The position numbers were made by a program, and so were the translations under genes. This document shows positions 1 to 64,000 of a stretch of DNA of 64,000 bases, in pieces (position 1 is the first letter of the stretch; every line of letters begins with the position of its first letter). The DNA is from Croceimicrobium hydrocarbonivorans (GTDB taxonomy: Bacteria > Bacteroidota > Bacteroidia > Flavobacteriales > Schleiferiaceae), in assembly GCF_014524565.1 (NCBI RefSeq), contig NZ_CP060139.1, positions 3,169,501 to 3,233,500 on the forward strand, read 5' to 3'. The notes beneath the pieces were generated by a model. That model did no database searches. It saw only the letters and a list, made by a program, of their open reading frames with translations, and was not told the origin of the DNA.

Positions 1-879
1 AGGGTGAATAGGGCCATTCGCAAGGCTATGAAGCGCCTGAATATGGGGGAGGACACCGTATTGATTAATTCCTTTAATCCCGATTTTGGTGCTTATTCTA
101 AGAATGAATTGCCTCATTCAGTAGAAATTTACCACTGTTACGATGAAATAGCCGCAGCCGATTGGGCGGCAAAACATGGTGCTCCCGCCGAATCGCAATA
201 TTTAGCGATGGTGGATGCCACAGTGGTTACTTCGGCCGGATTGCTCAAAACTAAGTCACCCCAAACTCCCCAATGCTATTTAGTGAAGAATGGGGTGAAT
301 TTTGATTTGTTCCATTCAGGATATACCGAAGAGCCTAAAGCCCCCATTATTGGCTATGTAGGTGCTATTGATTTTCGTTCCGATTATCATTTGTTGGAGG
401 AATGTTTTAAACGTTTTCCCGACTACGAATTTCATTTTGTAGGCAAGGTGATGGAGGAGCGCATTGAGGAGATTTTAAAGCAATATCCCAATGTGAAATT
501 ACTAGGTTCCAAACCAGCTAAAGAATTGCCTGCCTTCCTAAAAACCTGTGCTGTGGGAATCATTCCCTTTGAAATTAATGAATTTACCAAAGGGGTTTAT
601 CCTCTAAAAATCAATGAGTATTTAGCTACGGGAATTCCGGTGGTTTCTACTCGCTTTGGTGAATTGAGTGATTTTGAAAACATCGCTAGTCTGCATGATA
701 ATGCGGAGGGATTTGCCCAAGCCCTGAAATGGGAAATTGAAAACGATAGTCCGATCAAACGACGGGAAAGAGCACAGTTTGCGAAGCTTAATTCCTGGTA
801 TGGTCGGGTAGACGAATTCAGTGAAATAATTAACCAACTCGAAAACTCACTTAATGGATCAGAAGGCGCTACTTCCTGA
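1..879 (+). CDS. Glycosyltransferase, GT4-like (5' end outside window)
   Basis: Glycosyltransferase expected to add a sugar to a lipid-linked exopolysaccharide intermediate in the cytoplasm. The frame is open to the window edge and the first visible residues already lie inside the N-terminal Rossmann domain, so the GTG at 4 is unlikely to be the true start. Visible are a tract ending in NGVNFDLF, the usual linker into the second domain, then IIGYVGAIDFRSDYHLL, and LKINEYLATGIPVV, which is the nucleotide-sugar-binding E-containing motif of GT4 enzymes. The layout resembles TuaH-type enzymes. The 3' end overlaps the sulfotransferase gene by 26 bases, indicating one operon. The donor sugar cannot be read from the sequence. 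Confidence 0.85.
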   Translation, partial: RVNRAIRKAMKRLNMGEDTVLINSFNPDFGAYSKNELPHSVEIYHCYDEIAAADWAAKHGAPAESQYLAMVDATVVTSAGLLKTKSPQTPQCYLVKNGVNFDLFHSGYTEEPKAPIIGYVGAIDFRSDYHLLEECFKRFPDYEFHFVGKVMEERIEEILKQYPNVKLLGSKPAKELPAFLKTCAVGIIPFEINEFTKGVYPLKINEYLATGIPVVSTRFGELSDFENIASLHDNAEGFAQALKWEIENDSPIKRRERAQFAKLNSWYGRVDEFSEIINQLENSLNGSEGATS

Positions 880-1777
880 TTTTGTAGTGATTGGTGCCGG
901 TAAATCCGGAACCACTTCATTGCATGAATACCTCAATCAGCATCCTAAGATTTTTATGGGCGATAAGGAACCGAACTTCTTTGCCTACGAACTTTTAGAT
1001 CCGGAAACTCTGACTGATCCTACCGATAAGGAGCATTATTTTAATTCTGTTTATAAACTCGAAGATTACCTAGCTCTGTTTAAGGAGGCTAAGCCTGATC
1101 AGTTAAAGGGAGAGGTTTCGAATACTTATATCAGTAATAAAGACGCCTGGCAGCGGATTAAGCACTATGTGCCAGAGGCAAAATTGATGGCAATTTTACG
1201 TCATCCGGCCGATCGAATTTTTTCCCGCTATTTCCATTTGGTTCGTGAGAATGAAATTCCGGAGGGAGGTGATCTGAATGAAGTTTTCAATAAAGAATCA
1301 ATTTGGTGGCGTCGTCCGGATTTAGTGAATGAAGGATTTTACTATCGCCAATTAAAGCCCTATTTCGAGCACTTCGATGCAGATCAGATTAAGGTTTTCT
1401 TGTACGAAGATTTTATCGGCAAGACCGATGAGGTTGTGAAAGAAGCTTTTCAATTTTTAGGGGTAGATCCCAATGTGAAAGTGGGTACCGATGTGGTTTA
1501 CAATAAATCGGGCAAGGTGCGCAACAAATCTGTGGATGCCATTGTAGGGCAGGAAAGTGCTCCCATTCGTTTCTTGAAGAAATTTGCTCCGGGCTTGCAT
1601 CGCCAGCTAAAGGGCAGTGTAACTGTGAACCGCTGGTTAAATAATGTTCGTAATAAAAATCTGGAAAAACCCGATTTTGATCCTAAATTGAAGCAGCGCA
1701 TTATTAATGAGATTTACCGCGAGGATATTGAGAACTTGCAAAAGCTTATTAAACGCGATTTGAAACACTGGCTCTAA
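854..1777 (+). CDS. PAPS-dependent sulfotransferase
   Basis: Transfers sulfate from 3'-phosphoadenylyl sulfate (PAPS) to a hydroxyl or amine, here probably on a polysaccharide. The 5'-phosphosulfate loop is GAGKSGTTSLHEYL near residues 14-27, and the 3'-phosphate-binding segment is LRHPADRIFSRYFH near residues 115-128, with the expected Arg and Ser. At 307 residues the length suits the Sulfotransfer_1 family. No signal peptide is seen, so it should act in the cytoplasm. The ATG lies inside the preceding glycosyltransferase gene and the flippase gene starts 9 bases after the stop, so sulfation is probably part of polymer assembly. The acceptor is unknown. Confidence 0.88.
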   Translation: MDQKALLPDFVVIGAGKSGTTSLHEYLNQHPKIFMGDKEPNFFAYELLDPETLTDPTDKEHYFNSVYKLEDYLALFKEAKPDQLKGEVSNTYISNKDAWQRIKHYVPEAKLMAILRHPADRIFSRYFHLVRENEIPEGGDLNEVFNKESIWWRRPDLVNEGFYYRQLKPYFEHFDADQIKVFLYEDFIGKTDEVVKEAFQFLGVDPNVKVGTDVVYNKSGKVRNKSVDAIVGQESAPIRFLKKFAPGLHRQLKGSVTVNRWLNNVRNKNLEKPDFDPKLKQRIINEIYREDIENLQKLIKRDLKHWL

Positions 1778-1786
1778 ATTTTCAAT

Positions 1787-3100
1787 TTGCTACAAAAATT
1801 AAAATCCCAAAAGTTCCTCAGTATGGTTACTTCCGTGCTGGGAGCGGCATTTGCCCTTCTTACTTTTGGTTATTTGGCCAGAGCCTTAACTAAGGAGGAG
1901 TTTGGTATTTATGGGATTTATCTAGCGATAATTACCACCTTCGAAATGCTTCGCAATGGCTTGGTGGGGAAGCCCTTTATCAAGTTCATGGCCGAGTCGG
2001 ATGATGAGGAGGAAAAGCGAGGTATTATAGGGAGTTCCTGGGCCTTTTCCTTTTTAAGTACGGTGGTGTTTGCCGGGCCTTTAAGTTTGGCCATGTTGGC
2101 TTGGTATCTTTATCAACCCAGTGAAGAGGTTCTTATTTATGCCTTGTTTATTCCTATCCAGGCAATAAGCACCATACCTTCTAATATGGCGCAATGGCGT
2201 TTAAATGCCGATCTGCGTTTTGATTTATTGATTTGGCTGCGACTGAGTAATCAGGTATTCAATTTTGTGGGAGTATTGTGGGCCTATTACTTCGGTTACG
2301 GTTTATGGGCGATCATGTGGATTACGGTTATTTCCAATTTTAACCCATCTTGGATTGCGCTCATTTTCGATTGGGATGGACTGCGGCAAATTCGTCGGGC
2401 TCAAAAAGAGTGTATCTCCCGTTTGTACAAATTTGGTCGATATACGATGGGAACTCTCATCGGCGGAACCCTATTGCGTGGCAGTGATGATTTCTTGATT
2501 CGAATTTTCATGGGGCCGGAAGCTGTGGCGCTGTATCAGGTGCCCAACCGATTGGTAAACTTGATCGACATTCCACTCAGAGCCTTGGTTAGCTTCTCTT
2601 TTCCAAGCTTGGCTCGCTCTAATAAAGCGGGTGATGAAGAAGCTTTTAAACGCGAGTTTGAAGCGGCTACTGCTTTTGCCTTTGTATTGCTGCTCCCTAT
2701 GGCCATTGGAGCATTTATATTCGCTGAACCGCTGGTTTTATTGATGGGAGGGGAGAAGTATTTAGACTCGGCAATAATCCTACGCATATTCGCCATCTTC
2801 ATGGCCTTTAGTGCCCTGGATCGCTATGCCGGGGTTGGCTTGGATGTTTTAAATCGCCCGCAAATTAATATGCGTAAGGTGATTGTAATGCTTAGCGTGA
2901 ATATCCTAGGTGATATTGTGGTATTGTACTTTTTCCAAAGCTTGCCTTGGGTGGCGGCTATTTCCATCATCACCTTTAGCGTAGGAACCTTGCTAGGTTT
3001 CTATTATATGCGCGATCGAGTGCCCTTGCGCTTGCTGTTCTGGCTCAAACTGGGTACAGTGCAAATCCTCAATTTTGTTAAAAAGCCTGTGAGAAAATAG
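1787..3100 (+). CDS. Wzx-type polysaccharide flippase
   Basis: Integral inner-membrane protein of 437 residues with about 12 hydrophobic segments, matching the MOP-superfamily flippases that move lipid-linked oligosaccharide units to the periplasmic face. The start LGAAFALLTFGYLARALTKE is typical of these proteins: a first helix, then the conserved ARxLxxxEFG segment. A TTG start is used; the next Met is 12 residues in and would cut into the first helix. It lies 9 bases behind the sulfotransferase gene, in the same direction. The gene ends in a short intergenic region that carries a promoter for the next block. Family assignment is firm, substrate unknown. Confidence 0.85.
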   Translation: MLQKLKSQKFLSMVTSVLGAAFALLTFGYLARALTKEEFGIYGIYLAIITTFEMLRNGLVGKPFIKFMAESDDEEEKRGIIGSSWAFSFLSTVVFAGPLSLAMLAWYLYQPSEEVLIYALFIPIQAISTIPSNMAQWRLNADLRFDLLIWLRLSNQVFNFVGVLWAYYFGYGLWAIMWITVISNFNPSWIALIFDWDGLRQIRRAQKECISRLYKFGRYTMGTLIGGTLLRGSDDFLIRIFMGPEAVALYQVPNRLVNLIDIPLRALVSFSFPSLARSNKAGDEEAFKREFEAATAFAFVLLLPMAIGAFIFAEPLVLLMGGEKYLDSAIILRIFAIFMAFSALDRYAGVGLDVLNRPQINMRKVIVMLSVNILGDIVVLYFFQSLPWVAAISIITFSVGTLLGFYYMRDRVPLRLLFWLKLGTVQILNFVKKPVRK

Positions 3101-3128
3101 GCTTTATCTGCCTATAGCTGTTTTCCCA

Positions 3129-3161
3129 AACTGGGATTAAGTCCTAAATTTGGGATAAGTC
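3129..3161 (+). promoter_or_regulatory. Promoter with flanking direct repeat before the sigma-54 regulator
   Basis: TAAATTTG at 3145-3152 fits the Bacteroidota -7 consensus TAnnTTTG exactly and lies 16 bases before the ATG at 3169. Two near-copies, GGGATTAAGTC (3133-3143) and GGGATAAGTC (3152-3161), flank or overlap it, and CCCAAA/TTTGGG form an inverted pair. The repeats could bind a regulator; that part is inference. No clear -33 TTG was found. Confidence 0.45.
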
Positions 3162-3168
3162 AGCGTCT

Positions 3169-4521
3169 ATGTCTTTGATGAGAATTTTTTTGGTAGAGGA
3201 TAGCATCCCCTATGCCAAGCTTTTAATGCACCACTTGGGCTTAAATCCCGATAATGAGGTGGAGCACTTTAGTGACGCGGCTTCTTTTCTAAAGCAATTG
3301 CACAAGGTTCCGGATTGTATTTTACTGGATTATTCTTTGCCCGATTTAAGCGGAATTGACGTTTTAAAACGCATAAAATCACAGCATTCCGATTTGCCAG
3401 TTTTGATTGTCTCTGGTCAGGAAGATGTGGGTACCGCGGTAGATCTCCTGCGTGAAGGTGCCTATGATTATATCGTTAAGGACGTAAATGCCAAGGATCG
3501 TATTTGGAAAGCCTTGAATAATATTCGCGAGAATGCTCGACTCCGCAAGGAGATTGATGTGCTTCGCGAAGAGGTAAATCTCAAATACGATTTCAGCAAT
3601 ATCATTGGCGGTAGTCCGGGATTAAAAAAGGTTTTTAAGCTGATTGAAAAAGCGGCTCAAACCAATATCACTGTTTCCATAACAGGTGAAACTGGTACGG
3701 GTAAAGAATTGGTAGCCAAGGCTATTCACTATAATTCTAAATTTCGCCGCAAACCTTTGGTGTCAATCAATATTGCCGCTATTCCCAGTGAATTGCTGGA
3801 AAGCGAATTGTTTGGACATGAGAAAGGGGCCTTTACAGGCGCTGTATCCAAGCGCATAGGAAAGTTTGAGGAGGCCGATGGTGGAACCATATTTCTGGAT
3901 GAGATCGGGGAGATGGATGTGAACCTGCAAGCCAAGCTTTTAAGAGTATTGCAGGAGAAGGAAGTAACACGATTGGGAAGCAATAAAGCGGTCAAAATCA
4001 ATACACGCATTTTGGTGGCTACCCATCGAGATTTGAAAGAGGAAGTGCGTATTGGTAATTTCCGCGAGGACCTTTATTATCGATTACTGGGCTTACCCAT
4101 TCACCTGCCTCCCTTGCGTGAGCGCGGAGGTGATATTATGATGTTAGCCAAGCATTTCTTGCAGGACTTTTGCCGTGAGAATGATTTTGGTGATATACGC
4201 ATCAGCCCTGAGGCGCAACAAAGATTATTATCTTATCCCTGGCCTGGAAATGTGCGAGAATTAAAAGCGATAATGGAGCTGGCTGCAGTACTTTGCGATA
4301 GTGGAGTAATTGAGGAAAAAGACTTGAATTTTAACTCTGTTACTGATGAAATGGATACCTTAGTATCGGAGGGATTAAGTCTAAAGGAGTACAACCGTAG
4401 ATTGATTGAACACTATCTGCGGAAAAATGACAATAATGTGGTGGAAGTGGCTAAGCGCCTGGATATTGGTAAAAGCACCCTCTACCGAATGATCAAGAAT
4501 AAGGAAATCAACATAAACTAA
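3169..4521 (+). CDS. Sigma-54-dependent NtrC-family response regulator
   Basis: Activates transcription from RpoN promoters once phosphorylated. The receiver domain covers residues 1-125 with acidic residue D11 and phospho-acceptor D54 (ILLDYSLPD). The AAA+ domain has Walker A GETGTGKE from residue 173, the sigma-54-contacting GAFTGA loop at 220-225 and a Walker B in GGTIFLDEIGEM. The Fis-type helix-turn-helix is at the C-terminus (NNVVEVAKRLDIGKSTLYRM). All key residues are intact and 450 residues is the family length. A second Met three codons in (3178) is also a possible start. Hpt and receiver genes follow within 11 bases, but no sensor kinase is adjacent. It probably controls the exopolysaccharide genes, by context only. 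Confidence 0.93.
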   Translation: MSLMRIFLVEDSIPYAKLLMHHLGLNPDNEVEHFSDAASFLKQLHKVPDCILLDYSLPDLSGIDVLKRIKSQHSDLPVLIVSGQEDVGTAVDLLREGAYDYIVKDVNAKDRIWKALNNIRENARLRKEIDVLREEVNLKYDFSNIIGGSPGLKKVFKLIEKAAQTNITVSITGETGTGKELVAKAIHYNSKFRRKPLVSINIAAIPSELLESELFGHEKGAFTGAVSKRIGKFEEADGGTIFLDEIGEMDVNLQAKLLRVLQEKEVTRLGSNKAVKINTRILVATHRDLKEEVRIGNFREDLYYRLLGLPIHLPPLRERGGDIMMLAKHFLQDFCRENDFGDIRISPEAQQRLLSYPWPGNVRELKAIMELAAVLCDSGVIEEKDLNFNSVTDEMDTLVSEGLSLKEYNRRLIEHYLRKNDNNVVEVAKRLDIGKSTLYRMIKNKEININ

Positions 4522-4531
4522 ATTCATTCTC

Positions 4532-4870
4532 ATGTCAGACAAAGTCTATGATCTCTCCCAACTCGAGGAACTGGGCGGCGGTGATGCAGAATTCGTAGCC
4601 ATGATGGTGGCTACCTTCTTAGAACATACCCCTGGTCAGTTAGACGAGATGAAGAATGCCCACAGTAGTGGTGATTTGGCCACTTTGGGAGCTATTGCCC
4701 ACAAGATCAAGCCTAATGTAGATATGTTCGGAATTAATGCCATTACCCAGGATATTCGGGACCTGGAGCAAATGGGTAAAGAGGGCATTAATAATGACGA
4801 AACTCGCGCTAAGCTTCAAAGAGTGGATCAGGAACTTCAAATTGCTTTCGAACAATTAAAGCAATTTTAG
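4532..4870 (+). CDS. Histidine phosphotransfer (Hpt) domain protein
   Basis: A 112-residue stand-alone Hpt domain that relays phosphate between a hybrid kinase and response regulators. The phosphorylatable histidine is H57 in AIAHKIKPNVDMFG, which matches the AHxLK signature. The rest is helical and acidic, as expected of the four-helix bundle. It sits 10 bases after the NtrC-type regulator gene, and its stop codon is directly followed by the receiver gene. The order regulator-Hpt-receiver implies a multi-step phosphorelay whose kinase is encoded elsewhere. Confidence 0.9.
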   Translation: MSDKVYDLSQLEELGGGDAEFVAMMVATFLEHTPGQLDEMKNAHSSGDLATLGAIAHKIKPNVDMFGINAITQDIRDLEQMGKEGINNDETRAKLQRVDQELQIAFEQLKQF

Positions 4871-5257
4871 ATGGAGGCCAATAAACGAGAAGAAATTTTG
4901 GTGATCGATGACCAACCGATCATGCTCAAGCTTTTGGAGCAAATTCTCAAGGATCGTTACGATGTGGTGGCCCTGGAGAATGGTAAAGAAGCCCTAGAGT
5001 GGATGTATTCCGGAAACATTCCGGATTTGGTGGTTGCCGATCTCAATATGCCAGAAATCGACGGATTCGAATACATTCAGCGTATTCGCGAAAGCGGTTT
5101 CTTTTACGATGTTCCTTTAATTGTACTTTCTGGAGAAGAGAGTAGCTCTGAACGTATTAAGTGTCTGAAATTAGGGGCCAATGATTATTTGATCAAGCCT
5201 TTTAACCCGGAGGAATTACGTCTCCGAATTGATAACTTAATTCGACTGAAAGGGTGA
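4871..5257 (+). CDS. Single-domain receiver (CheY-like) protein
   Basis: A 128-residue receiver with no output domain. The acidic pair is D13/D14, the phospho-acceptor is D57 (VVADLNMPEIDG), the switch Ser is in IVLSGEES, and the invariant Lys is in YLIKPFNPEEL, so it should be fully phosphorylatable. It starts on the base after the Hpt stop, and its TGA overlaps the GTG start of the sugar transferase (GTGA, 5254-5257), which suggests translational coupling. It may be a phosphate sink, or may act by contact with the receiver-like domain of that sugar transferase (inference). Confidence 0.92.
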   Translation: MEANKREEILVIDDQPIMLKLLEQILKDRYDVVALENGKEALEWMYSGNIPDLVVADLNMPEIDGFEYIQRIRESGFFYDVPLIVLSGEESSSERIKCLKLGANDYLIKPFNPEELRLRIDNLIRLKG

Positions 5258-6411
5258 AAAACGTTATATACATTGGCGATCTGGATGAGGTTGAAGCCAT
5301 CCTCACTGCGAAGTTCGGCGATCGACTTAAAGCCGTGCGCAATGTGGTAGGTTTTTACAATCAGTTGGATGATTTAGACGAAGTTGAATTGGTGGTTTCC
5401 GAAACCAAGCTCAAAGGTTTAAGAGGGGATGAAATCTTTGAACGTTATTCGGGGCTCTTGAATGAAAAAGGCATCCCCTTTATTCTGGTGGGAAATCGCT
5501 TATCCCAAAAAGTGCGCGAAAGATACCTGAAGCAGGGTATAATGGAAGTAGCCTGGAATCGCGAGCAGCTGGAAACGGTAATCAATAAGGTTCCTTTCTA
5601 TCATTCCATGCTCGACTGGCGCTTGCATCAAAAGCGGGAAATGCAAAAAACGGAGTATCGGATTCCGGTGGCCAAACGCATTTTCGACATCGCTGTGGCT
5701 GGTACCGCATTATTGCTCTTATCTCCCTTGCTCATTGCAACCGTTATTGCCATCCGACTGGAGTCGAAAGGAAAGGTCTACTACATCTCTAAAAGGGTAG
5801 GAACCGGATATCGGGTTTTTGACTTCTACAAGTTGCGATCCATGTACACCGATGCCGATCAACGCCTGAAAGAATTAAAGCATTTAAATCAATACGCTGA
5901 GGAGGCGCAAAAAGCTGAGGCTGAAGGTAAAACCAGTATCCCAAAGGAAAAGGCCCATCACAGTTCAGCGCCACAATTGATTAATAAGGATGGTTCGCCC
6001 ATGACCGAAGAGGAGTACCAGGAACTGCGTCGCAAGCAAGCTGCCGGAACTTTTGTGAAGTTTAAGAATGATCCGCGCATTACCCGAGTAGGACAGATTA
6101 TCCGTAATACCAGTATTGATGAGCTTCCACAGCTTATCAATGTACTGAAGGGGGATATGTCCATCGTAGGGAACCGACCCTTGCCACTCTACGAAGCGGA
6201 GCAATTAACTTCGGATGATTGGAGTCAGCGATTTTTGGCACCAGCTGGAATTACCGGATTATGGCAGGTAGAAAAGCGTGGTGGTGGCAGCATGAGTGAG
6301 GAAGAACGCAAAGGTCTGGACAATAAGTACGCTCAGAATTTCAGCTTCTGGAACGACATTCGTTTGATCCTGCGTACCATTCCAGCATTGTTTCAAAAAG
6401 AAAATGTTTGA
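5254..6411 (+). CDS. Polyprenyl-phosphate sugar-1-phosphate transferase with pseudo-receiver N-terminus
   Basis: Initiates repeat-unit synthesis by moving a sugar-1-phosphate to undecaprenyl phosphate at the inner membrane. The catalytic domain (about residues 135-385) has the membrane hairpin after KRIFDIAVAG, then KRVGTGYRVFDFYKLRSM, and the catalytic tract SIDELPQLINVLKGDMSIVG. A charged insert of about 70 residues separates the last two. Residues 1-115 follow the receiver pattern (VIYIGD, then VVSETKLKGLRG, then PFILVG), but the phospho-acceptor Asp is E50 and the conserved Lys is lost, so I call it a pseudo-receiver. It is shorter than WbaP/WcaJ and lacks their extra N-terminal helices. 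GTG start, coupled to the receiver gene. Confidence 0.88.
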   Translation: MKNVIYIGDLDEVEAILTAKFGDRLKAVRNVVGFYNQLDDLDEVELVVSETKLKGLRGDEIFERYSGLLNEKGIPFILVGNRLSQKVRERYLKQGIMEVAWNREQLETVINKVPFYHSMLDWRLHQKREMQKTEYRIPVAKRIFDIAVAGTALLLLSPLLIATVIAIRLESKGKVYYISKRVGTGYRVFDFYKLRSMYTDADQRLKELKHLNQYAEEAQKAEAEGKTSIPKEKAHHSSAPQLINKDGSPMTEEEYQELRRKQAAGTFVKFKNDPRITRVGQIIRNTSIDELPQLINVLKGDMSIVGNRPLPLYEAEQLTSDDWSQRFLAPAGITGLWQVEKRGGGSMSEEERKGLDNKYAQNFSFWNDIRLILRTIPALFQKENV

Positions 6412-7139
6412 TGTTGCGAAAACTGTTTTTGCTACTGGGATTCCTATGCCTGATAAGCCTTACTAATGTTCAGGCCCAAACTTTCGGACGGACCGAGAAA
6501 GCAGTCAGTGAAGATTCCTTAATCATTGACCTGGCCGATTATCTGCCTCCTTTAAACTTATTGATTGATTCGGCGGTGGCCAATGCTCCGCAAATTGAAT
6601 ACTATCGCCAAAGACAATTGATGTTCGAATATGAAATCGGCATCGGTCGTAATCAATGGATGGAAGGCGTAAGAGTTTATACCAATTACAACCTGGGAAC
6701 CAGTGGAGCTAGCGATGGTAATATCTTCATTCAGGGTTTTCAGTATGGTATCAATGCCCAAATTCCCTTGAGTATGTTCTTTGGCCAGAGGGATGCTGGA
6801 AAGATGTCCAAGGCAGCAAGTATGGCAGAAGAAGCCCAAAAGCAGCGAACGGTTATTGAGATTGAAACGGAGGTGGAAGAAACTTTCAGCCGACTTTTTA
6901 TGCTTCGCGATTTGATTAAGGAAGCCACCAATGCAAAAGAATCTGCACAATTCATTTATGAACAGTCAGAAGCCAAGTATATTCGCGGCGAAATTTCGTT
7001 GGATGAGCTTGGGCAGAACGCGGACCTTCGCACCAAGTGGGCCACAAATTACATTACCTTAAAAACCCAGTTTTACGACACTTACCGCAGGCTTGAGCGC
7101 TTAGTAGGCGTGCCTTTCAGTAAGTTTAATGATAATTAG
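6411..7139 (+). CDS. Half-length TolC-like outer-membrane protein of the EPS locus
   Basis: Has a signal peptide (LRKLFLLLGFLCLISL, cleaved after VQAQ) and then about 220 residues resembling one TolC repeat. It shows an LLIDSAVANAPQIEYYRQRQ helix, a beta segment with GFQYGINAQIPLSMFFGQR, then a long alpha-helical tract up to RRLERLVGVPFS. True TolC-type factors are about 420-480 residues with two such repeats, so this protein would have to oligomerise further or serve a different role. The ATG at 6411 overlaps the upstream TGA by one base and is preferred over the TTG at 6408. It lies 5 bases before the Wzz-type gene, so a part in polymer export is likely. Confidence 0.7.
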   Translation: MLRKLFLLLGFLCLISLTNVQAQTFGRTEKAVSEDSLIIDLADYLPPLNLLIDSAVANAPQIEYYRQRQLMFEYEIGIGRNQWMEGVRVYTNYNLGTSGASDGNIFIQGFQYGINAQIPLSMFFGQRDAGKMSKAASMAEEAQKQRTVIEIETEVEETFSRLFMLRDLIKEATNAKESAQFIYEQSEAKYIRGEISLDELGQNADLRTKWATNYITLKTQFYDTYRRLERLVGVPFSKFNDN

Positions 7140-7144
7140 TCTCA

Positions 7145-9388
7145 ATGACCCTGATCCAGTTTTTTAGACTTCTCAATAGGAACTTAAACTTGTTCCTGCT
7201 GTGTTCTATCACACTGGCAGTGGTTACCTCCTTTTTTACCCGCAACCTTCCTAAAACTTACGAAACCCAAACGGAGATCTTTACCGGTATTGCTTCGGGT
7301 ATTAATGTAGATGCGGTAGACAATGTAAAGGTAGATTTCCTTACCTCGGCTACGGAGTTCGATAACTTGATTAATATTATTAAGTCGCGTGAAACCCTGG
7401 AAGAAGTTGGGATGCGACTATTAGTTCAGCATATGATGCTGGATAGTGCGGATCCAGCTTATATCGGACAAGAATATTGGGGCCATTTCCGCTGGAAGAT
7501 TCCCGATAGCGTGGAGCAGGAGTTGCTGGTACCCTATAGCGTCGATTCTACGCTCACCAATCTGTACCGCTACAAAGAATTGCATTGGGATGATGATCGC
7601 GTAAAGTCCACCTTTGAAGGAGGGGATTCCCCTTATAGTTGGAAGCGTATTTCTTCCATTGGCGTTAGTCGGGTACAAAGCTCCGACCTCTTGCGGATTT
7701 ACTATTCTTATCAAGATCCGGGCATCGCTCAAAATACCTTGTTGATTCTGAATGAGGTTTTTATGAGTAAAATGGCCCTCATCAAATCAGAGCAAAGCGC
7801 CAGTGTGGTTGGCTATTTTGAAGAAAAGGTTAATGAGGCCGCTCGAGCGCTGGCTGCGGCAGAAGAGCATTTACAGGAATTTCGGATTGTAAACCGCGTA
7901 ATCAACTACCAGGAGCAAACTCGTTCTTTAACTATCGAGAAGGAACGAATGGAGGATGAGTACCAGGCGGAGATTGCAAAACAGCAAGCTGCCATGGCGG
8001 CCCTTCGGAAACTGGAGGAGCAATTGGCGCTCAACAATATTATGGTGCAATTGGGGAATGATATCCTCAATAAGAAGCAGGAATTAATTGATATGCGCTC
8101 CAAAATTGCGGAGCTCGAAACTTATTTGAACGATGCTGACCTGCTTCGAAAATTGCGGGCTAAAGCAATGCATATAGAAGAGGAAGTTCGCAATATGCTG
8201 GCTACTCGCTATGCTTATAGTCGCACCACCGAAGGTATTCCGGTTTCGACCATTATTAGTGCTTGGCTGGATGCATCTTTGGCTTTGGATGCCGCCAATG
8301 CCAGGGTAGAGGTATTCTTAAAGCGGAAGCAATACTTCCGGGAGCAGTACGATAAATACGCCCCCTTGGGTTCCAAGTTTGCGCGCTTAGAACGTGATAT
8401 CGATATTAAAGAAGCTAACTACCTCGAATTATTGAATAGCTTGAACCAGGCTCTTTTACGCCAAAGGGGAGAGATGGTTTCCAGTGGCGGTCAGGTAGTA
8501 ACGCAACCACCGCCCTTCCCGCATGATCCTAATCCCAGCAAGGTCGCAATGTTGATTATGGTGGGTGCCATTATGGGATTTGTTGTGCCATTCCTTTTTG
8601 TGGTAATGAAGGAGTTATTAGACTCTACCATTCGTACCCCGGAACGCGGTGAGGAGCAAACCAAGATGAAGCTGATTGGTGCTTATCCGGATCTTACGGC
8701 ACGCAGTGAAGTGAAGAATGTAGACTTCGAATGGTTACATGAAAAGTCGGCGGCCTTAGTAGTGCAAAACCTTCGTTTGGAAGCCAAGGGTAAGGGATCC
8801 CGACAAATGGCCAAGAATATTCTGGTATTCAGTACCCGAGAGGGAGATGGGAAACAACTTTGTACGCATGTAATGGCCAATGAACTGGTAAGCCTAAACT
8901 TTAGGGTATTGGTTATGGGCCCCAAGGAATTGCCCAAAGGCGAAACTCCTTATTACGACTATATCACCTATAAGAATGATAAGGATTTTGTGAACGCAGA
9001 GCATATTACGGAGCTCATTCCCATGGGTTTTGATCCAATGCTTTACGACTACGTATTCCTGGTTCTGGGAGCCGTACTAACCAATCCTTATCCGCTCAAT
9101 TTATTGGATCAGTTTAATGTTTCCATCTGTGTTACCGGGGCTTTCAGAAACTGGAACCGTGCCGATGCCACTGCTTTGGAAGAGTTTTCTGATACCTTAG
9201 GATTCCAACCTCGTTTGCTTTTAAATGGGGTAGAACCGGATTATATGAGTTCAGTGCTGGGTGAGATTGCCAAGGATCGCAGTTGGTTGCGTCGCTTTAT
9301 TAAAGGAATCTTGAGCCTGCAGCTAAAGACCGGAGCTTTTGGGAGAGGGAAAAAGCGTGATACCCGCCAGGTAAAAGGTAGGCTTTAA
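7145..9388 (+). CDS. Wzz/GNVR chain-length protein with decayed BY-kinase domain
   Basis: Inner-membrane polysaccharide co-polymerase. One membrane helix is near residues 17-33, followed by a large periplasmic coiled-coil region to about 455. A second helix lies near 465-485 (VAMLIMVGAIMGFVVPFLFVV), then a cytoplasmic domain to 747. The cytoplasmic part aligns in layout with bacterial tyrosine kinases, but the Walker A is STREGDGKQ, with Gln in place of Ser/Thr. The Walker A' Asp motif is not recognisable (VMGPKEL) and there is no Tyr-rich tail. It is probably not a kinase but may still bind a partner. The stop is one base from the convergent polymerase gene. Confidence 0.85.
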   Translation: MTLIQFFRLLNRNLNLFLLCSITLAVVTSFFTRNLPKTYETQTEIFTGIASGINVDAVDNVKVDFLTSATEFDNLINIIKSRETLEEVGMRLLVQHMMLDSADPAYIGQEYWGHFRWKIPDSVEQELLVPYSVDSTLTNLYRYKELHWDDDRVKSTFEGGDSPYSWKRISSIGVSRVQSSDLLRIYYSYQDPGIAQNTLLILNEVFMSKMALIKSEQSASVVGYFEEKVNEAARALAAAEEHLQEFRIVNRVINYQEQTRSLTIEKERMEDEYQAEIAKQQAAMAALRKLEEQLALNNIMVQLGNDILNKKQELIDMRSKIAELETYLNDADLLRKLRAKAMHIEEEVRNMLATRYAYSRTTEGIPVSTIISAWLDASLALDAANARVEVFLKRKQYFREQYDKYAPLGSKFARLERDIDIKEANYLELLNSLNQALLRQRGEMVSSGGQVVTQPPPFPHDPNPSKVAMLIMVGAIMGFVVPFLFVVMKELLDSTIRTPERGEEQTKMKLIGAYPDLTARSEVKNVDFEWLHEKSAALVVQNLRLEAKGKGSRQMAKNILVFSTREGDGKQLCTHVMANELVSLNFRVLVMGPKELPKGETPYYDYITYKNDKDFVNAEHITELIPMGFDPMLYDYVFLVLGAVLTNPYPLNLLDQFNVSICVTGAFRNWNRADATALEEFSDTLGFQPRLLLNGVEPDYMSSVLGEIAKDRSWLRRFIKGILSLQLKTGAFGRGKKRDTRQVKGRL

Positions 9389-9389
9389 G

Positions 9390-10853
9390 CTATTTAAAGA
9401 TTTTATGCTTACGCTCTTCAGGGATGCGATACACACCATCTTCATCCCAGTATTTCATGGTGAAAACAAAGGTGAGTGGAATCAAAACGGTAAAGTTTAC
9501 CGGAATCTGGTTGAGAATCTCATTACCATAAGAAGCCGCCAAAATACCAGCAAAATTGGCTAATGCCGCCATGGCATAATAGCGTTTTTCTCGATTCTTA
9601 TAATTCCAACAGAGCCAACTGCCATAGACCAGCAGAAAGATCCAGGTATACACATAAATGGTGTAGCCAAATACTCCGGTTTCGGCTCTTACCCTGGTGT
9701 AGAGGCCATCGGTGGGGAAATTGGCCATCCAAGTCCAAGGTGTAAAACGCTGCCCCCAAAAACCTGCACTACCCACACCGGTACCCAGAGGTTTGTCCGC
9801 CAAATAAGCCCTCAGCATTTTTCGGTTTTGTACCCGCACATTTAAGGAGGCATCATTGGGGTCGAGGGCGGATCGAAGGCGCTGTATATCGTAGTTCCCC
9901 GAACCAATATTAGTGTACTTTAAAAAGACAAAACCAAAAAGCATTACCGAAGCGCCAAAGATGAGAAGTCGCTTGTTCTTGATTAGGATAAGGTATAAGA
10001 CCCCTCCAGCTCCCGGTACGGCTAGGGCACCACGAGTACCACTAATCAACATGGCATAAAGGGCAAAAACGGCGATCAGGCCATAGATGATTCGCTTGCG
10101 CAAGGAAAAGGGACCCAAAGCCAATATGCCACAGAAAACGGTAACCGATCCCATGGCGGGGCCGTAAATACCAGCATCGGTATAAAAGGAGAAGATCCTC
10201 AGTTTGCCAAAAAGCAGGTGGGTAACATAAGCCCCCGACATCAGCCAGCGGTTTTCGAAGGGATCGAGGCCGAAAACTTTTTGTTTTAAGCCCCAAGCAA
10301 TACCAATAACGGAGAAAATTAACCAGACTCTTAAAAAGGTTTTGAAGTCCTTTTTATCCCGAAAGAGAACAAAGGCAATTACTACCATTAGCATCTGGTA
10401 GAGGGATAAGCCCCGCATGGCGTAGAACCAGGCTGGCACCGATAAAGCCATAGGATTAGCCAATTGCAGCACTACAAAGCCCATCCAGGCGATCATCAAA
10501 AGTGAAAAGATGTGATTCCAGCCCGAGAAGTCGACCTTCTGCCAGTCACGCAGAATGAGAAATATTAAGGTGAGAACTAGCGATATGTCCACTCCCAAAC
10601 CCAATGGAATATTTCCCGGTACATATCGCCCAACCGTAGGAATAAGAAAGGCAATTATAAAAGCGGTATAAAGACCAATCTTCGGGTTTTTGGCGAAATA
10701 GTAGACATAGACCAAAACCAGGGGTAAGGCCATGATGCCAATGGCAGCGACAATCCCTCCTTTCGACAGAATATAGCCCCCGGCTATTCCAAATAGAATC
10801 GCAAAGAGGTATTTTAAGTATTGCTGATATTTAGTGGGGACAACAAGTCGCAT
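9390..10853 (-). CDS. Wzy/O-antigen-ligase-like membrane polymerase
   Basis: A 487-residue polytopic membrane protein with about 11-12 hydrophobic segments and a larger extracytoplasmic loop around residues 320-400, which contains LDPNDASLNVRVQNRKM and GTGVGSAGFWG. This is the layout of Wzy_C/O-antigen ligase family proteins, which polymerise or ligate undecaprenyl-linked glycans in the periplasm. It is the second gene of a two-gene minus-strand unit, starting 5 bases after the unknown secreted protein. The only polymerase-like gene in the locus, so it is the best candidate for the polymer's polymerase. Confidence 0.82.
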   Translation of the reverse strand: MRLVVPTKYQQYLKYLFAILFGIAGGYILSKGGIVAAIGIMALPLVLVYVYYFAKNPKIGLYTAFIIAFLIPTVGRYVPGNIPLGLGVDISLVLTLIFLILRDWQKVDFSGWNHIFSLLMIAWMGFVVLQLANPMALSVPAWFYAMRGLSLYQMLMVVIAFVLFRDKKDFKTFLRVWLIFSVIGIAWGLKQKVFGLDPFENRWLMSGAYVTHLLFGKLRIFSFYTDAGIYGPAMGSVTVFCGILALGPFSLRKRIIYGLIAVFALYAMLISGTRGALAVPGAGGVLYLILIKNKRLLIFGASVMLFGFVFLKYTNIGSGNYDIQRLRSALDPNDASLNVRVQNRKMLRAYLADKPLGTGVGSAGFWGQRFTPWTWMANFPTDGLYTRVRAETGVFGYTIYVYTWIFLLVYGSWLCWNYKNREKRYYAMAALANFAGILAASYGNEILNQIPVNFTVLIPLTFVFTMKYWDEDGVYRIPEERKHKIFK

Positions 10854-10858
10854 AGGCT

Positions 10859-11719
10859 TTAAATGCCATCCAGGCTATCGCTCACCGAAGATGCGGATTC
10901 CTGATCCTTTAAAAATACAGGACTTTCCTTGTTTTCCAGAAGCTTTTCAAAATTGGCATCTAGGTCTAAGATCTTCATAAACTCAGCCTTATCGGTTTCG
11001 AAGTAGAGAAAATCAAATAATACCACCGAGCCATAAAGAGAACGCCCTTGCTTCGTGAAGTTCTTAGGCACCCCTTCCACATCATTAAAAACTACGTGTA
11101 GGGAGCAAAGGTGGAAGCGCAGCAAAAGAGGGTCATCACCTTTCTGTACGGTTAAAACCAAATTCCTGTCGAACTCTGGTTTTACAATGGTAGTTTGCTT
11201 AATCTCCTCCAGTATATCTTCTTCATTCACATTCGTAAGGGAGCGGCCCTCCAAAGAACGAATGCGCAGCACATAGGCTTCATTGCTGTCTTGGGCATTG
11301 AAATAATTCAGAGCATTGCGTAAATCACGATAGTAAACAATCCAGAAATAAGCAGAAGTGTATTCTTTCCAGCCCTTTCGACGATTAGGATAGCGATAAG
11401 CACCATCCTGAAAAACCTTAACCAAGCAGATAAGGGTATCCGTACCATACTTGATTTTATAGGCTTTGAGTTCTTTGATATTATCAATGCCCAGGGCATT
11501 TTCATTGTCTTCGTAAAAAGCTTTATTGCGAGAAATGCCAATTACAGGTATGGTATTTTCTTTAGAAAGCCACTGGCCATCACGGCTATAGCTCCATCCA
11601 TCAATAGAATCGGAAATACTGAAATAGGGAATGCTTTCGAAAATCGGAAGGTTTCGGTTTTCACGTTCCTGGGCCAGCAACAGTAGGGGTAGAAAAAATG
11701 CAATCAGAAATGCGCGCAT
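10859..11719 (-). CDS. Unknown secreted protein of the EPS locus
   Basis: 286 residues with a short signal peptide (MRAFLIAFFLPLLLLAQ) and no other membrane segment, so periplasmic or exported. The mature part is rich in charged and aromatic residues, with tracts such as SISDSIDGWSYSRDGQW and GAYRYPNRRKGWKEYTSAYFW, and has an acidic Ser-rich tail. I recognise no family or catalytic motif. It is first in a two-gene unit with the Wzy-like polymerase (5-base gap), so a role tied to polymerisation or to polymer handling in the periplasm is plausible but unproven. Confidence 0.75.
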   Translation of the reverse strand: MRAFLIAFFLPLLLLAQERENRNLPIFESIPYFSISDSIDGWSYSRDGQWLSKENTIPVIGISRNKAFYEDNENALGIDNIKELKAYKIKYGTDTLICLVKVFQDGAYRYPNRRKGWKEYTSAYFWIVYYRDLRNALNYFNAQDSNEAYVLRIRSLEGRSLTNVNEEDILEEIKQTTIVKPEFDRNLVLTVQKGDDPLLLRFHLCSLHVVFNDVEGVPKNFTKQGRSLYGSVVLFDFLYFETDKAEFMKILDLDANFEKLLENKESPVFLKDQESASSVSDSLDGI

Positions 11720-11735
11720 AGCTTGGAGCTTATCA

Positions 11736-11743
11736 CAAATTTA
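11736..11743 (-). promoter_or_regulatory. -7 promoter element for the polymerase unit
   Basis: On the minus strand this reads TAAATTTG, an exact TAnnTTTG match 16 bases before the ATG at 11719. A -33 TTG at the right distance is not obvious. On the plus strand the same intergenic stretch holds a weaker TATTTTTA at about 11780-11787 that could serve the glycosyltransferase operon. Confidence 0.45.
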
Positions 11744-11809
11744 AATTTCTCAATTGCTTGTTTTAGGCCCTAATTCAAATTATTTTTACGCAATAGCTAA
11801 CAATTCCCA

Positions 11810-12715
11810 GTGCAGCAAGCAAAAGTTTCTTTTCTGACCGTAAACTACAAGCAATCAGCAGTTACGCTCGATTTAGTGAGCTCTTTAGAAAAGATGACTT
11901 ATTCGAATTGGGAATGTATTGTGGTAGATAATGCGAGCGAGTCTCAAGAATTAGAGCAAGCTTTATCCGAAAAGCCACAATTTAAATGCCTTAGATCGAC
12001 AGAAAATCTAGGTTTTGCCGGTGGTAATAATTTAGGCCTCCCTCTTTGCGATGGGGACTATATATTCCTGATTAATAATGATACCGAGGTTCCGGAAAAT
12101 TTCTTGGAGCCCATTCTAGAATTCGCTTCAGGCCTGGATAATTTGGGAGCACTTAGCCCGATGATTCGCTACTTTGATGAACCACAGAAAATCCAATTTG
12201 CTGGTTGCACGGAGATGAATAAAATCACCCTTCGTAATTCAGGAATAGGGGATGGTGAATTGGATGAAGGACAGTATACCAAAGCTTATCCCGTACCTTT
12301 TTGCCATGGGGCCGCTATGATGGTACCGCGAGCAGTGATCGATAAAGTAGGGGAGATGCGCGATGATTATTTTCTCTACTATGAGGAGCTGGATTGGTGC
12401 GAAAGAATTAGGCAAGCGGGCTACGAAAATTGGTATTGCGGCTACTCATTTCTCTGGCATAAAGAGTCGGTATCTACCGGAAGAAACAGCCCCCTGAAAA
12501 CCTATTACCTCACCCGAAACCGACTCTTATTTGCGCGTCGGAATTATGCTGCCTTCACCCAGCTGTTAAATTACCTCTACTTTGGATTGGTGGCCCTTCC
12601 AAAAAATTTAATCAGCTTTGGATTGAGAAAGGAATTTGAACAAGCCCGTGCCTTTTGGCGAGGCTATGTATATAATTTAACCCACAAAGCAAGCGATAGT
12701 GCGGATAGGTATTGA
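11810..12715 (+). CDS. Glycosyltransferase family 2 (WbbL-like)
   Basis: A 301-residue cytoplasmic GT-A enzyme, similar in layout to WbbL-type rhamnosyltransferases. Evidence: N-terminal VSFLTVNYKQ with VVDNAS, the FAGGNNLG loop, the metal-binding tract FLINNDTEVP, the aglycone-side segment CHGAAMMVPRAV, and YYEELDWCERIRQAGYE with the likely catalytic acidic residues. GTG start; no ATG in frame gives a complete N-terminus. First of four glycosyltransferase genes that overlap each other, here by 17 bases with the next. Sugar specificity cannot be told. Confidence 0.88.
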   Translation: MQQAKVSFLTVNYKQSAVTLDLVSSLEKMTYSNWECIVVDNASESQELEQALSEKPQFKCLRSTENLGFAGGNNLGLPLCDGDYIFLINNDTEVPENFLEPILEFASGLDNLGALSPMIRYFDEPQKIQFAGCTEMNKITLRNSGIGDGELDEGQYTKAYPVPFCHGAAMMVPRAVIDKVGEMRDDYFLYYEELDWCERIRQAGYENWYCGYSFLWHKESVSTGRNSPLKTYYLTRNRLLFARRNYAAFTQLLNYLYFGLVALPKNLISFGLRKEFEQARAFWRGYVYNLTHKASDSADRY

Positions 12716-13844
12716 AGCCCAAAGGATCTTTCGAGAAAAGAAACACGGAATGGATTTCGTGGTGCTGGAATTGATCCGGGAACTGCAACATATTGACCAG
12801 GAAAACGAGTACTTCATTTTTGTGAATGAGGGGCCCGACAACCAGGTTATTCAGGAAAGTTCCAATTTTAAGATTATTGAATTTGGAGGATCCTATCCCA
12901 TTTGGGAGCAAATTAAGCTTCCGCGGATGGCCAAGAAGTACCAGCTGGATATTTTGCACTGCACCTCCAATACCGCACCGGTATTTTGTCCGGTACCCCT
13001 GGTGGTAACCATCCATGATATCATTTATATGGAGGTGAAAAATGTGATGGGCAAGGGTTATACCCCCTATCAACTTTTTGGGAACCTCTATCGGAAGGCG
13101 GTGGTGAGCCGACTCGTAAACCGAGCGCGGAAGATTATTACCGTTTCCAATTATGAACGCCAAACCATCCATAATTACTTTAAAGATTTACCTACCGAAA
13201 ATCTAATTGCGGTGTACAATGGTGTGAGCAAACACTTCAAGCCGGTAGAAGATGAAAAGGAATTGGAGCGCATCACCCAGAAATATCAATTGCCAGATAA
13301 TTATGTGCTCTTTTTAGGGAATACCGACCCCAAAAAGAACACCGCCAATACCCTAGTGGCTTTCGCTGAATATTGTCATCGCTATGGTCATGACTATAAA
13401 CTGATGGTTGGCGACTTAGACCGAGAGGTAATCCGCAAACATCTGCAGGAAGCAGGCTTGGAAGCCGAATTGGATCAGATTCAAAACACAGGCTATATAC
13501 CCAATGCAGAGATGCCCGCCTTAATTAGCAAGGCCAAAGTGTTTCTCTATCCCAGCTTACGCGAAAGTTTTGGAATTCCGCTTTTGGAAGCCATGGCTTG
13601 TGCAACTCCGGTATTAAGTGGTCAAACCTCCAGCTTACCAGAAGTCGCAGCAGATGCGGCCTTATTAGTGGATGTTACTAAGCCCGAAAATATTACCGAA
13701 GGACTGCATCAATTGATCAGCGATTCGACCCTAAGTCAAAGTCTGGTAGAAAAGGGCTTGCAACGCAGTAAATCTTTCAGTTGGGAGAATACTGCGCGTG
13801 AGACCTTAAGAGTATACACCCAACTAATGGACGCGCATGCCTAA
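12699..13844 (+). CDS. Glycosyltransferase family 4
   Basis: A 381-residue GT-B retaining glycosyltransferase. The N-terminal domain shows the LDILHCTSNTAPVF and VVTIHDIIYME tracts. The C-terminal domain opens with YVLFLGNTDPKKNT, the phosphate-binding loop with its Lys. The E-x7-E motif is in RESFGIPLLEAMACATPVLS, followed by SSLPEVAADAALLVD. All are typical of GT4 mannosyl/glucosyl-type enzymes. GTG start inside the preceding gene, 17-base overlap; the end overlaps the next gene by 8 bases. Probably adds one sugar of the repeat unit from a nucleotide-sugar donor. Confidence 0.9.
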   Translation: MRIGIEAQRIFREKKHGMDFVVLELIRELQHIDQENEYFIFVNEGPDNQVIQESSNFKIIEFGGSYPIWEQIKLPRMAKKYQLDILHCTSNTAPVFCPVPLVVTIHDIIYMEVKNVMGKGYTPYQLFGNLYRKAVVSRLVNRARKIITVSNYERQTIHNYFKDLPTENLIAVYNGVSKHFKPVEDEKELERITQKYQLPDNYVLFLGNTDPKKNTANTLVAFAEYCHRYGHDYKLMVGDLDREVIRKHLQEAGLEAELDQIQNTGYIPNAEMPALISKAKVFLYPSLRESFGIPLLEAMACATPVLSGQTSSLPEVAADAALLVDVTKPENITEGLHQLISDSTLSQSLVEKGLQRSKSFSWENTARETLRVYTQLMDAHA

Positions 13845-14676
13845 TTTCATTCCATCAAAAGCCGTTCAGAAACTGGTTCAATATCTATCCTTGGATATTG
13901 ATAGTATCCGTCCGGATGATTGGATAAAACGTCGAGCTGAATTAGCACGTTTTCAAGCCGAAAAGCCTGATTACAGCATTGTAATGATTGCGCGAAATGA
14001 GGAGCGTTACCTCTTTGCTTCTTTGGCTAGTATTGGGGAGCAAAAAACCGATAAGTCGGTAGAGCTCATTCTAGTGAATAACGGTTCTAGTGATCGTACT
14101 AAAGAAATAGCCGAGCGCTTGGGAGTTAAAGTGATGGACGAAATGCAAGCTGGTTGGGCAGAGGCGCGTCAGGCTGGATTGAATGCCGCCAAAGGAAAAA
14201 TTATTCTTAGTGCGGATGGCGACAATCTCTATAATCCGGATTGGGTAGATCAGATGCTCAGCCATTTTAAGGATCCGGAAGTGGTGATGGCCTGCAGCCA
14301 ATACAGTTTCTACACCTTCGATAATCGCTATCCACTGGATTTACAGCTTTATCAGAACCTTCGCTGGGTGAATTCGAAAATGCGGCATTCTAAACGACCT
14401 CATTTAAATTGCCTGGGTGGTAGCTTAGCCTATAGGGCCGATATTGCTCGTGAAATTGGCGGTTTTACCATGGGCGTAGGTAGGGGCGAAGATGGGGATC
14501 TAGCCTTTCGAATGCAGGATAAAGGGAAGATCATTTTTGATGATAGTCGCGAAGCATTCTCTCATTCCTCTTTACGAAATGTATTGATCGATGAATCCTT
14601 ATTCAAAACTCTGACACAACGCCTTAGCACCCATTTGAAGCGGATTCCGCAATATTTAAGTAAGCAGAAACAATGA
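13837..14676 (+). CDS. Glycosyltransferase family 2
   Basis: A 279-residue GT-A enzyme: YSIVMIARNEERYL at the start of the fold, ILVNNGSSDRT for nucleotide binding, and ILSADGDNLYNPDW as the DxD-type metal site. GVGRGEDGDLAFRMQDKGK provides the ED acidic pair expected near the catalytic base. It has an extra N-terminal region of about 45 residues before the fold. No membrane segment is seen. It overlaps both neighbours (8 bases upstream, 4 downstream as ATGA), so expression is tightly coupled with the rest of the cluster. Confidence 0.88.
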   Translation: MPNFIPSKAVQKLVQYLSLDIDSIRPDDWIKRRAELARFQAEKPDYSIVMIARNEERYLFASLASIGEQKTDKSVELILVNNGSSDRTKEIAERLGVKVMDEMQAGWAEARQAGLNAAKGKIILSADGDNLYNPDWVDQMLSHFKDPEVVMACSQYSFYTFDNRYPLDLQLYQNLRWVNSKMRHSKRPHLNCLGGSLAYRADIAREIGGFTMGVGRGEDGDLAFRMQDKGKIIFDDSREAFSHSSLRNVLIDESLFKTLTQRLSTHLKRIPQYLSKQKQ

Positions 14677-15842
14677 TTATAGAACTACTCTTTTGGTTAG
14701 CCCTGGCCTTGGTATTCTACACCTATTTGGGCTATGGAATCCTGCTCTTTATCTTGGTTCGCATTAAAAGGATCTTTGTAAAAGAAAAGGCTTTTGACAG
14801 CAGCTTTGAGCCCGAAGTTACCCTGGTGATTCCGGCCTATAATGAGCAAGATTATATTGCCGATAAGGCCCAAAATAGCCTGGAACTGGATTATCCAAAA
14901 GACAAGCTGCGGATTCTTTTTATTACGGATGGTTCTACGGACAATACTCCCAAAATTTTAGAAGGCATAGAAGGCGTTGAGGTGACGCATGAGAATATTC
15001 GCGCGGGAAAATCTGCAGCGGAGAATCGTGCTATGACTTTGGTAAACACGCCCATCGTGGTTTTTTGCGATGCCAATACCTATCTCAATCCGGCTTGTAT
15101 CCGCAATTTGGTACGTCATTATACCGATCCTAAAGTTGGAGCCGTAAGTGGCGAAAAACGGGTACTTAGCAAAGGAGCAGATACGGCCAGTGCTGCCGGT
15201 GAAGGCCTTTATTGGAAGTACGAATCGACCCTTAAAAAATGGGATAGTGAGCTCTATACCATTGTTGGCGCGGCCGGTGAGTTAATTTCCTTCCGTAGCG
15301 AATTAGTGCAAGATTTGGAAGCAGATACCATTCTGGATGATTTTGTCCAAACCATGCGTATCTGTCAACAAGGATATCGAGTTAAGTATGAACCCGAATC
15401 CTTTGCAGCCGAAACCGCTAGCGATAATGTAAAGGAAGAACTAAAGCGTAAGGTTCGGATCGCCGCCGGAGGTTGGCAATCCATGGCACGCTTGTTACCC
15501 ATTCTGATTCCTATTCCCAATCCGGTATTAACATTTCAGTACATTTCGCATCGGGTATTGCGCTGGTCCATATCGGCCTTAGCCTTACCATTGATCTTTG
15601 TTCTGAATTATTTTCTCATTGAGCTTGGTCCTCTTTATGAGTATCTCTTTTATGCTCAGATAGCCTTTTACTTATTAGCCTTATTAGGATGGTTCCTCGA
15701 GAATAGAGCGATAAGAGTGAAAGCGCTTTTTGTGCCCTATTATTTCTTAATGATGAACTATGCCGTTTTTGCGGGCTTCTTCCGTTGGTTAAAAGGTTCA
15801 CAAAAGGCAACTTGGGAGAGGGCTAAAAGGGCTAAGGCCTGA
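14673..15842 (+). CDS. Membrane-bound family 2 glycosyltransferase (PgaC/cellulose-synthase-like)
   Basis: 389 residues: one N-terminal membrane helix, a cytoplasmic GT-A domain, then three or so C-terminal helices, the architecture of PgaC, hyaluronan-synthase-like and IcaA-type enzymes. Motifs are VTLVIPAYNEQDYI, ITDGSTDNT, VVFCDANTYL, an acidic TILDDFVQ, and KRKVRIAAGGWQ where processive enzymes carry Q/RxxRW. Because that last motif is only partly kept, a non-processive role is possible. It may make a polymer by itself or add one sugar. ATGA overlap with the gene before and one base with the lipoprotein after. Confidence 0.85.
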   Translation: MIIELLFWLALALVFYTYLGYGILLFILVRIKRIFVKEKAFDSSFEPEVTLVIPAYNEQDYIADKAQNSLELDYPKDKLRILFITDGSTDNTPKILEGIEGVEVTHENIRAGKSAAENRAMTLVNTPIVVFCDANTYLNPACIRNLVRHYTDPKVGAVSGEKRVLSKGADTASAAGEGLYWKYESTLKKWDSELYTIVGAAGELISFRSELVQDLEADTILDDFVQTMRICQQGYRVKYEPESFAAETASDNVKEELKRKVRIAAGGWQSMARLLPILIPIPNPVLTFQYISHRVLRWSISALALPLIFVLNYFLIELGPLYEYLFYAQIAFYLLALLGWFLENRAIRVKALFVPYYFLMMNYAVFAGFFRWLKGSQKATWERAKRAKA

Positions 15843-16243
15843 TGCGGACCTTCATTTATATCGGTCTCTTAAGTTTGAGCCTTATCTCCTGTGGAGAGGC
15901 CGTGAATGAACAAAAAGACCTGGCTGCGGTAGCCGGATCTTACTATGGGGTTTTAAGCCTAAATCCGGAAACAGAGATTGATTTAAAATTGGAGTTAAGC
16001 TCTAATGGTTTCTATAAAATTGTGCATCCCAGTTTAATGGGCTCAGATCAATTGGTGCGCGAAAGTGGCGTATTTATGGTCAAAGGTGATGAGGTGGAAT
16101 TAGCCCGATTACAGAAGGGATTTCGCTACTTTAAGAAAATGGGAGATCAGTTGTTTGTCTACAATCTCTTTCATCAGCCTTATACCAGTTTCTCCGACTC
16201 AGCATTTTATCTGCAGCCTGATACCGATGCTAAAGCATTTTAA
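15842..16243 (+). CDS. Small lipoprotein, possibly NlpE-like
   Basis: 133 residues with a lipoprotein signal ending in the lipobox LISC, Cys at 17, so it should be lipidated and anchored to a membrane. The mature part begins with charged residues and then AGSYYGVLSLNPETEIDLKLEL, which resembles the opening beta-strand of NlpE-N and similar small beta-barrel lipoproteins, but it lacks the CxxC motif of true NlpE. It is the last gene of the glycosyltransferase operon, starting on the stop codon of the enzyme before it. Function unknown. Confidence 0.72.
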   Translation: MRTFIYIGLLSLSLISCGEAVNEQKDLAAVAGSYYGVLSLNPETEIDLKLELSSNGFYKIVHPSLMGSDQLVRESGVFMVKGDEVELARLQKGFRYFKKMGDQLFVYNLFHQPYTSFSDSAFYLQPDTDAKAF

Positions 16244-16245
16244 AT

Positions 16246-18042
16246 TTGATTGATAAGCGAATACAATTCTTAAAGGCCCTTCAGGCGAAAGCCGAAAAAG
16301 ACCTAAAGAAATTAAAAATTAAAAGCCGCAACCAAAGTTGGCTGCGCGCCTCAGTGATTATTGCCCTTTTATTGCTTAGCTATTTTGCCATGCAGGGCGA
16401 AGGAAAGCCAGATTGGTTTTGGGCTTGGTTACCAGGCTTGGCTCTATTTTTAGGGATAGTTCGAAGTCATGCTCAAACCCGCGAAAATTTAAAGTTTACC
16501 GATTCATTGTTGGCCATGGCACAGGAAGAATTGGCAGCCCTTAATGGGAAGCGAATTCGTCCTGCTTTTGATTTTAAAGCACCCGCTCAGCATGCCTATG
16601 CCCGTGAACTGGATTTCTTCGGCGAAGGTTCCTTACATCATCATATTAGTAGAGCGAAAACCAGCCCCGGAGCCACTGCTCTGGCTGAGGAAATGTTAGA
16701 GCCCGACTGGCAAAATTGGCAATCCCGTCAAGCCTTTTTTAGCGAGCTGGAAGCGGATGCAGAGTGGCTGATGGAATACCGCGCCCTTAACAATGGGGTG
16801 GAGGATAAAGCTGGACTAAAGGAACAATTGGAAGCCTGGTCGAAGTCAGGTTTTAGTGCCTTCCCCCAATGGTTCTATTTGCCGATGGGGATTGGTTTGG
16901 CAGCACTCTGGTTTTTCTTGATTCGCTTTGCTCTAGAAAGCACCGTGTCAAACTTTTATCCCTTGCTCTATAGTGCCGTATTTAACTTGATTTTGCTTTC
17001 AAGCCGTAGCAAAGTTTTACGTGAACAGCAGCTTAAATTGGGCCGGGTAAGTGAAATTTTATCCGGCTTTAGCCAAATGCTCTTAAAGCTGGAGGCGCGG
17101 GATTTAGAAACGGATTTCGGAAAGGCTTTTAAGGCGCAATATGATTTAAATAGAGGGGTGGGCAAAAAATGGCAGCAACTGTCGGAATTGCTAAATAGCC
17201 TCGATCAAGCGGCTAATGCTATTGCTTTGGTAGTGCTCAACTCCTTATTTCTCTACCACCTTTTTCGTTTAAAAGCGCTTGAAAACTGGCATCGTAAACA
17301 TGCCTCCAGTCTGGGCCAATGGTTAGAGGGAATCTATAAAATGGAAGCCTATTTAAGTTTGGCCAATTATCAGGCGAACCACCCTGATTTTTGTTATCCA
17401 GAACTTAAAGAGGAATTGAAACTGAGCATAAAGTCTCTGGCGCATCCTTTAATCCCAGCCCAGCAAAGGGTAGCCAATGACTTTGAAATGACCGGTCCCA
17501 AATACATTATTCTTACGGGTAGCAATATGAGTGGGAAGAGCACCTTCTTGCGCAGTTTAGGGGTCAACCTAATTTTGGCACAGATGGGAACCAAGGTTTG
17601 TGCAGAGCGCTTCCAGGCTTATCCCTTTCAATTGCTTTCGAGCATGAACCCTCAGGATGATTTGCGCAATGAAACCAGTTATTTCCAAGCCGAGATTTTA
17701 CGTTTACGTGCCCTCTTAGATCGCTTGAATACCGAGCGTTATTCCTTCTTTTTACTAGATGAAATTTTACGGGGCACCAATTCAAATGACAAGCAAAATG
17801 GTACCCGTGGACTATTGCGCCAGATAGAAGGCCGTGAAGCCTGGGGGATAATTGCCACCCATGATGTAGATATAGCACATCTTGCGGATACTAATCCGAA
17901 TTTTAGAGCGGCATTTTTCGAATCCAGAGTGGAGGGTGAAGAGCTGTTGTTCGACTATAAATTACGAGAAGGGATTTGTAAAACTCCCAATGCCAGTCTT
18001 TTAATGCGCCGTTATGGCTTAATTGATGAAGAACAGGCTTAG
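16246..18042 (+). CDS. Membrane-anchored MutS-like ATPase
   Basis: 598 residues. The C-terminal domain is that of MutS: Walker A GSNMSGKST at residues 425-433, Walker B in FFLLDEILRGTNSNDK, and the switch His in IIATHDVDIAHL. The N-terminal half has no mismatch-recognition domain. It carries two hydrophobic segments near residues 27-45 and 49-64 and two more near 212-250, so the protein should sit in the inner membrane. This architecture is known from other Bacteroidota but its role is not established; it is not the mismatch-repair MutS. TTG start 2 bases after the lipoprotein stop; no in-frame ATG precedes the first helix. Confidence 0.82.
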   Translation: MIDKRIQFLKALQAKAEKDLKKLKIKSRNQSWLRASVIIALLLLSYFAMQGEGKPDWFWAWLPGLALFLGIVRSHAQTRENLKFTDSLLAMAQEELAALNGKRIRPAFDFKAPAQHAYARELDFFGEGSLHHHISRAKTSPGATALAEEMLEPDWQNWQSRQAFFSELEADAEWLMEYRALNNGVEDKAGLKEQLEAWSKSGFSAFPQWFYLPMGIGLAALWFFLIRFALESTVSNFYPLLYSAVFNLILLSSRSKVLREQQLKLGRVSEILSGFSQMLLKLEARDLETDFGKAFKAQYDLNRGVGKKWQQLSELLNSLDQAANAIALVVLNSLFLYHLFRLKALENWHRKHASSLGQWLEGIYKMEAYLSLANYQANHPDFCYPELKEELKLSIKSLAHPLIPAQQRVANDFEMTGPKYIILTGSNMSGKSTFLRSLGVNLILAQMGTKVCAERFQAYPFQLLSSMNPQDDLRNETSYFQAEILRLRALLDRLNTERYSFFLLDEILRGTNSNDKQNGTRGLLRQIEGREAWGIIATHDVDIAHLADTNPNFRAAFFESRVEGEELLFDYKLREGICKTPNASLLMRRYGLIDEEQA

Positions 18043-18089
18043 CGAAAAAGCTAAATCCTAATTTATCATTAAGAAGTTCTATGCCTGCA

Positions 18090-18118
18090 TTGGGGCTGCT
18101 CATTTCGGAGTACCTTCG
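18090..18118 (+). promoter_or_regulatory. Promoter of the MATE exporter gene
   Basis: TTG at 18090-18092 and TACCTTCG at 18111-18118 are separated by 18 bases, fitting the Bacteroidota -33/-7 arrangement with one change in TAnnTTTG. The ATG follows 8 bases later at 18127, so the mRNA probably has almost no leader. Confidence 0.55.
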
Positions 18119-18126
18119 CGCCGCAA

Positions 18127-19458
18127 ATGGCAAGAGAAAAACAAAACTTTGGAACCGAATCTCTCGGATTACTTCTTCGTAAACAAGCTATTCCTGCCTC
18201 GGTTGGCATTTTGGTGATGTCGGTGTACGGCATCGTAGACACCCTCTTTGTTGGGCGCTATGTAGGCTCATTAGCCATTGGCGCAATTACGGTTAACCTT
18301 CCCATTACCTTTTTGATTTCCAGCATTGGGATGGCCATTGGTATTGGGGGTGGGTCGGTGCTGTCTCGGGCTATGGGCGAAAATAATCATGGCAAGGTGC
18401 AGCGGACTTTCGGTAACCAGATAGCCCTTACTCTCAGCCTTTCGGTGCTGATTGTTCTCACGGCTTATTTCTTCCAAATTCCTTTATTGCGTTTATTTGG
18501 CGGTAAGGGAGCCGTTTTGGAACCAGCCCTGGCTTACTTTCAAATTTTACTACCAGCCATACCCGCTCTGGCCTGGTCGATGATGGCCAATAATGTGATT
18601 CGGGCCGAGGGCTATCCACGGATCGCCATGTTTACCATGATCATTCCGGCCCTCTCCAATATTATCCTCGATCCCATCTTTATTGTGGGGATGGATATGG
18701 GTATTGAAGGGGCCGCGTGGGCTACCTGTATATCCTATGTGGCTGGTGCTCTTTTTACCCTTATTTACTTTCTTTTTGGGCCCTCAGAGATGAGCTTAAG
18801 CTGGAGCTGCATCAAGCCTTCCTGGTCCTTAATCAAGGAGATCAGTAAACTGGGTTCTGTAACGCTGGCACGACAAGGCACTATTTCATTGCTAAGCGTG
18901 GTGCTCAATAATTCCTTATTTGCCTTTGGAGGCGAAATGGCTCTGGCTTCCTATGGTATTGTGAGTCGCTTATTGATGTTCGTGAACTTCCCGGTATTGG
19001 GAATTACCCAAGGTTATGTGCCCATTTTAGGCTATAACTATGGAGCAAGACTGTACGAAAGAGTTACCCAGATCAGTCGTCTGGCATTTTTCTGGTCTAC
19101 CGGAATTTCGATATTGATCTTTATCCTAATCATGACCTTAACAGAGCCCTTAGTGAGGGTCTTTACCGAAGATGCGGTTTTAATCGCCATGACGGTTCCC
19201 GCTTTGCGCTGGGTTTTTGCAGCAAATCCATTCTTACCCACATCCTTCTTGGGTTCCGCTTATTTCCAAGCTATTGGTCAAGCTCGAAGGGCCTTGATAT
19301 TGGCTTTAAGTAAGCAAGGCTTTTTCCTAATCCCGCTTATTCTAATTCTTCCGCATTGGATGGGAGTAGATGGTATATGGTGGTCCTTCCCCATAGCGGA
19401 TATGGGCTCGGCAGTATTAGCCTGGTGGCTCTTATCTAAAAATCCTTATATCCGATAA
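18127..19458 (+). CDS. MATE-family multidrug/cation exporter
   Basis: 443 residues with about 12 membrane helices in two homologous halves. Diagnostic tracts are PASVGILVMSVYGIVDTLFVG in the first helix region, GIGGGSVLSRAMGE, and WAVTCISYVAG-like WATCISYVAGALFTL. The second half has ITQGYVPILGYNYGA. These are hallmarks of MatE/DinF-type Na+- or H+-coupled efflux proteins of the inner membrane. It has its own promoter with a very short leader, and its stop codon abuts the stop of the convergent repeat-protein gene with no room for a terminator. Substrate unknown. Confidence 0.9.
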   Translation: MAREKQNFGTESLGLLLRKQAIPASVGILVMSVYGIVDTLFVGRYVGSLAIGAITVNLPITFLISSIGMAIGIGGGSVLSRAMGENNHGKVQRTFGNQIALTLSLSVLIVLTAYFFQIPLLRLFGGKGAVLEPALAYFQILLPAIPALAWSMMANNVIRAEGYPRIAMFTMIIPALSNIILDPIFIVGMDMGIEGAAWATCISYVAGALFTLIYFLFGPSEMSLSWSCIKPSWSLIKEISKLGSVTLARQGTISLLSVVLNNSLFAFGGEMALASYGIVSRLLMFVNFPVLGITQGYVPILGYNYGARLYERVTQISRLAFFWSTGISILIFILIMTLTEPLVRVFTEDAVLIAMTVPALRWVFAANPFLPTSFLGSAYFQAIGQARRALILALSKQGFFLIPLILILPHWMGVDGIWWSFPIADMGSAVLAWWLLSKNPYIR

Positions 19459-22400
19459 TTAAGGTTTTAGGCTGATTCGATAATTGTAATTGTAGCCATC
19501 ACTTTCAATACTGAGCAGGTAAATTCCTGCTGCCAATTGCGAAGTATTTAATTCAAGGGATTGGCCATTTAAGGTCCATTTTCCAACCGGACGCCCCGCC
19601 TGATCTATTAATTGTACCTGCGCTTGCATGAAGTTGTTGGCTTCAATTTTCAGGAAGTCCTGCGCGGGATTTGGATAAATTTCAAATGGGGAATAGGCAT
19701 TTTCGTCTAAGCCAATGGGACTTAAGTTTCCTGGACTGGCGACATCACCACCCAAAGAAACATAGGCACCTCGTAAACCATTTACTGCCCGACTGCTAAA
19801 ACTACCCAGGGTATCGAACTCTAAGCTATAGCCGCGCAGCACATCGCTACCTTGATAAGCGGAATAGGCTGCTAAATGACCTTGAGAATCAAAGAGGTGA
19901 ATAGCGTCACCCTGGGCGTTCAAAGAGGCAAAGCCATTGAAATCTCGATCGCGAATTAAAAGGGGGAGATTATTCCCATTTTGTTTCCAATCAAAAATCC
20001 AGGTGGCGGCGAATGGGGCCTGAACATCAGCGAGGATGGCTCTTTCGCCGGGGGCCAGGCTCCAGTTTCCATTAATGCTATGGGCTCCGCTTTGTCCGCT
20101 ACTATTATCCCAACTAAAACCATTCAAGCTGATCGGGATATTTCCATAGTTATAGATTTCAAACCAATCTCCTTGTATCGGCCAAGCCAATCCAGAATTG
20201 GGCATAATTTCACTGATACAGATAGCTACAGAATTGATGGGCGTAAAATCACTGTAAAAACGTGGACGGATAAAATAGCCCTCGGTATAAGGAAGGCTGG
20301 GGTCATTTTGACTTAAGACACCCGTCACTTCAAAGTTTCCAGTGATGGCATTTTGACCGTCAATATCCGTATCGGCATCAATGTGCAAACTCAGGGTATC
20401 AGGGCCATTGGTCATTAATAGGCTAGCTGAATTTCCACTAGCTGGCCAATTAGCTGGGTTTACAAAATGGAGAGGCCCTATTTTGATGATCTGGCTTTCT
20501 TCGCTATCGCGATAGGCGTTTACCAGGATAGGGTTTGGCAGAGGCTTGTTAGCACTGATCCATTTAAGACTATCAGCCATTAAAGTTAAGAGGCCATTGC
20601 TTTGAGCGATTTGCCCGATGAAAACAACTGAATCTCCCAAGCTGGGATTCGAGTAGCCGTTTAGGTCCAGAGGACTGCTAATATGCAGGGCATTAGAGCC
20701 ATCAGCGATGTGAAAATCATATCCGCTACCACCCTTGAAGTCAACACTATTCAACACGCCACTCAATCGGCAGTAAACACTGATAGAATCGGCTAAGCCA
20801 TTGGCTTGTTGGGATGATATATCTGCAATGCTGTAATTAGGGATACTGGGCACATCATTGTCGAGAATACTGATTAGCAGATTAGCCGGACTACCAATTT
20901 GCAATAGACCTTGACTGCTGCTTTGCAATTGGAAGCTAATTTGCTCTGTATTCTCCACTAGCAAATCATCCACGATTTGGAGGTCGAAATAGAGGGTATC
21001 CGAATTCGCTGGAATGGGAAGGTAAAGACTATCATTAGTAGCCAGGGGTAAAGTGCTGAAGTCGGAATTGCTCGCTCCATTTCCTTTAGAAATCAAAATC
21101 AAAGCGGTATCAGCACTGGCATTGCTGGGACTAAGTATTAATGCGATAGGGGTGGTTCCACTGGCTTCAGCTAAAATCAGATTGGAGAGCTCAAAACGAA
21201 TTCCCGGGCTGGGAGGAGGAGCCACACAAGCACCAGCCGTATCGCTGTTAAAGCAACGCACCGGAATAAGCGTATCGGAACTGAAGTTCACTAATTTATT
21301 AGCTCCGTTTTCCCAATTGGTCCCATTGCTGGAATGGAAACGAGCTTTGTATTCGAGCAGAGGTTCCGGGGCATAAATAGTGTAATCGTAAACCAGATCT
21401 CCATCCGGGTCGCTCATTAGGTAAGTGAGGTTAAGGTTGGGGTCCCAATTGCTGAATGCTCCGGCAATGTCTATAGAGTCGGTCAAGGGATTAAAACCGG
21501 TTACATAGTTCATATCAACTTGCAGACTAACAAAGAAGGTGTCGATTACCGGATTACAGGCTCCGAGGAAATCATTGCCAAAACAGCGTACTCCTACAAC
21601 CGTGTCCTTGTTGAAGTTGACTATTTTATTAGCGCCGTTTTCCCAGTTGGTAGAACCGCTTGAATGGTAACGAGCCTTGTATTCTAAGAGCGGTTCGGCA
21701 AAAGCAAATTGACCGGTATAGATAAGGTCTCCATCCGGATCGCTTAATTGATAGTTGGGATCATAAGCTCCATTCCAGTTGCTGAAAAAGCCTGCAATAT
21801 CTACGAAGTCAACGGCCGGATTAAAGCTTGCTTCATTCGATAAATCAACATTTAAGGTCACATTAAAAGTGTCAGGTAAATTGGGGCAGAGGCCCAAAGT
21901 ATCCGAACCAAAACAACGCACGTCAATAGTGGTATCCGACCAGAAAGTCACTGACTTATCCAAGCCTGGTTCCCAGTTCACCCCTTGGGCATTATGATAG
22001 CGGATTTTGTAGTCGAGGGTGGAATCGGGCAGATATAAAGTGATCTCCCAAATGCTGTCGGTATTAGCATCCGTGAGGGCATAAGCTGCATTATAGTTGG
22101 GATCCCAATTGCTAAATGAAGCGGCTAAGTCGATAGAATCTAAAGCCGGATTAAAGTCTTTTTCATTGCTGAGGTCCACTTGCAGAGTGACATAGAAGGA
22201 GTCAATTTGCGCAGGGCAGTTACCTAAAGTATCGCTGCTAAAACAACGCAGAGGAACTACAGTATCACCACTAAAGTTGACCGTCTTATTACCGCCCTGT
22301 TCCCAATTGGTGGTGCCGCCCGAATGGAAACGGGCTTTGTATTCTAAGATCGGTTCGGCAAAGGCGAATTGAGCTGTGTAGATCAGGTCATTGTCGGGAT

Positions 22401-25400
22401 CAGTCAAAGCATAGTTTGCATTGTAGTTGGGATCCCAATTGCTAAAGGCGCCGGCAATATCAACCTGATCGGAAGTCGGATCAAATCCAGCTTCGGCTGA
22501 TAGATCCACTTGTATAGTCACATTAAAAGTATCGGGAATATTGGGGCAAAGGCCCAAAGTATCCGAACCAAAGCAACGCACGGCTATGGTGGTATCCGAC
22601 CAGAAAGTTACCGATTTATCCAAGCCTGGTTCCCAGTTCACGCCATTGGCATTATGAAAGCGGATTTTATAATCGAGGGTAGAGTCGGGTAGGTAAAGAG
22701 TGATTTCCCAGATGCTGTCGGTATTGGCATCAGTTAAAGCATAGGTAGTATTATAATTAGGGTCCCAGTTGGTGAAGGCTGCTGCCAGATCGATAGAATC
22801 TAAAGCTGGATTAAAGTCCTTTTCATTACTGAGATCCACTTGCAAAGTGACATAAAAGGAATCAATTTGCGCATGGCAGTTCCCCAGAGTATCCGAACTA
22901 AAACAACGTACCGGAACTACAGTATCGCCATTAAAGTTGACCGTTTTATTGCCGCCTTGTTCCCAATTAGTGATGCCACTGGAGTGAAAGCGAGCTTTGT
23001 ATTCTAAGAGCGGTTCGGGGAAGGCAAATTGAGCGGTGTAGATCAAATCATTGTCAGGATCACTGAGTTGATAAGCTGCATTATAAGCCGGATCCCAATT
23101 GCTAAAAGCACCGGCGATATCTACCTGGTCAGTGCTGGGATCAAATCCAGCTTCAGCTGATAGATCTACTTGCAAAGTGACATTGAAAGTATCGGGAATA
23201 TTGGGACATAGGCCCAAGGTATCCGAACCAAAACAACGCACGTCAATGGTGGTATCGGACCAAAAAGTTACCGATTTATCCAAGCCTGGTTCCCAGTTCA
23301 CCCCATTGGCATTATGAAAGCGGATTTTGTAGTCCAGCGTAGAATCGGGTAGGTATAAGGTGATTTCCCAAATGCTATCGGTATTAGCATCCGTGAGGGC
23401 ATAAGCTACATTATAGTTGGGGTTCCAGTTGGTGAAACTGGCTGCCAAATCAATCGAGTCCAACAATGGATTAAAGTCCTTTTCATTACTAAGATCTACT
23501 TGCAGGGTGACATAGAAGGAATCAATTTGCGCCGGGCAGTTACCCAGGGTGTCGGAACCAAAACAACGAACCGGAACTACAGTATCGCCACTAAAGTTGA
23601 CGGTCTTATTGCCACCCTGTTCCCAATTAGTGATACCACCGGCATGGAAGCGGGCCTTGTATTCTAATATCGGTTCGGCAAAGGCAAATTGAGCGGTGTA
23701 GATCAGGTCATTGTCGGGATCACTGAGTTGATAAGCAGCATTATAAGCCGGATCCCAATTGCTAAAGTCACCGGCAATGTCTACTTGATCGGTAGTCGGA
23801 TCAAATCCAGCTTCGGCGGACAGATCTACTTGTACAGTCACATTGAAAGTATCGGGAATATTAGGGCAGAAGCCCAAGGTATCCGAACCAAAACAACGCA
23901 CGGCAATGGTGGTATCCGACCAAAAGGTCACCGACTTATCCAAGCCTGGTTCCCAGTTTACCCCATTGGCATTATGAAAACGGATTTTGTAATCTAGGGT
24001 AGAGTCAGGAAGGTAAAGAGTAATCTCCCAGATGCTGTCGGTATTGGCGTCGGAGAGGGCGTAAGCTGCATTATAGTTGGGGTTCCAGTTGGTGAAGCTG
24101 GCTGCCAAATCAATCGAGTCCAATAATGGATTAAAGTCCTTTTCGTTGCTGAGGTCTACTTGCAAAGTGACATAGAAGGAGTCAATTTGAGCCGGGCAGT
24201 TACCTAAAGTATCGCTGCTAAAACAACGCACTGGAACTACCGTATCGCCATTAAAGTTGACAATTTTATTAGCGCCCTGTTCCCAATTGGTAATGCCGCT
24301 GGAATGGAAACGAGCTTTGTATTCTAAGTTCGGTTCAGCAAAGGCAAATTGGGCGGTGTAGATCAGATCATTGTCGGGATCACTGAGTTGATATGCAGCA
24401 TTATAAGCCGGATCCCAATTACTAAAAGCACCAGCGATATCTACTAGATCGCTAGTCGGATCAAATCCAGCTTCGGCTGATAGATCCACTTGTATAGTCA
24501 CATTAAAAGTATCGGGAATAAAAGGGCAAAGACCCAGGGTATCTGAACCAAAACAACGCACGGCTATGGTGGTATCCGACCAGAAAGTCACTGACTTGTC
24601 CAGACCTGGTTCCCAGTTTACCCCATTGGCATTATGAAAACGGATTTTGTAATCTAGGGTAGAGTCAGGAAGGTAAAGAGTAATCTCCCAGATGCTGTCG
24701 GTATTGGCGTCGGAGAGGGCGTAAGCTGCATTATAGTTGGGGTTCCAGTTGGTGAAGCTGGCTGCCAAATCAATCGAGTCCAATAATGGATTAAAGTCCT
24801 TTTCGTTGCTGAGGTCTACTTGCAAAGTGACATAGAAGGAGTCAATTTGCGCCGGGCAGTAACCTAAAGTATCGCTGCTAAAACAACGCACTGGAACTAC
24901 CGTATCCCCATTAAAGTTGACGATTTTATTAGCGCCCTGTTCCCAATTGGTGATACCGTTTGAGTGGAAACGTGCTTTGTATTCTAAGAGCGGTTCAGGA
25001 AATGCAAATTGGGCGGTGTAGACCAAGTCATTGTCGGGATCAGTCAAAGCATAGTTTGCATTGTAGTTGGGATCCCAATTGCTAAAGTTGCCGGCAATAT
25101 CTACTTGATCGCTAGTCGGATCAAATCCAGCTTCAGCAGATAGATCCACTTGTACAGTCACATTAAAAGTATCGGGAATAAAAGGGCAGAGGCCCAATGT
25201 ATCCGATCCAAAACAACGCACGGCAATGGTGGTGTCTGACCAGAAAGTTACTGACTTATCCAAGCCCGGTTCCCAGTTCACCCCATTGGCATTATGAAAG
25301 CGGATTTTGTAATCGAGGGTAGAGTCAGGTAGGTAAAGAGTAATCTCCCAGATGCTATCGGTGTTAGCGTCAGTTAAAGCATAGGTAGTATTATAATTAG

Positions 25401-26550
25401 GGTCCCAGTTGGTGAAGGCTGCTGCCAGATCGATAGAATCTAAAGCTGGATTAAAGTCCTTCTCATTACTGAGATCCACTTGTAAAGTGACATAGAAGGA
25501 GTCAATTTGGGTAGGACAGTTGCCTAAAGTATCGCTGCTAAAACAACGCACTGGAACGATGGTATCTCTATTAAAGTTGATCGTCTTATTTCCACCCTGT
25601 TCCCAATTGGTGATACCGTTTGAGTGGAAGCGTGCTTTGTATTCTAAGAGCTGTTCGGCAAAGGCGAATTGAGCGGTGTAGACCAAGTCATTGTCGGGAT
25701 CGCTTAATTGATAAGCAGCATTATAAGCCGGATCCCAATTGCTAAAGGCACCGGCGATATCAACCTGATCAGTAGTGGGATTAAAAGTAGTATCAGCATT
25801 CATATCTATTTGAATGCTGACATTAAAAGTATCAGGTGGAATGGGGCAAGCTCCGAAGGTGTCGGCATTAAAGCAGCGTTGAGCCAGAACCGAATCTCGA
25901 TCAAAATTGATTTGTTTGTTGTTGCCGGTTTCCCATTGGGTGCCACCAGCATTATGATATCTAGCCTTGTATTCTAAAAGACCTTCTTCTAATCGAAAAG
26001 TACCGCTGTAAACCCCATCACCATCCGGATCACTCAAATTGTAATTCGAATCGTAATTGCCATTCCATGCATTGAATGGTCCGGCAATATCTACCGAATC
26101 CACACCCGGTGAAAAGGCCGCTTCCTTGTTCATATCTACATGAAAGCTTAAATTGAAGCTATCCGGTGCGCATACACAGAGGGTGTAACATATCTCAATC
26201 AAGGTATCCGAACTAAGGTTTAAGCCTCGGTTGCCATTTACGGAACAAGCTCCGGGAATAATTTCATCACTTCCCCAAGAATTACCATTGATAAACTTGT
26301 ACTCATAATTCCCATCGGGAATATTGACGCTTACGGAGTACACATTATTCCCTTGTGAACTTAGCGCAGTACTGGAAGGATCCCAATTAGAAGGGAAGCC
26401 TGCTGCCAGCTGGAAGTTTCCGGCAATATGGATACCAGCGGCATTAGGGCTAAAACCGCTTAGGTCCAGGCGGAATTCTACATTTCGGTTTTGGGCCTGT
26501 ACTTGAAACAAAAGACAGCAAAGTCCAATAAGGAGGATGGATTTTTTCAT
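19459..26550 (-). CDS. Giant T9SS-secreted protein with 15 starch-binding-like repeats, Calx-beta and lamin-tail domains
   Basis: 2363 residues, exported and probably surface-bound. In order: signal peptide (1-20); a divergent first beta domain (to about 135); 15 tandem repeats of about 110 residues to about 1775; a Calx-beta domain (to about 1900); an OB-fold-like region; a lamin-tail domain (starting CISEIMPNSG); and a T9SS type A tail with FEIYPNP. Each repeat reads like a CBM20/CBM48 fold (VDIAGAFSNWD, then DPDNDLIY, then LEYKARF) and ends with a conserved Cys pair in RCF-x5-7-C. No catalytic domain is visible, so it is probably an adhesin or glycan-binding protein. The carbohydrate-binding reading is by pattern only. 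Its stop abuts the MATE gene. Confidence 0.88.
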   Translation of the reverse strand: MKKSILLIGLCCLLFQVQAQNRNVEFRLDLSGFSPNAAGIHIAGNFQLAAGFPSNWDPSSTALSSQGNNVYSVSVNIPDGNYEYKFINGNSWGSDEIIPGACSVNGNRGLNLSSDTLIEICYTLCVCAPDSFNLSFHVDMNKEAAFSPGVDSVDIAGPFNAWNGNYDSNYNLSDPDGDGVYSGTFRLEEGLLEYKARYHNAGGTQWETGNNKQINFDRDSVLAQRCFNADTFGACPIPPDTFNVSIQIDMNADTTFNPTTDQVDIAGAFSNWDPAYNAAYQLSDPDNDLVYTAQFAFAEQLLEYKARFHSNGITNWEQGGNKTINFNRDTIVPVRCFSSDTLGNCPTQIDSFYVTLQVDLSNEKDFNPALDSIDLAAAFTNWDPNYNTTYALTDANTDSIWEITLYLPDSTLDYKIRFHNANGVNWEPGLDKSVTFWSDTTIAVRCFGSDTLGLCPFIPDTFNVTVQVDLSAEAGFDPTSDQVDIAGNFSNWDPNYNANYALTDPDNDLVYTAQFAFPEPLLEYKARFHSNGITNWEQGANKIVNFNGDTVVPVRCFSSDTLGYCPAQIDSFYVTLQVDLSNEKDFNPLLDSIDLAASFTNWNPNYNAAYALSDANTDSIWEITLYLPDSTLDYKIRFHNANGVNWEPGLDKSVTFWSDTTIAVRCFGSDTLGLCPFIPDTFNVTIQVDLSAEAGFDPTSDLVDIAGAFSNWDPAYNAAYQLSDPDNDLIYTAQFAFAEPNLEYKARFHSSGITNWEQGANKIVNFNGDTVVPVRCFSSDTLGNCPAQIDSFYVTLQVDLSNEKDFNPLLDSIDLAASFTNWNPNYNAAYALSDANTDSIWEITLYLPDSTLDYKIRFHNANGVNWEPGLDKSVTFWSDTTIAVRCFGSDTLGFCPNIPDTFNVTVQVDLSAEAGFDPTTDQVDIAGDFSNWDPAYNAAYQLSDPDNDLIYTAQFAFAEPILEYKARFHAGGITNWEQGGNKTVNFSGDTVVPVRCFGSDTLGNCPAQIDSFYVTLQVDLSNEKDFNPLLDSIDLAASFTNWNPNYNVAYALTDANTDSIWEITLYLPDSTLDYKIRFHNANGVNWEPGLDKSVTFWSDTTIDVRCFGSDTLGLCPNIPDTFNVTLQVDLSAEAGFDPSTDQVDIAGAFSNWDPAYNAAYQLSDPDNDLIYTAQFAFPEPLLEYKARFHSSGITNWEQGGNKTVNFNGDTVVPVRCFSSDTLGNCHAQIDSFYVTLQVDLSNEKDFNPALDSIDLAAAFTNWDPNYNTTYALTDANTDSIWEITLYLPDSTLDYKIRFHNANGVNWEPGLDKSVTFWSDTTIAVRCFGSDTLGLCPNIPDTFNVTIQVDLSAEAGFDPTSDQVDIAGAFSNWDPNYNANYALTDPDNDLIYTAQFAFAEPILEYKARFHSGGTTNWEQGGNKTVNFSGDTVVPLRCFSSDTLGNCPAQIDSFYVTLQVDLSNEKDFNPALDSIDLAASFSNWDPNYNAAYALTDANTDSIWEITLYLPDSTLDYKIRYHNAQGVNWEPGLDKSVTFWSDTTIDVRCFGSDTLGLCPNLPDTFNVTLNVDLSNEASFNPAVDFVDIAGFFSNWNGAYDPNYQLSDPDGDLIYTGQFAFAEPLLEYKARYHSSGSTNWENGANKIVNFNKDTVVGVRCFGNDFLGACNPVIDTFFVSLQVDMNYVTGFNPLTDSIDIAGAFSNWDPNLNLTYLMSDPDGDLVYDYTIYAPEPLLEYKARFHSSNGTNWENGANKLVNFSSDTLIPVRCFNSDTAGACVAPPPSPGIRFELSNLILAEASGTTPIALILSPSNASADTALILISKGNGASNSDFSTLPLATNDSLYLPIPANSDTLYFDLQIVDDLLVENTEQISFQLQSSSQGLLQIGSPANLLISILDNDVPSIPNYSIADISSQQANGLADSISVYCRLSGVLNSVDFKGGSGYDFHIADGSNALHISSPLDLNGYSNPSLGDSVVFIGQIAQSNGLLTLMADSLKWISANKPLPNPILVNAYRDSEESQIIKIGPLHFVNPANWPASGNSASLLMTNGPDTLSLHIDADTDIDGQNAITGNFEVTGVLSQNDPSLPYTEGYFIRPRFYSDFTPINSVAICISEIMPNSGLAWPIQGDWFEIYNYGNIPISLNGFSWDNSSGQSGAHSINGNWSLAPGERAILADVQAPFAATWIFDWKQNGNNLPLLIRDRDFNGFASLNAQGDAIHLFDSQGHLAAYSAYQGSDVLRGYSLEFDTLGSFSSRAVNGLRGAYVSLGGDVASPGNLSPIGLDENAYSPFEIYPNPAQDFLKIEANNFMQAQVQLIDQAGRPVGKWTLNGQSLELNTSQLAAGIYLLSIESDGYNYNYRISLKP
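21230..26150 (-). repeat. 15-unit tandem repeat array, about 330 bp per unit, alternating A/B (660 bp period)
   Basis: The central 12 units alternate between type A (QVDLSAEAGFDP start) and type B (QVDLSNEKDFNP start). Equivalent DNA segments recur every 660 bases, for example near 22201, 22861, 23521, 24181, 24841 and 25501. Bases 23945-24189 are identical to 24605-24849 (245 bp), and 22731-22821 are identical to 25371-25461 (91 bp, four periods apart). Boundaries of the array are approximate. Confidence 0.9.
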
Positions 26551-26563
26551 TGGTAGGTTAATT

Positions 26564-26580
26564 AGTGTAAAACTTACACT
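26564..26580. repeat. Perfect inverted repeat in the leader of the repeat-protein gene
   Basis: AGTGTAA and TTACACT are separated by three bases. The site lies 14 bases before the start codon of the minus-strand giant gene and just downstream of its -7 box, so it could be an operator or an mRNA hairpin that affects translation. It is also upstream of the divergent DUF4105 gene. Confidence 0.5.
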
Positions 26581-26587
26581 TATGACT

Positions 26588-26595
26588 CAAAAGTA
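26588..26595 (-). promoter_or_regulatory. -7 element of the giant repeat-protein gene
   Basis: The minus strand reads TACTTTTG, an exact TAnnTTTG match, 37 bases before the ATG at 26550. This predicts a leader of about 30 bases that contains the inverted repeat. No clear -33 TTG was seen. Confidence 0.5.
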
Positions 26596-26644
26596 GTAAC
26601 ATTTTTCTAAAGATTTGATAAACATGAGGTTTGGAATCTCAATT

Positions 26645-26672
26645 TTGCGAAGGCGAAAATGCCGTAATTTCG
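26645..26672 (+). promoter_or_regulatory. Promoter of the DUF4105 gene
   Basis: TTG at 26645-26647 and TAATTTCG at 26665-26672 with 17 bases between. The ATG is only 4 bases further (26677), so the transcript should be leaderless or nearly so. Confidence 0.55.
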
Positions 26673-26676
26673 GCCC

Positions 26677-27849
26677 ATGAAGCGAATCCTTTTCTTAATC
26701 CTCCTCTCCAGTCAGCTGCTTTCAGCGCAAAGACCCTTGAGTGCCCAGGCCGAAATAAGCCTGATAACTTGCGGACCGGGGCAGAATGAATTATACTCAG
26801 CTTTTGGGCATTCTGCGGTTCGAGTTAAGGATCCGGCACAGAATATAGACTGGGTATTTAATTATGGGATTTTTGATTTCGATCAACCTAATTTCTACCT
26901 CAATTTCGCCCGCGGTCATTTACTATACATGTTAGCGGTGAGCGATTGGCAACGCTTTCAGTATGGCTATCGGCGAGAAGGTCGCTACGTTCATGAGCAG
27001 GTTTTAGATTTGGATAGCCTTCAGGCGCAAGCCTATTTTGAATTTCTATGGACTAATGCCCGCCCGGAAAATCGCGATTACTACTATGATTATTTCTATG
27101 ATAATTGTGCCACCCGCGTGCGTGATGGACTGGAGCTTGCAATGGGAGAGGGGCAGGTGAAGTTTAAGGATTCCACTTTTTATCAACCATCCTTAAGTAT
27201 TCGCGAATTATGCGATGAATATTTGGAATATCAGCCTTGGGGCGATTTGGGTATTGATCTCTGCCTGGGATTGCCGATGGATAAACAAGCTGATGCTCGT
27301 ATTGAGATGTTTTTACCGGATTTGCTAGAAGCGGCTTTCGCCGAAGCACTCATAAAGGATGAGCAAGGAACAAGGCCATTGGTTAAGGAAAGCAGAGTGG
27401 TTTATCCCCAAATTGCCAAGCCCCAAAAGTCTTGGTGGCGACCCTTGGTCTTTTTTAGTGCTCTATTTGTCATTGGAGGTCTACTAAGCTGGCTTTATTT
27501 TAAAAAGCCAAAAACCTTGCGACTTTTCGATGCCCTGGTTTTTGGTATCAGCGGTTTATTGGGATTGCTATTACTAATATTATGGTTGTTTACGGATCAT
27601 AAGGCTGCAGCCTATAATTTCAATATTCTCCTTTTTTTACCCACCCATCTGCTGCTGATCCCATCGATTCTTAGAGGGAAATTTGCAGCATGGATGATGG
27701 CTTACCTGAAGTTCATGCCCATTTTTTATGCGGTATTGTTGCTGACCTGGTTTTGGTTACCTCAGCAATTGCATATGGGCTTAATGCCTTTTGCTATGCT
27801 ATTAATGCTGCGAACCTGGCATTTATCCCGCCATGGGAAATCGGCTTAA
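26677..27849 (+). CDS. DUF4105 (Lnb N-terminal-like) membrane protein
   Basis: 390 residues: a signal peptide (MKRILFLILLSSQLLSAQ), a periplasmic DUF4105 domain to about 240, then a stretch of five or so membrane helices near 250-385. The domain shows LITCGPGQNELYSAFGHSAVRV, NYGIFDFDQPNFYLNFARG and YDYFYDNCATRVRD. The Cys and His pattern in SAFGHSA and DNCATR suggests a papain-like cysteine hydrolase fold of the NlpC/P60 kind; the catalytic role is inference. The gene is divergent from the giant repeat protein, and its end overlaps the convergent Omp85-like gene by 4 bases. Confidence 0.83.
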   Translation: MKRILFLILLSSQLLSAQRPLSAQAEISLITCGPGQNELYSAFGHSAVRVKDPAQNIDWVFNYGIFDFDQPNFYLNFARGHLLYMLAVSDWQRFQYGYRREGRYVHEQVLDLDSLQAQAYFEFLWTNARPENRDYYYDYFYDNCATRVRDGLELAMGEGQVKFKDSTFYQPSLSIRELCDEYLEYQPWGDLGIDLCLGLPMDKQADARIEMFLPDLLEAAFAEALIKDEQGTRPLVKESRVVYPQIAKPQKSWWRPLVFFSALFVIGGLLSWLYFKKPKTLRLFDALVFGISGLLGLLLLILWLFTDHKAAAYNFNILLFLPTHLLLIPSILRGKFAAWMMAYLKFMPIFYAVLLLTWFWLPQQLHMGLMPFAMLLMLRTWHLSRHGKSA

Positions 27850-28970
27850 AAAGCCTCGCCAATAAAGAAGTAAAAGCCAGGTCCTTCTTCGGTCATGGCG
27901 AAATCGAGGCGAGTGTAAATGTCCTTTTGCGGGAAGATCAGAAAGCGTAGTCCCGCTCCGCCTGCGAGTTTAAAATCATTGAGCTTGAGGTTCTCCCACT
28001 GAGGATATACTTGGCCAGCGGCCATAAAGAAGGAAGCTCCCCATCTCTTAGAGAAGGAAAAAGGTAGAATGCGATATTCACTTTGGAAGGCCAAAAGGTT
28101 TTGATCCCGGTATCGACCATAATAATAACCACGCATCATGCTTTCGCCGCCCATTAAGGACAACATATGAAAGGGGGCATTGCCATTTACAAATTGTCCT
28201 AAAAGCTGATTAGCCCAAACCTGGTTTGAAGTAGTGCTGCGGTAAAAACGACTGTCTACTAATAAACTGGTGAAATTGTATTCAGAACCCCAAAAGGGAG
28301 AGTAGCGTAAAAAACTAAGTTCGGTGAAATTCCCATCTCTAACGTTGAGCACATTGTGGCGGTCATCATAAACAGCAGATAGGCCTAATCCTAAATTAAA
28401 GGAGCCATTCGCCCCCGACGGGAAGGGGTAGCCCTGATCGCTTTGACTGATAAAATTGCTTCGACTTAAACTTTGGAGGTCAGCATAAACTCCAGCGTAT
28501 AGATAACCCTGTATTTGCTTAAGAAAATGCTCTTTCCATAGAAGATATTGAGCATCAACAAGGGCGAGCGGGTCTGCCGGGGTGTTTTTTCCAACCCCGT
28601 GATAGAATAATGGAAAGGATTGATATCGGAGGCGCCCCAGAAACATATATCGATCATGATCTCCGTAGTTGGCATGATCCAGCCAAAGGCCATATTGATG
28701 TTCGAGGGTATAGAAAGTAAAGGCATTAAACTCCGAAAGTCGGTTTTCAGGATTGCCTTTTGCGTAATAGAGATAGAGAGAGCTTAAGCCGAATTCCCAT
28801 GAAGTTTCTGGTGCAAAGGCCAAGGTAGGGTAGACGATAAAACTTGGGCTACCATCATTGGATTCTTCCTTGGTGAGGCTTTCCCAGTACCGACTCCAAA
28901 AATTTTGAGCCTTCATCGAGTGCAGACAAAGGCTCAAGAATATAAAAATAACAAGCTTTTTCAAAGGCAA
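27846..28970 (-). CDS. Omp85/BamA-type outer-membrane barrel without POTRA domains
   Basis: 374 residues with a signal peptide (KLVIFIFLSLCLHSMKAQ) and a 16-strand-type barrel region. The key motif GGESMMRGYYYGRYRDQNLL matches the lid-lock loop (GG..RGY..G...D) of the bacterial surface antigen/D15 family, and the protein ends in an aromatic residue (IGEAF). No POTRA repeats are present, as is usual for the short Bacteroidota members of this family. The role is unknown; related proteins are placed near lipases or phosphatases. It lies directly downstream of the GNAT-like gene with no intervening base, so the two are probably cotranscribed. Confidence 0.8.
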   Translation of the reverse strand: MPLKKLVIFIFLSLCLHSMKAQNFWSRYWESLTKEESNDGSPSFIVYPTLAFAPETSWEFGLSSLYLYYAKGNPENRLSEFNAFTFYTLEHQYGLWLDHANYGDHDRYMFLGRLRYQSFPLFYHGVGKNTPADPLALVDAQYLLWKEHFLKQIQGYLYAGVYADLQSLSRSNFISQSDQGYPFPSGANGSFNLGLGLSAVYDDRHNVLNVRDGNFTELSFLRYSPFWGSEYNFTSLLVDSRFYRSTTSNQVWANQLLGQFVNGNAPFHMLSLMGGESMMRGYYYGRYRDQNLLAFQSEYRILPFSFSKRWGASFFMAAGQVYPQWENLKLNDFKLAGGAGLRFLIFPQKDIYTRLDFAMTEEGPGFYFFIGEAF

Positions 28971-29255
28971 TTACAAATGGATGCCTACCGGTAGCAGTGA
29001 TTTTAGTTCAGGATGCCCCTTGAAATAATCTTTTACGAAACGAGTCATTGGAACTACCCGCATGCCGGTTTCTTCGATTATTTTTAAGGTGATGCCCAGC
29101 ATTTCTTCTGCACGACCATCTTCTTGGAATTTTTTTGGGAAATCAACCCGGGTAAGGAAGTATTTGCGCTCTTGAATTTGGTATTCAATAATCGCCAACC
29201 TTTCCCCAACGCGCACTTCGAAATGTCGCATTTCTTGATTATCAATAACTTCCAT
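28971..29255 (-). CDS. Small GNAT-like acetyltransferase (YjdJ type) with altered loop
   Basis: 94 residues with the plan of the minimal YjdJ/Gcn5-related proteins: EVRVGERLAIIEYQI at the start, a short beta-turn, then ETGMRVVPMTRFVKDYFKGHPEL at the end. The latter matches the family's VxPxCxFVxxxxxxHPE signature, with Thr where Cys is common. The acetyl-CoA pyrophosphate loop (normally GxGIGxxL) is here QEDGRAEEML, so acetyl-CoA binding may be weak or lost. The stop is directly followed by the Omp85-like gene. The physiological target of this family is unknown. Confidence 0.7.
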   Translation of the reverse strand: MEVIDNQEMRHFEVRVGERLAIIEYQIQERKYFLTRVDFPKKFQEDGRAEEMLGITLKIIEETGMRVVPMTRFVKDYFKGHPELKSLLPVGIHL

Positions 29256-29568
29256 GGAATCTGTTTTGAGCCGTAAAGTTACAATTTATTCAGCTTTCCA
29301 TCTCCCTCTAAAATTGAAGTCTTTCCATTGATGGCTCTAGCATCGCTTTAAAAATTCCAATAATTGATTTCCATCAGAATCTAAGGGAATACTTAACGAA
29401 GAATTAATACAAAAATTATAATGATTCTAAATATTGTTAACTGCTGTTTGTCAAGTATTTAAAAGCTCGATAAATATTTGTTATCAACATTTATAGGCTT
29501 GTCCCTTCGTAGGCATTTTCAGAATAAACTTGAATCAATACATTAGTGGTGCGAATAAATACTTTATT
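29256..29568. other. AT-rich divergent intergenic region
   Basis: About 313 bases between the small GNAT-like gene and the first giant paralogue. On the minus strand TAACTTTA at 29274-29281 is one base off TAnnTTTG and could be the GNAT promoter. On the plus strand I see only weak candidates such as TAGGCTTG at 29494-29501. No ORF of note or terminator hairpin was found. A TTG at 29530 is in frame with the giant gene, but the signal peptide begins at the ATG at 29569. Confidence 0.4.
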
Positions 29569-32500
29569 ATGAGACACGTAGTACTATCTCTTTTCCTTAC
29601 GATGTCTTGGCTTTTCTCTGTAGGCCAGGGCACGATTACAACGAGTCCGCCATTGACTCCAAACAATGGCTCTAACGGTATATCCTTGAGGGTTGAGGCG
29701 ACCTCCCCAATTGAGATTACCGGCATTTCCAACATTTTTGCCAGCGGTGCATCCAGTGCACATGTTTGGGTACGTCAAGGCGGGGTAACTCCCGGAGGTA
29801 CTCCGAGCATTTCAGCGGCAAATGGTTGGACTCAAGTGGTTACCAGTGCTCCTTTAACCGGTGCAACGGGAACCAATTTGGTAACTATTCCATTTAATGG
29901 AGTAAAGATTCCGGTTCCTTCTGGAGGTTCTATCGGTATCTTTATCGAAACTGAAACCGGAACTTCTCGTTATCAAACCGGTACAGCTTCTGATCAGGTG
30001 ATTTTCACCGATGGAACCATGACGGTAAATGTTGCGGATTCTGTAGCCTATGGCGGTCCTGCAACAAGTCCGACCAACAATCCCCGTCGTTTTGTAGGTG
30101 ATGTTACTTATGCATTATCTGTAACTGGTAACTGTACTCCTTTTACCGGATTTGCAATCGACAGTATTAGTGGCACTGCTGCTAAAGTGAACTGGACGCC
30201 TGGAACCGGAAACACCGGTTACAAATTGGAGTACGGTCCTGCAGGTTTTACGCCTGGAACCGGTACTGTGGTTAGTGGTACTTACCCTACTAGTCCTGTA
30301 ACTCCTCCAGTGATTTTATCTGGTTTGAGTGCCAGCACTACTTATGATGTATACTTCGAGGAGTATTGCAACACCGGAACCGACACTGTTGGTTTTCCAA
30401 CTCCACAAAGCTTTACCACTACTAAATTATGTGGTGCGCCAACTGGTTTTGCTGAATCTAACCTTACTTCTAACTCGGTTGATGTAAACTGGTCGCAAGC
30501 CGGTTCTTATACCGAGGCTTGGGTAATGTGGGGTCCTGCCGGAACTGCTCCTGGTAGTGCCGGATGGGATGTAGACACCATTATGTCTCCTACCATGACC
30601 TACACCATTGCGGGTTTAAGCCCATCTACTGGATATGATATCTATTTAGCTACTAATTGCGGTGGTGGTAATGGTGTATCTGATACCGTTGGTCCATTGC
30701 AAATTGTAACTCCTATTCAAGGACCACAAGGTTTGAACTGTACCACTGGTCAGCCTGGTTTAATCTTCCAGGATGATTTCGAAACTCAAGTGGGTTGGAC
30801 CGGAGATTTCGGTACCGGAACCACTGCTTCGAACTGGAACTACCACTCAGGTCCTACCGGATCAACTAACACAGGTCCTACGGGAGCACACAGCGGAACT
30901 AATTATTTATATACTGAGGTTTCCGGAACATCGGCTGGAACCCATATTGAGGCGATTACCCCACGTATTGATTTGAGTTCTTCATTTAATAATGCTGAGC
31001 TTTCTTTTTGGTTGCATGCTTATGGTGCGAACATCGACACCATTAAAGTTCAGGTTGGTGGTTCAGCTACAGGACCCTGGAATACTGTGTTCACCAGAGT
31101 AGGTCAGGTTCAAACAGCCAATGCAGATCCCTGGCAGCAGGTGGGTGTGAATCTGGATTCTTATGTAGGTTCGGCAATTCACATTCGTTTCTTGGTTATT
31201 CATGGTACCAGCTTTGATGGTGACGTATCAATCGACTTGGTAGAGGTTAGCTCTTGTCAGACTTGTCCTTTCCCAGGCACTCCTACTTTAACTTATATCT
31301 CTAGTGATTCTGCTGCCTTTAGCTGGAGCGGCGCAGGATATGATTATGATGTAAACTGGGGTCCAAAAGGATTTAGCCAAGGTTCGGCTTCAGCCGTTTA
31401 CGACAGTACCACTACCAATAGCATTGGTATCGGTGGTTTAAGTGGCAATACAGCTTATGATTTATACATCCGTAACGATTGCTCGGATTCAGCCAATGGA
31501 ACCAGTGGTTGGGTAGGTCCGCTTACATTCGTAACCTTATGTAATGCTTTAACGGCTCCTTATTATAATGATTTCGATACCGACTCATTAAACCAGGTGC
31601 CTATCTGCTGGGACAATGCCATCATTGGCGGTACCAGCCCAACATTGCCTAATGCAGATGTTGAAGTTCCAAGTACGACTTATGGTGCGGTTTCTTCACC
31701 CAATGTGGTTCGTTTCTATAACTACAACACTGATACCATTTGGTTAATTTCTCCTGAGTTCTCTGATATGCCAGTGGGTGATAAGCGAGTAAACTTCTTC
31801 GCTATGACCACTTCTACAGCCACAAATCACACTTTGGAGATCGGAACCATGAGCAATATTTCTGATCGCTCAACTTATACTCCTATTGATACTGTTACTT
31901 TAGGTAACAATTATCAGCAGTACTTTGTAGACTTAACTACCGCTAATAATTACAATGGAACCGATACCTATGTGGTATTGAATCACACCGGTCCAGATTT
32001 CAGTACTTATTACATTGACAATTTTAGCTACGAAGTAATTCCAGCTTGTGCACCTCCATTAGTTACTAGCTTAGGTGTAAGCGGCGTAGGTCCTACTACA
32101 GCCAATACTTTCTGGGGTAGTGGATCTGATGGTGATAAGACCTATATCGAGTGGGGAACACCTGGCTTTACGCCTGGATCCGGTGTATTTGTAGATTCTG
32201 TTCCCGGAACCACAGATACTTATCTAATCCAAGGTCTTGCTGCTCAAACTACTTATGAGTTCTATATTCAGGATTCCTGTTTAACTGACGGCTTAAGCCC
32301 ATGGGTAGGTCCATTTACCTTTACTACTGCATGTAATATTATCTCGGCTCCAATCTTCGAAGATTTCGACGGTACTACCTGGACTGCCAGTGGTAACAAT
32401 GCCGGTAATATTTTAGATCCATGTTGGAGTGCTGATCCGGATGTGAGCAATGGTGGTGAGCCATTTAAATGGATTCCACGTTCAACCGGTCCAACCAGTG

Positions 32501-35151
32501 GTAATGGTCCTTTGAGTGATGTAACCGGTGGTAACTTTATGTATGTAGAGTCCTCAGGTTCTGCCGTGGGTGATACCGCTTATTTATATACTCCAATTGT
32601 GGATGTAAGTACATTAGTGGCACCAGCCTTATACTTCTTCCAACACAGATTCTATACTACTACTAGTCCCCCCGCCGATATGAACATTGAGGTATCCAAT
32701 GATTTGGGTGCTACTTGGACCAATGTGTATTCTATTACAGGAAACACTCAAAACTCCAGTTCTGATCCTTGGGTAGATGAATTGGTAAACTTGCCACAGT
32801 TTGCGGGTGATACTATCCAGATTCGTTTCGTACAAATTGGCGTTGGATGTTGTGGTGATGCAGCTATTGATTCTGTTGCTATCGCTGAGGCTCCATCTTG
32901 TCCTGAACCTGCAAACGTTCAGGCCACTAACCTCACTGATACTTCGGCTGTATTAAGCTGGAATGGTGCAATTAGCGCTAATACCAATCAGGTATGGATC
33001 GGACCACGTGGTTTCTATCAAGGAACAACTACTACCACCGGTACTCAATTGTATGTTAATGCTAACTCTTTAGTATTAGATACTTTAAGTCCTGCTACTT
33101 GTTGGGAGTTCTTAGTTCGTTCTGCTTGTGGACCTGGTGATAGTTCTGCTTGGATCGGACCAATTGAATTCTGTACCAATGCTTGTAAGCCTAGTGAGCA
33201 ATGCTGGTTCCCCGTTGATTTGGAAGATACCTTCGGTGACGGATGGAACGGTGGTATTGTAACCGTGGTTCAAAATGGGGTTCCTGTAGGTGATCTTGGT
33301 GGAAGCTTTACCACTGGTAACCTATATCCGGATTCTATTTTATTATGTGATCTTCAGAATACGGTATTCGTGTTATCTACTGCCGGTGGATGGCCATCAG
33401 AAATTGGAATAACTGTTTATGCACCTTATGGTGGACAGGTTGGTCAATATATTGCAAATGGAAGCACTGCGGCTGGAGATACCTTGGTAGCTATTATTTC
33501 TCAGTGTACTCCTCCTACTTGTCCACAACCAACTAACTTGGTGGTGAACAGTGTTACCGGTACCACAGCTAATGTGGGCTGGACTGCTGGTGGCTCAGGT
33601 TCTGCCTGGGAAGTAGAATACAGTACTGGTACATTCCTCCCTGGAGCCGGTACCCGGATTTCTGCACCTACCAATCCATTTACCATTACCAGTTTGAGTG
33701 GTTCTACTAACTACAACTTCTATGTTCGTGAAATTTGTGGACCTGGAGATACCTCTGTATGGTCTGGTCCATTAAACTTCGCAACTGCTTGTGTAACTGT
33801 AATGGCTCCTTACTTCACCGATTTCGAAACAATTCCTATTGGATTAGGTACCGGAACTCCTGCAACTTGGGGTAACTGCTGGTATGCGGAAACCTTAAAT
33901 GGTGCTACCGTTCGTTGGGAATCTGAAGATGCTACTGGTGCTAATGAGAACTCATTGGATACAGGCCCCTTCACTGATGCTACCATGCATCCAAATGCGG
34001 GTGGTACTTATATGTATATTGAGACTTCAACTTCAGGAACCGGTCCTGCGGAGTTAACTTCTCCAATGATTAATTTCAGCAATTTGGTTCAACCAGAATT
34101 GAGCTTTGCTTACCATATGTATGGTGCAAGCATCAATAAATTGGTGATCCAAGCTGAGGATATCAATGGTAACCGTATTGCAATTGATAGTTTGATTGGT
34201 CAACAGCAAACTGCTCAATCAGATAGTTTCTTTATCCGTAACATTGATTTGAGCACCTTGCCTCAAACTACCTATGCTTTTGTGTTCCAAGGATTCCGTG
34301 GTACTACCTTTACTGGTGATATCTCTATCGACGATGTAAGAGTAGATGAGCCAGGAGCTACTGGCTGTGCTGCACCATTGAATGCAATGGCTACCGCTAA
34401 TGTAGGATGTGATAGTGTGGAAGTAGACTGGACTTCAGGAACTGGTGGCTCTATCATTGAGTACGGTCCTGCTGGATTTACTCCTGGTACCGGAACCTTT
34501 ACCAATGTGGTAACTGCTCCTTATACCATTTATGGATTAACTCCTGGTACCGCTTACGATGTTTGGGTTGCTGATACTTGTTCTGGTGATACCAGTTCTT
34601 ACGCTCCGATTAATGTAACTACTGCCAGCGGACCACTTCCAGTGGCTACTATTGGCTCAGTAAATAGCACCATCGTTGGAAACCAATTTATCGTTTACCT
34701 TGATGCAGCAGGTTCTACTAATGCTACCAGCTACACTTGGGACTTCGGTAATGGTGTAACCGGAAGCGGACAAATGGATACCGTTGTATTCTTAGGAAAC
34801 GGTACTTACACCGTAGTACTTACTGCAACTAACGGTTGTGGTAGCGATACTGCCAGCTATGAGGTTTACGTGAATATTGGTCTGGATGAAAATCCATTGG
34901 CTAATAACTTGAACGTATTCCCTAACCCTGCTAACCATAAGGTTAATATCAGCTTCCGCGAAGTGGGAAGTGGTGATGTTCAAATTCGTTTACGCGACGC
35001 TCAAGGTCGTGAGGTGATGTTCATCAATGACCGTATGCAAAGCGGAGTTTACAGCAAAGATTTAGATGTTAGCAATTTGGCTAGAGGAATGTACATGGTA
35101 GAAGTGAAGTCCGGTGGACTTACTGCCCATCGTCGCCTGAGCATTCGCTAA
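29569..35151 (+). CDS. Giant T9SS-secreted FN3/MAM protein, paralogue 1
   Basis: About 1860 residues. In order: signal peptide (RHVVLSLFLTMSWLFSV); a shared N-terminal beta module (about 20-187); two FN3 domains (189-390); a MAM domain (391-565); then alternating FN3 and choice-of-anchor-J/MAM units; a DTFGDGWNGG domain near 1220; another FN3-MAM-FN3 set; a PKD domain (about 1690-1768); and a T9SS type A tail from 1769 with LNVFPNPA. FN3 units repeat the tract EYGPAGFTPGTGT. Domains are joined by Cys-containing linkers. No catalytic site is recognised, so it is probably an adhesive or matrix protein. The ATG at 29569 is preferred because it opens the signal peptide. A terminator follows the stop. 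Confidence 0.9.
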   Translation: MRHVVLSLFLTMSWLFSVGQGTITTSPPLTPNNGSNGISLRVEATSPIEITGISNIFASGASSAHVWVRQGGVTPGGTPSISAANGWTQVVTSAPLTGATGTNLVTIPFNGVKIPVPSGGSIGIFIETETGTSRYQTGTASDQVIFTDGTMTVNVADSVAYGGPATSPTNNPRRFVGDVTYALSVTGNCTPFTGFAIDSISGTAAKVNWTPGTGNTGYKLEYGPAGFTPGTGTVVSGTYPTSPVTPPVILSGLSASTTYDVYFEEYCNTGTDTVGFPTPQSFTTTKLCGAPTGFAESNLTSNSVDVNWSQAGSYTEAWVMWGPAGTAPGSAGWDVDTIMSPTMTYTIAGLSPSTGYDIYLATNCGGGNGVSDTVGPLQIVTPIQGPQGLNCTTGQPGLIFQDDFETQVGWTGDFGTGTTASNWNYHSGPTGSTNTGPTGAHSGTNYLYTEVSGTSAGTHIEAITPRIDLSSSFNNAELSFWLHAYGANIDTIKVQVGGSATGPWNTVFTRVGQVQTANADPWQQVGVNLDSYVGSAIHIRFLVIHGTSFDGDVSIDLVEVSSCQTCPFPGTPTLTYISSDSAAFSWSGAGYDYDVNWGPKGFSQGSASAVYDSTTTNSIGIGGLSGNTAYDLYIRNDCSDSANGTSGWVGPLTFVTLCNALTAPYYNDFDTDSLNQVPICWDNAIIGGTSPTLPNADVEVPSTTYGAVSSPNVVRFYNYNTDTIWLISPEFSDMPVGDKRVNFFAMTTSTATNHTLEIGTMSNISDRSTYTPIDTVTLGNNYQQYFVDLTTANNYNGTDTYVVLNHTGPDFSTYYIDNFSYEVIPACAPPLVTSLGVSGVGPTTANTFWGSGSDGDKTYIEWGTPGFTPGSGVFVDSVPGTTDTYLIQGLAAQTTYEFYIQDSCLTDGLSPWVGPFTFTTACNIISAPIFEDFDGTTWTASGNNAGNILDPCWSADPDVSNGGEPFKWIPRSTGPTSGNGPLSDVTGGNFMYVESSGSAVGDTAYLYTPIVDVSTLVAPALYFFQHRFYTTTSPPADMNIEVSNDLGATWTNVYSITGNTQNSSSDPWVDELVNLPQFAGDTIQIRFVQIGVGCCGDAAIDSVAIAEAPSCPEPANVQATNLTDTSAVLSWNGAISANTNQVWIGPRGFYQGTTTTTGTQLYVNANSLVLDTLSPATCWEFLVRSACGPGDSSAWIGPIEFCTNACKPSEQCWFPVDLEDTFGDGWNGGIVTVVQNGVPVGDLGGSFTTGNLYPDSILLCDLQNTVFVLSTAGGWPSEIGITVYAPYGGQVGQYIANGSTAAGDTLVAIISQCTPPTCPQPTNLVVNSVTGTTANVGWTAGGSGSAWEVEYSTGTFLPGAGTRISAPTNPFTITSLSGSTNYNFYVREICGPGDTSVWSGPLNFATACVTVMAPYFTDFETIPIGLGTGTPATWGNCWYAETLNGATVRWESEDATGANENSLDTGPFTDATMHPNAGGTYMYIETSTSGTGPAELTSPMINFSNLVQPELSFAYHMYGASINKLVIQAEDINGNRIAIDSLIGQQQTAQSDSFFIRNIDLSTLPQTTYAFVFQGFRGTTFTGDISIDDVRVDEPGATGCAAPLNAMATANVGCDSVEVDWTSGTGGSIIEYGPAGFTPGTGTFTNVVTAPYTIYGLTPGTAYDVWVADTCSGDTSSYAPINVTTASGPLPVATIGSVNSTIVGNQFIVYLDAAGSTNATSYTWDFGNGVTGSGQMDTVVFLGNGTYTVVLTATNGCGSDTASYEVYVNIGLDENPLANNLNVFPNPANHKVNISFREVGSGDVQIRLRDAQGREVMFINDRMQSGVYSKDLDVSNLARGMYMVEVKSGGLTAHRRLSIR

Positions 35152-35174
35152 TCATCCTTAAATACTTGGATTTC

Positions 35175-35203
35175 AACCCCGGCCTCGTGCCGGGGTTTTT
35201 ATT
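35175..35203 (+). terminator. Intrinsic terminator after paralogue 1
   Basis: A 9-bp stem (AACCCCGGC paired with GCCGGGGTT), a 5-base loop and a T run. It lies 24 bases after the stop and before the next gene's start, so each giant gene should be its own transcription unit. Confidence 0.88.
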
Positions 35204-35267
35204 TTCCATACACTTCTCGTAACTTCCCCACGGGTACTATTTGTTATTAATCTATAAAATCTATTCT

Positions 35268-38200
35268 ATGAGGAAGTTACTACTCCTTTGTAGTTACCTT
35301 GCTGCTATATCCCTATATGGCCAAGGGACTATCATCACGAGTCCACCATTGACTCCTAACAATGGCTCCACCGGAATATCCTTACGGGTTGAGGCGACCT
35401 CCCCAATTGAGATTACCGGCTTAACTAATGTTTTTTCCACCGGCGCCACTAGTGCTACTGTTTGGGTTCGTCAAGGCGGGGTAACTCCCGGAGGAACTCC
35501 AAACGTTTCTACTGCAAACGGTTGGACTCAGGTTGTGGTAAATGCTCCAATTACTGGCGCAAACAGCACCGCTCTGAATAACATTCCCTTTGGTGGGGTA
35601 AAGATTCCTGTTCCTTCAGGAGGTTCGATCGGTATCTTTATTGAAGGCACCTCTGGTTCTTCTCGTTATCAAACGGGTACGGCTTCTGATCAGGTGATTT
35701 TTACCGACGGAACCATGACGGTAAACCTTGCAGATTCTGTGGCTTATGGTGGTCCTGCATCTAGTCCATCCAACAATCCACGTCGTTTTGTTGGCTCTGT
35801 AACTTATGCATTGTCTGTAACCGGCAACTGTACCCCATTTACCGGATTTGCAATCGACAGTATTAGCGGTACTGCTGCTAAAGTGAACTGGACTCCTGGA
35901 ACCGGAAACACCGGTTACAAATTAGAGTACGGTCCTGTAGGATTTACGCCTGGAACTGGTACTGTGGTTAGTGGTACTTATCCTACCAGTCCAGTAAGTC
36001 CTCCAGTGATTTTATCTGGTTTGAGTGCTAGCACTACCTATGATGTTTACTTCGAAGAGTATTGCAACACTGGAACCGATACGGTTGGTTTCCCAACTCC
36101 ACAAAGCTTCACTACCACTAAATTATGTGGTGCACCAACTGGCTTTGCTGAATCTAACCTTACTTCCAATACGGTAGATGTAAACTGGTCTCAGGCCGGT
36201 TCTTATACTGAGGCTTGGGTGATGTGGGGTCCAACTGGAACCACTCCTGGTAGTGCCGGATGGGATGTAGACACCATTATGTCTCCAACCATGACTTACA
36301 CCATTTCGGGTTTAAGCCCATCTACAGGATATGATATCTATTTAGCTACCAATTGCGGTGGTGGAAATGGAGTTTCTGATACGGTTGGGCCGATCCAAAT
36401 TGTGACTCCAATTCAGGGACCACAAGGTTTGAACTGTACCACTGGTCAGGCTGGTTTAATCTTCCAGGATGATTTTGAAACTCAATTAGGTTGGACCGGA
36501 AACTTTGGGTCTGGAACCACCGCTTCAAACTGGAACTACCACTCAGGTCCTACCGGATCTACTGCTACTGGTCCTACCGGAGCTCACAGTGGAAATACCT
36601 ATTTATATACGGAGGTTTCCGGTACGGCTAGCGGAACCCATATAGAAGCCATCTCTCCTCGCATCGATCTAAGTTCTTCTTTTAATCATGCTGAATTGGC
36701 TTTCTGGTTACATGCCTATGGAGCCAATATCGACACTATAAAGGTTCAGGTTGGTGGCTCTGCCACTGGTCCCTGGAATACGGTATTTACTAGAGTTGGA
36801 CAAGTTCAAACAGCCAATGCAGATCCATGGCAGCAAGTAGGGGTAAACCTAGATGCTTATGTAGGTTCTGCAATTTACTTGCGCTTTTTAACGGTGCATG
36901 GCACTAGCTTTAACGGTGATGTTTCTATCGATTTGGTAGAAGTAAGTTCATGTCAAACCTGTCCTTTCCCATCAGCACCAACGGTGAATTATGTTTCTAG
37001 CGATTCTGCCTACTTTACTTGGAATGGAACCGGCTATGATTACGATGTAAACTGGGGACCACGTGGCTTTACCCAAGGATCACCATCCAGTTTCTTTGAT
37101 AGTACTTCGGTGGCCAGTATTGGTATTGGAGGTTTAAGTGGCAACACCGCATACGATATCTACATCCGTAACGATTGTTCGGATTCGGCTAATGGAACCA
37201 GCGGATGGGTTGGACCTGTGCCTTTTGTAACATTATGTAATCCACTTACAGCTCCTTACACTAATAATTTTGATAGCGATTCTATTGATGCACCCCCCAT
37301 TTGTTGGGATAATGCATTAATTGGTGGAACTAGTGCAACCTTGCCTAATGCCGATGTGGAGGTGCCAAGTACAACCTATCCTCCAATATCATCACCCAAT
37401 GTCGTACGATTCTATAATTACAATACCGATACGGCATGGCTGATTAGTCCACAGTTTAGTGATCTTTCTGTTGGAGATAAGCGGATTAGTTTCTATGCTA
37501 TGACTACCACTACTGCTACTCCTAATCAGCTAGTAGTAGGTACTGTCGCTAGCCCAGGAGATCGTTCCAGCTATGTAGCAATTGACACTATTGATATACA
37601 GCGAAACTATGCTCAATATGTAGTGGATCTTACCGTAGCCAATGGTTACAATGGAAGCCATGAATTTGTAGTGCTAGAGCACGCTGGTCCAGATTTCCGC
37701 ACCTATTATATTGATGATTTTGTGTACGAGCAAATTCCAGCTTGTAACCCTCCATTAAGCAGCACCTTAGGTGTTAATTATGTAACTGCCACTACCGCAG
37801 AAGTATTCTGGGGTTCAGGTTCGGATGGCGATACTACCTGGATTGAATGGGGCCTACCCGGCTTTACTCCTGGTGCTTCCAATTTAGGACGTATTGCGGT
37901 AAGCGGTGCTCAAGACAGTGCCTTGATTAGTGGCTTGATGGCCGAAACCGACTATGAATTCTACATTCAAGATAGCTGCTACGGAAATGGTAATAGTCCT
38001 TATGTAGGTCCGGTTGCTTTCCGCACTGCTTGTGCCATTGTAGCACCAGCGGTTCTTCCGCTGAGTGATGGTTTTGAGAATTATTCCAATGGCCCAACTT
38101 TTAGTGCCACTGCCTTCTTATGTAATCCATCTTATTACTGGACTTTCGAGCCAGGTAATACTAATGGTAGAGGACGTTTACAAGCAAATAGCGCATTTTA

Positions 38201-41200
38201 CCGCAATGGTTTGCAGGCCTTCACAATTGACAATAGTGCCTTTGTAAACCCATCTCAAACCAGTTATCTAACTATGACGGTAGATTTAAGTAGCTATACC
38301 TCCGCTGGTGGTATCAACTTAAGTTTCTACTTGATGGATCACAGCAACCAAAACCATCCGGATAACAAGGTATGGGTTCGCGGTGCACCAAGTGATCCTT
38401 GGATTGAAGTGGTGGACCTAAATACTACAGTATTTGGAAGCTTTGGTAGCTATGATTCCATTATAGACCTGGATATTATGGCACCAATTACCAGTGCTGG
38501 ACAGGCTATAGGTAATAGCACTCAAATCCGTTGGGGGCAAAACGACTTTGGATCGGCTACCTCAGCAACTTGCTGCTACGGTTATACCATTGATGATGTA
38601 TCCTTAACTGCCGTTACCTGTCCTAATCCAAGTGCACTAGCCGTATCTAATCTTTTAGATACCACTGCTACTATGGGCTGGGCAAATAGTACTTCAGCTA
38701 GCCAGTATCAATTCTGGTTTGGTCCTCAAGGTTTCTATCAAGGTACAACCACCACTACGGGTACTAAATTCTTTACTAGCTCCAGCAGTATTACTGCTGA
38801 TACTTTAAGTGCTACAACATGCTATGAATTCTTGGTTCGCAGTGTATGTTCGGCAGGGGATACCAGTGATTGGGTAGGTCCAGTGCAGTTCTGTACTACC
38901 TGTCCGGTTGGATATGCGATGCCTTATTTCACTGATTTTGAAATCAATACTCCTGGGGTGGCCACTGGTTCACCAGCGGGTTGGGCAAACTGTTGGACAC
39001 AGCAATCTGCCTCTGGCGCCACCGTACGTTGGGAAGCAGAAGATGCTAGTGGTTCGAATGAGAATTCCTCGAGTACAGGTCCATTCCTGGATAATACCCT
39101 GGCTCCACAGTCGGGTGGTATTTATATGTATTTGGAAACTTCTACATCCGGTTCTTATGCTGATCTAGTTTCTCCGGGAATTAATCTGGCTGGATCGACC
39201 AATCCACAAATTGAGTTTGCTTACCATATGTATGGGGCCACTATCAATAAGCTGGTTATCCTTGCTGAGAATGTAACAACAGGAACTATCACCACTTTGG
39301 ATAGTATTGTTGGTCAACAGCAAACCGCTGGATCTGATCCATTCAACACCCATGTTACCAATGTGAGTAGCTTAGCTAGTGGTTCCTACCGATTTATCTT
39401 TAGAGGATATCTTGGTACATCTTTTACCGGTGATATTTCCATAGATGATGTTTGGGTAATGGAAGCACCAACCTGTCCTCGTCCTGCCGGATTGATGCAG
39501 GATAGTGCTAACCTAAATGATATTACCGCAAGCTGGACTTCCAATGGAACCGGTTCATCTTGGGAAATTGAATATGGTCCGGCAGGCTTTACGCCCGGTA
39601 GCGGAACTACGATAATTGCAACCAGTAATCCATACACCATTACCGGTCTTAGCTCGGCCACTGCCTATGATGTTTACGTGCGTGAGATTTGTGGACCTGG
39701 CGATACCTCTTTGAGAGTAGGGCCTAGTTTAATGAACACCACCTTATGTTTGGCAAGCGATCAGTGTTGGCATGATGTTGATCTTGAAGATACCTTCGGT
39801 GACGGATGGAACGGCGGATTGGTAGACGTGGTTCAAAATGGTGTTGTTGTAGCCACTTTGGGTCAGAGCTTTACTACAGGAACCCTTTATCAGGATTCAG
39901 TATTACTTTGTGATTTACTGAATACTGTTTTTGTATTGCAGAATGCCGGTGGTTGGCCATCAGAGATTGGTATTACTGTTTATACTCCTTGGGGAACTCA
40001 AGCAGGTCAGTACATAGCAAATGGAGCAACCGGTCAAGGAGATACTTTGGTAGCCATGACTGCTCAGTGTAATCCACCTACCTGTCCTCAACCCACCGCT
40101 TTAGTGGTGAACTCGGTTACTGGAACCACTGCAAATGTGGGCTGGACTGCCGGGGGTACAGGAACTTCCTGGGAAGTAGAATACAGTACCGGAACCTTCT
40201 TGCCTGGGGCAGGAACCCGCGTATCTGCTACCACCAATCCATATACCATTACCGGATTAAGTGGTTCTACAAACTATAATTTCTATGTTCGTGAGGTTTG
40301 TTCACCCGGTGATACTTCAGTGTGGTCAGGTCCTATGAACTTTGCTACTGCTTGTATTACAGCAACGGCTCCTTATTTTACCGATTTCGAAAACATTCCA
40401 ATCGGAACCGGAACCGGAACTCCAGCAACCTGGGGTAACTGCTGGTATGCAGAAACCTTAAATGGTGCTACCGTTCGTTGGGAATCTGAAGATGCCACTG
40501 GTGCTAATGAGAACTCTTTGGATACCGGTCCCTTTACCGATGCTAGCATACACCCGGCTTCCGGAGGTACTTATATGTATATCGAGACCTCAACATCAGG
40601 AACCGGTCCGGCAGAATTGACCTCACCCACAATTGATTTCAGTAGCTTAAGTCAACCTGAGTTGCGCTTTGCCTATCATATGTACGGTGCAACCATCAAT
40701 AAATTGGTGATTCAAGCAGAGGATATTAATGGTAACCGAATTGCTATTGATAGTTTGGTGGGGCAACAACAAACGGCTCAATCGGATAGCTTCTTTATCC
40801 GAACCATAGATTTAAGTACGCTACCTCAAACTACTTATGCCTTTGTATTCCAGGGATATCGTGGAACCTCATTTACAGGAGATATTTCTATCGACGATGT
40901 AAGTGTGGATGAGCAAGGTAGTACCGGATCAAATTGTCCAGCCCCTCTTAATGCGATGGCAACTACTAATGTGGGTTGCGATAGTGTAGAAGTGGATTGG
41001 ATGTCTGGAACCGGTGGTTCTATCATTGAGTACGGTCCAGCCGGATTTACGCCTGGTACCGGAACCTTTACCAATGTGGTAACCGCTCCTTATACTATTT
41101 ACGGATTGACTCCGGGCACTGCCTACGATATTTTAGTAGCAGATACATGTTCTGGAGATACCAGTAGTTATGCGCCAATTAATGTGAGCACTGCTAGTGG

Positions 41201-41720
41201 TCCATTACCGGTAGCGACTATTGGTTCAGTAACCAGCACAATCGCAGGAAACCAATTCATTGTGTATCTAGATGCCACCGGTACCACCGATGCTACTAGC
41301 TACACCTGGGATTTCGGAAACGGAGTTACCGGCAGTGGATTAATGGATACGGTAGTGTTCCTGGGTAATGGTACCTATACTGTAGTATTAACTGCGACCA
41401 ATGGTTGTGGTAGTGATACGGCCAGTTATCAAGTTTACGTGAATATTGGCTTGGATGAGAATCCATTGGCTAATCATTTGAACGTATATCCAAACCCAGC
41501 CAACTACAAGGTGAATGTTAGTTTCCGCGAAGTTGGAAGTGCTGATGTTGAGATTCGTTTGCGCGATGCACAAGGTCGAGAAGTACTCTTTATTTCCGAC
41601 CGTATGCAAAGTGGAACCTATGCCCGAGATATTGATGTTAGTCAATTAGCTCGAGGAATTTATACGGTAGAGGTAAAGTCAGGCGGATTAACGGCTCATC
41701 GCCGATTAAGTCTGAATTAA
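35268..41720 (+). CDS. Giant T9SS-secreted FN3/MAM protein, paralogue 2
   Basis: About 2150 residues, starting at the ATG that opens the signal peptide RKLLLLCSYLAAISLYG. Residues 20-925 follow paralogue 1 domain by domain with high identity. It then has a different MAM-like unit (about 925-1120, beginning LSDGFENYSNGPTF and containing a CCYG pair) where paralogue 1 has another domain. An FN3, a MAM unit and an FN3 follow, then the DTFGDGWNGG domain near 1507, FN3-MAM-FN3, a PKD domain and a T9SS tail from 2059 (LNVYPNPA). Duplicate of its neighbour with swapped middle modules. Terminator-separated on both sides. Function probably adhesion or matrix building (inference). Confidence 0.9.
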   Translation: MRKLLLLCSYLAAISLYGQGTIITSPPLTPNNGSTGISLRVEATSPIEITGLTNVFSTGATSATVWVRQGGVTPGGTPNVSTANGWTQVVVNAPITGANSTALNNIPFGGVKIPVPSGGSIGIFIEGTSGSSRYQTGTASDQVIFTDGTMTVNLADSVAYGGPASSPSNNPRRFVGSVTYALSVTGNCTPFTGFAIDSISGTAAKVNWTPGTGNTGYKLEYGPVGFTPGTGTVVSGTYPTSPVSPPVILSGLSASTTYDVYFEEYCNTGTDTVGFPTPQSFTTTKLCGAPTGFAESNLTSNTVDVNWSQAGSYTEAWVMWGPTGTTPGSAGWDVDTIMSPTMTYTISGLSPSTGYDIYLATNCGGGNGVSDTVGPIQIVTPIQGPQGLNCTTGQAGLIFQDDFETQLGWTGNFGSGTTASNWNYHSGPTGSTATGPTGAHSGNTYLYTEVSGTASGTHIEAISPRIDLSSSFNHAELAFWLHAYGANIDTIKVQVGGSATGPWNTVFTRVGQVQTANADPWQQVGVNLDAYVGSAIYLRFLTVHGTSFNGDVSIDLVEVSSCQTCPFPSAPTVNYVSSDSAYFTWNGTGYDYDVNWGPRGFTQGSPSSFFDSTSVASIGIGGLSGNTAYDIYIRNDCSDSANGTSGWVGPVPFVTLCNPLTAPYTNNFDSDSIDAPPICWDNALIGGTSATLPNADVEVPSTTYPPISSPNVVRFYNYNTDTAWLISPQFSDLSVGDKRISFYAMTTTTATPNQLVVGTVASPGDRSSYVAIDTIDIQRNYAQYVVDLTVANGYNGSHEFVVLEHAGPDFRTYYIDDFVYEQIPACNPPLSSTLGVNYVTATTAEVFWGSGSDGDTTWIEWGLPGFTPGASNLGRIAVSGAQDSALISGLMAETDYEFYIQDSCYGNGNSPYVGPVAFRTACAIVAPAVLPLSDGFENYSNGPTFSATAFLCNPSYYWTFEPGNTNGRGRLQANSAFYRNGLQAFTIDNSAFVNPSQTSYLTMTVDLSSYTSAGGINLSFYLMDHSNQNHPDNKVWVRGAPSDPWIEVVDLNTTVFGSFGSYDSIIDLDIMAPITSAGQAIGNSTQIRWGQNDFGSATSATCCYGYTIDDVSLTAVTCPNPSALAVSNLLDTTATMGWANSTSASQYQFWFGPQGFYQGTTTTTGTKFFTSSSSITADTLSATTCYEFLVRSVCSAGDTSDWVGPVQFCTTCPVGYAMPYFTDFEINTPGVATGSPAGWANCWTQQSASGATVRWEAEDASGSNENSSSTGPFLDNTLAPQSGGIYMYLETSTSGSYADLVSPGINLAGSTNPQIEFAYHMYGATINKLVILAENVTTGTITTLDSIVGQQQTAGSDPFNTHVTNVSSLASGSYRFIFRGYLGTSFTGDISIDDVWVMEAPTCPRPAGLMQDSANLNDITASWTSNGTGSSWEIEYGPAGFTPGSGTTIIATSNPYTITGLSSATAYDVYVREICGPGDTSLRVGPSLMNTTLCLASDQCWHDVDLEDTFGDGWNGGLVDVVQNGVVVATLGQSFTTGTLYQDSVLLCDLLNTVFVLQNAGGWPSEIGITVYTPWGTQAGQYIANGATGQGDTLVAMTAQCNPPTCPQPTALVVNSVTGTTANVGWTAGGTGTSWEVEYSTGTFLPGAGTRVSATTNPYTITGLSGSTNYNFYVREVCSPGDTSVWSGPMNFATACITATAPYFTDFENIPIGTGTGTPATWGNCWYAETLNGATVRWESEDATGANENSLDTGPFTDASIHPASGGTYMYIETSTSGTGPAELTSPTIDFSSLSQPELRFAYHMYGATINKLVIQAEDINGNRIAIDSLVGQQQTAQSDSFFIRTIDLSTLPQTTYAFVFQGYRGTSFTGDISIDDVSVDEQGSTGSNCPAPLNAMATTNVGCDSVEVDWMSGTGGSIIEYGPAGFTPGTGTFTNVVTAPYTIYGLTPGTAYDILVADTCSGDTSSYAPINVSTASGPLPVATIGSVTSTIAGNQFIVYLDATGTTDATSYTWDFGNGVTGSGLMDTVVFLGNGTYTVVLTATNGCGSDTASYQVYVNIGLDENPLANHLNVYPNPANYKVNVSFREVGSADVEIRLRDAQGREVLFISDRMQSGTYARDIDVSQLARGIYTVEVKSGGLTAHRRLSLN

Positions 41721-41743
41721 TAGATTTTATCTACTGAAATTTT

Positions 41744-41771
41744 AACCCCGGCCTTGTGTCGGGGTTTTTTT
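41744..41771 (+). terminator. Intrinsic terminator after paralogue 2
   Basis: Stem AACCCCGGC/GTCGGGGTT with one G-T pair, a 5-base loop and a run of seven T. It is close in sequence to the terminator after paralogue 1, so it was probably copied with the gene. Confidence 0.85.
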
Positions 41772-41832
41772 ATTGCTTGTTGTTGAGTAAATTGGGGCTC
41801 TCTATTATTCTGTATTAACCTATTTCTTTACA

Positions 41833-44800
41833 ATGAGGAAACATCTACTAGCCTTAGGTGTCCTTGTCTCAGGCGCTCTGTTTGGCCAAGGAACCATCAC
41901 AACGAGTCCTCCATTGACTCCCAACAATGGATCAAATGGAATTGCATTTCGAGTTGAAGCTACTTCACCGATTGAAATTACTGGATTAACCAATGTCTTT
42001 AGTACCGGCGCAACCAGTGCCACGGTTTGGGTCCGCCAAGGAGGAGTTACTCCAGGTGGAACACCAAGCATTACTGCCGCAAATGGTTGGTCACAAGTAG
42101 TAGTTAATGCTCCTATTACTGGAGCAAACAGTACTGCTTTGAATAACATCCCCTTTGGTGGGGTTAAAATTCCCGTGCCTTCAGGAGGTGCGATCGGTAT
42201 CTTTATTGAAGGTACAACAGGTACCACTCGCTATCAAACCGGAACTTCGGCAGATCAGGTCATCTTTACTGATGGTACTGCTACCGTTAGTGTGGCAGAT
42301 TCAGTGGCTTACGGAGGTCCAGCTTCTAGTCCTTCCAACAATCCCCGTCGATTTGTAGGAACCCTAACCTATGCCTTATCGGTTACCGGAAATTGTACTC
42401 CTTTCACAGGATTTGCCATTGACAGTATTAGTGGTACAGCTGCTAAAGTAAACTGGACTCCAGGAACCGGAAACACCGGCTACAAAATAGAGTACGGTCC
42501 AGTTGGCTTTACACCAGGTACAGGTACTGTGGTAAGTGGAACCTATCCAACATCTCCGGTAACTCCTCCGGTAGTATTAACTGGCTTAAGCCCCAATACC
42601 AATTACGATTTGTATTTGGAAGAGTACTGTAATACCGGTACTGACACAGTGGGCTTCCCAACGCCACAAGGTTTTACCACTACTAAATTATGTGGTGCTC
42701 CTACGGGATTTGCGGAGTCTAACCTCACTTCCAACTCCGTTGATGTAAGCTGGTCGCAAGCCGGTTCTTATACGGAAGCCTGGCTAATGTGGGGTCCTGC
42801 GGGAACCGCTCCCGGTAGTGCTGGTTGGAATGTAGACACCATTATGTCGCCAACTATGACCCACACTATTCCGGGTTTAAGTCCATCCACCGCTTATGAC
42901 ATTTATTTGGCCACCAATTGTGGGGCAGTAAATGGCGTTTCTGATACTGTAGGACCCATTCAAATTGTAACTCCAATTCAGGGACCACAAGGTTTTACCT
43001 GTTCAACAGGTCAACCCGGATTAATTTTCCAGGATGATTTCGAATCTCAATTAGGATGGACCGGAGACTTTGGTACCGGAACCACAGCTTCTAATTGGAA
43101 CTATCACTCAGGTACAACTTCGTCGACTAACACTGGTCCTACCGGTGCTCATAGTGGTACTAATTATTTATATACTGAGGTTTCTGGTACGGCTGCCGGT
43201 ACCAATATTGAAGCGATTTCTCCACGAATTGATTTAAGTACTTCCTATAACAGCGCAGAACTTTCATTCTGGTTACACGCTTTTGGTGCCGATATCGATA
43301 CTATTAAAGTACAAGTTGGTTTATCAGCTACTGGTCCTTGGAATACCGTGTTTACCCGTGTAGGTCAGGTTCAAACAGCTAATGCAGATCCCTGGCAGCA
43401 GGTAGGAGTTAACTTAGATTCCTACGTTGGATCAGCAATTTATATCCGATTTCTTACCGTACATGGAGCGAGTTTTGATGGTGATGTTTCTATCGATCTG
43501 GTAGAGGTAAATTCTTGTCAAACTTGTCCATTCCCCGGAGCTCCTTCTATAACTTATGTTTCCAGCGATTCAGCCGCATTCTCTTGGTCAGGCTCTGGTT
43601 ATGACTATGATGTAAGCTGGGGACCTCGTGGTTTCAGTCAAGGTTCTTCTTCAGCTAGCTTAGACAGTACCACTACTAATAGTATTGGAATTGGTGGCTT
43701 AAACGGAAATACAGCCTATGATATTTATATCCGTAACGATTGCTCAGATTCAGCCAATGGCACCAGCGGTTGGGTAGGCCCCGTAACTTTTGTAACCCTA
43801 TGTAATGCGCTTACCGCCCCTTACTTCAACAATTTTGATACAGATTCTATTAATCATGTACCTATCTGTTGGGATAATGCTTTAATTGGCGGTACCAGTA
43901 CTACATTACCCAATGCAGATGTTGAAGTACCTAGTACTACTTATCCACCAATCTCATCTCCAAACGTAGTTCGCTTCTATAATTACAATACCGATACCGC
44001 TTGGTTGATCACACCTCAATTTAGTGATCTGAGTGCCGGAGATAAGCGTATTGTATTTTATGGTATGACTACCACCACCACAACTCCAAACCCATTGGTG
44101 GTTGGAACGATAGCTAGCCCAGGAGATCGTTCAAGCTTTGTTCCTATAGATACCATTGAATTACAGCGTAATTATGCTCAGTATGTGGTTGAGTTGACAA
44201 CTGCGAACGGCTATAATGGTACGCATGAATTCATCGTATTGGAAAATGCCGGTCCTGATTTCCGTACCTATTACATCGATGATTTTGTTTATGAGCAAAT
44301 TCCTGCTTGTAACCCTCCTTTAGTTAGCACCTTAGGTATTAACTACGTAAGTTCAACTACAGCTGAAGTAAGCTGGGGATCTGGTTCTACTGGTGATACT
44401 ACCTGGATCGAGTGGGGCTTACCTGGCTTTACTCCTGGTTCAAGTAATTTGGGTCGCATTGCTGTAACCGGTGCTCAAGACAGCGCTTTGATCAGCGGTC
44501 TTACCGCTCAAACTACTTATGAATTCTATATTCAAGATAGCTGCAATGGTGTAGGCAACAGCCCTTATGTAGGACCACTGACCTTTACTACGGCTTGTGC
44601 CATTACTTCACCAGCAATTTTGCCAATTAACGATGGCTTTGAGAACTACTCTTCCGGCCCAACCTTCACTAACACTACCTTCCTTTGTAATCCAACTTAT
44701 TATTGGACTTACGAGCCCGGTATTAGCAGTAGTCGTGGTAGGTTACAAGCGAACAGTGCTTTCTATCGTAACGGCTTACAGGCATTTACCCTTGACAATA

Positions 44801-47800
44801 GCATTTTTATAGACCCATCCGAAACCAGCTACTTAACTATGACCGTAGATTTAAGTGGTTATACTTCTGCAGGTGGTGTGAACTTGAGTTTCTACTTAAT
44901 GGATCATAGCAACCAAATCCATCCCGATAATAAAGTTTGGGTTCGTGGTGATCACTCCGATCCTTGGGTTGAAGTTGTTGATCTGAATACCACCGTATTT
45001 GGAACCTTTGGTAGCTACGACTCTATTATCAATTTAGATATCAAAGCGCCATTAACTAATGCCGGTCAGAGCTTAGGGGCAAATACACAAATTCGCTGGG
45101 GTCAAAATGACTTCGGCTCGGCTACTTCAGCAACTTGCTGCTATGGATACACCATTGATGATGTATCTCTAACTGCTGTTGCTTGTCCTGATCCAACCGG
45201 TTTAACAACCGCAGGCTTATTTGATACTACTGCTACCTTAACTTGGGCAAGCAGTGGTGCTGCATCACAATATCAATACTGGTTCGGCCCAGCTGGTTTT
45301 TATCAAGGTACAACCACAACCGGTGGTCAAAAAGGATTTACCTCTGGTAGCTCTGTAGTAGTAGATACCTTAACTGGTCAAACTTGTTATGAGTTCTTGG
45401 TGCGTACCGTATGTAGTGCTGGTGATAGCAGTGCTTGGGCAGGACCGTACAGCTTCTGTACTCCATGTTCGCCCATTAGTGCACCTTACTTTAATGATTT
45501 CGACAACTTGCCTCAGGGTAAGGATTTAGGATGTTTTAATAGCATCGAAGATCCATCCTTTGCCAGTTCGAATTTCTTAGGAGTAACCATTCAAAACTCA
45601 ACCACTTATCAACCGGTTTCATCACCGAACACAGTAGAGTTTGACAATAGTAGCTTAACTGCTTCTCCATTATTAATGGTTTCACCTCCTACTTCTGATA
45701 TGACGGCAGGGGATAAACGCTTACGTTTCTTTGCCCGTAGTACCTCGGTAGCAACGGTGCGTACCTTAATTGTGGGTACCATCTCTAATCCTACTGATGC
45801 TTCTACCTTCACGGCTATGGATACCTTGGTGATGACCTTAGGAATGACCGAATATATTGTTGACCTCACCGCCGCCAATGGCTACAATGGTACCGACAAT
45901 TACTTCGCGATTGCTCACGGTCAATTGCAAACCTTCCAATATATCTACCTGGATGACTTGCATTATGAGACCATTCCAACTTGTGTGCGTCCAAATGCCC
46001 TTACTGTTTCAGGAATTAGTCAAAATGCCGCAACAGTTAGCTGGACTAATGCCAATGGAAATACCTCAGCTAACTATCAGATGGAATATGGTATCGGCCC
46101 ATTAGGTGATCCCGGTAATATCCGTATGCTTACCAGCAACAGCTCCGTTTCCTTAACAAGCTTAACAGCTGGAACTGGCTACTGTGTTTGGGTACGTGAA
46201 ATTTGTAGCCCTGGAGATACCAGTTTCTGGAGAGGAGCAGAATGCTTCAGTACTCCTTGTCCTGTAAGCTATAATGCACCTTACTTCACCAATTTTGAAG
46301 GTATTAGTTTAGGCGCTGCAACCGGAACACCTGCTGGTTGGGAAAACTGTTGGACGCAAAATTCCACTTCCGGAACTCTACGTTGGGAGTCTGAAGATTC
46401 TGAAGGAGCGAATGAAAACTCTCTGGATACTGGCCCCTTTACCGATAATACCTTGGCGCCAGCCTCAGGTGGTACTTATATGTTCTTGGAAACTTCTACT
46501 TCAGGTGGTCCTGCCGAGTTAATTTCTCCCGGAATTGATATTTCTACGGTAAGCAATCCCGAGTTGGAGTACCACTACCATATGTATGGTGCTACCATGA
46601 ATAAATTGGTAGTATATGCTGAGAATAGTTCCGGTACTCGTATTGCTATAGATAGTATTATCGGCCAACAACAAACTGCAGGTTCCGATCCTTTCTTGCG
46701 CAGAAACGTATCCTTAGCTTCACTTCCAGTTGGCGTGTATAACTTCATCTTCGAAGGACACCTTGGTACATCATTTACCGGTGATATTTCCCTTGATGAT
46801 ATAAGTGTTCAACAAGGAGCTACTTGTCCTCGTCCATTGAACTTAAGTGGCGATCCACAAACTACTACTTCCGCCATTGCGCGTTGGGGAAGTACTGCAC
46901 TTGCTACATCTTATCAAGTAGAATATGGTCCAACCGGATTTAGCGCGGGTACCGGTACCTTAGCTGTAACCACTGCAGATTCTATCGTATTAACCTTTGC
47001 AACGGCTAATAACCTTTGCCAGGATGTTTATGTACGTGCTATCTGTCCCGCTGGTGATACCAGTGTATGGTTAGGACCAGTTGCTGTTTGTCCAGAGGAA
47101 GTTACTTGTGATAATATTGATCAGTATGATGCTTCATTAGAGCTTTACGATCAATCAGCACTCTTTATTCCTTGGGCCGGTAATGCCGGTGATGTAGAAA
47201 TCATTACCAGTCAGTCGAGCTCAGCTCCTAATGCCGTTCACATTCATGATCAAGGTCCTAATGGATTTAGTGACTTGGTAGCTTATTTCGATACCATCTC
47301 CGCTGGAGCATGGGAAATTAGCTTCGATTTGTACGTGCCTACCGGTAATGGTGCTTACTACAATGTACAGCAAAACCATATCGGTGGAGCTACTGGTAAC
47401 TTATGGGGAGGTGAGATTTACTTCCTTGATAATGGAACTGCAGATGTTGTTTATACTACTGGTTCTAATTTGGCAGGTAGCTTTAACTATACTCAAGGTC
47501 AGTGGATTACCGTTGGTACGGTGATTGACCTTGCAAATGACTCTATCTGGATTCGTTTGAATGGTGTTAGTACCGGTGTAGGATATGCCTATTCAGCAGC
47601 CAATGCTGGTGGTCCATTACAGTTTAATGGTGTGAACTTCTATTCAGGAGTACGTCAAACTATGACTTACGACTGCGACTATTACTTCGATAATTTCTGT
47701 ATCAACCCTTATGTTCCTGCAAGCTGTCCTCCGATTACCGGATTGGCTTCTACAGCGAATATTGGTTGTGATAGTGTGGAAATCGACTGGACTAGTGGTA

Positions 47801-48507
47801 GTGGTAACTCCTTATTGGAATACGGACCTGCAGGCTTTAGCCCTGGAACCGGAACTACCGTAAGTGTAAGTAGCACTCCAATTGTGGTGAATACTTTATT
47901 GCCAGGTACTGCTTACGACTTCTACGTATCAGATATCTGTGGTGTAGATACCAGTGCTGCTGTTTCGATCACTGAAACTACTGCTAGCGGTCCATTACCT
48001 ACCGCCAGCTTTACCGTAAACGAAACCATCATTGGAAATACCATGCGCGTAATTGTAGACGCAAGTGCCAGCACTGGTGCCAGTTCCTACAGCTGGGTTT
48101 TCAGTAATGGATCTATGGGATCTGGTGTGATTGATACCAATACCTATTTAGCCAATGGTACTTATACCGTTTACTTAACGGTAAGCAATGCTTGCGGATA
48201 TGTTGTTGATTCAGCAACTGTATTGGTAAATATTGGTATCGATGAGAATCCATTAGCACAATCACTGAATGTATATCCAAACCCAGCGAAAGATCGCGTT
48301 CGGATTAACTTCACTGAAGTGGGTAGTGCTGATGTAGAGATTTATTTACGTGACGCTCAAGGGCGTGATGTATTACATCGCAGTGATCGCTTAGACGGCG
48401 GACAGTACTCTGGTGACCTCGACCTTAGTGGTTTGGCGAGCGGAGTATATATGATCGAAATTCACTCTGGTGGATTGAGAGCACACCGTCGCTTGACGAT
48501 TCATTAA
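41833..48507 (+). CDS. Giant T9SS-secreted FN3/MAM protein, paralogue 3
   Basis: 2224 residues. Signal peptide RKHLLALGVLVSGALFG, the shared N-terminal module, FN3 and MAM units as in paralogue 2, including the FENYSSGPTF unit with CCYG. It differs in three ways. It has an additional choice-of-anchor-J-like unit (PYFNDFDNLPQGKDLG). It lacks the DTFGDGWNGG domain. It carries a LamG/concanavalin-like domain at about 1757-1965 (start CDNIDQYDASLELYDQ). FN3, PKD and a T9SS tail from 2133 (LNVYPNPA) complete it. Compared with its two neighbours it is the most diverged copy. Probably a surface or matrix protein (inference). Confidence 0.9.
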   Translation: MRKHLLALGVLVSGALFGQGTITTSPPLTPNNGSNGIAFRVEATSPIEITGLTNVFSTGATSATVWVRQGGVTPGGTPSITAANGWSQVVVNAPITGANSTALNNIPFGGVKIPVPSGGAIGIFIEGTTGTTRYQTGTSADQVIFTDGTATVSVADSVAYGGPASSPSNNPRRFVGTLTYALSVTGNCTPFTGFAIDSISGTAAKVNWTPGTGNTGYKIEYGPVGFTPGTGTVVSGTYPTSPVTPPVVLTGLSPNTNYDLYLEEYCNTGTDTVGFPTPQGFTTTKLCGAPTGFAESNLTSNSVDVSWSQAGSYTEAWLMWGPAGTAPGSAGWNVDTIMSPTMTHTIPGLSPSTAYDIYLATNCGAVNGVSDTVGPIQIVTPIQGPQGFTCSTGQPGLIFQDDFESQLGWTGDFGTGTTASNWNYHSGTTSSTNTGPTGAHSGTNYLYTEVSGTAAGTNIEAISPRIDLSTSYNSAELSFWLHAFGADIDTIKVQVGLSATGPWNTVFTRVGQVQTANADPWQQVGVNLDSYVGSAIYIRFLTVHGASFDGDVSIDLVEVNSCQTCPFPGAPSITYVSSDSAAFSWSGSGYDYDVSWGPRGFSQGSSSASLDSTTTNSIGIGGLNGNTAYDIYIRNDCSDSANGTSGWVGPVTFVTLCNALTAPYFNNFDTDSINHVPICWDNALIGGTSTTLPNADVEVPSTTYPPISSPNVVRFYNYNTDTAWLITPQFSDLSAGDKRIVFYGMTTTTTTPNPLVVGTIASPGDRSSFVPIDTIELQRNYAQYVVELTTANGYNGTHEFIVLENAGPDFRTYYIDDFVYEQIPACNPPLVSTLGINYVSSTTAEVSWGSGSTGDTTWIEWGLPGFTPGSSNLGRIAVTGAQDSALISGLTAQTTYEFYIQDSCNGVGNSPYVGPLTFTTACAITSPAILPINDGFENYSSGPTFTNTTFLCNPTYYWTYEPGISSSRGRLQANSAFYRNGLQAFTLDNSIFIDPSETSYLTMTVDLSGYTSAGGVNLSFYLMDHSNQIHPDNKVWVRGDHSDPWVEVVDLNTTVFGTFGSYDSIINLDIKAPLTNAGQSLGANTQIRWGQNDFGSATSATCCYGYTIDDVSLTAVACPDPTGLTTAGLFDTTATLTWASSGAASQYQYWFGPAGFYQGTTTTGGQKGFTSGSSVVVDTLTGQTCYEFLVRTVCSAGDSSAWAGPYSFCTPCSPISAPYFNDFDNLPQGKDLGCFNSIEDPSFASSNFLGVTIQNSTTYQPVSSPNTVEFDNSSLTASPLLMVSPPTSDMTAGDKRLRFFARSTSVATVRTLIVGTISNPTDASTFTAMDTLVMTLGMTEYIVDLTAANGYNGTDNYFAIAHGQLQTFQYIYLDDLHYETIPTCVRPNALTVSGISQNAATVSWTNANGNTSANYQMEYGIGPLGDPGNIRMLTSNSSVSLTSLTAGTGYCVWVREICSPGDTSFWRGAECFSTPCPVSYNAPYFTNFEGISLGAATGTPAGWENCWTQNSTSGTLRWESEDSEGANENSLDTGPFTDNTLAPASGGTYMFLETSTSGGPAELISPGIDISTVSNPELEYHYHMYGATMNKLVVYAENSSGTRIAIDSIIGQQQTAGSDPFLRRNVSLASLPVGVYNFIFEGHLGTSFTGDISLDDISVQQGATCPRPLNLSGDPQTTTSAIARWGSTALATSYQVEYGPTGFSAGTGTLAVTTADSIVLTFATANNLCQDVYVRAICPAGDTSVWLGPVAVCPEEVTCDNIDQYDASLELYDQSALFIPWAGNAGDVEIITSQSSSAPNAVHIHDQGPNGFSDLVAYFDTISAGAWEISFDLYVPTGNGAYYNVQQNHIGGATGNLWGGEIYFLDNGTADVVYTTGSNLAGSFNYTQGQWITVGTVIDLANDSIWIRLNGVSTGVGYAYSAANAGGPLQFNGVNFYSGVRQTMTYDCDYYFDNFCINPYVPASCPPITGLASTANIGCDSVEIDWTSGSGNSLLEYGPAGFSPGTGTTVSVSSTPIVVNTLLPGTAYDFYVSDICGVDTSAAVSITETTASGPLPTASFTVNETIIGNTMRVIVDASASTGASSYSWVFSNGSMGSGVIDTNTYLANGTYTVYLTVSNACGYVVDSATVLVNIGIDENPLAQSLNVYPNPAKDRVRINFTEVGSADVEIYLRDAQGRDVLHRSDRLDGGQYSGDLDLSGLASGVYMIEIHSGGLRAHRRLTIH

Positions 48508-48526
48508 TCGCCTTTAATTTTTAAAG

Positions 48527-48556
48527 AAAGTCCCGACCCTCGCGTCGGGACTTTTT
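48527..48556 (+). terminator. Intrinsic terminator after paralogue 3
   Basis: An 11-bp stem (AAAGTCCCGAC with GTCGGGACTTT), a 6-base loop and a short T run. Its last base is the first base of the downstream -7 promoter element. Confidence 0.88.
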
Positions 48557-48563
48557 ATTTTTG
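48556..48563 (+). promoter_or_regulatory. -7 element of the Smr gene
   Basis: TATTTTTG fits TAnnTTTG exactly and ends 4 bases before the ATG at 48568. It is fused to the T tract of the preceding terminator. The transcript should be leaderless or nearly so. Confidence 0.5.
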
Positions 48564-48567
48564 CCCC

Positions 48568-49074
48568 ATGGTATTTAAGATTGGCGATATCGTTAGCTTT
48601 TTACATGAAGCGGGAACTGGGACTATCCTGAAAATTGAAGGGAACCAGGCGGAGGTGATGATGGATCATGGCTTTGCGGAATGGTTGCCACTTAATGAAT
48701 TGGTGCCACGAAAAGCCCTGAGTATTGGAGAGGTGCAATCCAAAGACCGTCCTCGTACTTCCTTAGAGAAAGGCAGAGCCAAAGCCAAGGCCGCAGAAGT
48801 AATTGAAGCGGATCTTCATTTTGAAGCTTTAGTAGATTTCCCGAAGAACTTCTCTTCTCATGAAAAACTGCAAATCCAACTGAATGAGGCGCGAAAGGCC
48901 ATTGATAGGGCTCGAAGGGCTGGAGTGAAAAAAGTGGTACTCATTCATGGAGTAGGCCAAGGGCGTTTACGCGATGAGATCTATGCCATGTTGGAACGGA
49001 TGGATCGAATCATCTTTTATGATGCTTCATTTGCTCGTTATGGAAAAGGAGCAACCGAAGTGGAGCTGCGTTAA
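48568..49074 (+). CDS. DUF2027-type protein with C-terminal Smr domain
   Basis: 168 residues. The N-terminal part (VFKIGDIVSFLHEAGTGTIL) is an SH3-like beta domain, and the C-terminal Smr domain shows EADLHFEALV (the DLH motif) and VVLIHGVGQGRLRDEI (the HGxGxG motif). Smr domains bind or cut nucleic acid, and in this family the substrate is not settled. It is shorter than the usual Bacteroidota DUF2027 proteins, lacking most of the region between the two ends. A promoter directly precedes the ATG. rnpB begins 20 bases downstream with its own promoter. Confidence 0.82.
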   Translation: MVFKIGDIVSFLHEAGTGTILKIEGNQAEVMMDHGFAEWLPLNELVPRKALSIGEVQSKDRPRTSLEKGRAKAKAAEVIEADLHFEALVDFPKNFSSHEKLQIQLNEARKAIDRARRAGVKKVVLIHGVGQGRLRDEIYAMLERMDRIIFYDASFARYGKGATEVELR

Positions 49075-49082
49075 TTCTGACG

Positions 49083-49090
49083 TACCTTTG
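49083..49090 (+). promoter_or_regulatory. -7 element of rnpB
   Basis: TACCTTTG fits TAnnTTTG exactly. The 5' strand of the P1 helix starts 5 bases downstream, where the transcript should begin. Confidence 0.6.
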
Positions 49091-49093
49091 CGG

Positions 49094-49436
49094 CAAACAG
49101 GCCGCCTTATCGCTTCGATGTAAATCGGGGAGGAAAGTCCGGACAACATAGAGCGCCGTGCTCCTTGAAAGGGGAGGAGAGTAGGCTTAATTCCTGCTTT
49201 ACAGATAGTGCCACAGAAAATAAACTGCCTCAATTTCGGTTGAGGTGAGGGTGAAAAGGTGCGGTAAGAGCGCACCGCGCTGTTGGTGACAACAGTGGCA
49301 AGGTAAACCTCGCGGGTTGCAATACCATGTATACCGGGGCTTGAGCGCTGCTCGTGCGATCCCGGAGGGTAGGTAGCGTAGATAAATGATAAGGACTCCC
49401 TCGGGAGGACAGAATCCGGCTTATAGGCCTGTTTTA
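49094..49436 (+). ncRNA. rnpB: RNase P RNA (class A)
   Basis: Catalytic RNA that matures tRNA 5' ends. The universal 5' core GAGGAAAGTCCGGACA lies at about 49130-49145. The 3' core is at about 49365-49420 with the AGATAAATGA-type tract and ACAGAATCCGGCTTA. The ends pair as P1: AAACAGGCC (49095-49103) with GGCCTGTTT (49425-49433). Length of about 340 nt suits a bacterial class A RNA. A promoter element sits directly upstream. An open frame on the opposite strand here is not a gene. Confidence 0.96.
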
Positions 49437-49452
49437 TTTAGCTTGATTTTAA

Positions 49453-49623
49453 ATGACAAGGAAAGGCTGGAAATACTATAAGCATGTTCGAAAGCAACAT
49501 GGCTGGAAGGGCTTGGTAAAAGAAGCGGGCTGGCCGGTTGCCATTGGACTATTTGCTTTCTTCCTGATCAAAGGTCTGGTATGGCTGGCGGTTTTTTATG
49601 GTTTGTTCAAAGCCGTGGAATAG
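49453..49623 (+). CDS. Small membrane peptide, 56 residues
   Basis: An ORF too short for most ORF searches: MTRKGWKYYKHVRKQHGWKG at the start, then a single hydrophobic segment (VAIGLFAFFLIKGLVWLAVF) and a short tail. The basic, aromatic N-terminus followed by one helix suggests an inner-membrane peptide with its N-terminus inside. It starts 17 bases after rnpB and is followed 12 bases later by a terminator hairpin, so it may be expressed by read-through from rnpB. I recognise no family. Good codon pattern and clean placement support it. Confidence 0.6.
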   Translation: MTRKGWKYYKHVRKQHGWKGLVKEAGWPVAIGLFAFFLIKGLVWLAVFYGLFKAVE

Positions 49624-49634
49624 CAAGAAATAAA

Positions 49635-49660
49635 AAAAGCGACCCAATAAGGTCGCTTTT
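49635..49660. terminator. Bidirectional intrinsic terminator
   Basis: A 10-bp stem (AAAAGCGACC with GGTCGCTTTT) and a 6-base loop. On the minus strand it is followed by a run of seven T, so it is strongest for trxB. On the plus strand it can end the rnpB/small-peptide transcript. Confidence 0.85.
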
Positions 49661-49681
49661 CTATTATTCGTCAGTAAGAGA

Positions 49682-50632
49682 TTAACTCTCTACTGCTACT
49701 TCATATTCTTGCAAATAACGTTCTGCTTCTAAAGCACCCATACAACCACTTCCGGCAGCAGTAATAGCTTGGCGGTAGTTTTTATCCTGAGCGTCGCCAG
49801 TAGCAAAAACACCGGGTAAATTGGTGCTGGCAGTGCCTGGCTTGGTTTTGATATAACCTACCTCGTCCATATCAATCTGACCTTGGAAAATGTCCGTATT
49901 AGGTTTATGCCCGATGGCTACAAAGAAACCTTCTGCTTCAACTACGCTTTCCTCGCCGGTTTCGGTATTCTTAACGCGAACACCAGTAACGGTTTTTTCA
50001 CCTAAAACTTCCAGGGTTTCAGTATTCCAAAGTACTTCGATGTTGGCGGTATTCTCCACGCGTTGTTGCATGATCTGAGAGGCCTTCATATGATCCTTGC
50101 GCACCAATAAAGTTACCTTAGGGCAAAGTTTGGCTAAATAAGTAGCTTCCTCAGCGGCAGAGTCTCCACCACCTACAACTACTACATCTTTACCTTTAAA
50201 GAAGAAACCATCACAAATAGCACAGGCAGAAACACCGTGACCCATCATGTTTTTCTCGGATTCTAATCCTAGGTATTTAGCACTGGCTCCGGTGGCAATA
50301 ATCACGGTACGAGCTAAAACTTCTTTGCTTTCGTCGATGATTAATTTATGGTATTCGCCACCAATCTTGCTTAATTCGGCTTTGGTTACCATACCGAAGC
50401 GAATTTCGGTTCCGAAACGCTCCGCTTGCTTACGCAGATCTTCCATCATGGCCGGACCCATAATACCTTCGGGATAACCCGGAAAGTTCTCTACATCAGT
50501 AGTGGTGGTTAACTGTCCGCCTGGCTCTAAACCGGTATATATGATGGGTTTCAAATCAGCGCGGGCCGCATAAATCGCAGCAGTATAGCCGGCTGGTCCG
50601 GAACCAATGATCACGCAATCGTGCTTTTCCAT
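49682..50632 (-). CDS. trxB: Thioredoxin reductase (NADPH)
   Basis: 316 residues, the normal length for the low-molecular-weight enzyme. It reduces thioredoxin with NADPH through FAD. The FAD-binding GSGPAGYTAA is at residues 10-19, the redox pair is C137-A-I-C140 followed by DGFF, the NADPH-binding GGGDSAAEEA is near 154-163, and the C-terminal FAD site GVFATGDAQDKNYRQ is present. All essential residues are intact. It has its own -7 element (50649-50656) and a terminator downstream. Pyc lies 85 bases upstream in the same direction. Confidence 0.96.
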   Translation of the reverse strand: MEKHDCVIIGSGPAGYTAAIYAARADLKPIIYTGLEPGGQLTTTTDVENFPGYPEGIMGPAMMEDLRKQAERFGTEIRFGMVTKAELSKIGGEYHKLIIDESKEVLARTVIIATGASAKYLGLESEKNMMGHGVSACAICDGFFFKGKDVVVVGGGDSAAEEATYLAKLCPKVTLLVRKDHMKASQIMQQRVENTANIEVLWNTETLEVLGEKTVTGVRVKNTETGEESVVEAEGFFVAIGHKPNTDIFQGQIDMDEVGYIKTKPGTASTNLPGVFATGDAQDKNYRQAITAAGSGCMGALEAERYLQEYEVAVES

Positions 50633-50648
50633 TTTTCTAAATTTTGGG

Positions 50649-50656
50649 CAAAGTTA
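50649..50656 (-). promoter_or_regulatory. -7 element of trxB
   Basis: The minus strand reads TAACTTTG, an exact TAnnTTTG, 16 bases before the ATG at 50632. No well-placed -33 TTG was found. Confidence 0.5.
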
Positions 50657-50717
50657 ATTTTTCAGTAAAACCCTAAAGGCTTCCCAAGTCACCTTCTATA
50701 TTTTTATAGATCAGAGA

Positions 50718-53700
50718 CTATGGCTCAAGCACCAAAATTAAGTCATCTTGAGCCACCATGGTATTGTCGCTAAGCTCAATATTCCTGACAGTTCCATTTT
50801 TACTGGCTAATACTGTACTTTCCATTTTCATGGCCTCGATAACAAAAAGAGGATCGTTTTTCTTCACCTGATCTCCAGCCTTTACCAAGATCTTTACCAA
50901 TTTACCTTGCAGCGGGGAGCCTACATCATTAGCTTCGGTGGCTTTGCGGTTCTGAACAGTATTAACCTCAATACTCTGATCCAACACTTCCACATGGCGA
51001 TTCTGACCATTCAGTTTAAAGTAAACTTGACGTTTGCCATTAGGATCGGGCTCAGTAATATTTAAGAAGCGCACCAAAATGGTTTTCCCCTGATCAATCT
51101 CCACCATAAACTCTTCATTTTGCTCGAGGCCATACCAGAAGTTTAGGCTGGGAATTCGCCATACTTCACCAAAGTCACGGTGAAAATCCAGGTAATCTTT
51201 AAAAACCTTGGGATAGAGTTTATAGCTCAGGAAGTCTAATTCATTGAGTTCTGACCCAAATTCACTTTGAAAAATTTGGAACTCCTTTTCAAAATCGACC
51301 GGCTTAAGATGTTTGTTGGGGCGATCCGTAAAAGGCTTTTCATTTTTTAGAACCAATTTTTGGAAGAGAATAGGGAAGCCACCATGAGGTTGTCCAAGTT
51401 CTCCCTTAAAGAAGCTAATTACCGAATCCGGGAAAGAGATGTCTTCACCTTTGGAAATCAGATCGTCTTTGGTGTAGCCATTGGTGGTCATAAACATAGC
51501 TAAGTCGCCCACCACTTTAGAGGAAGGGGTCACCTTCACTAAATCGCCCATCAAATGATTGGCATCCTTGTAGTTTTTCTTGATGGTTTCAAATTTATCT
51601 TCAATACCAAGGCCCCGAGCCTGTGGTCGTAAATTGGAATATTGACCACCGGGAATTTCATGTTCGTACAATTGTGCAGTTCCCGCTTTTAAACCGGATT
51701 CGAAGGGATAATACCACTCCCTCAAGTTTTCCCAATAGGCGCTAAACTCATTGAGCTTAGCTAAGTCCATTGGGTTTTCTCTTTCATGACCTTCCAAACA
51801 AGCGAGCAAGGAATTGAAATTTGGCTGGGAAGTAAGTCTGCTCATCGAATCGACTGCTACATCTACAACATCGACACCGGCTTCTATAGCTTTTAAATAG
51901 GTTGCTGATTGAACCCCGGAGGTATCATGAGTATGCAGATGGATGGGAAGGTCTACGGCCTTCTTTAATTCGGTGATAAGCTCTTGCGCAGCATAGGGTT
52001 TGAGCAAGCCTGCCATATCCTTAATGGCTAGAATATGCGCTCCCATATCTTCAATTTTACGAGCCAGATCCAGATAGTACTGAAGGCTGTATTTCGGATG
52101 TTTTTTAGGATTACTGATGTCGCCAGTGTAGCAGATACTCACTTCGGCCAAACCTTGGGTACGCTCAAGAACGGCTTTGGTAGAAACCTCCAATTGCTCA
52201 GTCCAGTTGAGAGAATCAAAAATCCGGAAGATATCGATGCCATTTTCCCAGGACTTTTCAATGAAGCGCTCAACGAGGTTATCCGGATAGGCCTTATAAC
52301 CCACGGCATTGCTGGCGCGGATTAGCATCTGCGTAAGCACATTGGGCATGGCTTCCCTTAATAGTCGTAGACGTTCCCAAGGATCTTCCTTTAAAAAGCG
52401 CATACATACATCGAAGGTGGCACCACCCCAAATTTCAGCGGAAAAGAGTTGGGGGAAACTCTTGGAGTAGCTTTCGGCAATATTCAATAAATCAATGGTG
52501 CGCACTCGGGTTGCTAGAAGTGATTGATGGGCATCTCTAAAAGTGGTGTCAGTAAAATAAATCGGTTTTTGATCCTTAAGCCACAGGGAAAAGTCACGAG
52601 GACCTAATTCCGTCAGCAAATTCTTGGTTCCGGGAGTATGGGCCGAATGCCGATCATAGGCAGGAATAATTGCAGGCTGAAACTTCTTTTTAGGATCGTG
52701 ATTTTTTATTTCAGGATTTCCATTCACAATCACATCCGCCATATAGCGAAGAATGCGGGTTCCTCGGTTTTTAGGCTTGGTGATTTCGAGGAGTTCAGAA
52801 TGCTTTTCAATAAAGCTTACCCTCTGTTGTCCCTCTCTAAAAATGGGGTGGGCGATTACATTTTGCAGAAAGGGAATATTGGTTTGCACGCCGCGAATCC
52901 TAAATTCAGATAAGGCTCTGCGCATACGGTCGCTGGCCACATCCAGGCTGCTGCCCCAGGCAGATACCTTAACCAACATCGAATCGAAGAAAGGCGAAAT
53001 GGTAACTCCGGGGTAACTGCTGCCTTCATCCAGGCGAATGCCCATTCCCGCAGCATTGCGATAAGCGATAATGGTTCCATAATCCGGACTAAATCCTTGC
53101 GCCGGATCTTCGGTAGTGATTCGACATTGAATGGCATGTCCGTTTACCTTTATCGCATCTTGATTAGGGATACCAATAACATCACCCCTAAGGGCCTCAC
53201 CCATGGCCACTTGGATTTGGGCCTTTACAATATCGTATCCGGTAATTTCCTCAGTAATAGTATGCTCAACTTGAATACGCGGATTCACTTCAATGAAGTA
53301 GATGTTTTCGTCTTTGTCCACTAAAAACTCTACCGTGCCGGCATGAGTGTAATTAACCGCCCGACCAATTTTTAGGGCGTATTCATGCAATTGCTTGCGC
53401 GTTTTATCTTTTAAAGTGGAGGCGGGTGCTACTTCAACTACCTTTTGGAAACGCCTTTGTACGGAGCAGTCCCTTTCGTGAAGATGGACCAGATTACCAT
53501 GTAGATCACCCAGCAATTGTACCTCAATATGCTTGGGATCTTCTACAAATTTTTCAATGAAAATGGTGGGATCACCAAAAGCTTTGGCGGCTTCACCAGA
53601 AGCTTCTCGATAGGCAGAAAGCAGGGCTTGATTGTCGCGTACCACGCGCATACCGCGACCACCACCACCAGAGGCTGCCTTCAACATAATGGGGAAACCG

Positions 53701-54158
53701 ATTTTCTGAGCAGCATTTAGGATGTCTTCTTCACTTTGCAGGCCATCGGCCCCTTCTATCATGGGGATTTTGATTTTTTGGGCCAGCTTTTTAGCCGCAA
53801 CTTTATTCCCCAATTGCTCCATTATGCTGGCTTTTGGGCCGATAAAGGTGATGCCTTCTTCGGCGCAGCGACGCGCAAACTCGATGTTCTCACTTAAAAA
53901 ACCATAACCCGGATGGATTGCATCGACCTTTTGTCTTTTAGCGATGCGAATGATTTCTTCAATTTCTAAATAAGGGCGCAGCGGTTCGTCATCTGAACCA
54001 ATTTTATAGGCTTCATCGGCTTTGTAGCGATGCAGGGAATAGCGATCTTCAAAACTGTAAATGGCAATGGTGCGAATTTTCAGTTCTGTGGCGGCACGAA
54101 AAATACGGATGGCGATTTCACCCCGGTTGGCGACCATTAATCTTTGGATAGTTTTCAT
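50718..54158 (-). CDS. pyc: Pyruvate carboxylase
   Basis: 1146 residues, single-chain form. Biotin-dependent carboxylation of pyruvate to oxaloacetate, feeding the TCA cycle. Biotin carboxylase (about 1-455) has the ATP-grasp loop GGGGRGMR and the metal/catalytic tract EVNPRIQVEHT. Carboxyltransferase (about 530-830) opens with DTTFRDAHQSLLATR. An allosteric/tetramerisation part follows, then the biotin carrier with EAMKMES and biotinyl Lys at K1111. Nothing is missing. A weak TAATTTCA lies upstream on the minus strand, and the putative small RNA terminator sits 78 bases before the start. Confidence 0.96.
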   Translation of the reverse strand: MKTIQRLMVANRGEIAIRIFRAATELKIRTIAIYSFEDRYSLHRYKADEAYKIGSDDEPLRPYLEIEEIIRIAKRQKVDAIHPGYGFLSENIEFARRCAEEGITFIGPKASIMEQLGNKVAAKKLAQKIKIPMIEGADGLQSEEDILNAAQKIGFPIMLKAASGGGGRGMRVVRDNQALLSAYREASGEAAKAFGDPTIFIEKFVEDPKHIEVQLLGDLHGNLVHLHERDCSVQRRFQKVVEVAPASTLKDKTRKQLHEYALKIGRAVNYTHAGTVEFLVDKDENIYFIEVNPRIQVEHTITEEITGYDIVKAQIQVAMGEALRGDVIGIPNQDAIKVNGHAIQCRITTEDPAQGFSPDYGTIIAYRNAAGMGIRLDEGSSYPGVTISPFFDSMLVKVSAWGSSLDVASDRMRRALSEFRIRGVQTNIPFLQNVIAHPIFREGQQRVSFIEKHSELLEITKPKNRGTRILRYMADVIVNGNPEIKNHDPKKKFQPAIIPAYDRHSAHTPGTKNLLTELGPRDFSLWLKDQKPIYFTDTTFRDAHQSLLATRVRTIDLLNIAESYSKSFPQLFSAEIWGGATFDVCMRFLKEDPWERLRLLREAMPNVLTQMLIRASNAVGYKAYPDNLVERFIEKSWENGIDIFRIFDSLNWTEQLEVSTKAVLERTQGLAEVSICYTGDISNPKKHPKYSLQYYLDLARKIEDMGAHILAIKDMAGLLKPYAAQELITELKKAVDLPIHLHTHDTSGVQSATYLKAIEAGVDVVDVAVDSMSRLTSQPNFNSLLACLEGHERENPMDLAKLNEFSAYWENLREWYYPFESGLKAGTAQLYEHEIPGGQYSNLRPQARGLGIEDKFETIKKNYKDANHLMGDLVKVTPSSKVVGDLAMFMTTNGYTKDDLISKGEDISFPDSVISFFKGELGQPHGGFPILFQKLVLKNEKPFTDRPNKHLKPVDFEKEFQIFQSEFGSELNELDFLSYKLYPKVFKDYLDFHRDFGEVWRIPSLNFWYGLEQNEEFMVEIDQGKTILVRFLNITEPDPNGKRQVYFKLNGQNRHVEVLDQSIEVNTVQNRKATEANDVGSPLQGKLVKILVKAGDQVKKNDPLFVIEAMKMESTVLASKNGTVRNIELSDNTMVAQDDLILVLEP

Positions 54159-54235
54159 TTGAGAGGATGAGATTAGGAGCTTGAAATTACACTTAGGTTG
54201 GTCCTTTTAGATTAAGCCAAGATTTAATATGCATG

Positions 54236-54261
54236 AAAAAACCCCGACACTAAGGTCGGGG
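54236..54261 (-). terminator. Minus-strand intrinsic terminator upstream of pyc
   Basis: Stem CCCCGAC/GTCGGGG with a 6-base loop, followed on the minus strand by six T. It faces no annotated gene, which implies a transcript ending here: either a separate small RNA or an attenuated pyc leader. Confidence 0.8.
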
Positions 54262-54388
54262 CCCCAACAACGCATAGTGCGCTGTTTAGTACCTATATTG
54301 TATTGAAATTCGTGGCATAATCAACAGGAAGCTGTAAGTTAAGAAATTATTTGCCTCTGCTTAAAGTACTGATCCTAAGTTTGTTTAG
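54236..54388 (-). ncRNA. Putative structured small RNA (6S-like?)
   Basis: About 150 nt on the minus strand. A promoter is suggested by TTG at 54419-54421 and TAAATATG at 54394-54401 (17-base spacer, one mismatch to TAnnTTTG). A 7-bp pairing joins AGTACTT (54364-54370) with AGGTACT (54288-54294). Within it lies an irregular long hairpin (54314-54355, GGCA...TGCC closing pair, CTTC tetraloop). A second 9-bp hairpin is at 54266-54286, then the terminator. The bubbled long hairpin recalls 6S-type RNAs, and 6S-Flavo is known in this phylum; the match is not proven. It could also be a pyc leader. Confidence 0.42.
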
Positions 54389-54671
54389 AATTACATATTT
54401 AGGGTGATTCTAAAACAGCAATAATGCACTTCGATTTTCTTTATATCCGCGACAAAGGAATAGACCTAAGTCCAGTGCTTACTTGTGATTTGGTTAAGGT
54501 CCAAAGAATCAGATATCTAAACTCTTATACTAGCCTATTGGATTCCCGAACAGAATGATAAGAAGGAATGTATATCCCTAAAAAGTGTAGTTTGAAAAGA
54601 TTTTCTGCCTCGCAATTGGGCATTTTTAAAGGAAATGCGCTACTTTGATGTACTTAACCTGCTGCTTGAAA

Positions 54672-56750
54672 ATGAAGAGAATTTACTTGAGGAGTTCAGC
54701 ATTATTAATACCGATTACCAGCCTTATCTTTTTCTTTAGCACTTTACCGTGCTATAGTCAGATTATGCCTCCAGAGTTGAAAGCAATGGAGCAAAGGCTC
54801 GATAGCTTAAAAGGAGAAGAGCGTTTTAGCTTTTTAATGGAACTGGCCCAGGCTTTTGCCCAGGTGGATGTTCCGCAATCTCGCGGTTTTTTGAAAGAAG
54901 CGGTGGCTTTGAGTAAAGACTTAAATCGTCATGACTTTACGGCCAGAGCCCTAAATGGTATGGGTATCACCTATTTTATTCAGGGTGATTTACATTCAGC
55001 ATTGGACTATTATGAACAATCTCTGGAGATCAACGAAAGCAATAATGATAGCTCTGGATTAGCAGTTAATTACAGCAACCTCAGCAATATATATGTTGAA
55101 ATTGGAGAATTTAATAAAGCGACTAATTTCTTTTATAAGGGCCTGCAATTAGCTCGTTTACAGGGTGATTCGGCCACCATGGCGGATATCAATAATAATC
55201 TTGCGCGCCTGTACAGCAGCTTAGGAGATCAAGAGAAGGCAGTGAGCCATTTGCGTAGTTCCTTGAAGCTTTACCGGACTATTGGCAAGGAGGATGTGCT
55301 CACCGATTATAATAATTTGGGAATCTCCTATGAGAAGATGGGCAAACCCGATTCTGCAGTCTACTTCTATAAAGCTTGTATCAAATTGGCGGATGAAGCG
55401 CATCAGAAACCAAGTCGCTTTTATGCCTTATCCAATTTAGTTAGTTATTTCATAAAGGTTGAAGAGGTAGATTCTGCCCGTATCTATTTGGACCAAGCCT
55501 TAAATGATCCGGATTTAAAGGAGTATGAGAATTTTTATCTCACTTTCGGAATTCGTGATGTTCGGGTTTTAGCTCGTGAAGGTCAAATTGATGAGGCATT
55601 GGAGAAAGGAGAGTTTTACATGGAGATGGCTCGAAAATATTCGCGCTTACGGGAGATAGTGGATATGGCTTCATCCTTACATCAGCTTTATGCCCTTAAA
55701 GGTGATTATAATACAGCCTATAATTATTTGTTAGAGCATTCCTTATATAATGATTCCCTGCTTTCCCAGTCTAATGTTGCGGAGTTAACCAAACTAGAAG
55801 AGCGTTATCAGTTTCAAATTGAGAAGGAGCGTCTGGAAGCTCAGCATCAAAGTGAAATACGGGATCAGGAATTAAAACGCTTTTGGGTCTATTGGTTCTT
55901 AGGAGGATTGGGCATACTAACCGTGGCCTTTGGTTGGAACGCCTATACACGTAGAGCGCGAAATATTGTACTTCGAGAAAAGAATCAAAGGATTGAAAAA
56001 CAACATAAGGAGATTCAAGAACAGCAGGCTGAGCTTCGCGAACAGAAGCAAAGTCTTGAGATGTTGAATGCCTTTAAGGATCGCATTTTAGCGGGGATGG
56101 CTCATGATTTAAAATCGCCATTAAACTCGCTCCAGGGTCTAATTGACCTTAGCAATATGGAGGAAGGTCAGGATCCGCAGATCATTAAAGGTTTTATGCG
56201 AAAACTTTCTTCCGAAGTTGTAATTCTGCGACAGAGCATTGAAAATCTTCTGCATTGGGCCCGTTTACAAATAGGCATTGCAGAGAATAATGAGAAGAAA
56301 AGGATTGCGGTGGCAATGGCCTTGAATCAGGTGATTGAATTGTTTTCGGGACTCGCTAAAAACAAGAATATTAATATCGTCCAAGATATTAATGATGGTG
56401 ATGCTCAACTCAATGCCGATGCTGAAATCGTAAGAATTGTACTGCGGAATTTTATTTCTAATGCCTTGAAATTTAATCCGGAAGGAGGTTCAATTTACAT
56501 TTCTGGCGAAAGGAAGGAAGATTGCTATTGTTTTAAAGTGAAGGATCAAGGCCCCGGGCTGCGCAATTCCCAAAAAGATGAGATGTTCACCGAAATGATG
56601 GATCCTTCCGTAGGTACAGCTAAGGAAATGGGAACCGGTTTAGGATTGTATCTCTGCAGTGAGTTTGTGCGTGCCAACGGTGGTAAAATTGGAGTGGAAA
56701 GCGAAGCGGGCGAGGGATCTACTTTCTGGTTTAGTCTTCCTATAGTATAG
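54672..56750 (+). CDS. Sensor histidine kinase with TPR sensor domain
   Basis: About 692 residues. The signal region [20 protein letters not shown] is followed by a periplasmic TPR array of 6-7 repeats (with [21 protein letters not shown]) to about 380. A membrane helix near 408-428 follows, then a coiled coil and a HisKA domain with the phospho-acceptor H478 in [13 protein letters not shown]. The ATPase domain has the N box ([14 protein letters not shown]), DQGPGL and GTGLGLYL. No receiver or DNA-binding domain follows, so its partner is elsewhere. ATG at 54672 is preferred over the upstream TTG at 54645 because it opens the hydrophobic signal. Ligand unknown. Confidence 0.88.
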
Positions 56751-56769
56751 TCTTAAAATTATTCTAGGC

Positions 56770-56786
56770 TTTTAGGAAATCTTTAG
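56770..56786 (+). promoter_or_regulatory. Candidate operator: two TTTAG boxes upstream of the regulator gene
   Basis: TTTTAGGAAATCTTTAG holds TTTAG boxes starting at 56771 and 56782, 11 bp apart. The same 17 bases occur upstream of czcA. The second box is 15 bases before a -7-like GACCTTTG at 56797-56804. This suggests autoregulation by the OmpR-type regulator encoded directly downstream. Confidence 0.65.
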
Positions 56787-56808
56787 TTGCGATACAGACC
56801 TTTGACTT

Positions 56809-57483
56809 ATGAAAATCCTGATCGTTGAAGATGAAACAGGTATTGCCGCATTTTTAAAGCAAGGCCTGGAAGAAGAAGCCTATACCGTGGTAATGGCTCA
56901 TGATGGTAATAAGGGCCTGCAATTAGCCCTTTCGGATGATTATGATTTACTCTTATTAGATTGGATGCTACCCGGCATGAGCGGGATCGCCATTTGCCAG
57001 GAATTTCGAAAGCAGAACAAAAAGACGCCGGTCATTTTATTAACGGCCAAAGACTCATCAGAAGAAGTGGTTTTTGGTTTACAGGCAGGCGCCAATGACT
57101 ATATCCGTAAGCCTTTTCATTTTGATGAATTATTGGAACGAATCCGAGTTCAGCTAAGAGCAAAGAGTGGAGAGACCAGCCACGAAGCCTTGCAACTCGG
57201 TGAAATCCGCATGGATTTAAGTGCGCATTTAGTTTACCGGAATGATGAACTCATTCAGCTTACTCAAAGAGAATTTGCCCTGTTGGAGTTTTTATTGCGC
57301 AATAAAAACCGGGTTTGCCGTAGGGTTCAGATCCTTGAAAATGTGTGGGATAGTAATTACAATTATAATGCTGGGATTATAGATGTTTATATCAATACCC
57401 TTCGTAAGAAGTTAAAATTGGAAGGAGAGGATAATTACATCCAAACCATTAGAGGAGTGGGTTATATAGCCCGAGAAGTATGA
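56809..57483 (+). CDS. OmpR-family response regulator (CusR/CzcR type)
   Basis: 224 residues. The receiver has the acidic pair E8/D9, phospho-acceptor D51 in LLLLDWMLPGMSG, and Lys in YIRKPFHFDE. The winged-helix output shows LTQREFALLEFLLRNKNRVC and a recognition region ending IDVYINTLRKKL, then IRGVGYIARE. It resembles CusR/CzcR/CopR regulators that control metal efflux. The stop codon overlaps the start of the sensor kinase (ATGA), and the efflux genes follow. Its likely target is the TTTAG array seen before this gene and before czcA. Confidence 0.93.
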   Translation: MKILIVEDETGIAAFLKQGLEEEAYTVVMAHDGNKGLQLALSDDYDLLLLDWMLPGMSGIAICQEFRKQNKKTPVILLTAKDSSEEVVFGLQAGANDYIRKPFHFDELLERIRVQLRAKSGETSHEALQLGEIRMDLSAHLVYRNDELIQLTQREFALLEFLLRNKNRVCRRVQILENVWDSNYNYNAGIIDVYINTLRKKLKLEGEDNYIQTIRGVGYIAREV

Positions 57484-58844
57484 AATTGAGCTTTAAAGAT
57501 CGCATTGCATTTTATTATTTGGCGGCAACCACTGCCTTAGTAGCTATTGCCTTTCTTTTGGTCTATGGTATTGTATACCAAACGGTTTACGATAATATGG
57601 ATCAGGTGCTATCCATAGAAGCTTATAAGCATACCACTGAAGTAATAATTGAAGGTGACTCCATTCATTTTATCAATAAAGGGGAATGGGAGGAACGCGA
57701 GCATCGTGAGGCTCAGGTCCTGCCTGTTTTCATTCAGCTTATGAATAGCAAAGGTGAGCTGATGGACAAATCCCCTAATCTTAAAAATCAAGAATTACTT
57801 TTTCATCCTGAGCTTGAAGGCGGCCATCATTTTGATGCCAGCCTTAATGATGAGGTCTTAAGGCAAATTCAAATCCCCTTGCGGACCAAGGATAAATTGC
57901 AGGGCTATATTTTGGCCGCTATGTCGATGCAGGCTTCCATTCAGGTTTTACGAAAATTAGCCTGGGCCGAGGCGATAAGTTTCCCGGTCGTTTTAATAAG
58001 CCTCTTTTACATTACGCGTTCCTTGGCGGATCGTAGTATTCGACCCATCAAAGAAATTACGCGAACTGCGGGTCGAACCTCCAAACGCTTTTTAGATGAG
58101 CGAGTACCCTTGCCTGCCAAACAGGATGAATTGTACGATTTATCGCAATCCATCAATGCCTTATTAGATCGTTTGCAGCATGCCTTTAAGGGAGAAAAGC
58201 AATTTAGCTCCGATGCTTCTCATGAATTGCGCACTCCCTTAGCCACCTTAAGAGGTAGTTTAGAAGTCTTGATCCGTAAGGCTCGCAGTCAGGAGGAATA
58301 TGAAGCAACCATAAAATCAGCCTTGGTGCAGATCGATCGCATGGCCGATTTGAGTGATCAATTATTGGTTTTAGCCCGCATGGACTCCGAAGCCTTAAAC
58401 CTGAATCAACAAGCCCTGGGAATTGTGGTAGAAGAAGTATTAAGTTCCTTACATCCGTTAATTCAGGCTAAAAACCTTAGGGTTCATTTGGATCTCCATC
58501 AGCTGGAAAGTAAAGAAATACCGGCGTATTTCGGAAGCCTCATATTTCAAAATTTAATTGGCAATGCCGTAAAGTATAGTCCTGATTCTAGCGAGCTTCG
58601 CATTGAGGCAAGAAGTACAGAAACCGGTTTTTCGTGTAGTATTTGCGATCAAGGTCCGGGTATTCCCAAAGAGGAGCAGGCGCAAATTTTCCAAGCCTTT
58701 TACCGCAGTCCACAGGCCATCCAAAATGCCCCTGGATCAGGATTAGGTTTATCTATTGCCCAAAGAGCGGCTGAGGCTATCGAAGCTCGCATTGATCTTC
58801 AATCAGAACCCGGAAGGGGAACCTGCTTTTACCTTCATTTTTAG
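57480..58844 (+). CDS. Sensor histidine kinase of the metal-efflux module
   Basis: 454 residues. Two membrane helices (near 12-34 and 160-180) flank a periplasmic sensor region of about 125 residues containing several His residues (HHFDAS; EREHREAQ), which could bind metal (inference). A HAMP-like linker, then HisKA with H248 in SSDASHELRTPLATL. The ATPase domain has the N box (NLIGNAVKYSPDSS), DQGPGIP and GSGLGLSIAQRAAE. All catalytic elements are intact. It overlaps the regulator gene by 4 bases, and its stop codon overlaps the first TTTAG box of the czcA operator. Confidence 0.92.
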   Translation: MKLSFKDRIAFYYLAATTALVAIAFLLVYGIVYQTVYDNMDQVLSIEAYKHTTEVIIEGDSIHFINKGEWEEREHREAQVLPVFIQLMNSKGELMDKSPNLKNQELLFHPELEGGHHFDASLNDEVLRQIQIPLRTKDKLQGYILAAMSMQASIQVLRKLAWAEAISFPVVLISLFYITRSLADRSIRPIKEITRTAGRTSKRFLDERVPLPAKQDELYDLSQSINALLDRLQHAFKGEKQFSSDASHELRTPLATLRGSLEVLIRKARSQEEYEATIKSALVQIDRMADLSDQLLVLARMDSEALNLNQQALGIVVEEVLSSLHPLIQAKNLRVHLDLHQLESKEIPAYFGSLIFQNLIGNAVKYSPDSSELRIEARSTETGFSCSICDQGPGIPKEEQAQIFQAFYRSPQAIQNAPGSGLGLSIAQRAAEAIEARIDLQSEPGRGTCFYLHF

Positions 58845-58877
58845 GAAATCTTTAGAAAGCGTTTCGAAAGGCTTTAG
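58839..58877 (+). promoter_or_regulatory. Candidate operator: four TTTAG boxes at 11-bp spacing before czcA
   Basis: TTTAG boxes start at 58840, 58851, 58862 (as TTTCG) and 58873, exactly 11 bp apart, and the first 17 bases (58839-58855) match the site before the regulator gene. The last box is 15 bases before the -7 element at 58888, the same distance as at the regulator promoter. Phased direct repeats of this kind are how OmpR-family proteins bind DNA. Confidence 0.72.
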
Positions 58878-58887
58878 AATGCCCCAA

Positions 58888-58895
58888 TACTTTTG
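58888..58895 (+). promoter_or_regulatory. -7 element of czcA
   Basis: TACTTTTG fits TAnnTTTG exactly, 20 bases before the ATG at 58916. There is no good -33 TTG, as expected for an activator-dependent promoter, where bound regulator would replace it. Confidence 0.55.
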
Positions 58896-58915
58896 GTGTA
58901 TTAGTCTGAGACACC

Positions 58916-61900
58916 ATGTTGGAAAAAATTATTCGGTACAGCCTGAAGCAGAAATTCATCGTAATTCTGATCAGTTTGGGCATTGTGGGATTTGGAGTTT
59001 ATGCACTCTTCCAAATTCCGATTGGAGCTGTGCCCGATGTGACCAATAATCAAGTGCAGGTGATTACCACCTCCCGAAATTTAGCCACTGAAGATGTAGA
59101 GAAATACCTCACCTATCCCGTCGAATTGGAAATGGCCAATTTACCTGGGGTGAAGGAAATTCGATCCGTATCTAAATTCGGATTGTCGGTGGTTACTATC
59201 GTTTTTGATGATGATTTAGGGACCTATTTACCGCGACAGTTAATTGCGGAAAAGCTTAAATCAGCACAGGCCAATATTCCGGATGGATTTGGGGTTCCCT
59301 TCATGGGGCCTATTACCACTGGGCTGGGTGAGATTTATCAATATACCCTCGAAGTAGATTCTGCCCATCAAGATCAATATTCAGTTACAGATTTACGCAC
59401 CATTCAAGATTGGGTGGTTCGCCGTCAATTATCTGGTATACCCGGAGTAGTGGAGGTAAATACCTGGGGTGGATTTCTAAAGCAATATCGGGTTTCTGTA
59501 AAGCCTGAATTATTGCGCAGTCACCAGATTTCAATAACGGAGGTTTTCAAAGCCTTGGAAGCCAATAATGGATTGGCTGGCGGGGCCTATATCGAAAAGG
59601 AAGCCGAAACCTATTTTATTAGAAGTGAAGGACTAGCCACTCAGCTTGAGGACCTCGAAAACATTGTTGTTGCCCAACGGGCGGGGGTACCGGTTTTGGT
59701 GAAGGATTTGGCTAAGGTGGAGATTGGATCAGCGCCTCGCTTTGGGGCTATTACGGCTAATGGCGAAGGCGAAAAGGTAATGGGCCAAATCATGATGCTT
59801 AAGGATGCTAACTCCAAAGCAGTGATTTCGGCCGTTAAAGAGCGAATCGATAAAATCGGTCAAAACCTTCCTCCCGGCATTCATATTAATCCCTTTTTAG
59901 AGCGTAGCGATCTTATCGCCAAAACCACATTCACTATCGCCGAAAACCTCATTCTCGGCTGTTTGATTGTAATCTTCGTGGTAGTAGTTTTATTGGGCAA
60001 TTGGCGTTCAGGCTTGGTGGTAGCCTCGGTGATTCCCATTTCCTTGCTCTTTGCGATTTCGCTGATGTATATCTTTGGCATCGATGCCAACTTGATGAGC
60101 TTAGGAGCCATCGACTTCGGGATTATTATTGATGGGGCGGTGATTATCGTTGAGTTTATCGCTTATCAATTGGTTAAGAACCAAGGCGATTTACAAAATC
60201 TAAATAAAGAAGATCGCTCCCAAAAGATTGATGGCATTACCGAGAATGCAGCTAATAAAATGATGCACTCCGCGGTATTTGGTCAATTGATCATCATAAT
60301 TGTATTTATTCCTATCCTAAGCTTGGCGGGGGTAGAAGGCAAGATGTTCCGCCCTATGGCCTTAGTTTTCAGCTTTGCGCTGATTGGTGCCATGTTCCTC
60401 TGTTTTTCCTATGTCCCCGTAATGGCTTCCCTGTTTTTCAGATCGGGGAATTTGAAGACCAGCGCTTGGTCGAATCGATTAATGAACAGTTTGGCTCGAC
60501 TCTATAAGCCCAGTTTGGATTGGGCCTTAGGCAGAAAGGCTTTGGTATTAAGTGCGGCCCTGGCTCTCTTTGTATCTGCTATTGTTCTCTTTAGCAGAAT
60601 GGGCGCCGAGTTCGTGCCCACTTTGGATGAAGGGGATTATGTAATTCAGCCTATCCTGAAAACCGGAACCTCCTTAAGTCGCACGGTAGAATTGACTACG
60701 CGTATGGAGAAAATCTTATTGAAATTCCCGGAAGTGGAGCAGGTGGTTTCTAGGATTGGCGCAGCAGAAGTACCTACGGATCCTATGTCTATGGAGGAGG
60801 CCGATGTGATCATTAAACTCAAACCTCATTCAGAATGGAAAACGGCCGAAAGCAAAGATGATCTGGCCGAAGCTTTTAAAGGTGCCTTAATGGATATTCC
60901 AGGAGTGGAATATGAATTTACCCAACCCATTGAAATGCGCTTTAATGAATTGATTACCGGCGTGCGGGCTGATCTGGCCATTAAGATTTTTGGTGAGGAT
61001 CTCGACAAACTCAGCTCGCTAGCTTATCAAATTAAAAATGCCATTGGATCGGTGGAAGGTGCCTCAGACATTAGTGTTGAGAAAATAGTGGGCCTGCCAC
61101 AATTAAAAGTGAAGTTTGACCGAGCTCGTATTGCGCGCTATGGTTTGAATATCGCTGATCTTAATCGGGTGATTTCTACAGGCTTCGCCGGTGCTAAAAC
61201 CGGGGTATTGTTTGAAGGAGAGAAGCAATTCGACATCAGCTTAAGGCTGGATGAGAACAATCGAGACCAGATTGAAGATATCCAAAGCATCCAAATCCAA
61301 AGTCCGGATGGAAGGTCGATTCCCCTGCGTGAATTAGCTCAAATCGAGCTCACCAAAGGCCCGGCTAAGGTATCACGCGATAATACCCGCCGTCGGATTG
61401 TGGTAGGCGTAAATGTGCGGAACCGTGATTTGGAATCGGTGGTTATGGATGTGCAATCCATAATTGAGGCCGAAATCAGTTTGCCGGAGAATTACAGTAT
61501 TGAATACGGAGGACAGTTTCAAAATTTACGTTCCGCACGTACTCGCTTATCTTATGCAGTACCGGTTGCTCTGGTTTTGATTTTCCTATTGCTCTACTTT
61601 GCTTTCGATTCGGTAAAAGATGCCCTTTTAATATATACCGCCATTCCACTGTCTGCAGTAGGGGGAGTGTTTTTACTCTATCTGCGAGGCATGCCCTTTA
61701 GTATCTCTGCCGGGGTTGGATTTATAGCCTTATTCGGGATCGCGGTATTGAATGGAATTGTGCTGATCGAGGAATTTAAGGCCCTGAAAGAACAAGGTCT
61801 GAAAGATGTGCATCAGCGCATTTTAACCGGAGCGGTGCAGCGATTACGTCCCGTGCTATTAACTGCATCGGCAGCAGCCTTAGGTTTCTTACCGATGGCC

Positions 61901-63241
61901 ATTTCCTCATCAGCAGGAGCCGAGGTACAAAGACCTTTGGCAACGGTGGTTATTGGAGGACTGATCAGTTCTACGGCCTTAACTCTAATAGTCTTGCCCT
62001 TACTTTATTCCTGGTGGGAAGGTGGAGTTGTTTTGAAAGCAAAGAAGCTTAATAAATCAGCGCTGTTGATGCTTCTTCTCCTTTTGGTACCCATCGGGAC
62101 TCAGGCTCAGGAAAGTCCAAAAAGCCTGAAGGAGTTGGAAAGCTTAGCCTTAGAACACAATTTCGCTCTGCGTGCCGCTCAACTTGAAAGTCAAAGGCAA
62201 AAGTCATTAGTACCTGCAGCCATTTCGATTCCGGCCACGCAGTTTTACTATTCCTACGACCAGAATAATATTGCCCAAAATAATGCACCCATTCGGGTAT
62301 GGGGTATCGATCAGGAAATTCATTTTCCTACTTATTATTATCAGCAGTCCAAGACTCAGGAACTTCGCTACCAAAGGGCCGAGACTGAGATGGAGATTCA
62401 GAAGCAACAATTGTTAAAGCAGGTTGGTCAAACCTATTATGAAGCGGTGTATTGGGCTAGCTTAGTTCAAAATTATCAGCATTTGGATAGTCTTTATCGA
62501 AGCTTAGCCTTTAAGGCTGAACAGGCTTATAAGCTGGGGCAAAGTAATTATCTGCAAAAACTGGCGGCTCAATCTAAAGCGGAGGAAATCAAATTAAAAT
62601 TAGAGGAGTATAGGGCCAAGCAAGAGCAGATAAAAAGCCGGATGGAAGCCTTGGTTCAAACTAAATTAGAATCGCTGGCTTGGGAAGCTTTCCCCGAAAT
62701 TGAATGGAGAAAGATTGACACCAGTAATTACGCTGGTTTGGATTGGCAACAGAAGAACATGGCACTCGCCCAGGCAGAACGAAAAGTTAGTCAGTCGGCT
62801 TGGTGGCCGGCCTTAAGCTTTGGCTATTTTCAAGGGACCAATAGTTTGCCCAATGCCCAAACTTATCGTGGGATGCAAGTAGGCTTAGCCATTCCATTAT
62901 GGTATGGACCGCGTAAAGCAGCAGCGGCAGCGTCCAAGCTCAATTATGCTAAAAGCCAATCGGCAGCGCAGGATTATCGCTTGTCCATTTTGGCGCATCA
63001 GCGCAGTTTAGAAATTGAATTGCTTCAGTATCAAAAAACCATCAATCATTTTAAAGAGGTGAATTATCCATTAGTGAAGGAAATCCGAAAGCATTCGGAT
63101 GAAGCACTAAAGGCCGGTGAAATCTCTTATCTCGAATATGTGCAGCTCCAAGAAAGAGCCAGCACTTTGGAAACGGAATACCTCTATCAGCAATGGCAAT
63201 ATTTTCATCGCTGGGTAGAATTAAAATATTTAAGCGAATAA
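58916..63241 (+). CDS. CzcA-type heavy-metal RND pump fused to a TolC-like module
   Basis: 1441 residues against about 1040 for CzcA alone. Residues 1 to about 1040 form the 12-helix RND pump of the inner membrane. In helix 4, DFGIIIDGAVIIVEF carries D400, D406 and E413, the acidic signature of the divalent-cation (Co/Zn/Cd/Ni) class rather than the Cu/Ag class. A hydrophobic segment near 1045-1060 resembles an internal signal, and residues after it form a TolC-like outer-membrane factor (LEHNFALRAAQLESQRQK) with coiled-coil helices. Such fusions occur in Bacteroidota. Its own promoter and operator lie upstream, and the adaptor gene starts one base after the stop. Confidence 0.93.
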   Translation: MLEKIIRYSLKQKFIVILISLGIVGFGVYALFQIPIGAVPDVTNNQVQVITTSRNLATEDVEKYLTYPVELEMANLPGVKEIRSVSKFGLSVVTIVFDDDLGTYLPRQLIAEKLKSAQANIPDGFGVPFMGPITTGLGEIYQYTLEVDSAHQDQYSVTDLRTIQDWVVRRQLSGIPGVVEVNTWGGFLKQYRVSVKPELLRSHQISITEVFKALEANNGLAGGAYIEKEAETYFIRSEGLATQLEDLENIVVAQRAGVPVLVKDLAKVEIGSAPRFGAITANGEGEKVMGQIMMLKDANSKAVISAVKERIDKIGQNLPPGIHINPFLERSDLIAKTTFTIAENLILGCLIVIFVVVVLLGNWRSGLVVASVIPISLLFAISLMYIFGIDANLMSLGAIDFGIIIDGAVIIVEFIAYQLVKNQGDLQNLNKEDRSQKIDGITENAANKMMHSAVFGQLIIIIVFIPILSLAGVEGKMFRPMALVFSFALIGAMFLCFSYVPVMASLFFRSGNLKTSAWSNRLMNSLARLYKPSLDWALGRKALVLSAALALFVSAIVLFSRMGAEFVPTLDEGDYVIQPILKTGTSLSRTVELTTRMEKILLKFPEVEQVVSRIGAAEVPTDPMSMEEADVIIKLKPHSEWKTAESKDDLAEAFKGALMDIPGVEYEFTQPIEMRFNELITGVRADLAIKIFGEDLDKLSSLAYQIKNAIGSVEGASDISVEKIVGLPQLKVKFDRARIARYGLNIADLNRVISTGFAGAKTGVLFEGEKQFDISLRLDENNRDQIEDIQSIQIQSPDGRSIPLRELAQIELTKGPAKVSRDNTRRRIVVGVNVRNRDLESVVMDVQSIIEAEISLPENYSIEYGGQFQNLRSARTRLSYAVPVALVLIFLLLYFAFDSVKDALLIYTAIPLSAVGGVFLLYLRGMPFSISAGVGFIALFGIAVLNGIVLIEEFKALKEQGLKDVHQRILTGAVQRLRPVLLTASAAALGFLPMAISSSAGAEVQRPLATVVIGGLISSTALTLIVLPLLYSWWEGGVVLKAKKLNKSALLMLLLLLVPIGTQAQESPKSLKELESLALEHNFALRAAQLESQRQKSLVPAAISIPATQFYYSYDQNNIAQNNAPIRVWGIDQEIHFPTYYYQQSKTQELRYQRAETEMEIQKQQLLKQVGQTYYEAVYWASLVQNYQHLDSLYRSLAFKAEQAYKLGQSNYLQKLAAQSKAEEIKLKLEEYRAKQEQIKSRMEALVQTKLESLAWEAFPEIEWRKIDTSNYAGLDWQQKNMALAQAERKVSQSAWWPALSFGYFQGTNSLPNAQTYRGMQVGLAIPLWYGPRKAAAAASKLNYAKSQSAAQDYRLSILAHQRSLEIELLQYQKTINHFKEVNYPLVKEIRKHSDEALKAGEISYLEYVQLQERASTLETEYLYQQWQYFHRWVELKYLSE

Positions 63242-63242
63242 A

Positions 63243-64000
63243 TTGAAAAATCCAGCATACCTAAGCCTTGCTAAGCCCTTTGCCTTAGCCTTTGTTCTTG
63301 CTCTTACAGGCTGTAACTCTCCGGCCGATAAATCGGAAGAACAAGCCTCTAAACAAGAGGAAAATGCTCAAATATTAACTAAGTCCCAATTGGATGCGGA
63401 AGGCATTCATCTAATTCAAATTCAAAAGGCATTTTTGGGTACCAGCCTTAATTTAAGCGGACAGTTATTGACCAGTCCTTCGGCTCGATTTGACATAAGC
63501 TCTTTTGTCGGAGGAACGGTGCGACAACTGCACATCCAAAATGGGGATCGCATTCAAAAAGGGCAGGTCTTATTCTATTTGGAAGGCCCCGCTTTATTGG
63601 ATTTACAACAGAATTATTTGGAGGAGCGCGCCCGACTCGACTTTTTACAAGCGGATTATGAGCGCCAGCATAAATTGTATCAAGATTCTGTGGTTTCGGA
63701 AAAAGCTTATCGACAGGCCTTATCTGATTTTAAGGTATCGCAAGCGCGCTTTCAAAGCTTAAAAGCCAAACTGGATTTATTGAAAATAGATCTCAATCAA
63801 TTACACCAAAAGGGAATTTTCGAAAGTATTCCTTTTCATGCTCCAGCATCTGGTTATTTAAGTCAGTTGAGCATCAACGAAGGCTATCTTTTACAAGCCA
63901 ATGAAAGAGCAGCGGTAATTATCAATGATGCGGCGCCAATCTTGGAGCTCAAGGTTTTTGAAAAGGACTTAGCCAGGGTAAAACCAGGACAAAAAATTGA
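63243..64000 (+). CDS. CzcB/CusB-type RND adaptor lipoprotein (3' end outside window)
   Basis: Periplasmic membrane-fusion protein, cut by the window end and without a stop here; about 252 residues are visible. TTG start. Signal with lipobox LTGC, Cys at 24, so it is probably a lipoprotein. It then has the lipoyl/barrel-type opening (SSFVGGTVRQLHIQNGDRIQ), a helical hairpin (about 115-185) and the second lipoyl half (FHAPASGYLSQLSINEGYLL), all typical of HlyD/CzcB adaptors that link the pump with the outer-membrane channel. It follows the pump gene by one base. Confidence 0.9.
   Translation, partial: MKNPAYLSLAKPFALAFVLALTGCNSPADKSEEQASKQEENAQILTKSQLDAEGIHLIQIQKAFLGTSLNLSGQLLTSPSARFDISSFVGGTVRQLHIQNGDRIQKGQVLFYLEGPALLDLQQNYLEERARLDFLQADYERQHKLYQDSVVSEKAYRQALSDFKVSQARFQSLKAKLDLLKIDLNQLHQKGIFESIPFHAPASGYLSQLSINEGYLLQANERAAVIINDAAPILELKVFEKDLARVKPGQKI

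Follow-up and report, generated by a model that had tools for sequence, protein, structure and literature searches.

Evidence for sequence exchange between same-type units of an alternating two-domain repeat array in a secreted protein of Croceimicrobium hydrocarbonivorans

We analyzed a 64,000-nt stretch (the window) of the Croceimicrobium hydrocarbonivorans genome, which is a single 4.04-Mb contig, and found that a gene for a 2363-aa secreted repeat protein carries 15 tandem units, most of them alternating between two types, A and B. Judging from the sequence comparisons below, it is quite likely that the array recombines and that the recombining partners are units of the same type. The gene, its units and its conserved flanks are as follows.

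18127..19458, plus strand: MatE-family transporter, the conserved left flank (Pfam and locus comparison)
19459..26550, minus strand: 2363-aa secreted repeat protein (single open reading frame and its translation)
26164..26490, minus strand: divergent N-terminal CBM48/X25-like unit, a sixteenth, outside the alternation (X25_BaPul_like 4e-11, CBM_48 6e-5)
25834..26163, minus strand: U1, end unit with a positional orthologue in G001 and G003 (alignment and unit tree)
25504..25833, minus strand: U2, A type, mosaic with a position-specific start and columns 86-125 identical to U8
25174..25503, minus strand: U3, B type, carrying the 92-bp tract 25370-25461
24844..25173, minus strand: U4, A type
24514..24843, minus strand: U5, B type, carrying 239 nt of the tract 24605-24849
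24184..24513, minus strand: U6, A type
23854..24183, minus strand: U7, B type, carrying 239 nt of the tract 23945-24189
23524..23853, minus strand: U8, A type
23194..23523, minus strand: U9, B type
22864..23193, minus strand: U10, A type
22534..22863, minus strand: U11, B type, carrying the 92-bp tract 22730-22821
22204..22533, minus strand: U12, A type; U11-U12 resembles U3-U4 over ~660 bp (92% and 89%)
21874..22203, minus strand: U13, B type, sharing an exact 23-nt stretch with U4 and U12, both A type (borderline, global P 0.054)
21544..21873, minus strand: U14, divergent A-like end unit with a positional orthologue in G001 (unit tree)
21214..21543, minus strand: U15, end unit with a positional orthologue in G001 and G003 (unit tree)
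26677..27849, plus strand: Lnb-family protein, the conserved right flank (Pfam and locus comparison)

In order, the protein comprises a signal peptide, the divergent CBM48/X25-like unit, the 15-unit array, a Calx-beta-like/OB-like stretch, a lamin-tail domain and a T9SS sorting tail. The CBM clan, LTD and Por_Secre_tail were assigned from Pfam, and the signal, Calx-beta and OB names were given by eye. Por_Secre_tail (aa 2291-2354, 6e-12) is the type A C-terminal T9SS sorting domain. No catalytic domain was recognised in the 2363 aa. Pfam matches to RNA_pol_N, DUF7122 and T6SS_Tle1-like were dismissed, since no single stretch passes alone and the scores were sums of weak matches over the repeats. 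The giant gene looks as if two architectures found across the family had been fused, with amplification of one domain: its N-terminal part is similar to a 571-aa T9SS protein that has counterparts family-wide, and its C-terminal part to a 1243-aa protein whose end is a similar stretch.

Each of the units U1-U15 is exactly 330 bp (110 aa) long, and together they run from 26163 down to 21214 (aa 130-1779), with zero indels between them and a frame that stays open over the whole 7 kb. The 12 units U2-U13 alternate perfectly between A and B with a period of 660 bp, just as the sequence-only reading had described for 12 of the 15; U1, U14 and U15 are the outliers. Within U2-U13, A units are 80-89% identical to one another at the nucleotide level (78-92% aa), B units 81-96% (92-99% aa), and A units to B units 51-57% (43-52% aa). 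Adjacent units of the window array share 44-56% of their amino acids and next neighbors inside the alternation 78-98%; the same ranges in the array of a second genome, G003, are 43-55% and 83-100%. Tandem Repeats Finder reported no repeat in the array, its longest period of 500 being below the 660-bp period and adjacent 330-bp units being only ~54% alike. A Cys pair of the CF..D...G.C type, C97 and C106, is invariant in every unit (21214-26163) and suggests a small disulfide loop beside the linker.

Among 88 genomes of the family, the array was present only in G000, G001 and G003. G001 is a draft relative, taken as the MAG Flavobacteriales bacterium UBA7878, the nearest named record, and its assembly breaks off within the array from both sides. 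G003, a single-contig genome of the same genus, has a syntenic 3505-aa open frame between the MatE and Lnb genes with 25 units, the interior ones alternating A-B with a period of 663 bp in their own A and B versions. All of its A units are 111 aa long versus 110 aa for all those of the window, a difference of one extra codon in every G003 A unit. The alternation here and this 25-unit orthologue support the earlier suggestion that the array grew by a two-domain unit. The sequence-only reading had expected copy number to vary between strains; the counts of 15 and 25 units are a difference between species, each represented by one genome. In G002 and G004, two other species of the genus, the MatE and Lnb genes lie ~80 bp apart with no gene between them (G002, L046; G004, L045). 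In rpoB comparisons, G003 grouped with G002 and G004 (84/89) and the window genome with G001 (88/85), with modest support; given these groupings, a single gain of the giant gene and its later loss in the G002/G004 line would be the simplest history.

All units were aligned at the nucleotide level. The segment 23945-24189 in U7 is exactly identical over 245 bp to 24605-24849 in U5, and includes 239 nt of B unit and 6 nt of the adjoining A unit; 22730-22821 in U11 is exactly identical to 25370-25461 in U3, four periods away. Both identities had been proposed beforehand and both were exact, the second measuring 92 bp rather than 91. The B units between U3 and U11 (U5, U7 and U9), and also U13, are only 74-75% identical to the 92-bp tract there, in line with the claim that the intervening units carry a different version. 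When the order of polymorphic sites was permuted in the manner of GENECONV, with sites treated as exchangeable, the two tracts exceeded background similarity with global P values of 0.002 (U5/U7) and 0.003 (U3/U11), and the A-unit tracts shared by U2/U8 (40 bp) and U6/U12 (60 bp) gave P < 0.001. Cross-type exchange, A to B, was borderline in the same framework (P 0.05-0.07) and is not claimed; exact A-B matches reach no more than 23-25 nt, and the 23-nt stretch that U13 shares with U4 and U12 is a possible case of rare A-to-B exchange.

A PHI-like test found nearby sites to be less incompatible than permuted ones in the A units (P 0.021) and B units (P 0.001) of the window array and in the A units (P 0.001) and B units (P 0.002) of the G003 array. 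These compatibility tests reject clonal divergence of the units in both arrays. Unit U2 is a direct case of sub-unit exchange. Over nt 30-60 its identity is 80% with the positional orthologue in G001 versus 57-63% with the other window A units, while over nt 90-120 it matches U8 at 100% and that orthologue at only 70%. Mantel tests for co-duplication of adjoining A and B units, based on their similarity matrices, found no significant correlation, and unit similarity showed no significant decay with distance along the array. Both results are expected if sub-unit exchange scrambles unit histories, and exchange has probably scrambled the duplication history of this array. The sequence-only reading had proposed exchange between units, and the tract tests, the compatibility tests in two arrays and the U2 mosaic all argue for it.

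Apart from a few young, identical tracts, most of the array is old. Window units are separated by a median dS of 0.82 for A and 1.10 for B, above the dS that separates U1 (0.65) and U14 (0.60) from their G001 orthologues and about equal to that of U15 (0.88); in these orthologous end units of sister species, 41-52% of synonymous sites differ. The exchange had been called recent, which holds for the few identical tracts and fails for most unit pairs, with their dS of ~0.8-1.1. It had also been ascribed to gene conversion or unequal crossing-over. After one recent 660-bp duplication, similarity should extend over 660 bp or more, whereas at the same offset identity falls to 86-89% on both sides of the U5/U7 tract within 200-300 bp; for this 245-bp tract, conversion is a better fit than one simple unequal crossing-over event. 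The likeness of U3-U4 to U11-U12 could be an older whole-pair copy, and the G003 array contains a 495-bp identical stretch exactly one period apart. Conversion and unequal crossing-over probably both act in these arrays.

We propose that A and B arose by duplication and divergence of an ancestral CBM-like domain. Growth would afterwards have proceeded by A-B pairs, because DNA identity between A and B is only ~50-60% and the two would rarely recombine, while A-A and B-B partners (80-96%) do. Intragenic homologous recombination, presumably RecA-type, would act mainly as short-tract gene conversion, with occasional unequal crossing-over by whole 660-bp periods, and would keep same-type units alike within a species as both types drift between species. 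The end units would be too divergent to take part and so would remain orthologous. Given the short exact A-B matches and the 43-56% amino acid identity of neighbors, recombination would be confined nearly to same-type units, and the array could lengthen or shorten only in steps of a full A-B pair.

A tree of 44 units agrees with this proposal. All B units stand apart from the rest (100/100), which places the A/B split before the species split; A units group by species, and B units likewise. The end units, by contrast, sort by position: U1 falls with the first unit of the other species, U15 with the last, and U14 with its counterpart in G001. The outermost units remain orthologous by position. 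The tree alone is no proof of exchange, since the same topology would arise if an ancestor with one or a few A-B pairs had been amplified in each lineage by unequal crossing-over with little later exchange; the proof comes from the mosaics. Such independent expansion would explain why A and B units cluster by species, and the 495-bp stretch in G003, one period apart, is what a recent duplication would leave. We nevertheless regard it as rather improbable, because sub-unit mosaics occur in both arrays, the identity flanking the 245-bp tract drops on both sides at the same offset, and the A and B matrices are uncorrelated, unlike those of pairs copied whole and then diverging.

Two further explanations concern the identical tracts themselves. 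Functional constraint on the protein is strong in the B units (dN/dS ~0.04), but the B part of the U5/U7 tract has no difference at any of ~48 synonymous sites, while B pairs on average differ at 53%. Protein constraint therefore does not explain the tract, and constraint at the codon level would need to hold in two of the six B units only; selection alone is already contradicted and scarcely credible. Collapse or a chimeric join of repeats during assembly must be considered at a locus where the draft G001 breaks at both contig ends and which is evidently hard to assemble. Against an artefact, the longest exact in-register repeat of the window array is just 245 bp and other same-type pairs mostly show differences at 11-20% of their sites. 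In addition, no stop interrupts 7 kb of reading frame, and the independent single-contig genome G003 has the same architecture. Collapse or duplication by the assembler is distinctly unlikely on these grounds. Exchange between same-type units remains the reading that we prefer.

The units are best described as predicted starch-binding-type domains of the CBM20/48/53 clan. An A-B doublet matched Pfam CBM_20 with 30.6 bits (cut-off 23.3), and other doublets matched CBM53, CBM_48 and X25; single units mostly had no match in Pfam, and sequence-only PDB searches with the doublet and with A and B profiles gave none. An AlphaFold model of one doublet had moderate confidence (pLDDT 76, pTM 0.60). Foldseek matched this model to CGTases and to the CBM20 of STBD1 (TM 0.71-0.72 on the target), the best single-domain fold match of the moderate-confidence model being the STBD1 CBM20 with maltotetraose. 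W33, K66 and W77 are invariant across the aligned A and B units, and position 82 holds N in A units and D in B units; these are candidate CBM20 binding-site residues, and a literature search for CBM20 site residue numbers found none. The N/D difference at position 82 may possibly reflect a difference in binding between A and B. The starch-binding class is also favored by related units elsewhere in the family: a 2525-aa T9SS-tailed protein in G010 (L034 923-8497) carries a GH13 amylase domain and, behind it, six X25/CBM48-like stretches, which we read as an independent array of the same domain class. The giant protein shares Pfam matches, a CBM20-like predicted fold and the conserved Trp, Lys and Trp with CBM20/CBM48/CBM53 domains and Bacteroidota T9SS amylases, and differs from them in having no recognised catalytic domain, 15-25 copies and a conserved Cys pair per unit. 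We infer glucan binding and a surface location for it, and the 15- or 25-domain product is probably a multivalent binder of alpha-glucan or another polysaccharide, at or outside the cell.

As a recombining repeat array, the system is of a known kind and resembles the variable-length Periscope Proteins (SasG, Aap, Rib, Sgo_0707; PMC8201768, PMC9704523). It shares with them an exported protein made up of many folded domains in tandem, DNA-level recombination of repeats, and an array length that differs between genomes, here between species (15 versus 25). SasG and Aap also repeat a two-domain unit, E-G5; here, unlike in Periscope Proteins, A and B are paralogues of one fold, and export is by T9SS rather than by Gram-positive wall anchoring. 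The 15 similar units, with their predicted CBM20-like fold, form a tandem array in a protein that has a T9SS tail and is presumably retained at the surface. Neighboring domains of large multidomain proteins usually share <50% identity, a rule that Periscope Proteins break (PMC8201768, PMC9704523). The 43-56% of neighbors here lies close to that level; highly identical adjacent domains are absent from the two arrays studied here, in which only the two-domain units are alike between neighbors. Two-domain units are reported to be those most often duplicated in domain repeats, with duplication taking place mid-array (Bjorklund et al. 2006, PMC1553488), both as here; the present case differs in being bacterial, with direct evidence of later tract exchange.

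A tentative and somewhat doubtful idea is that the two-type alternation is a device that permits length change by recombination while adjacent domains stay divergent, with selection keeping A and B apart. Amino acid identity of ~50% would then both limit misfolding between neighbors and block A-B recombination, and A-A and B-B exchange would keep each type alike. Neighbor divergence as protection from misfolding has been proposed for multidomain proteins (PMC8201768, PMC4660218). Neighbors stay ~50% identical in two separately evolving arrays, so that this idea can be tested against length change driven by recombination. What merits a specialist's time is that two paralogous domain types are homogenised in parallel with neighbors that differ this much: this would be a clean natural example of intragenic recombination acting on both types as the end units escape, in an environmental bacterium rather than in a pathogen adhesin.

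Elsewhere in the window, 29530-48507 contains three tandem giant paralogous genes (1873, 2159 and 2224 aa) with FN3, MAM, PKD and T9SS domains, which share 75-79% DNA identity over long N-terminal stretches. A 300-bp stretch of these genes (29963-30262 versus 35659-35958) is 89% identical and is possibly a product of conversion between the paralogues.
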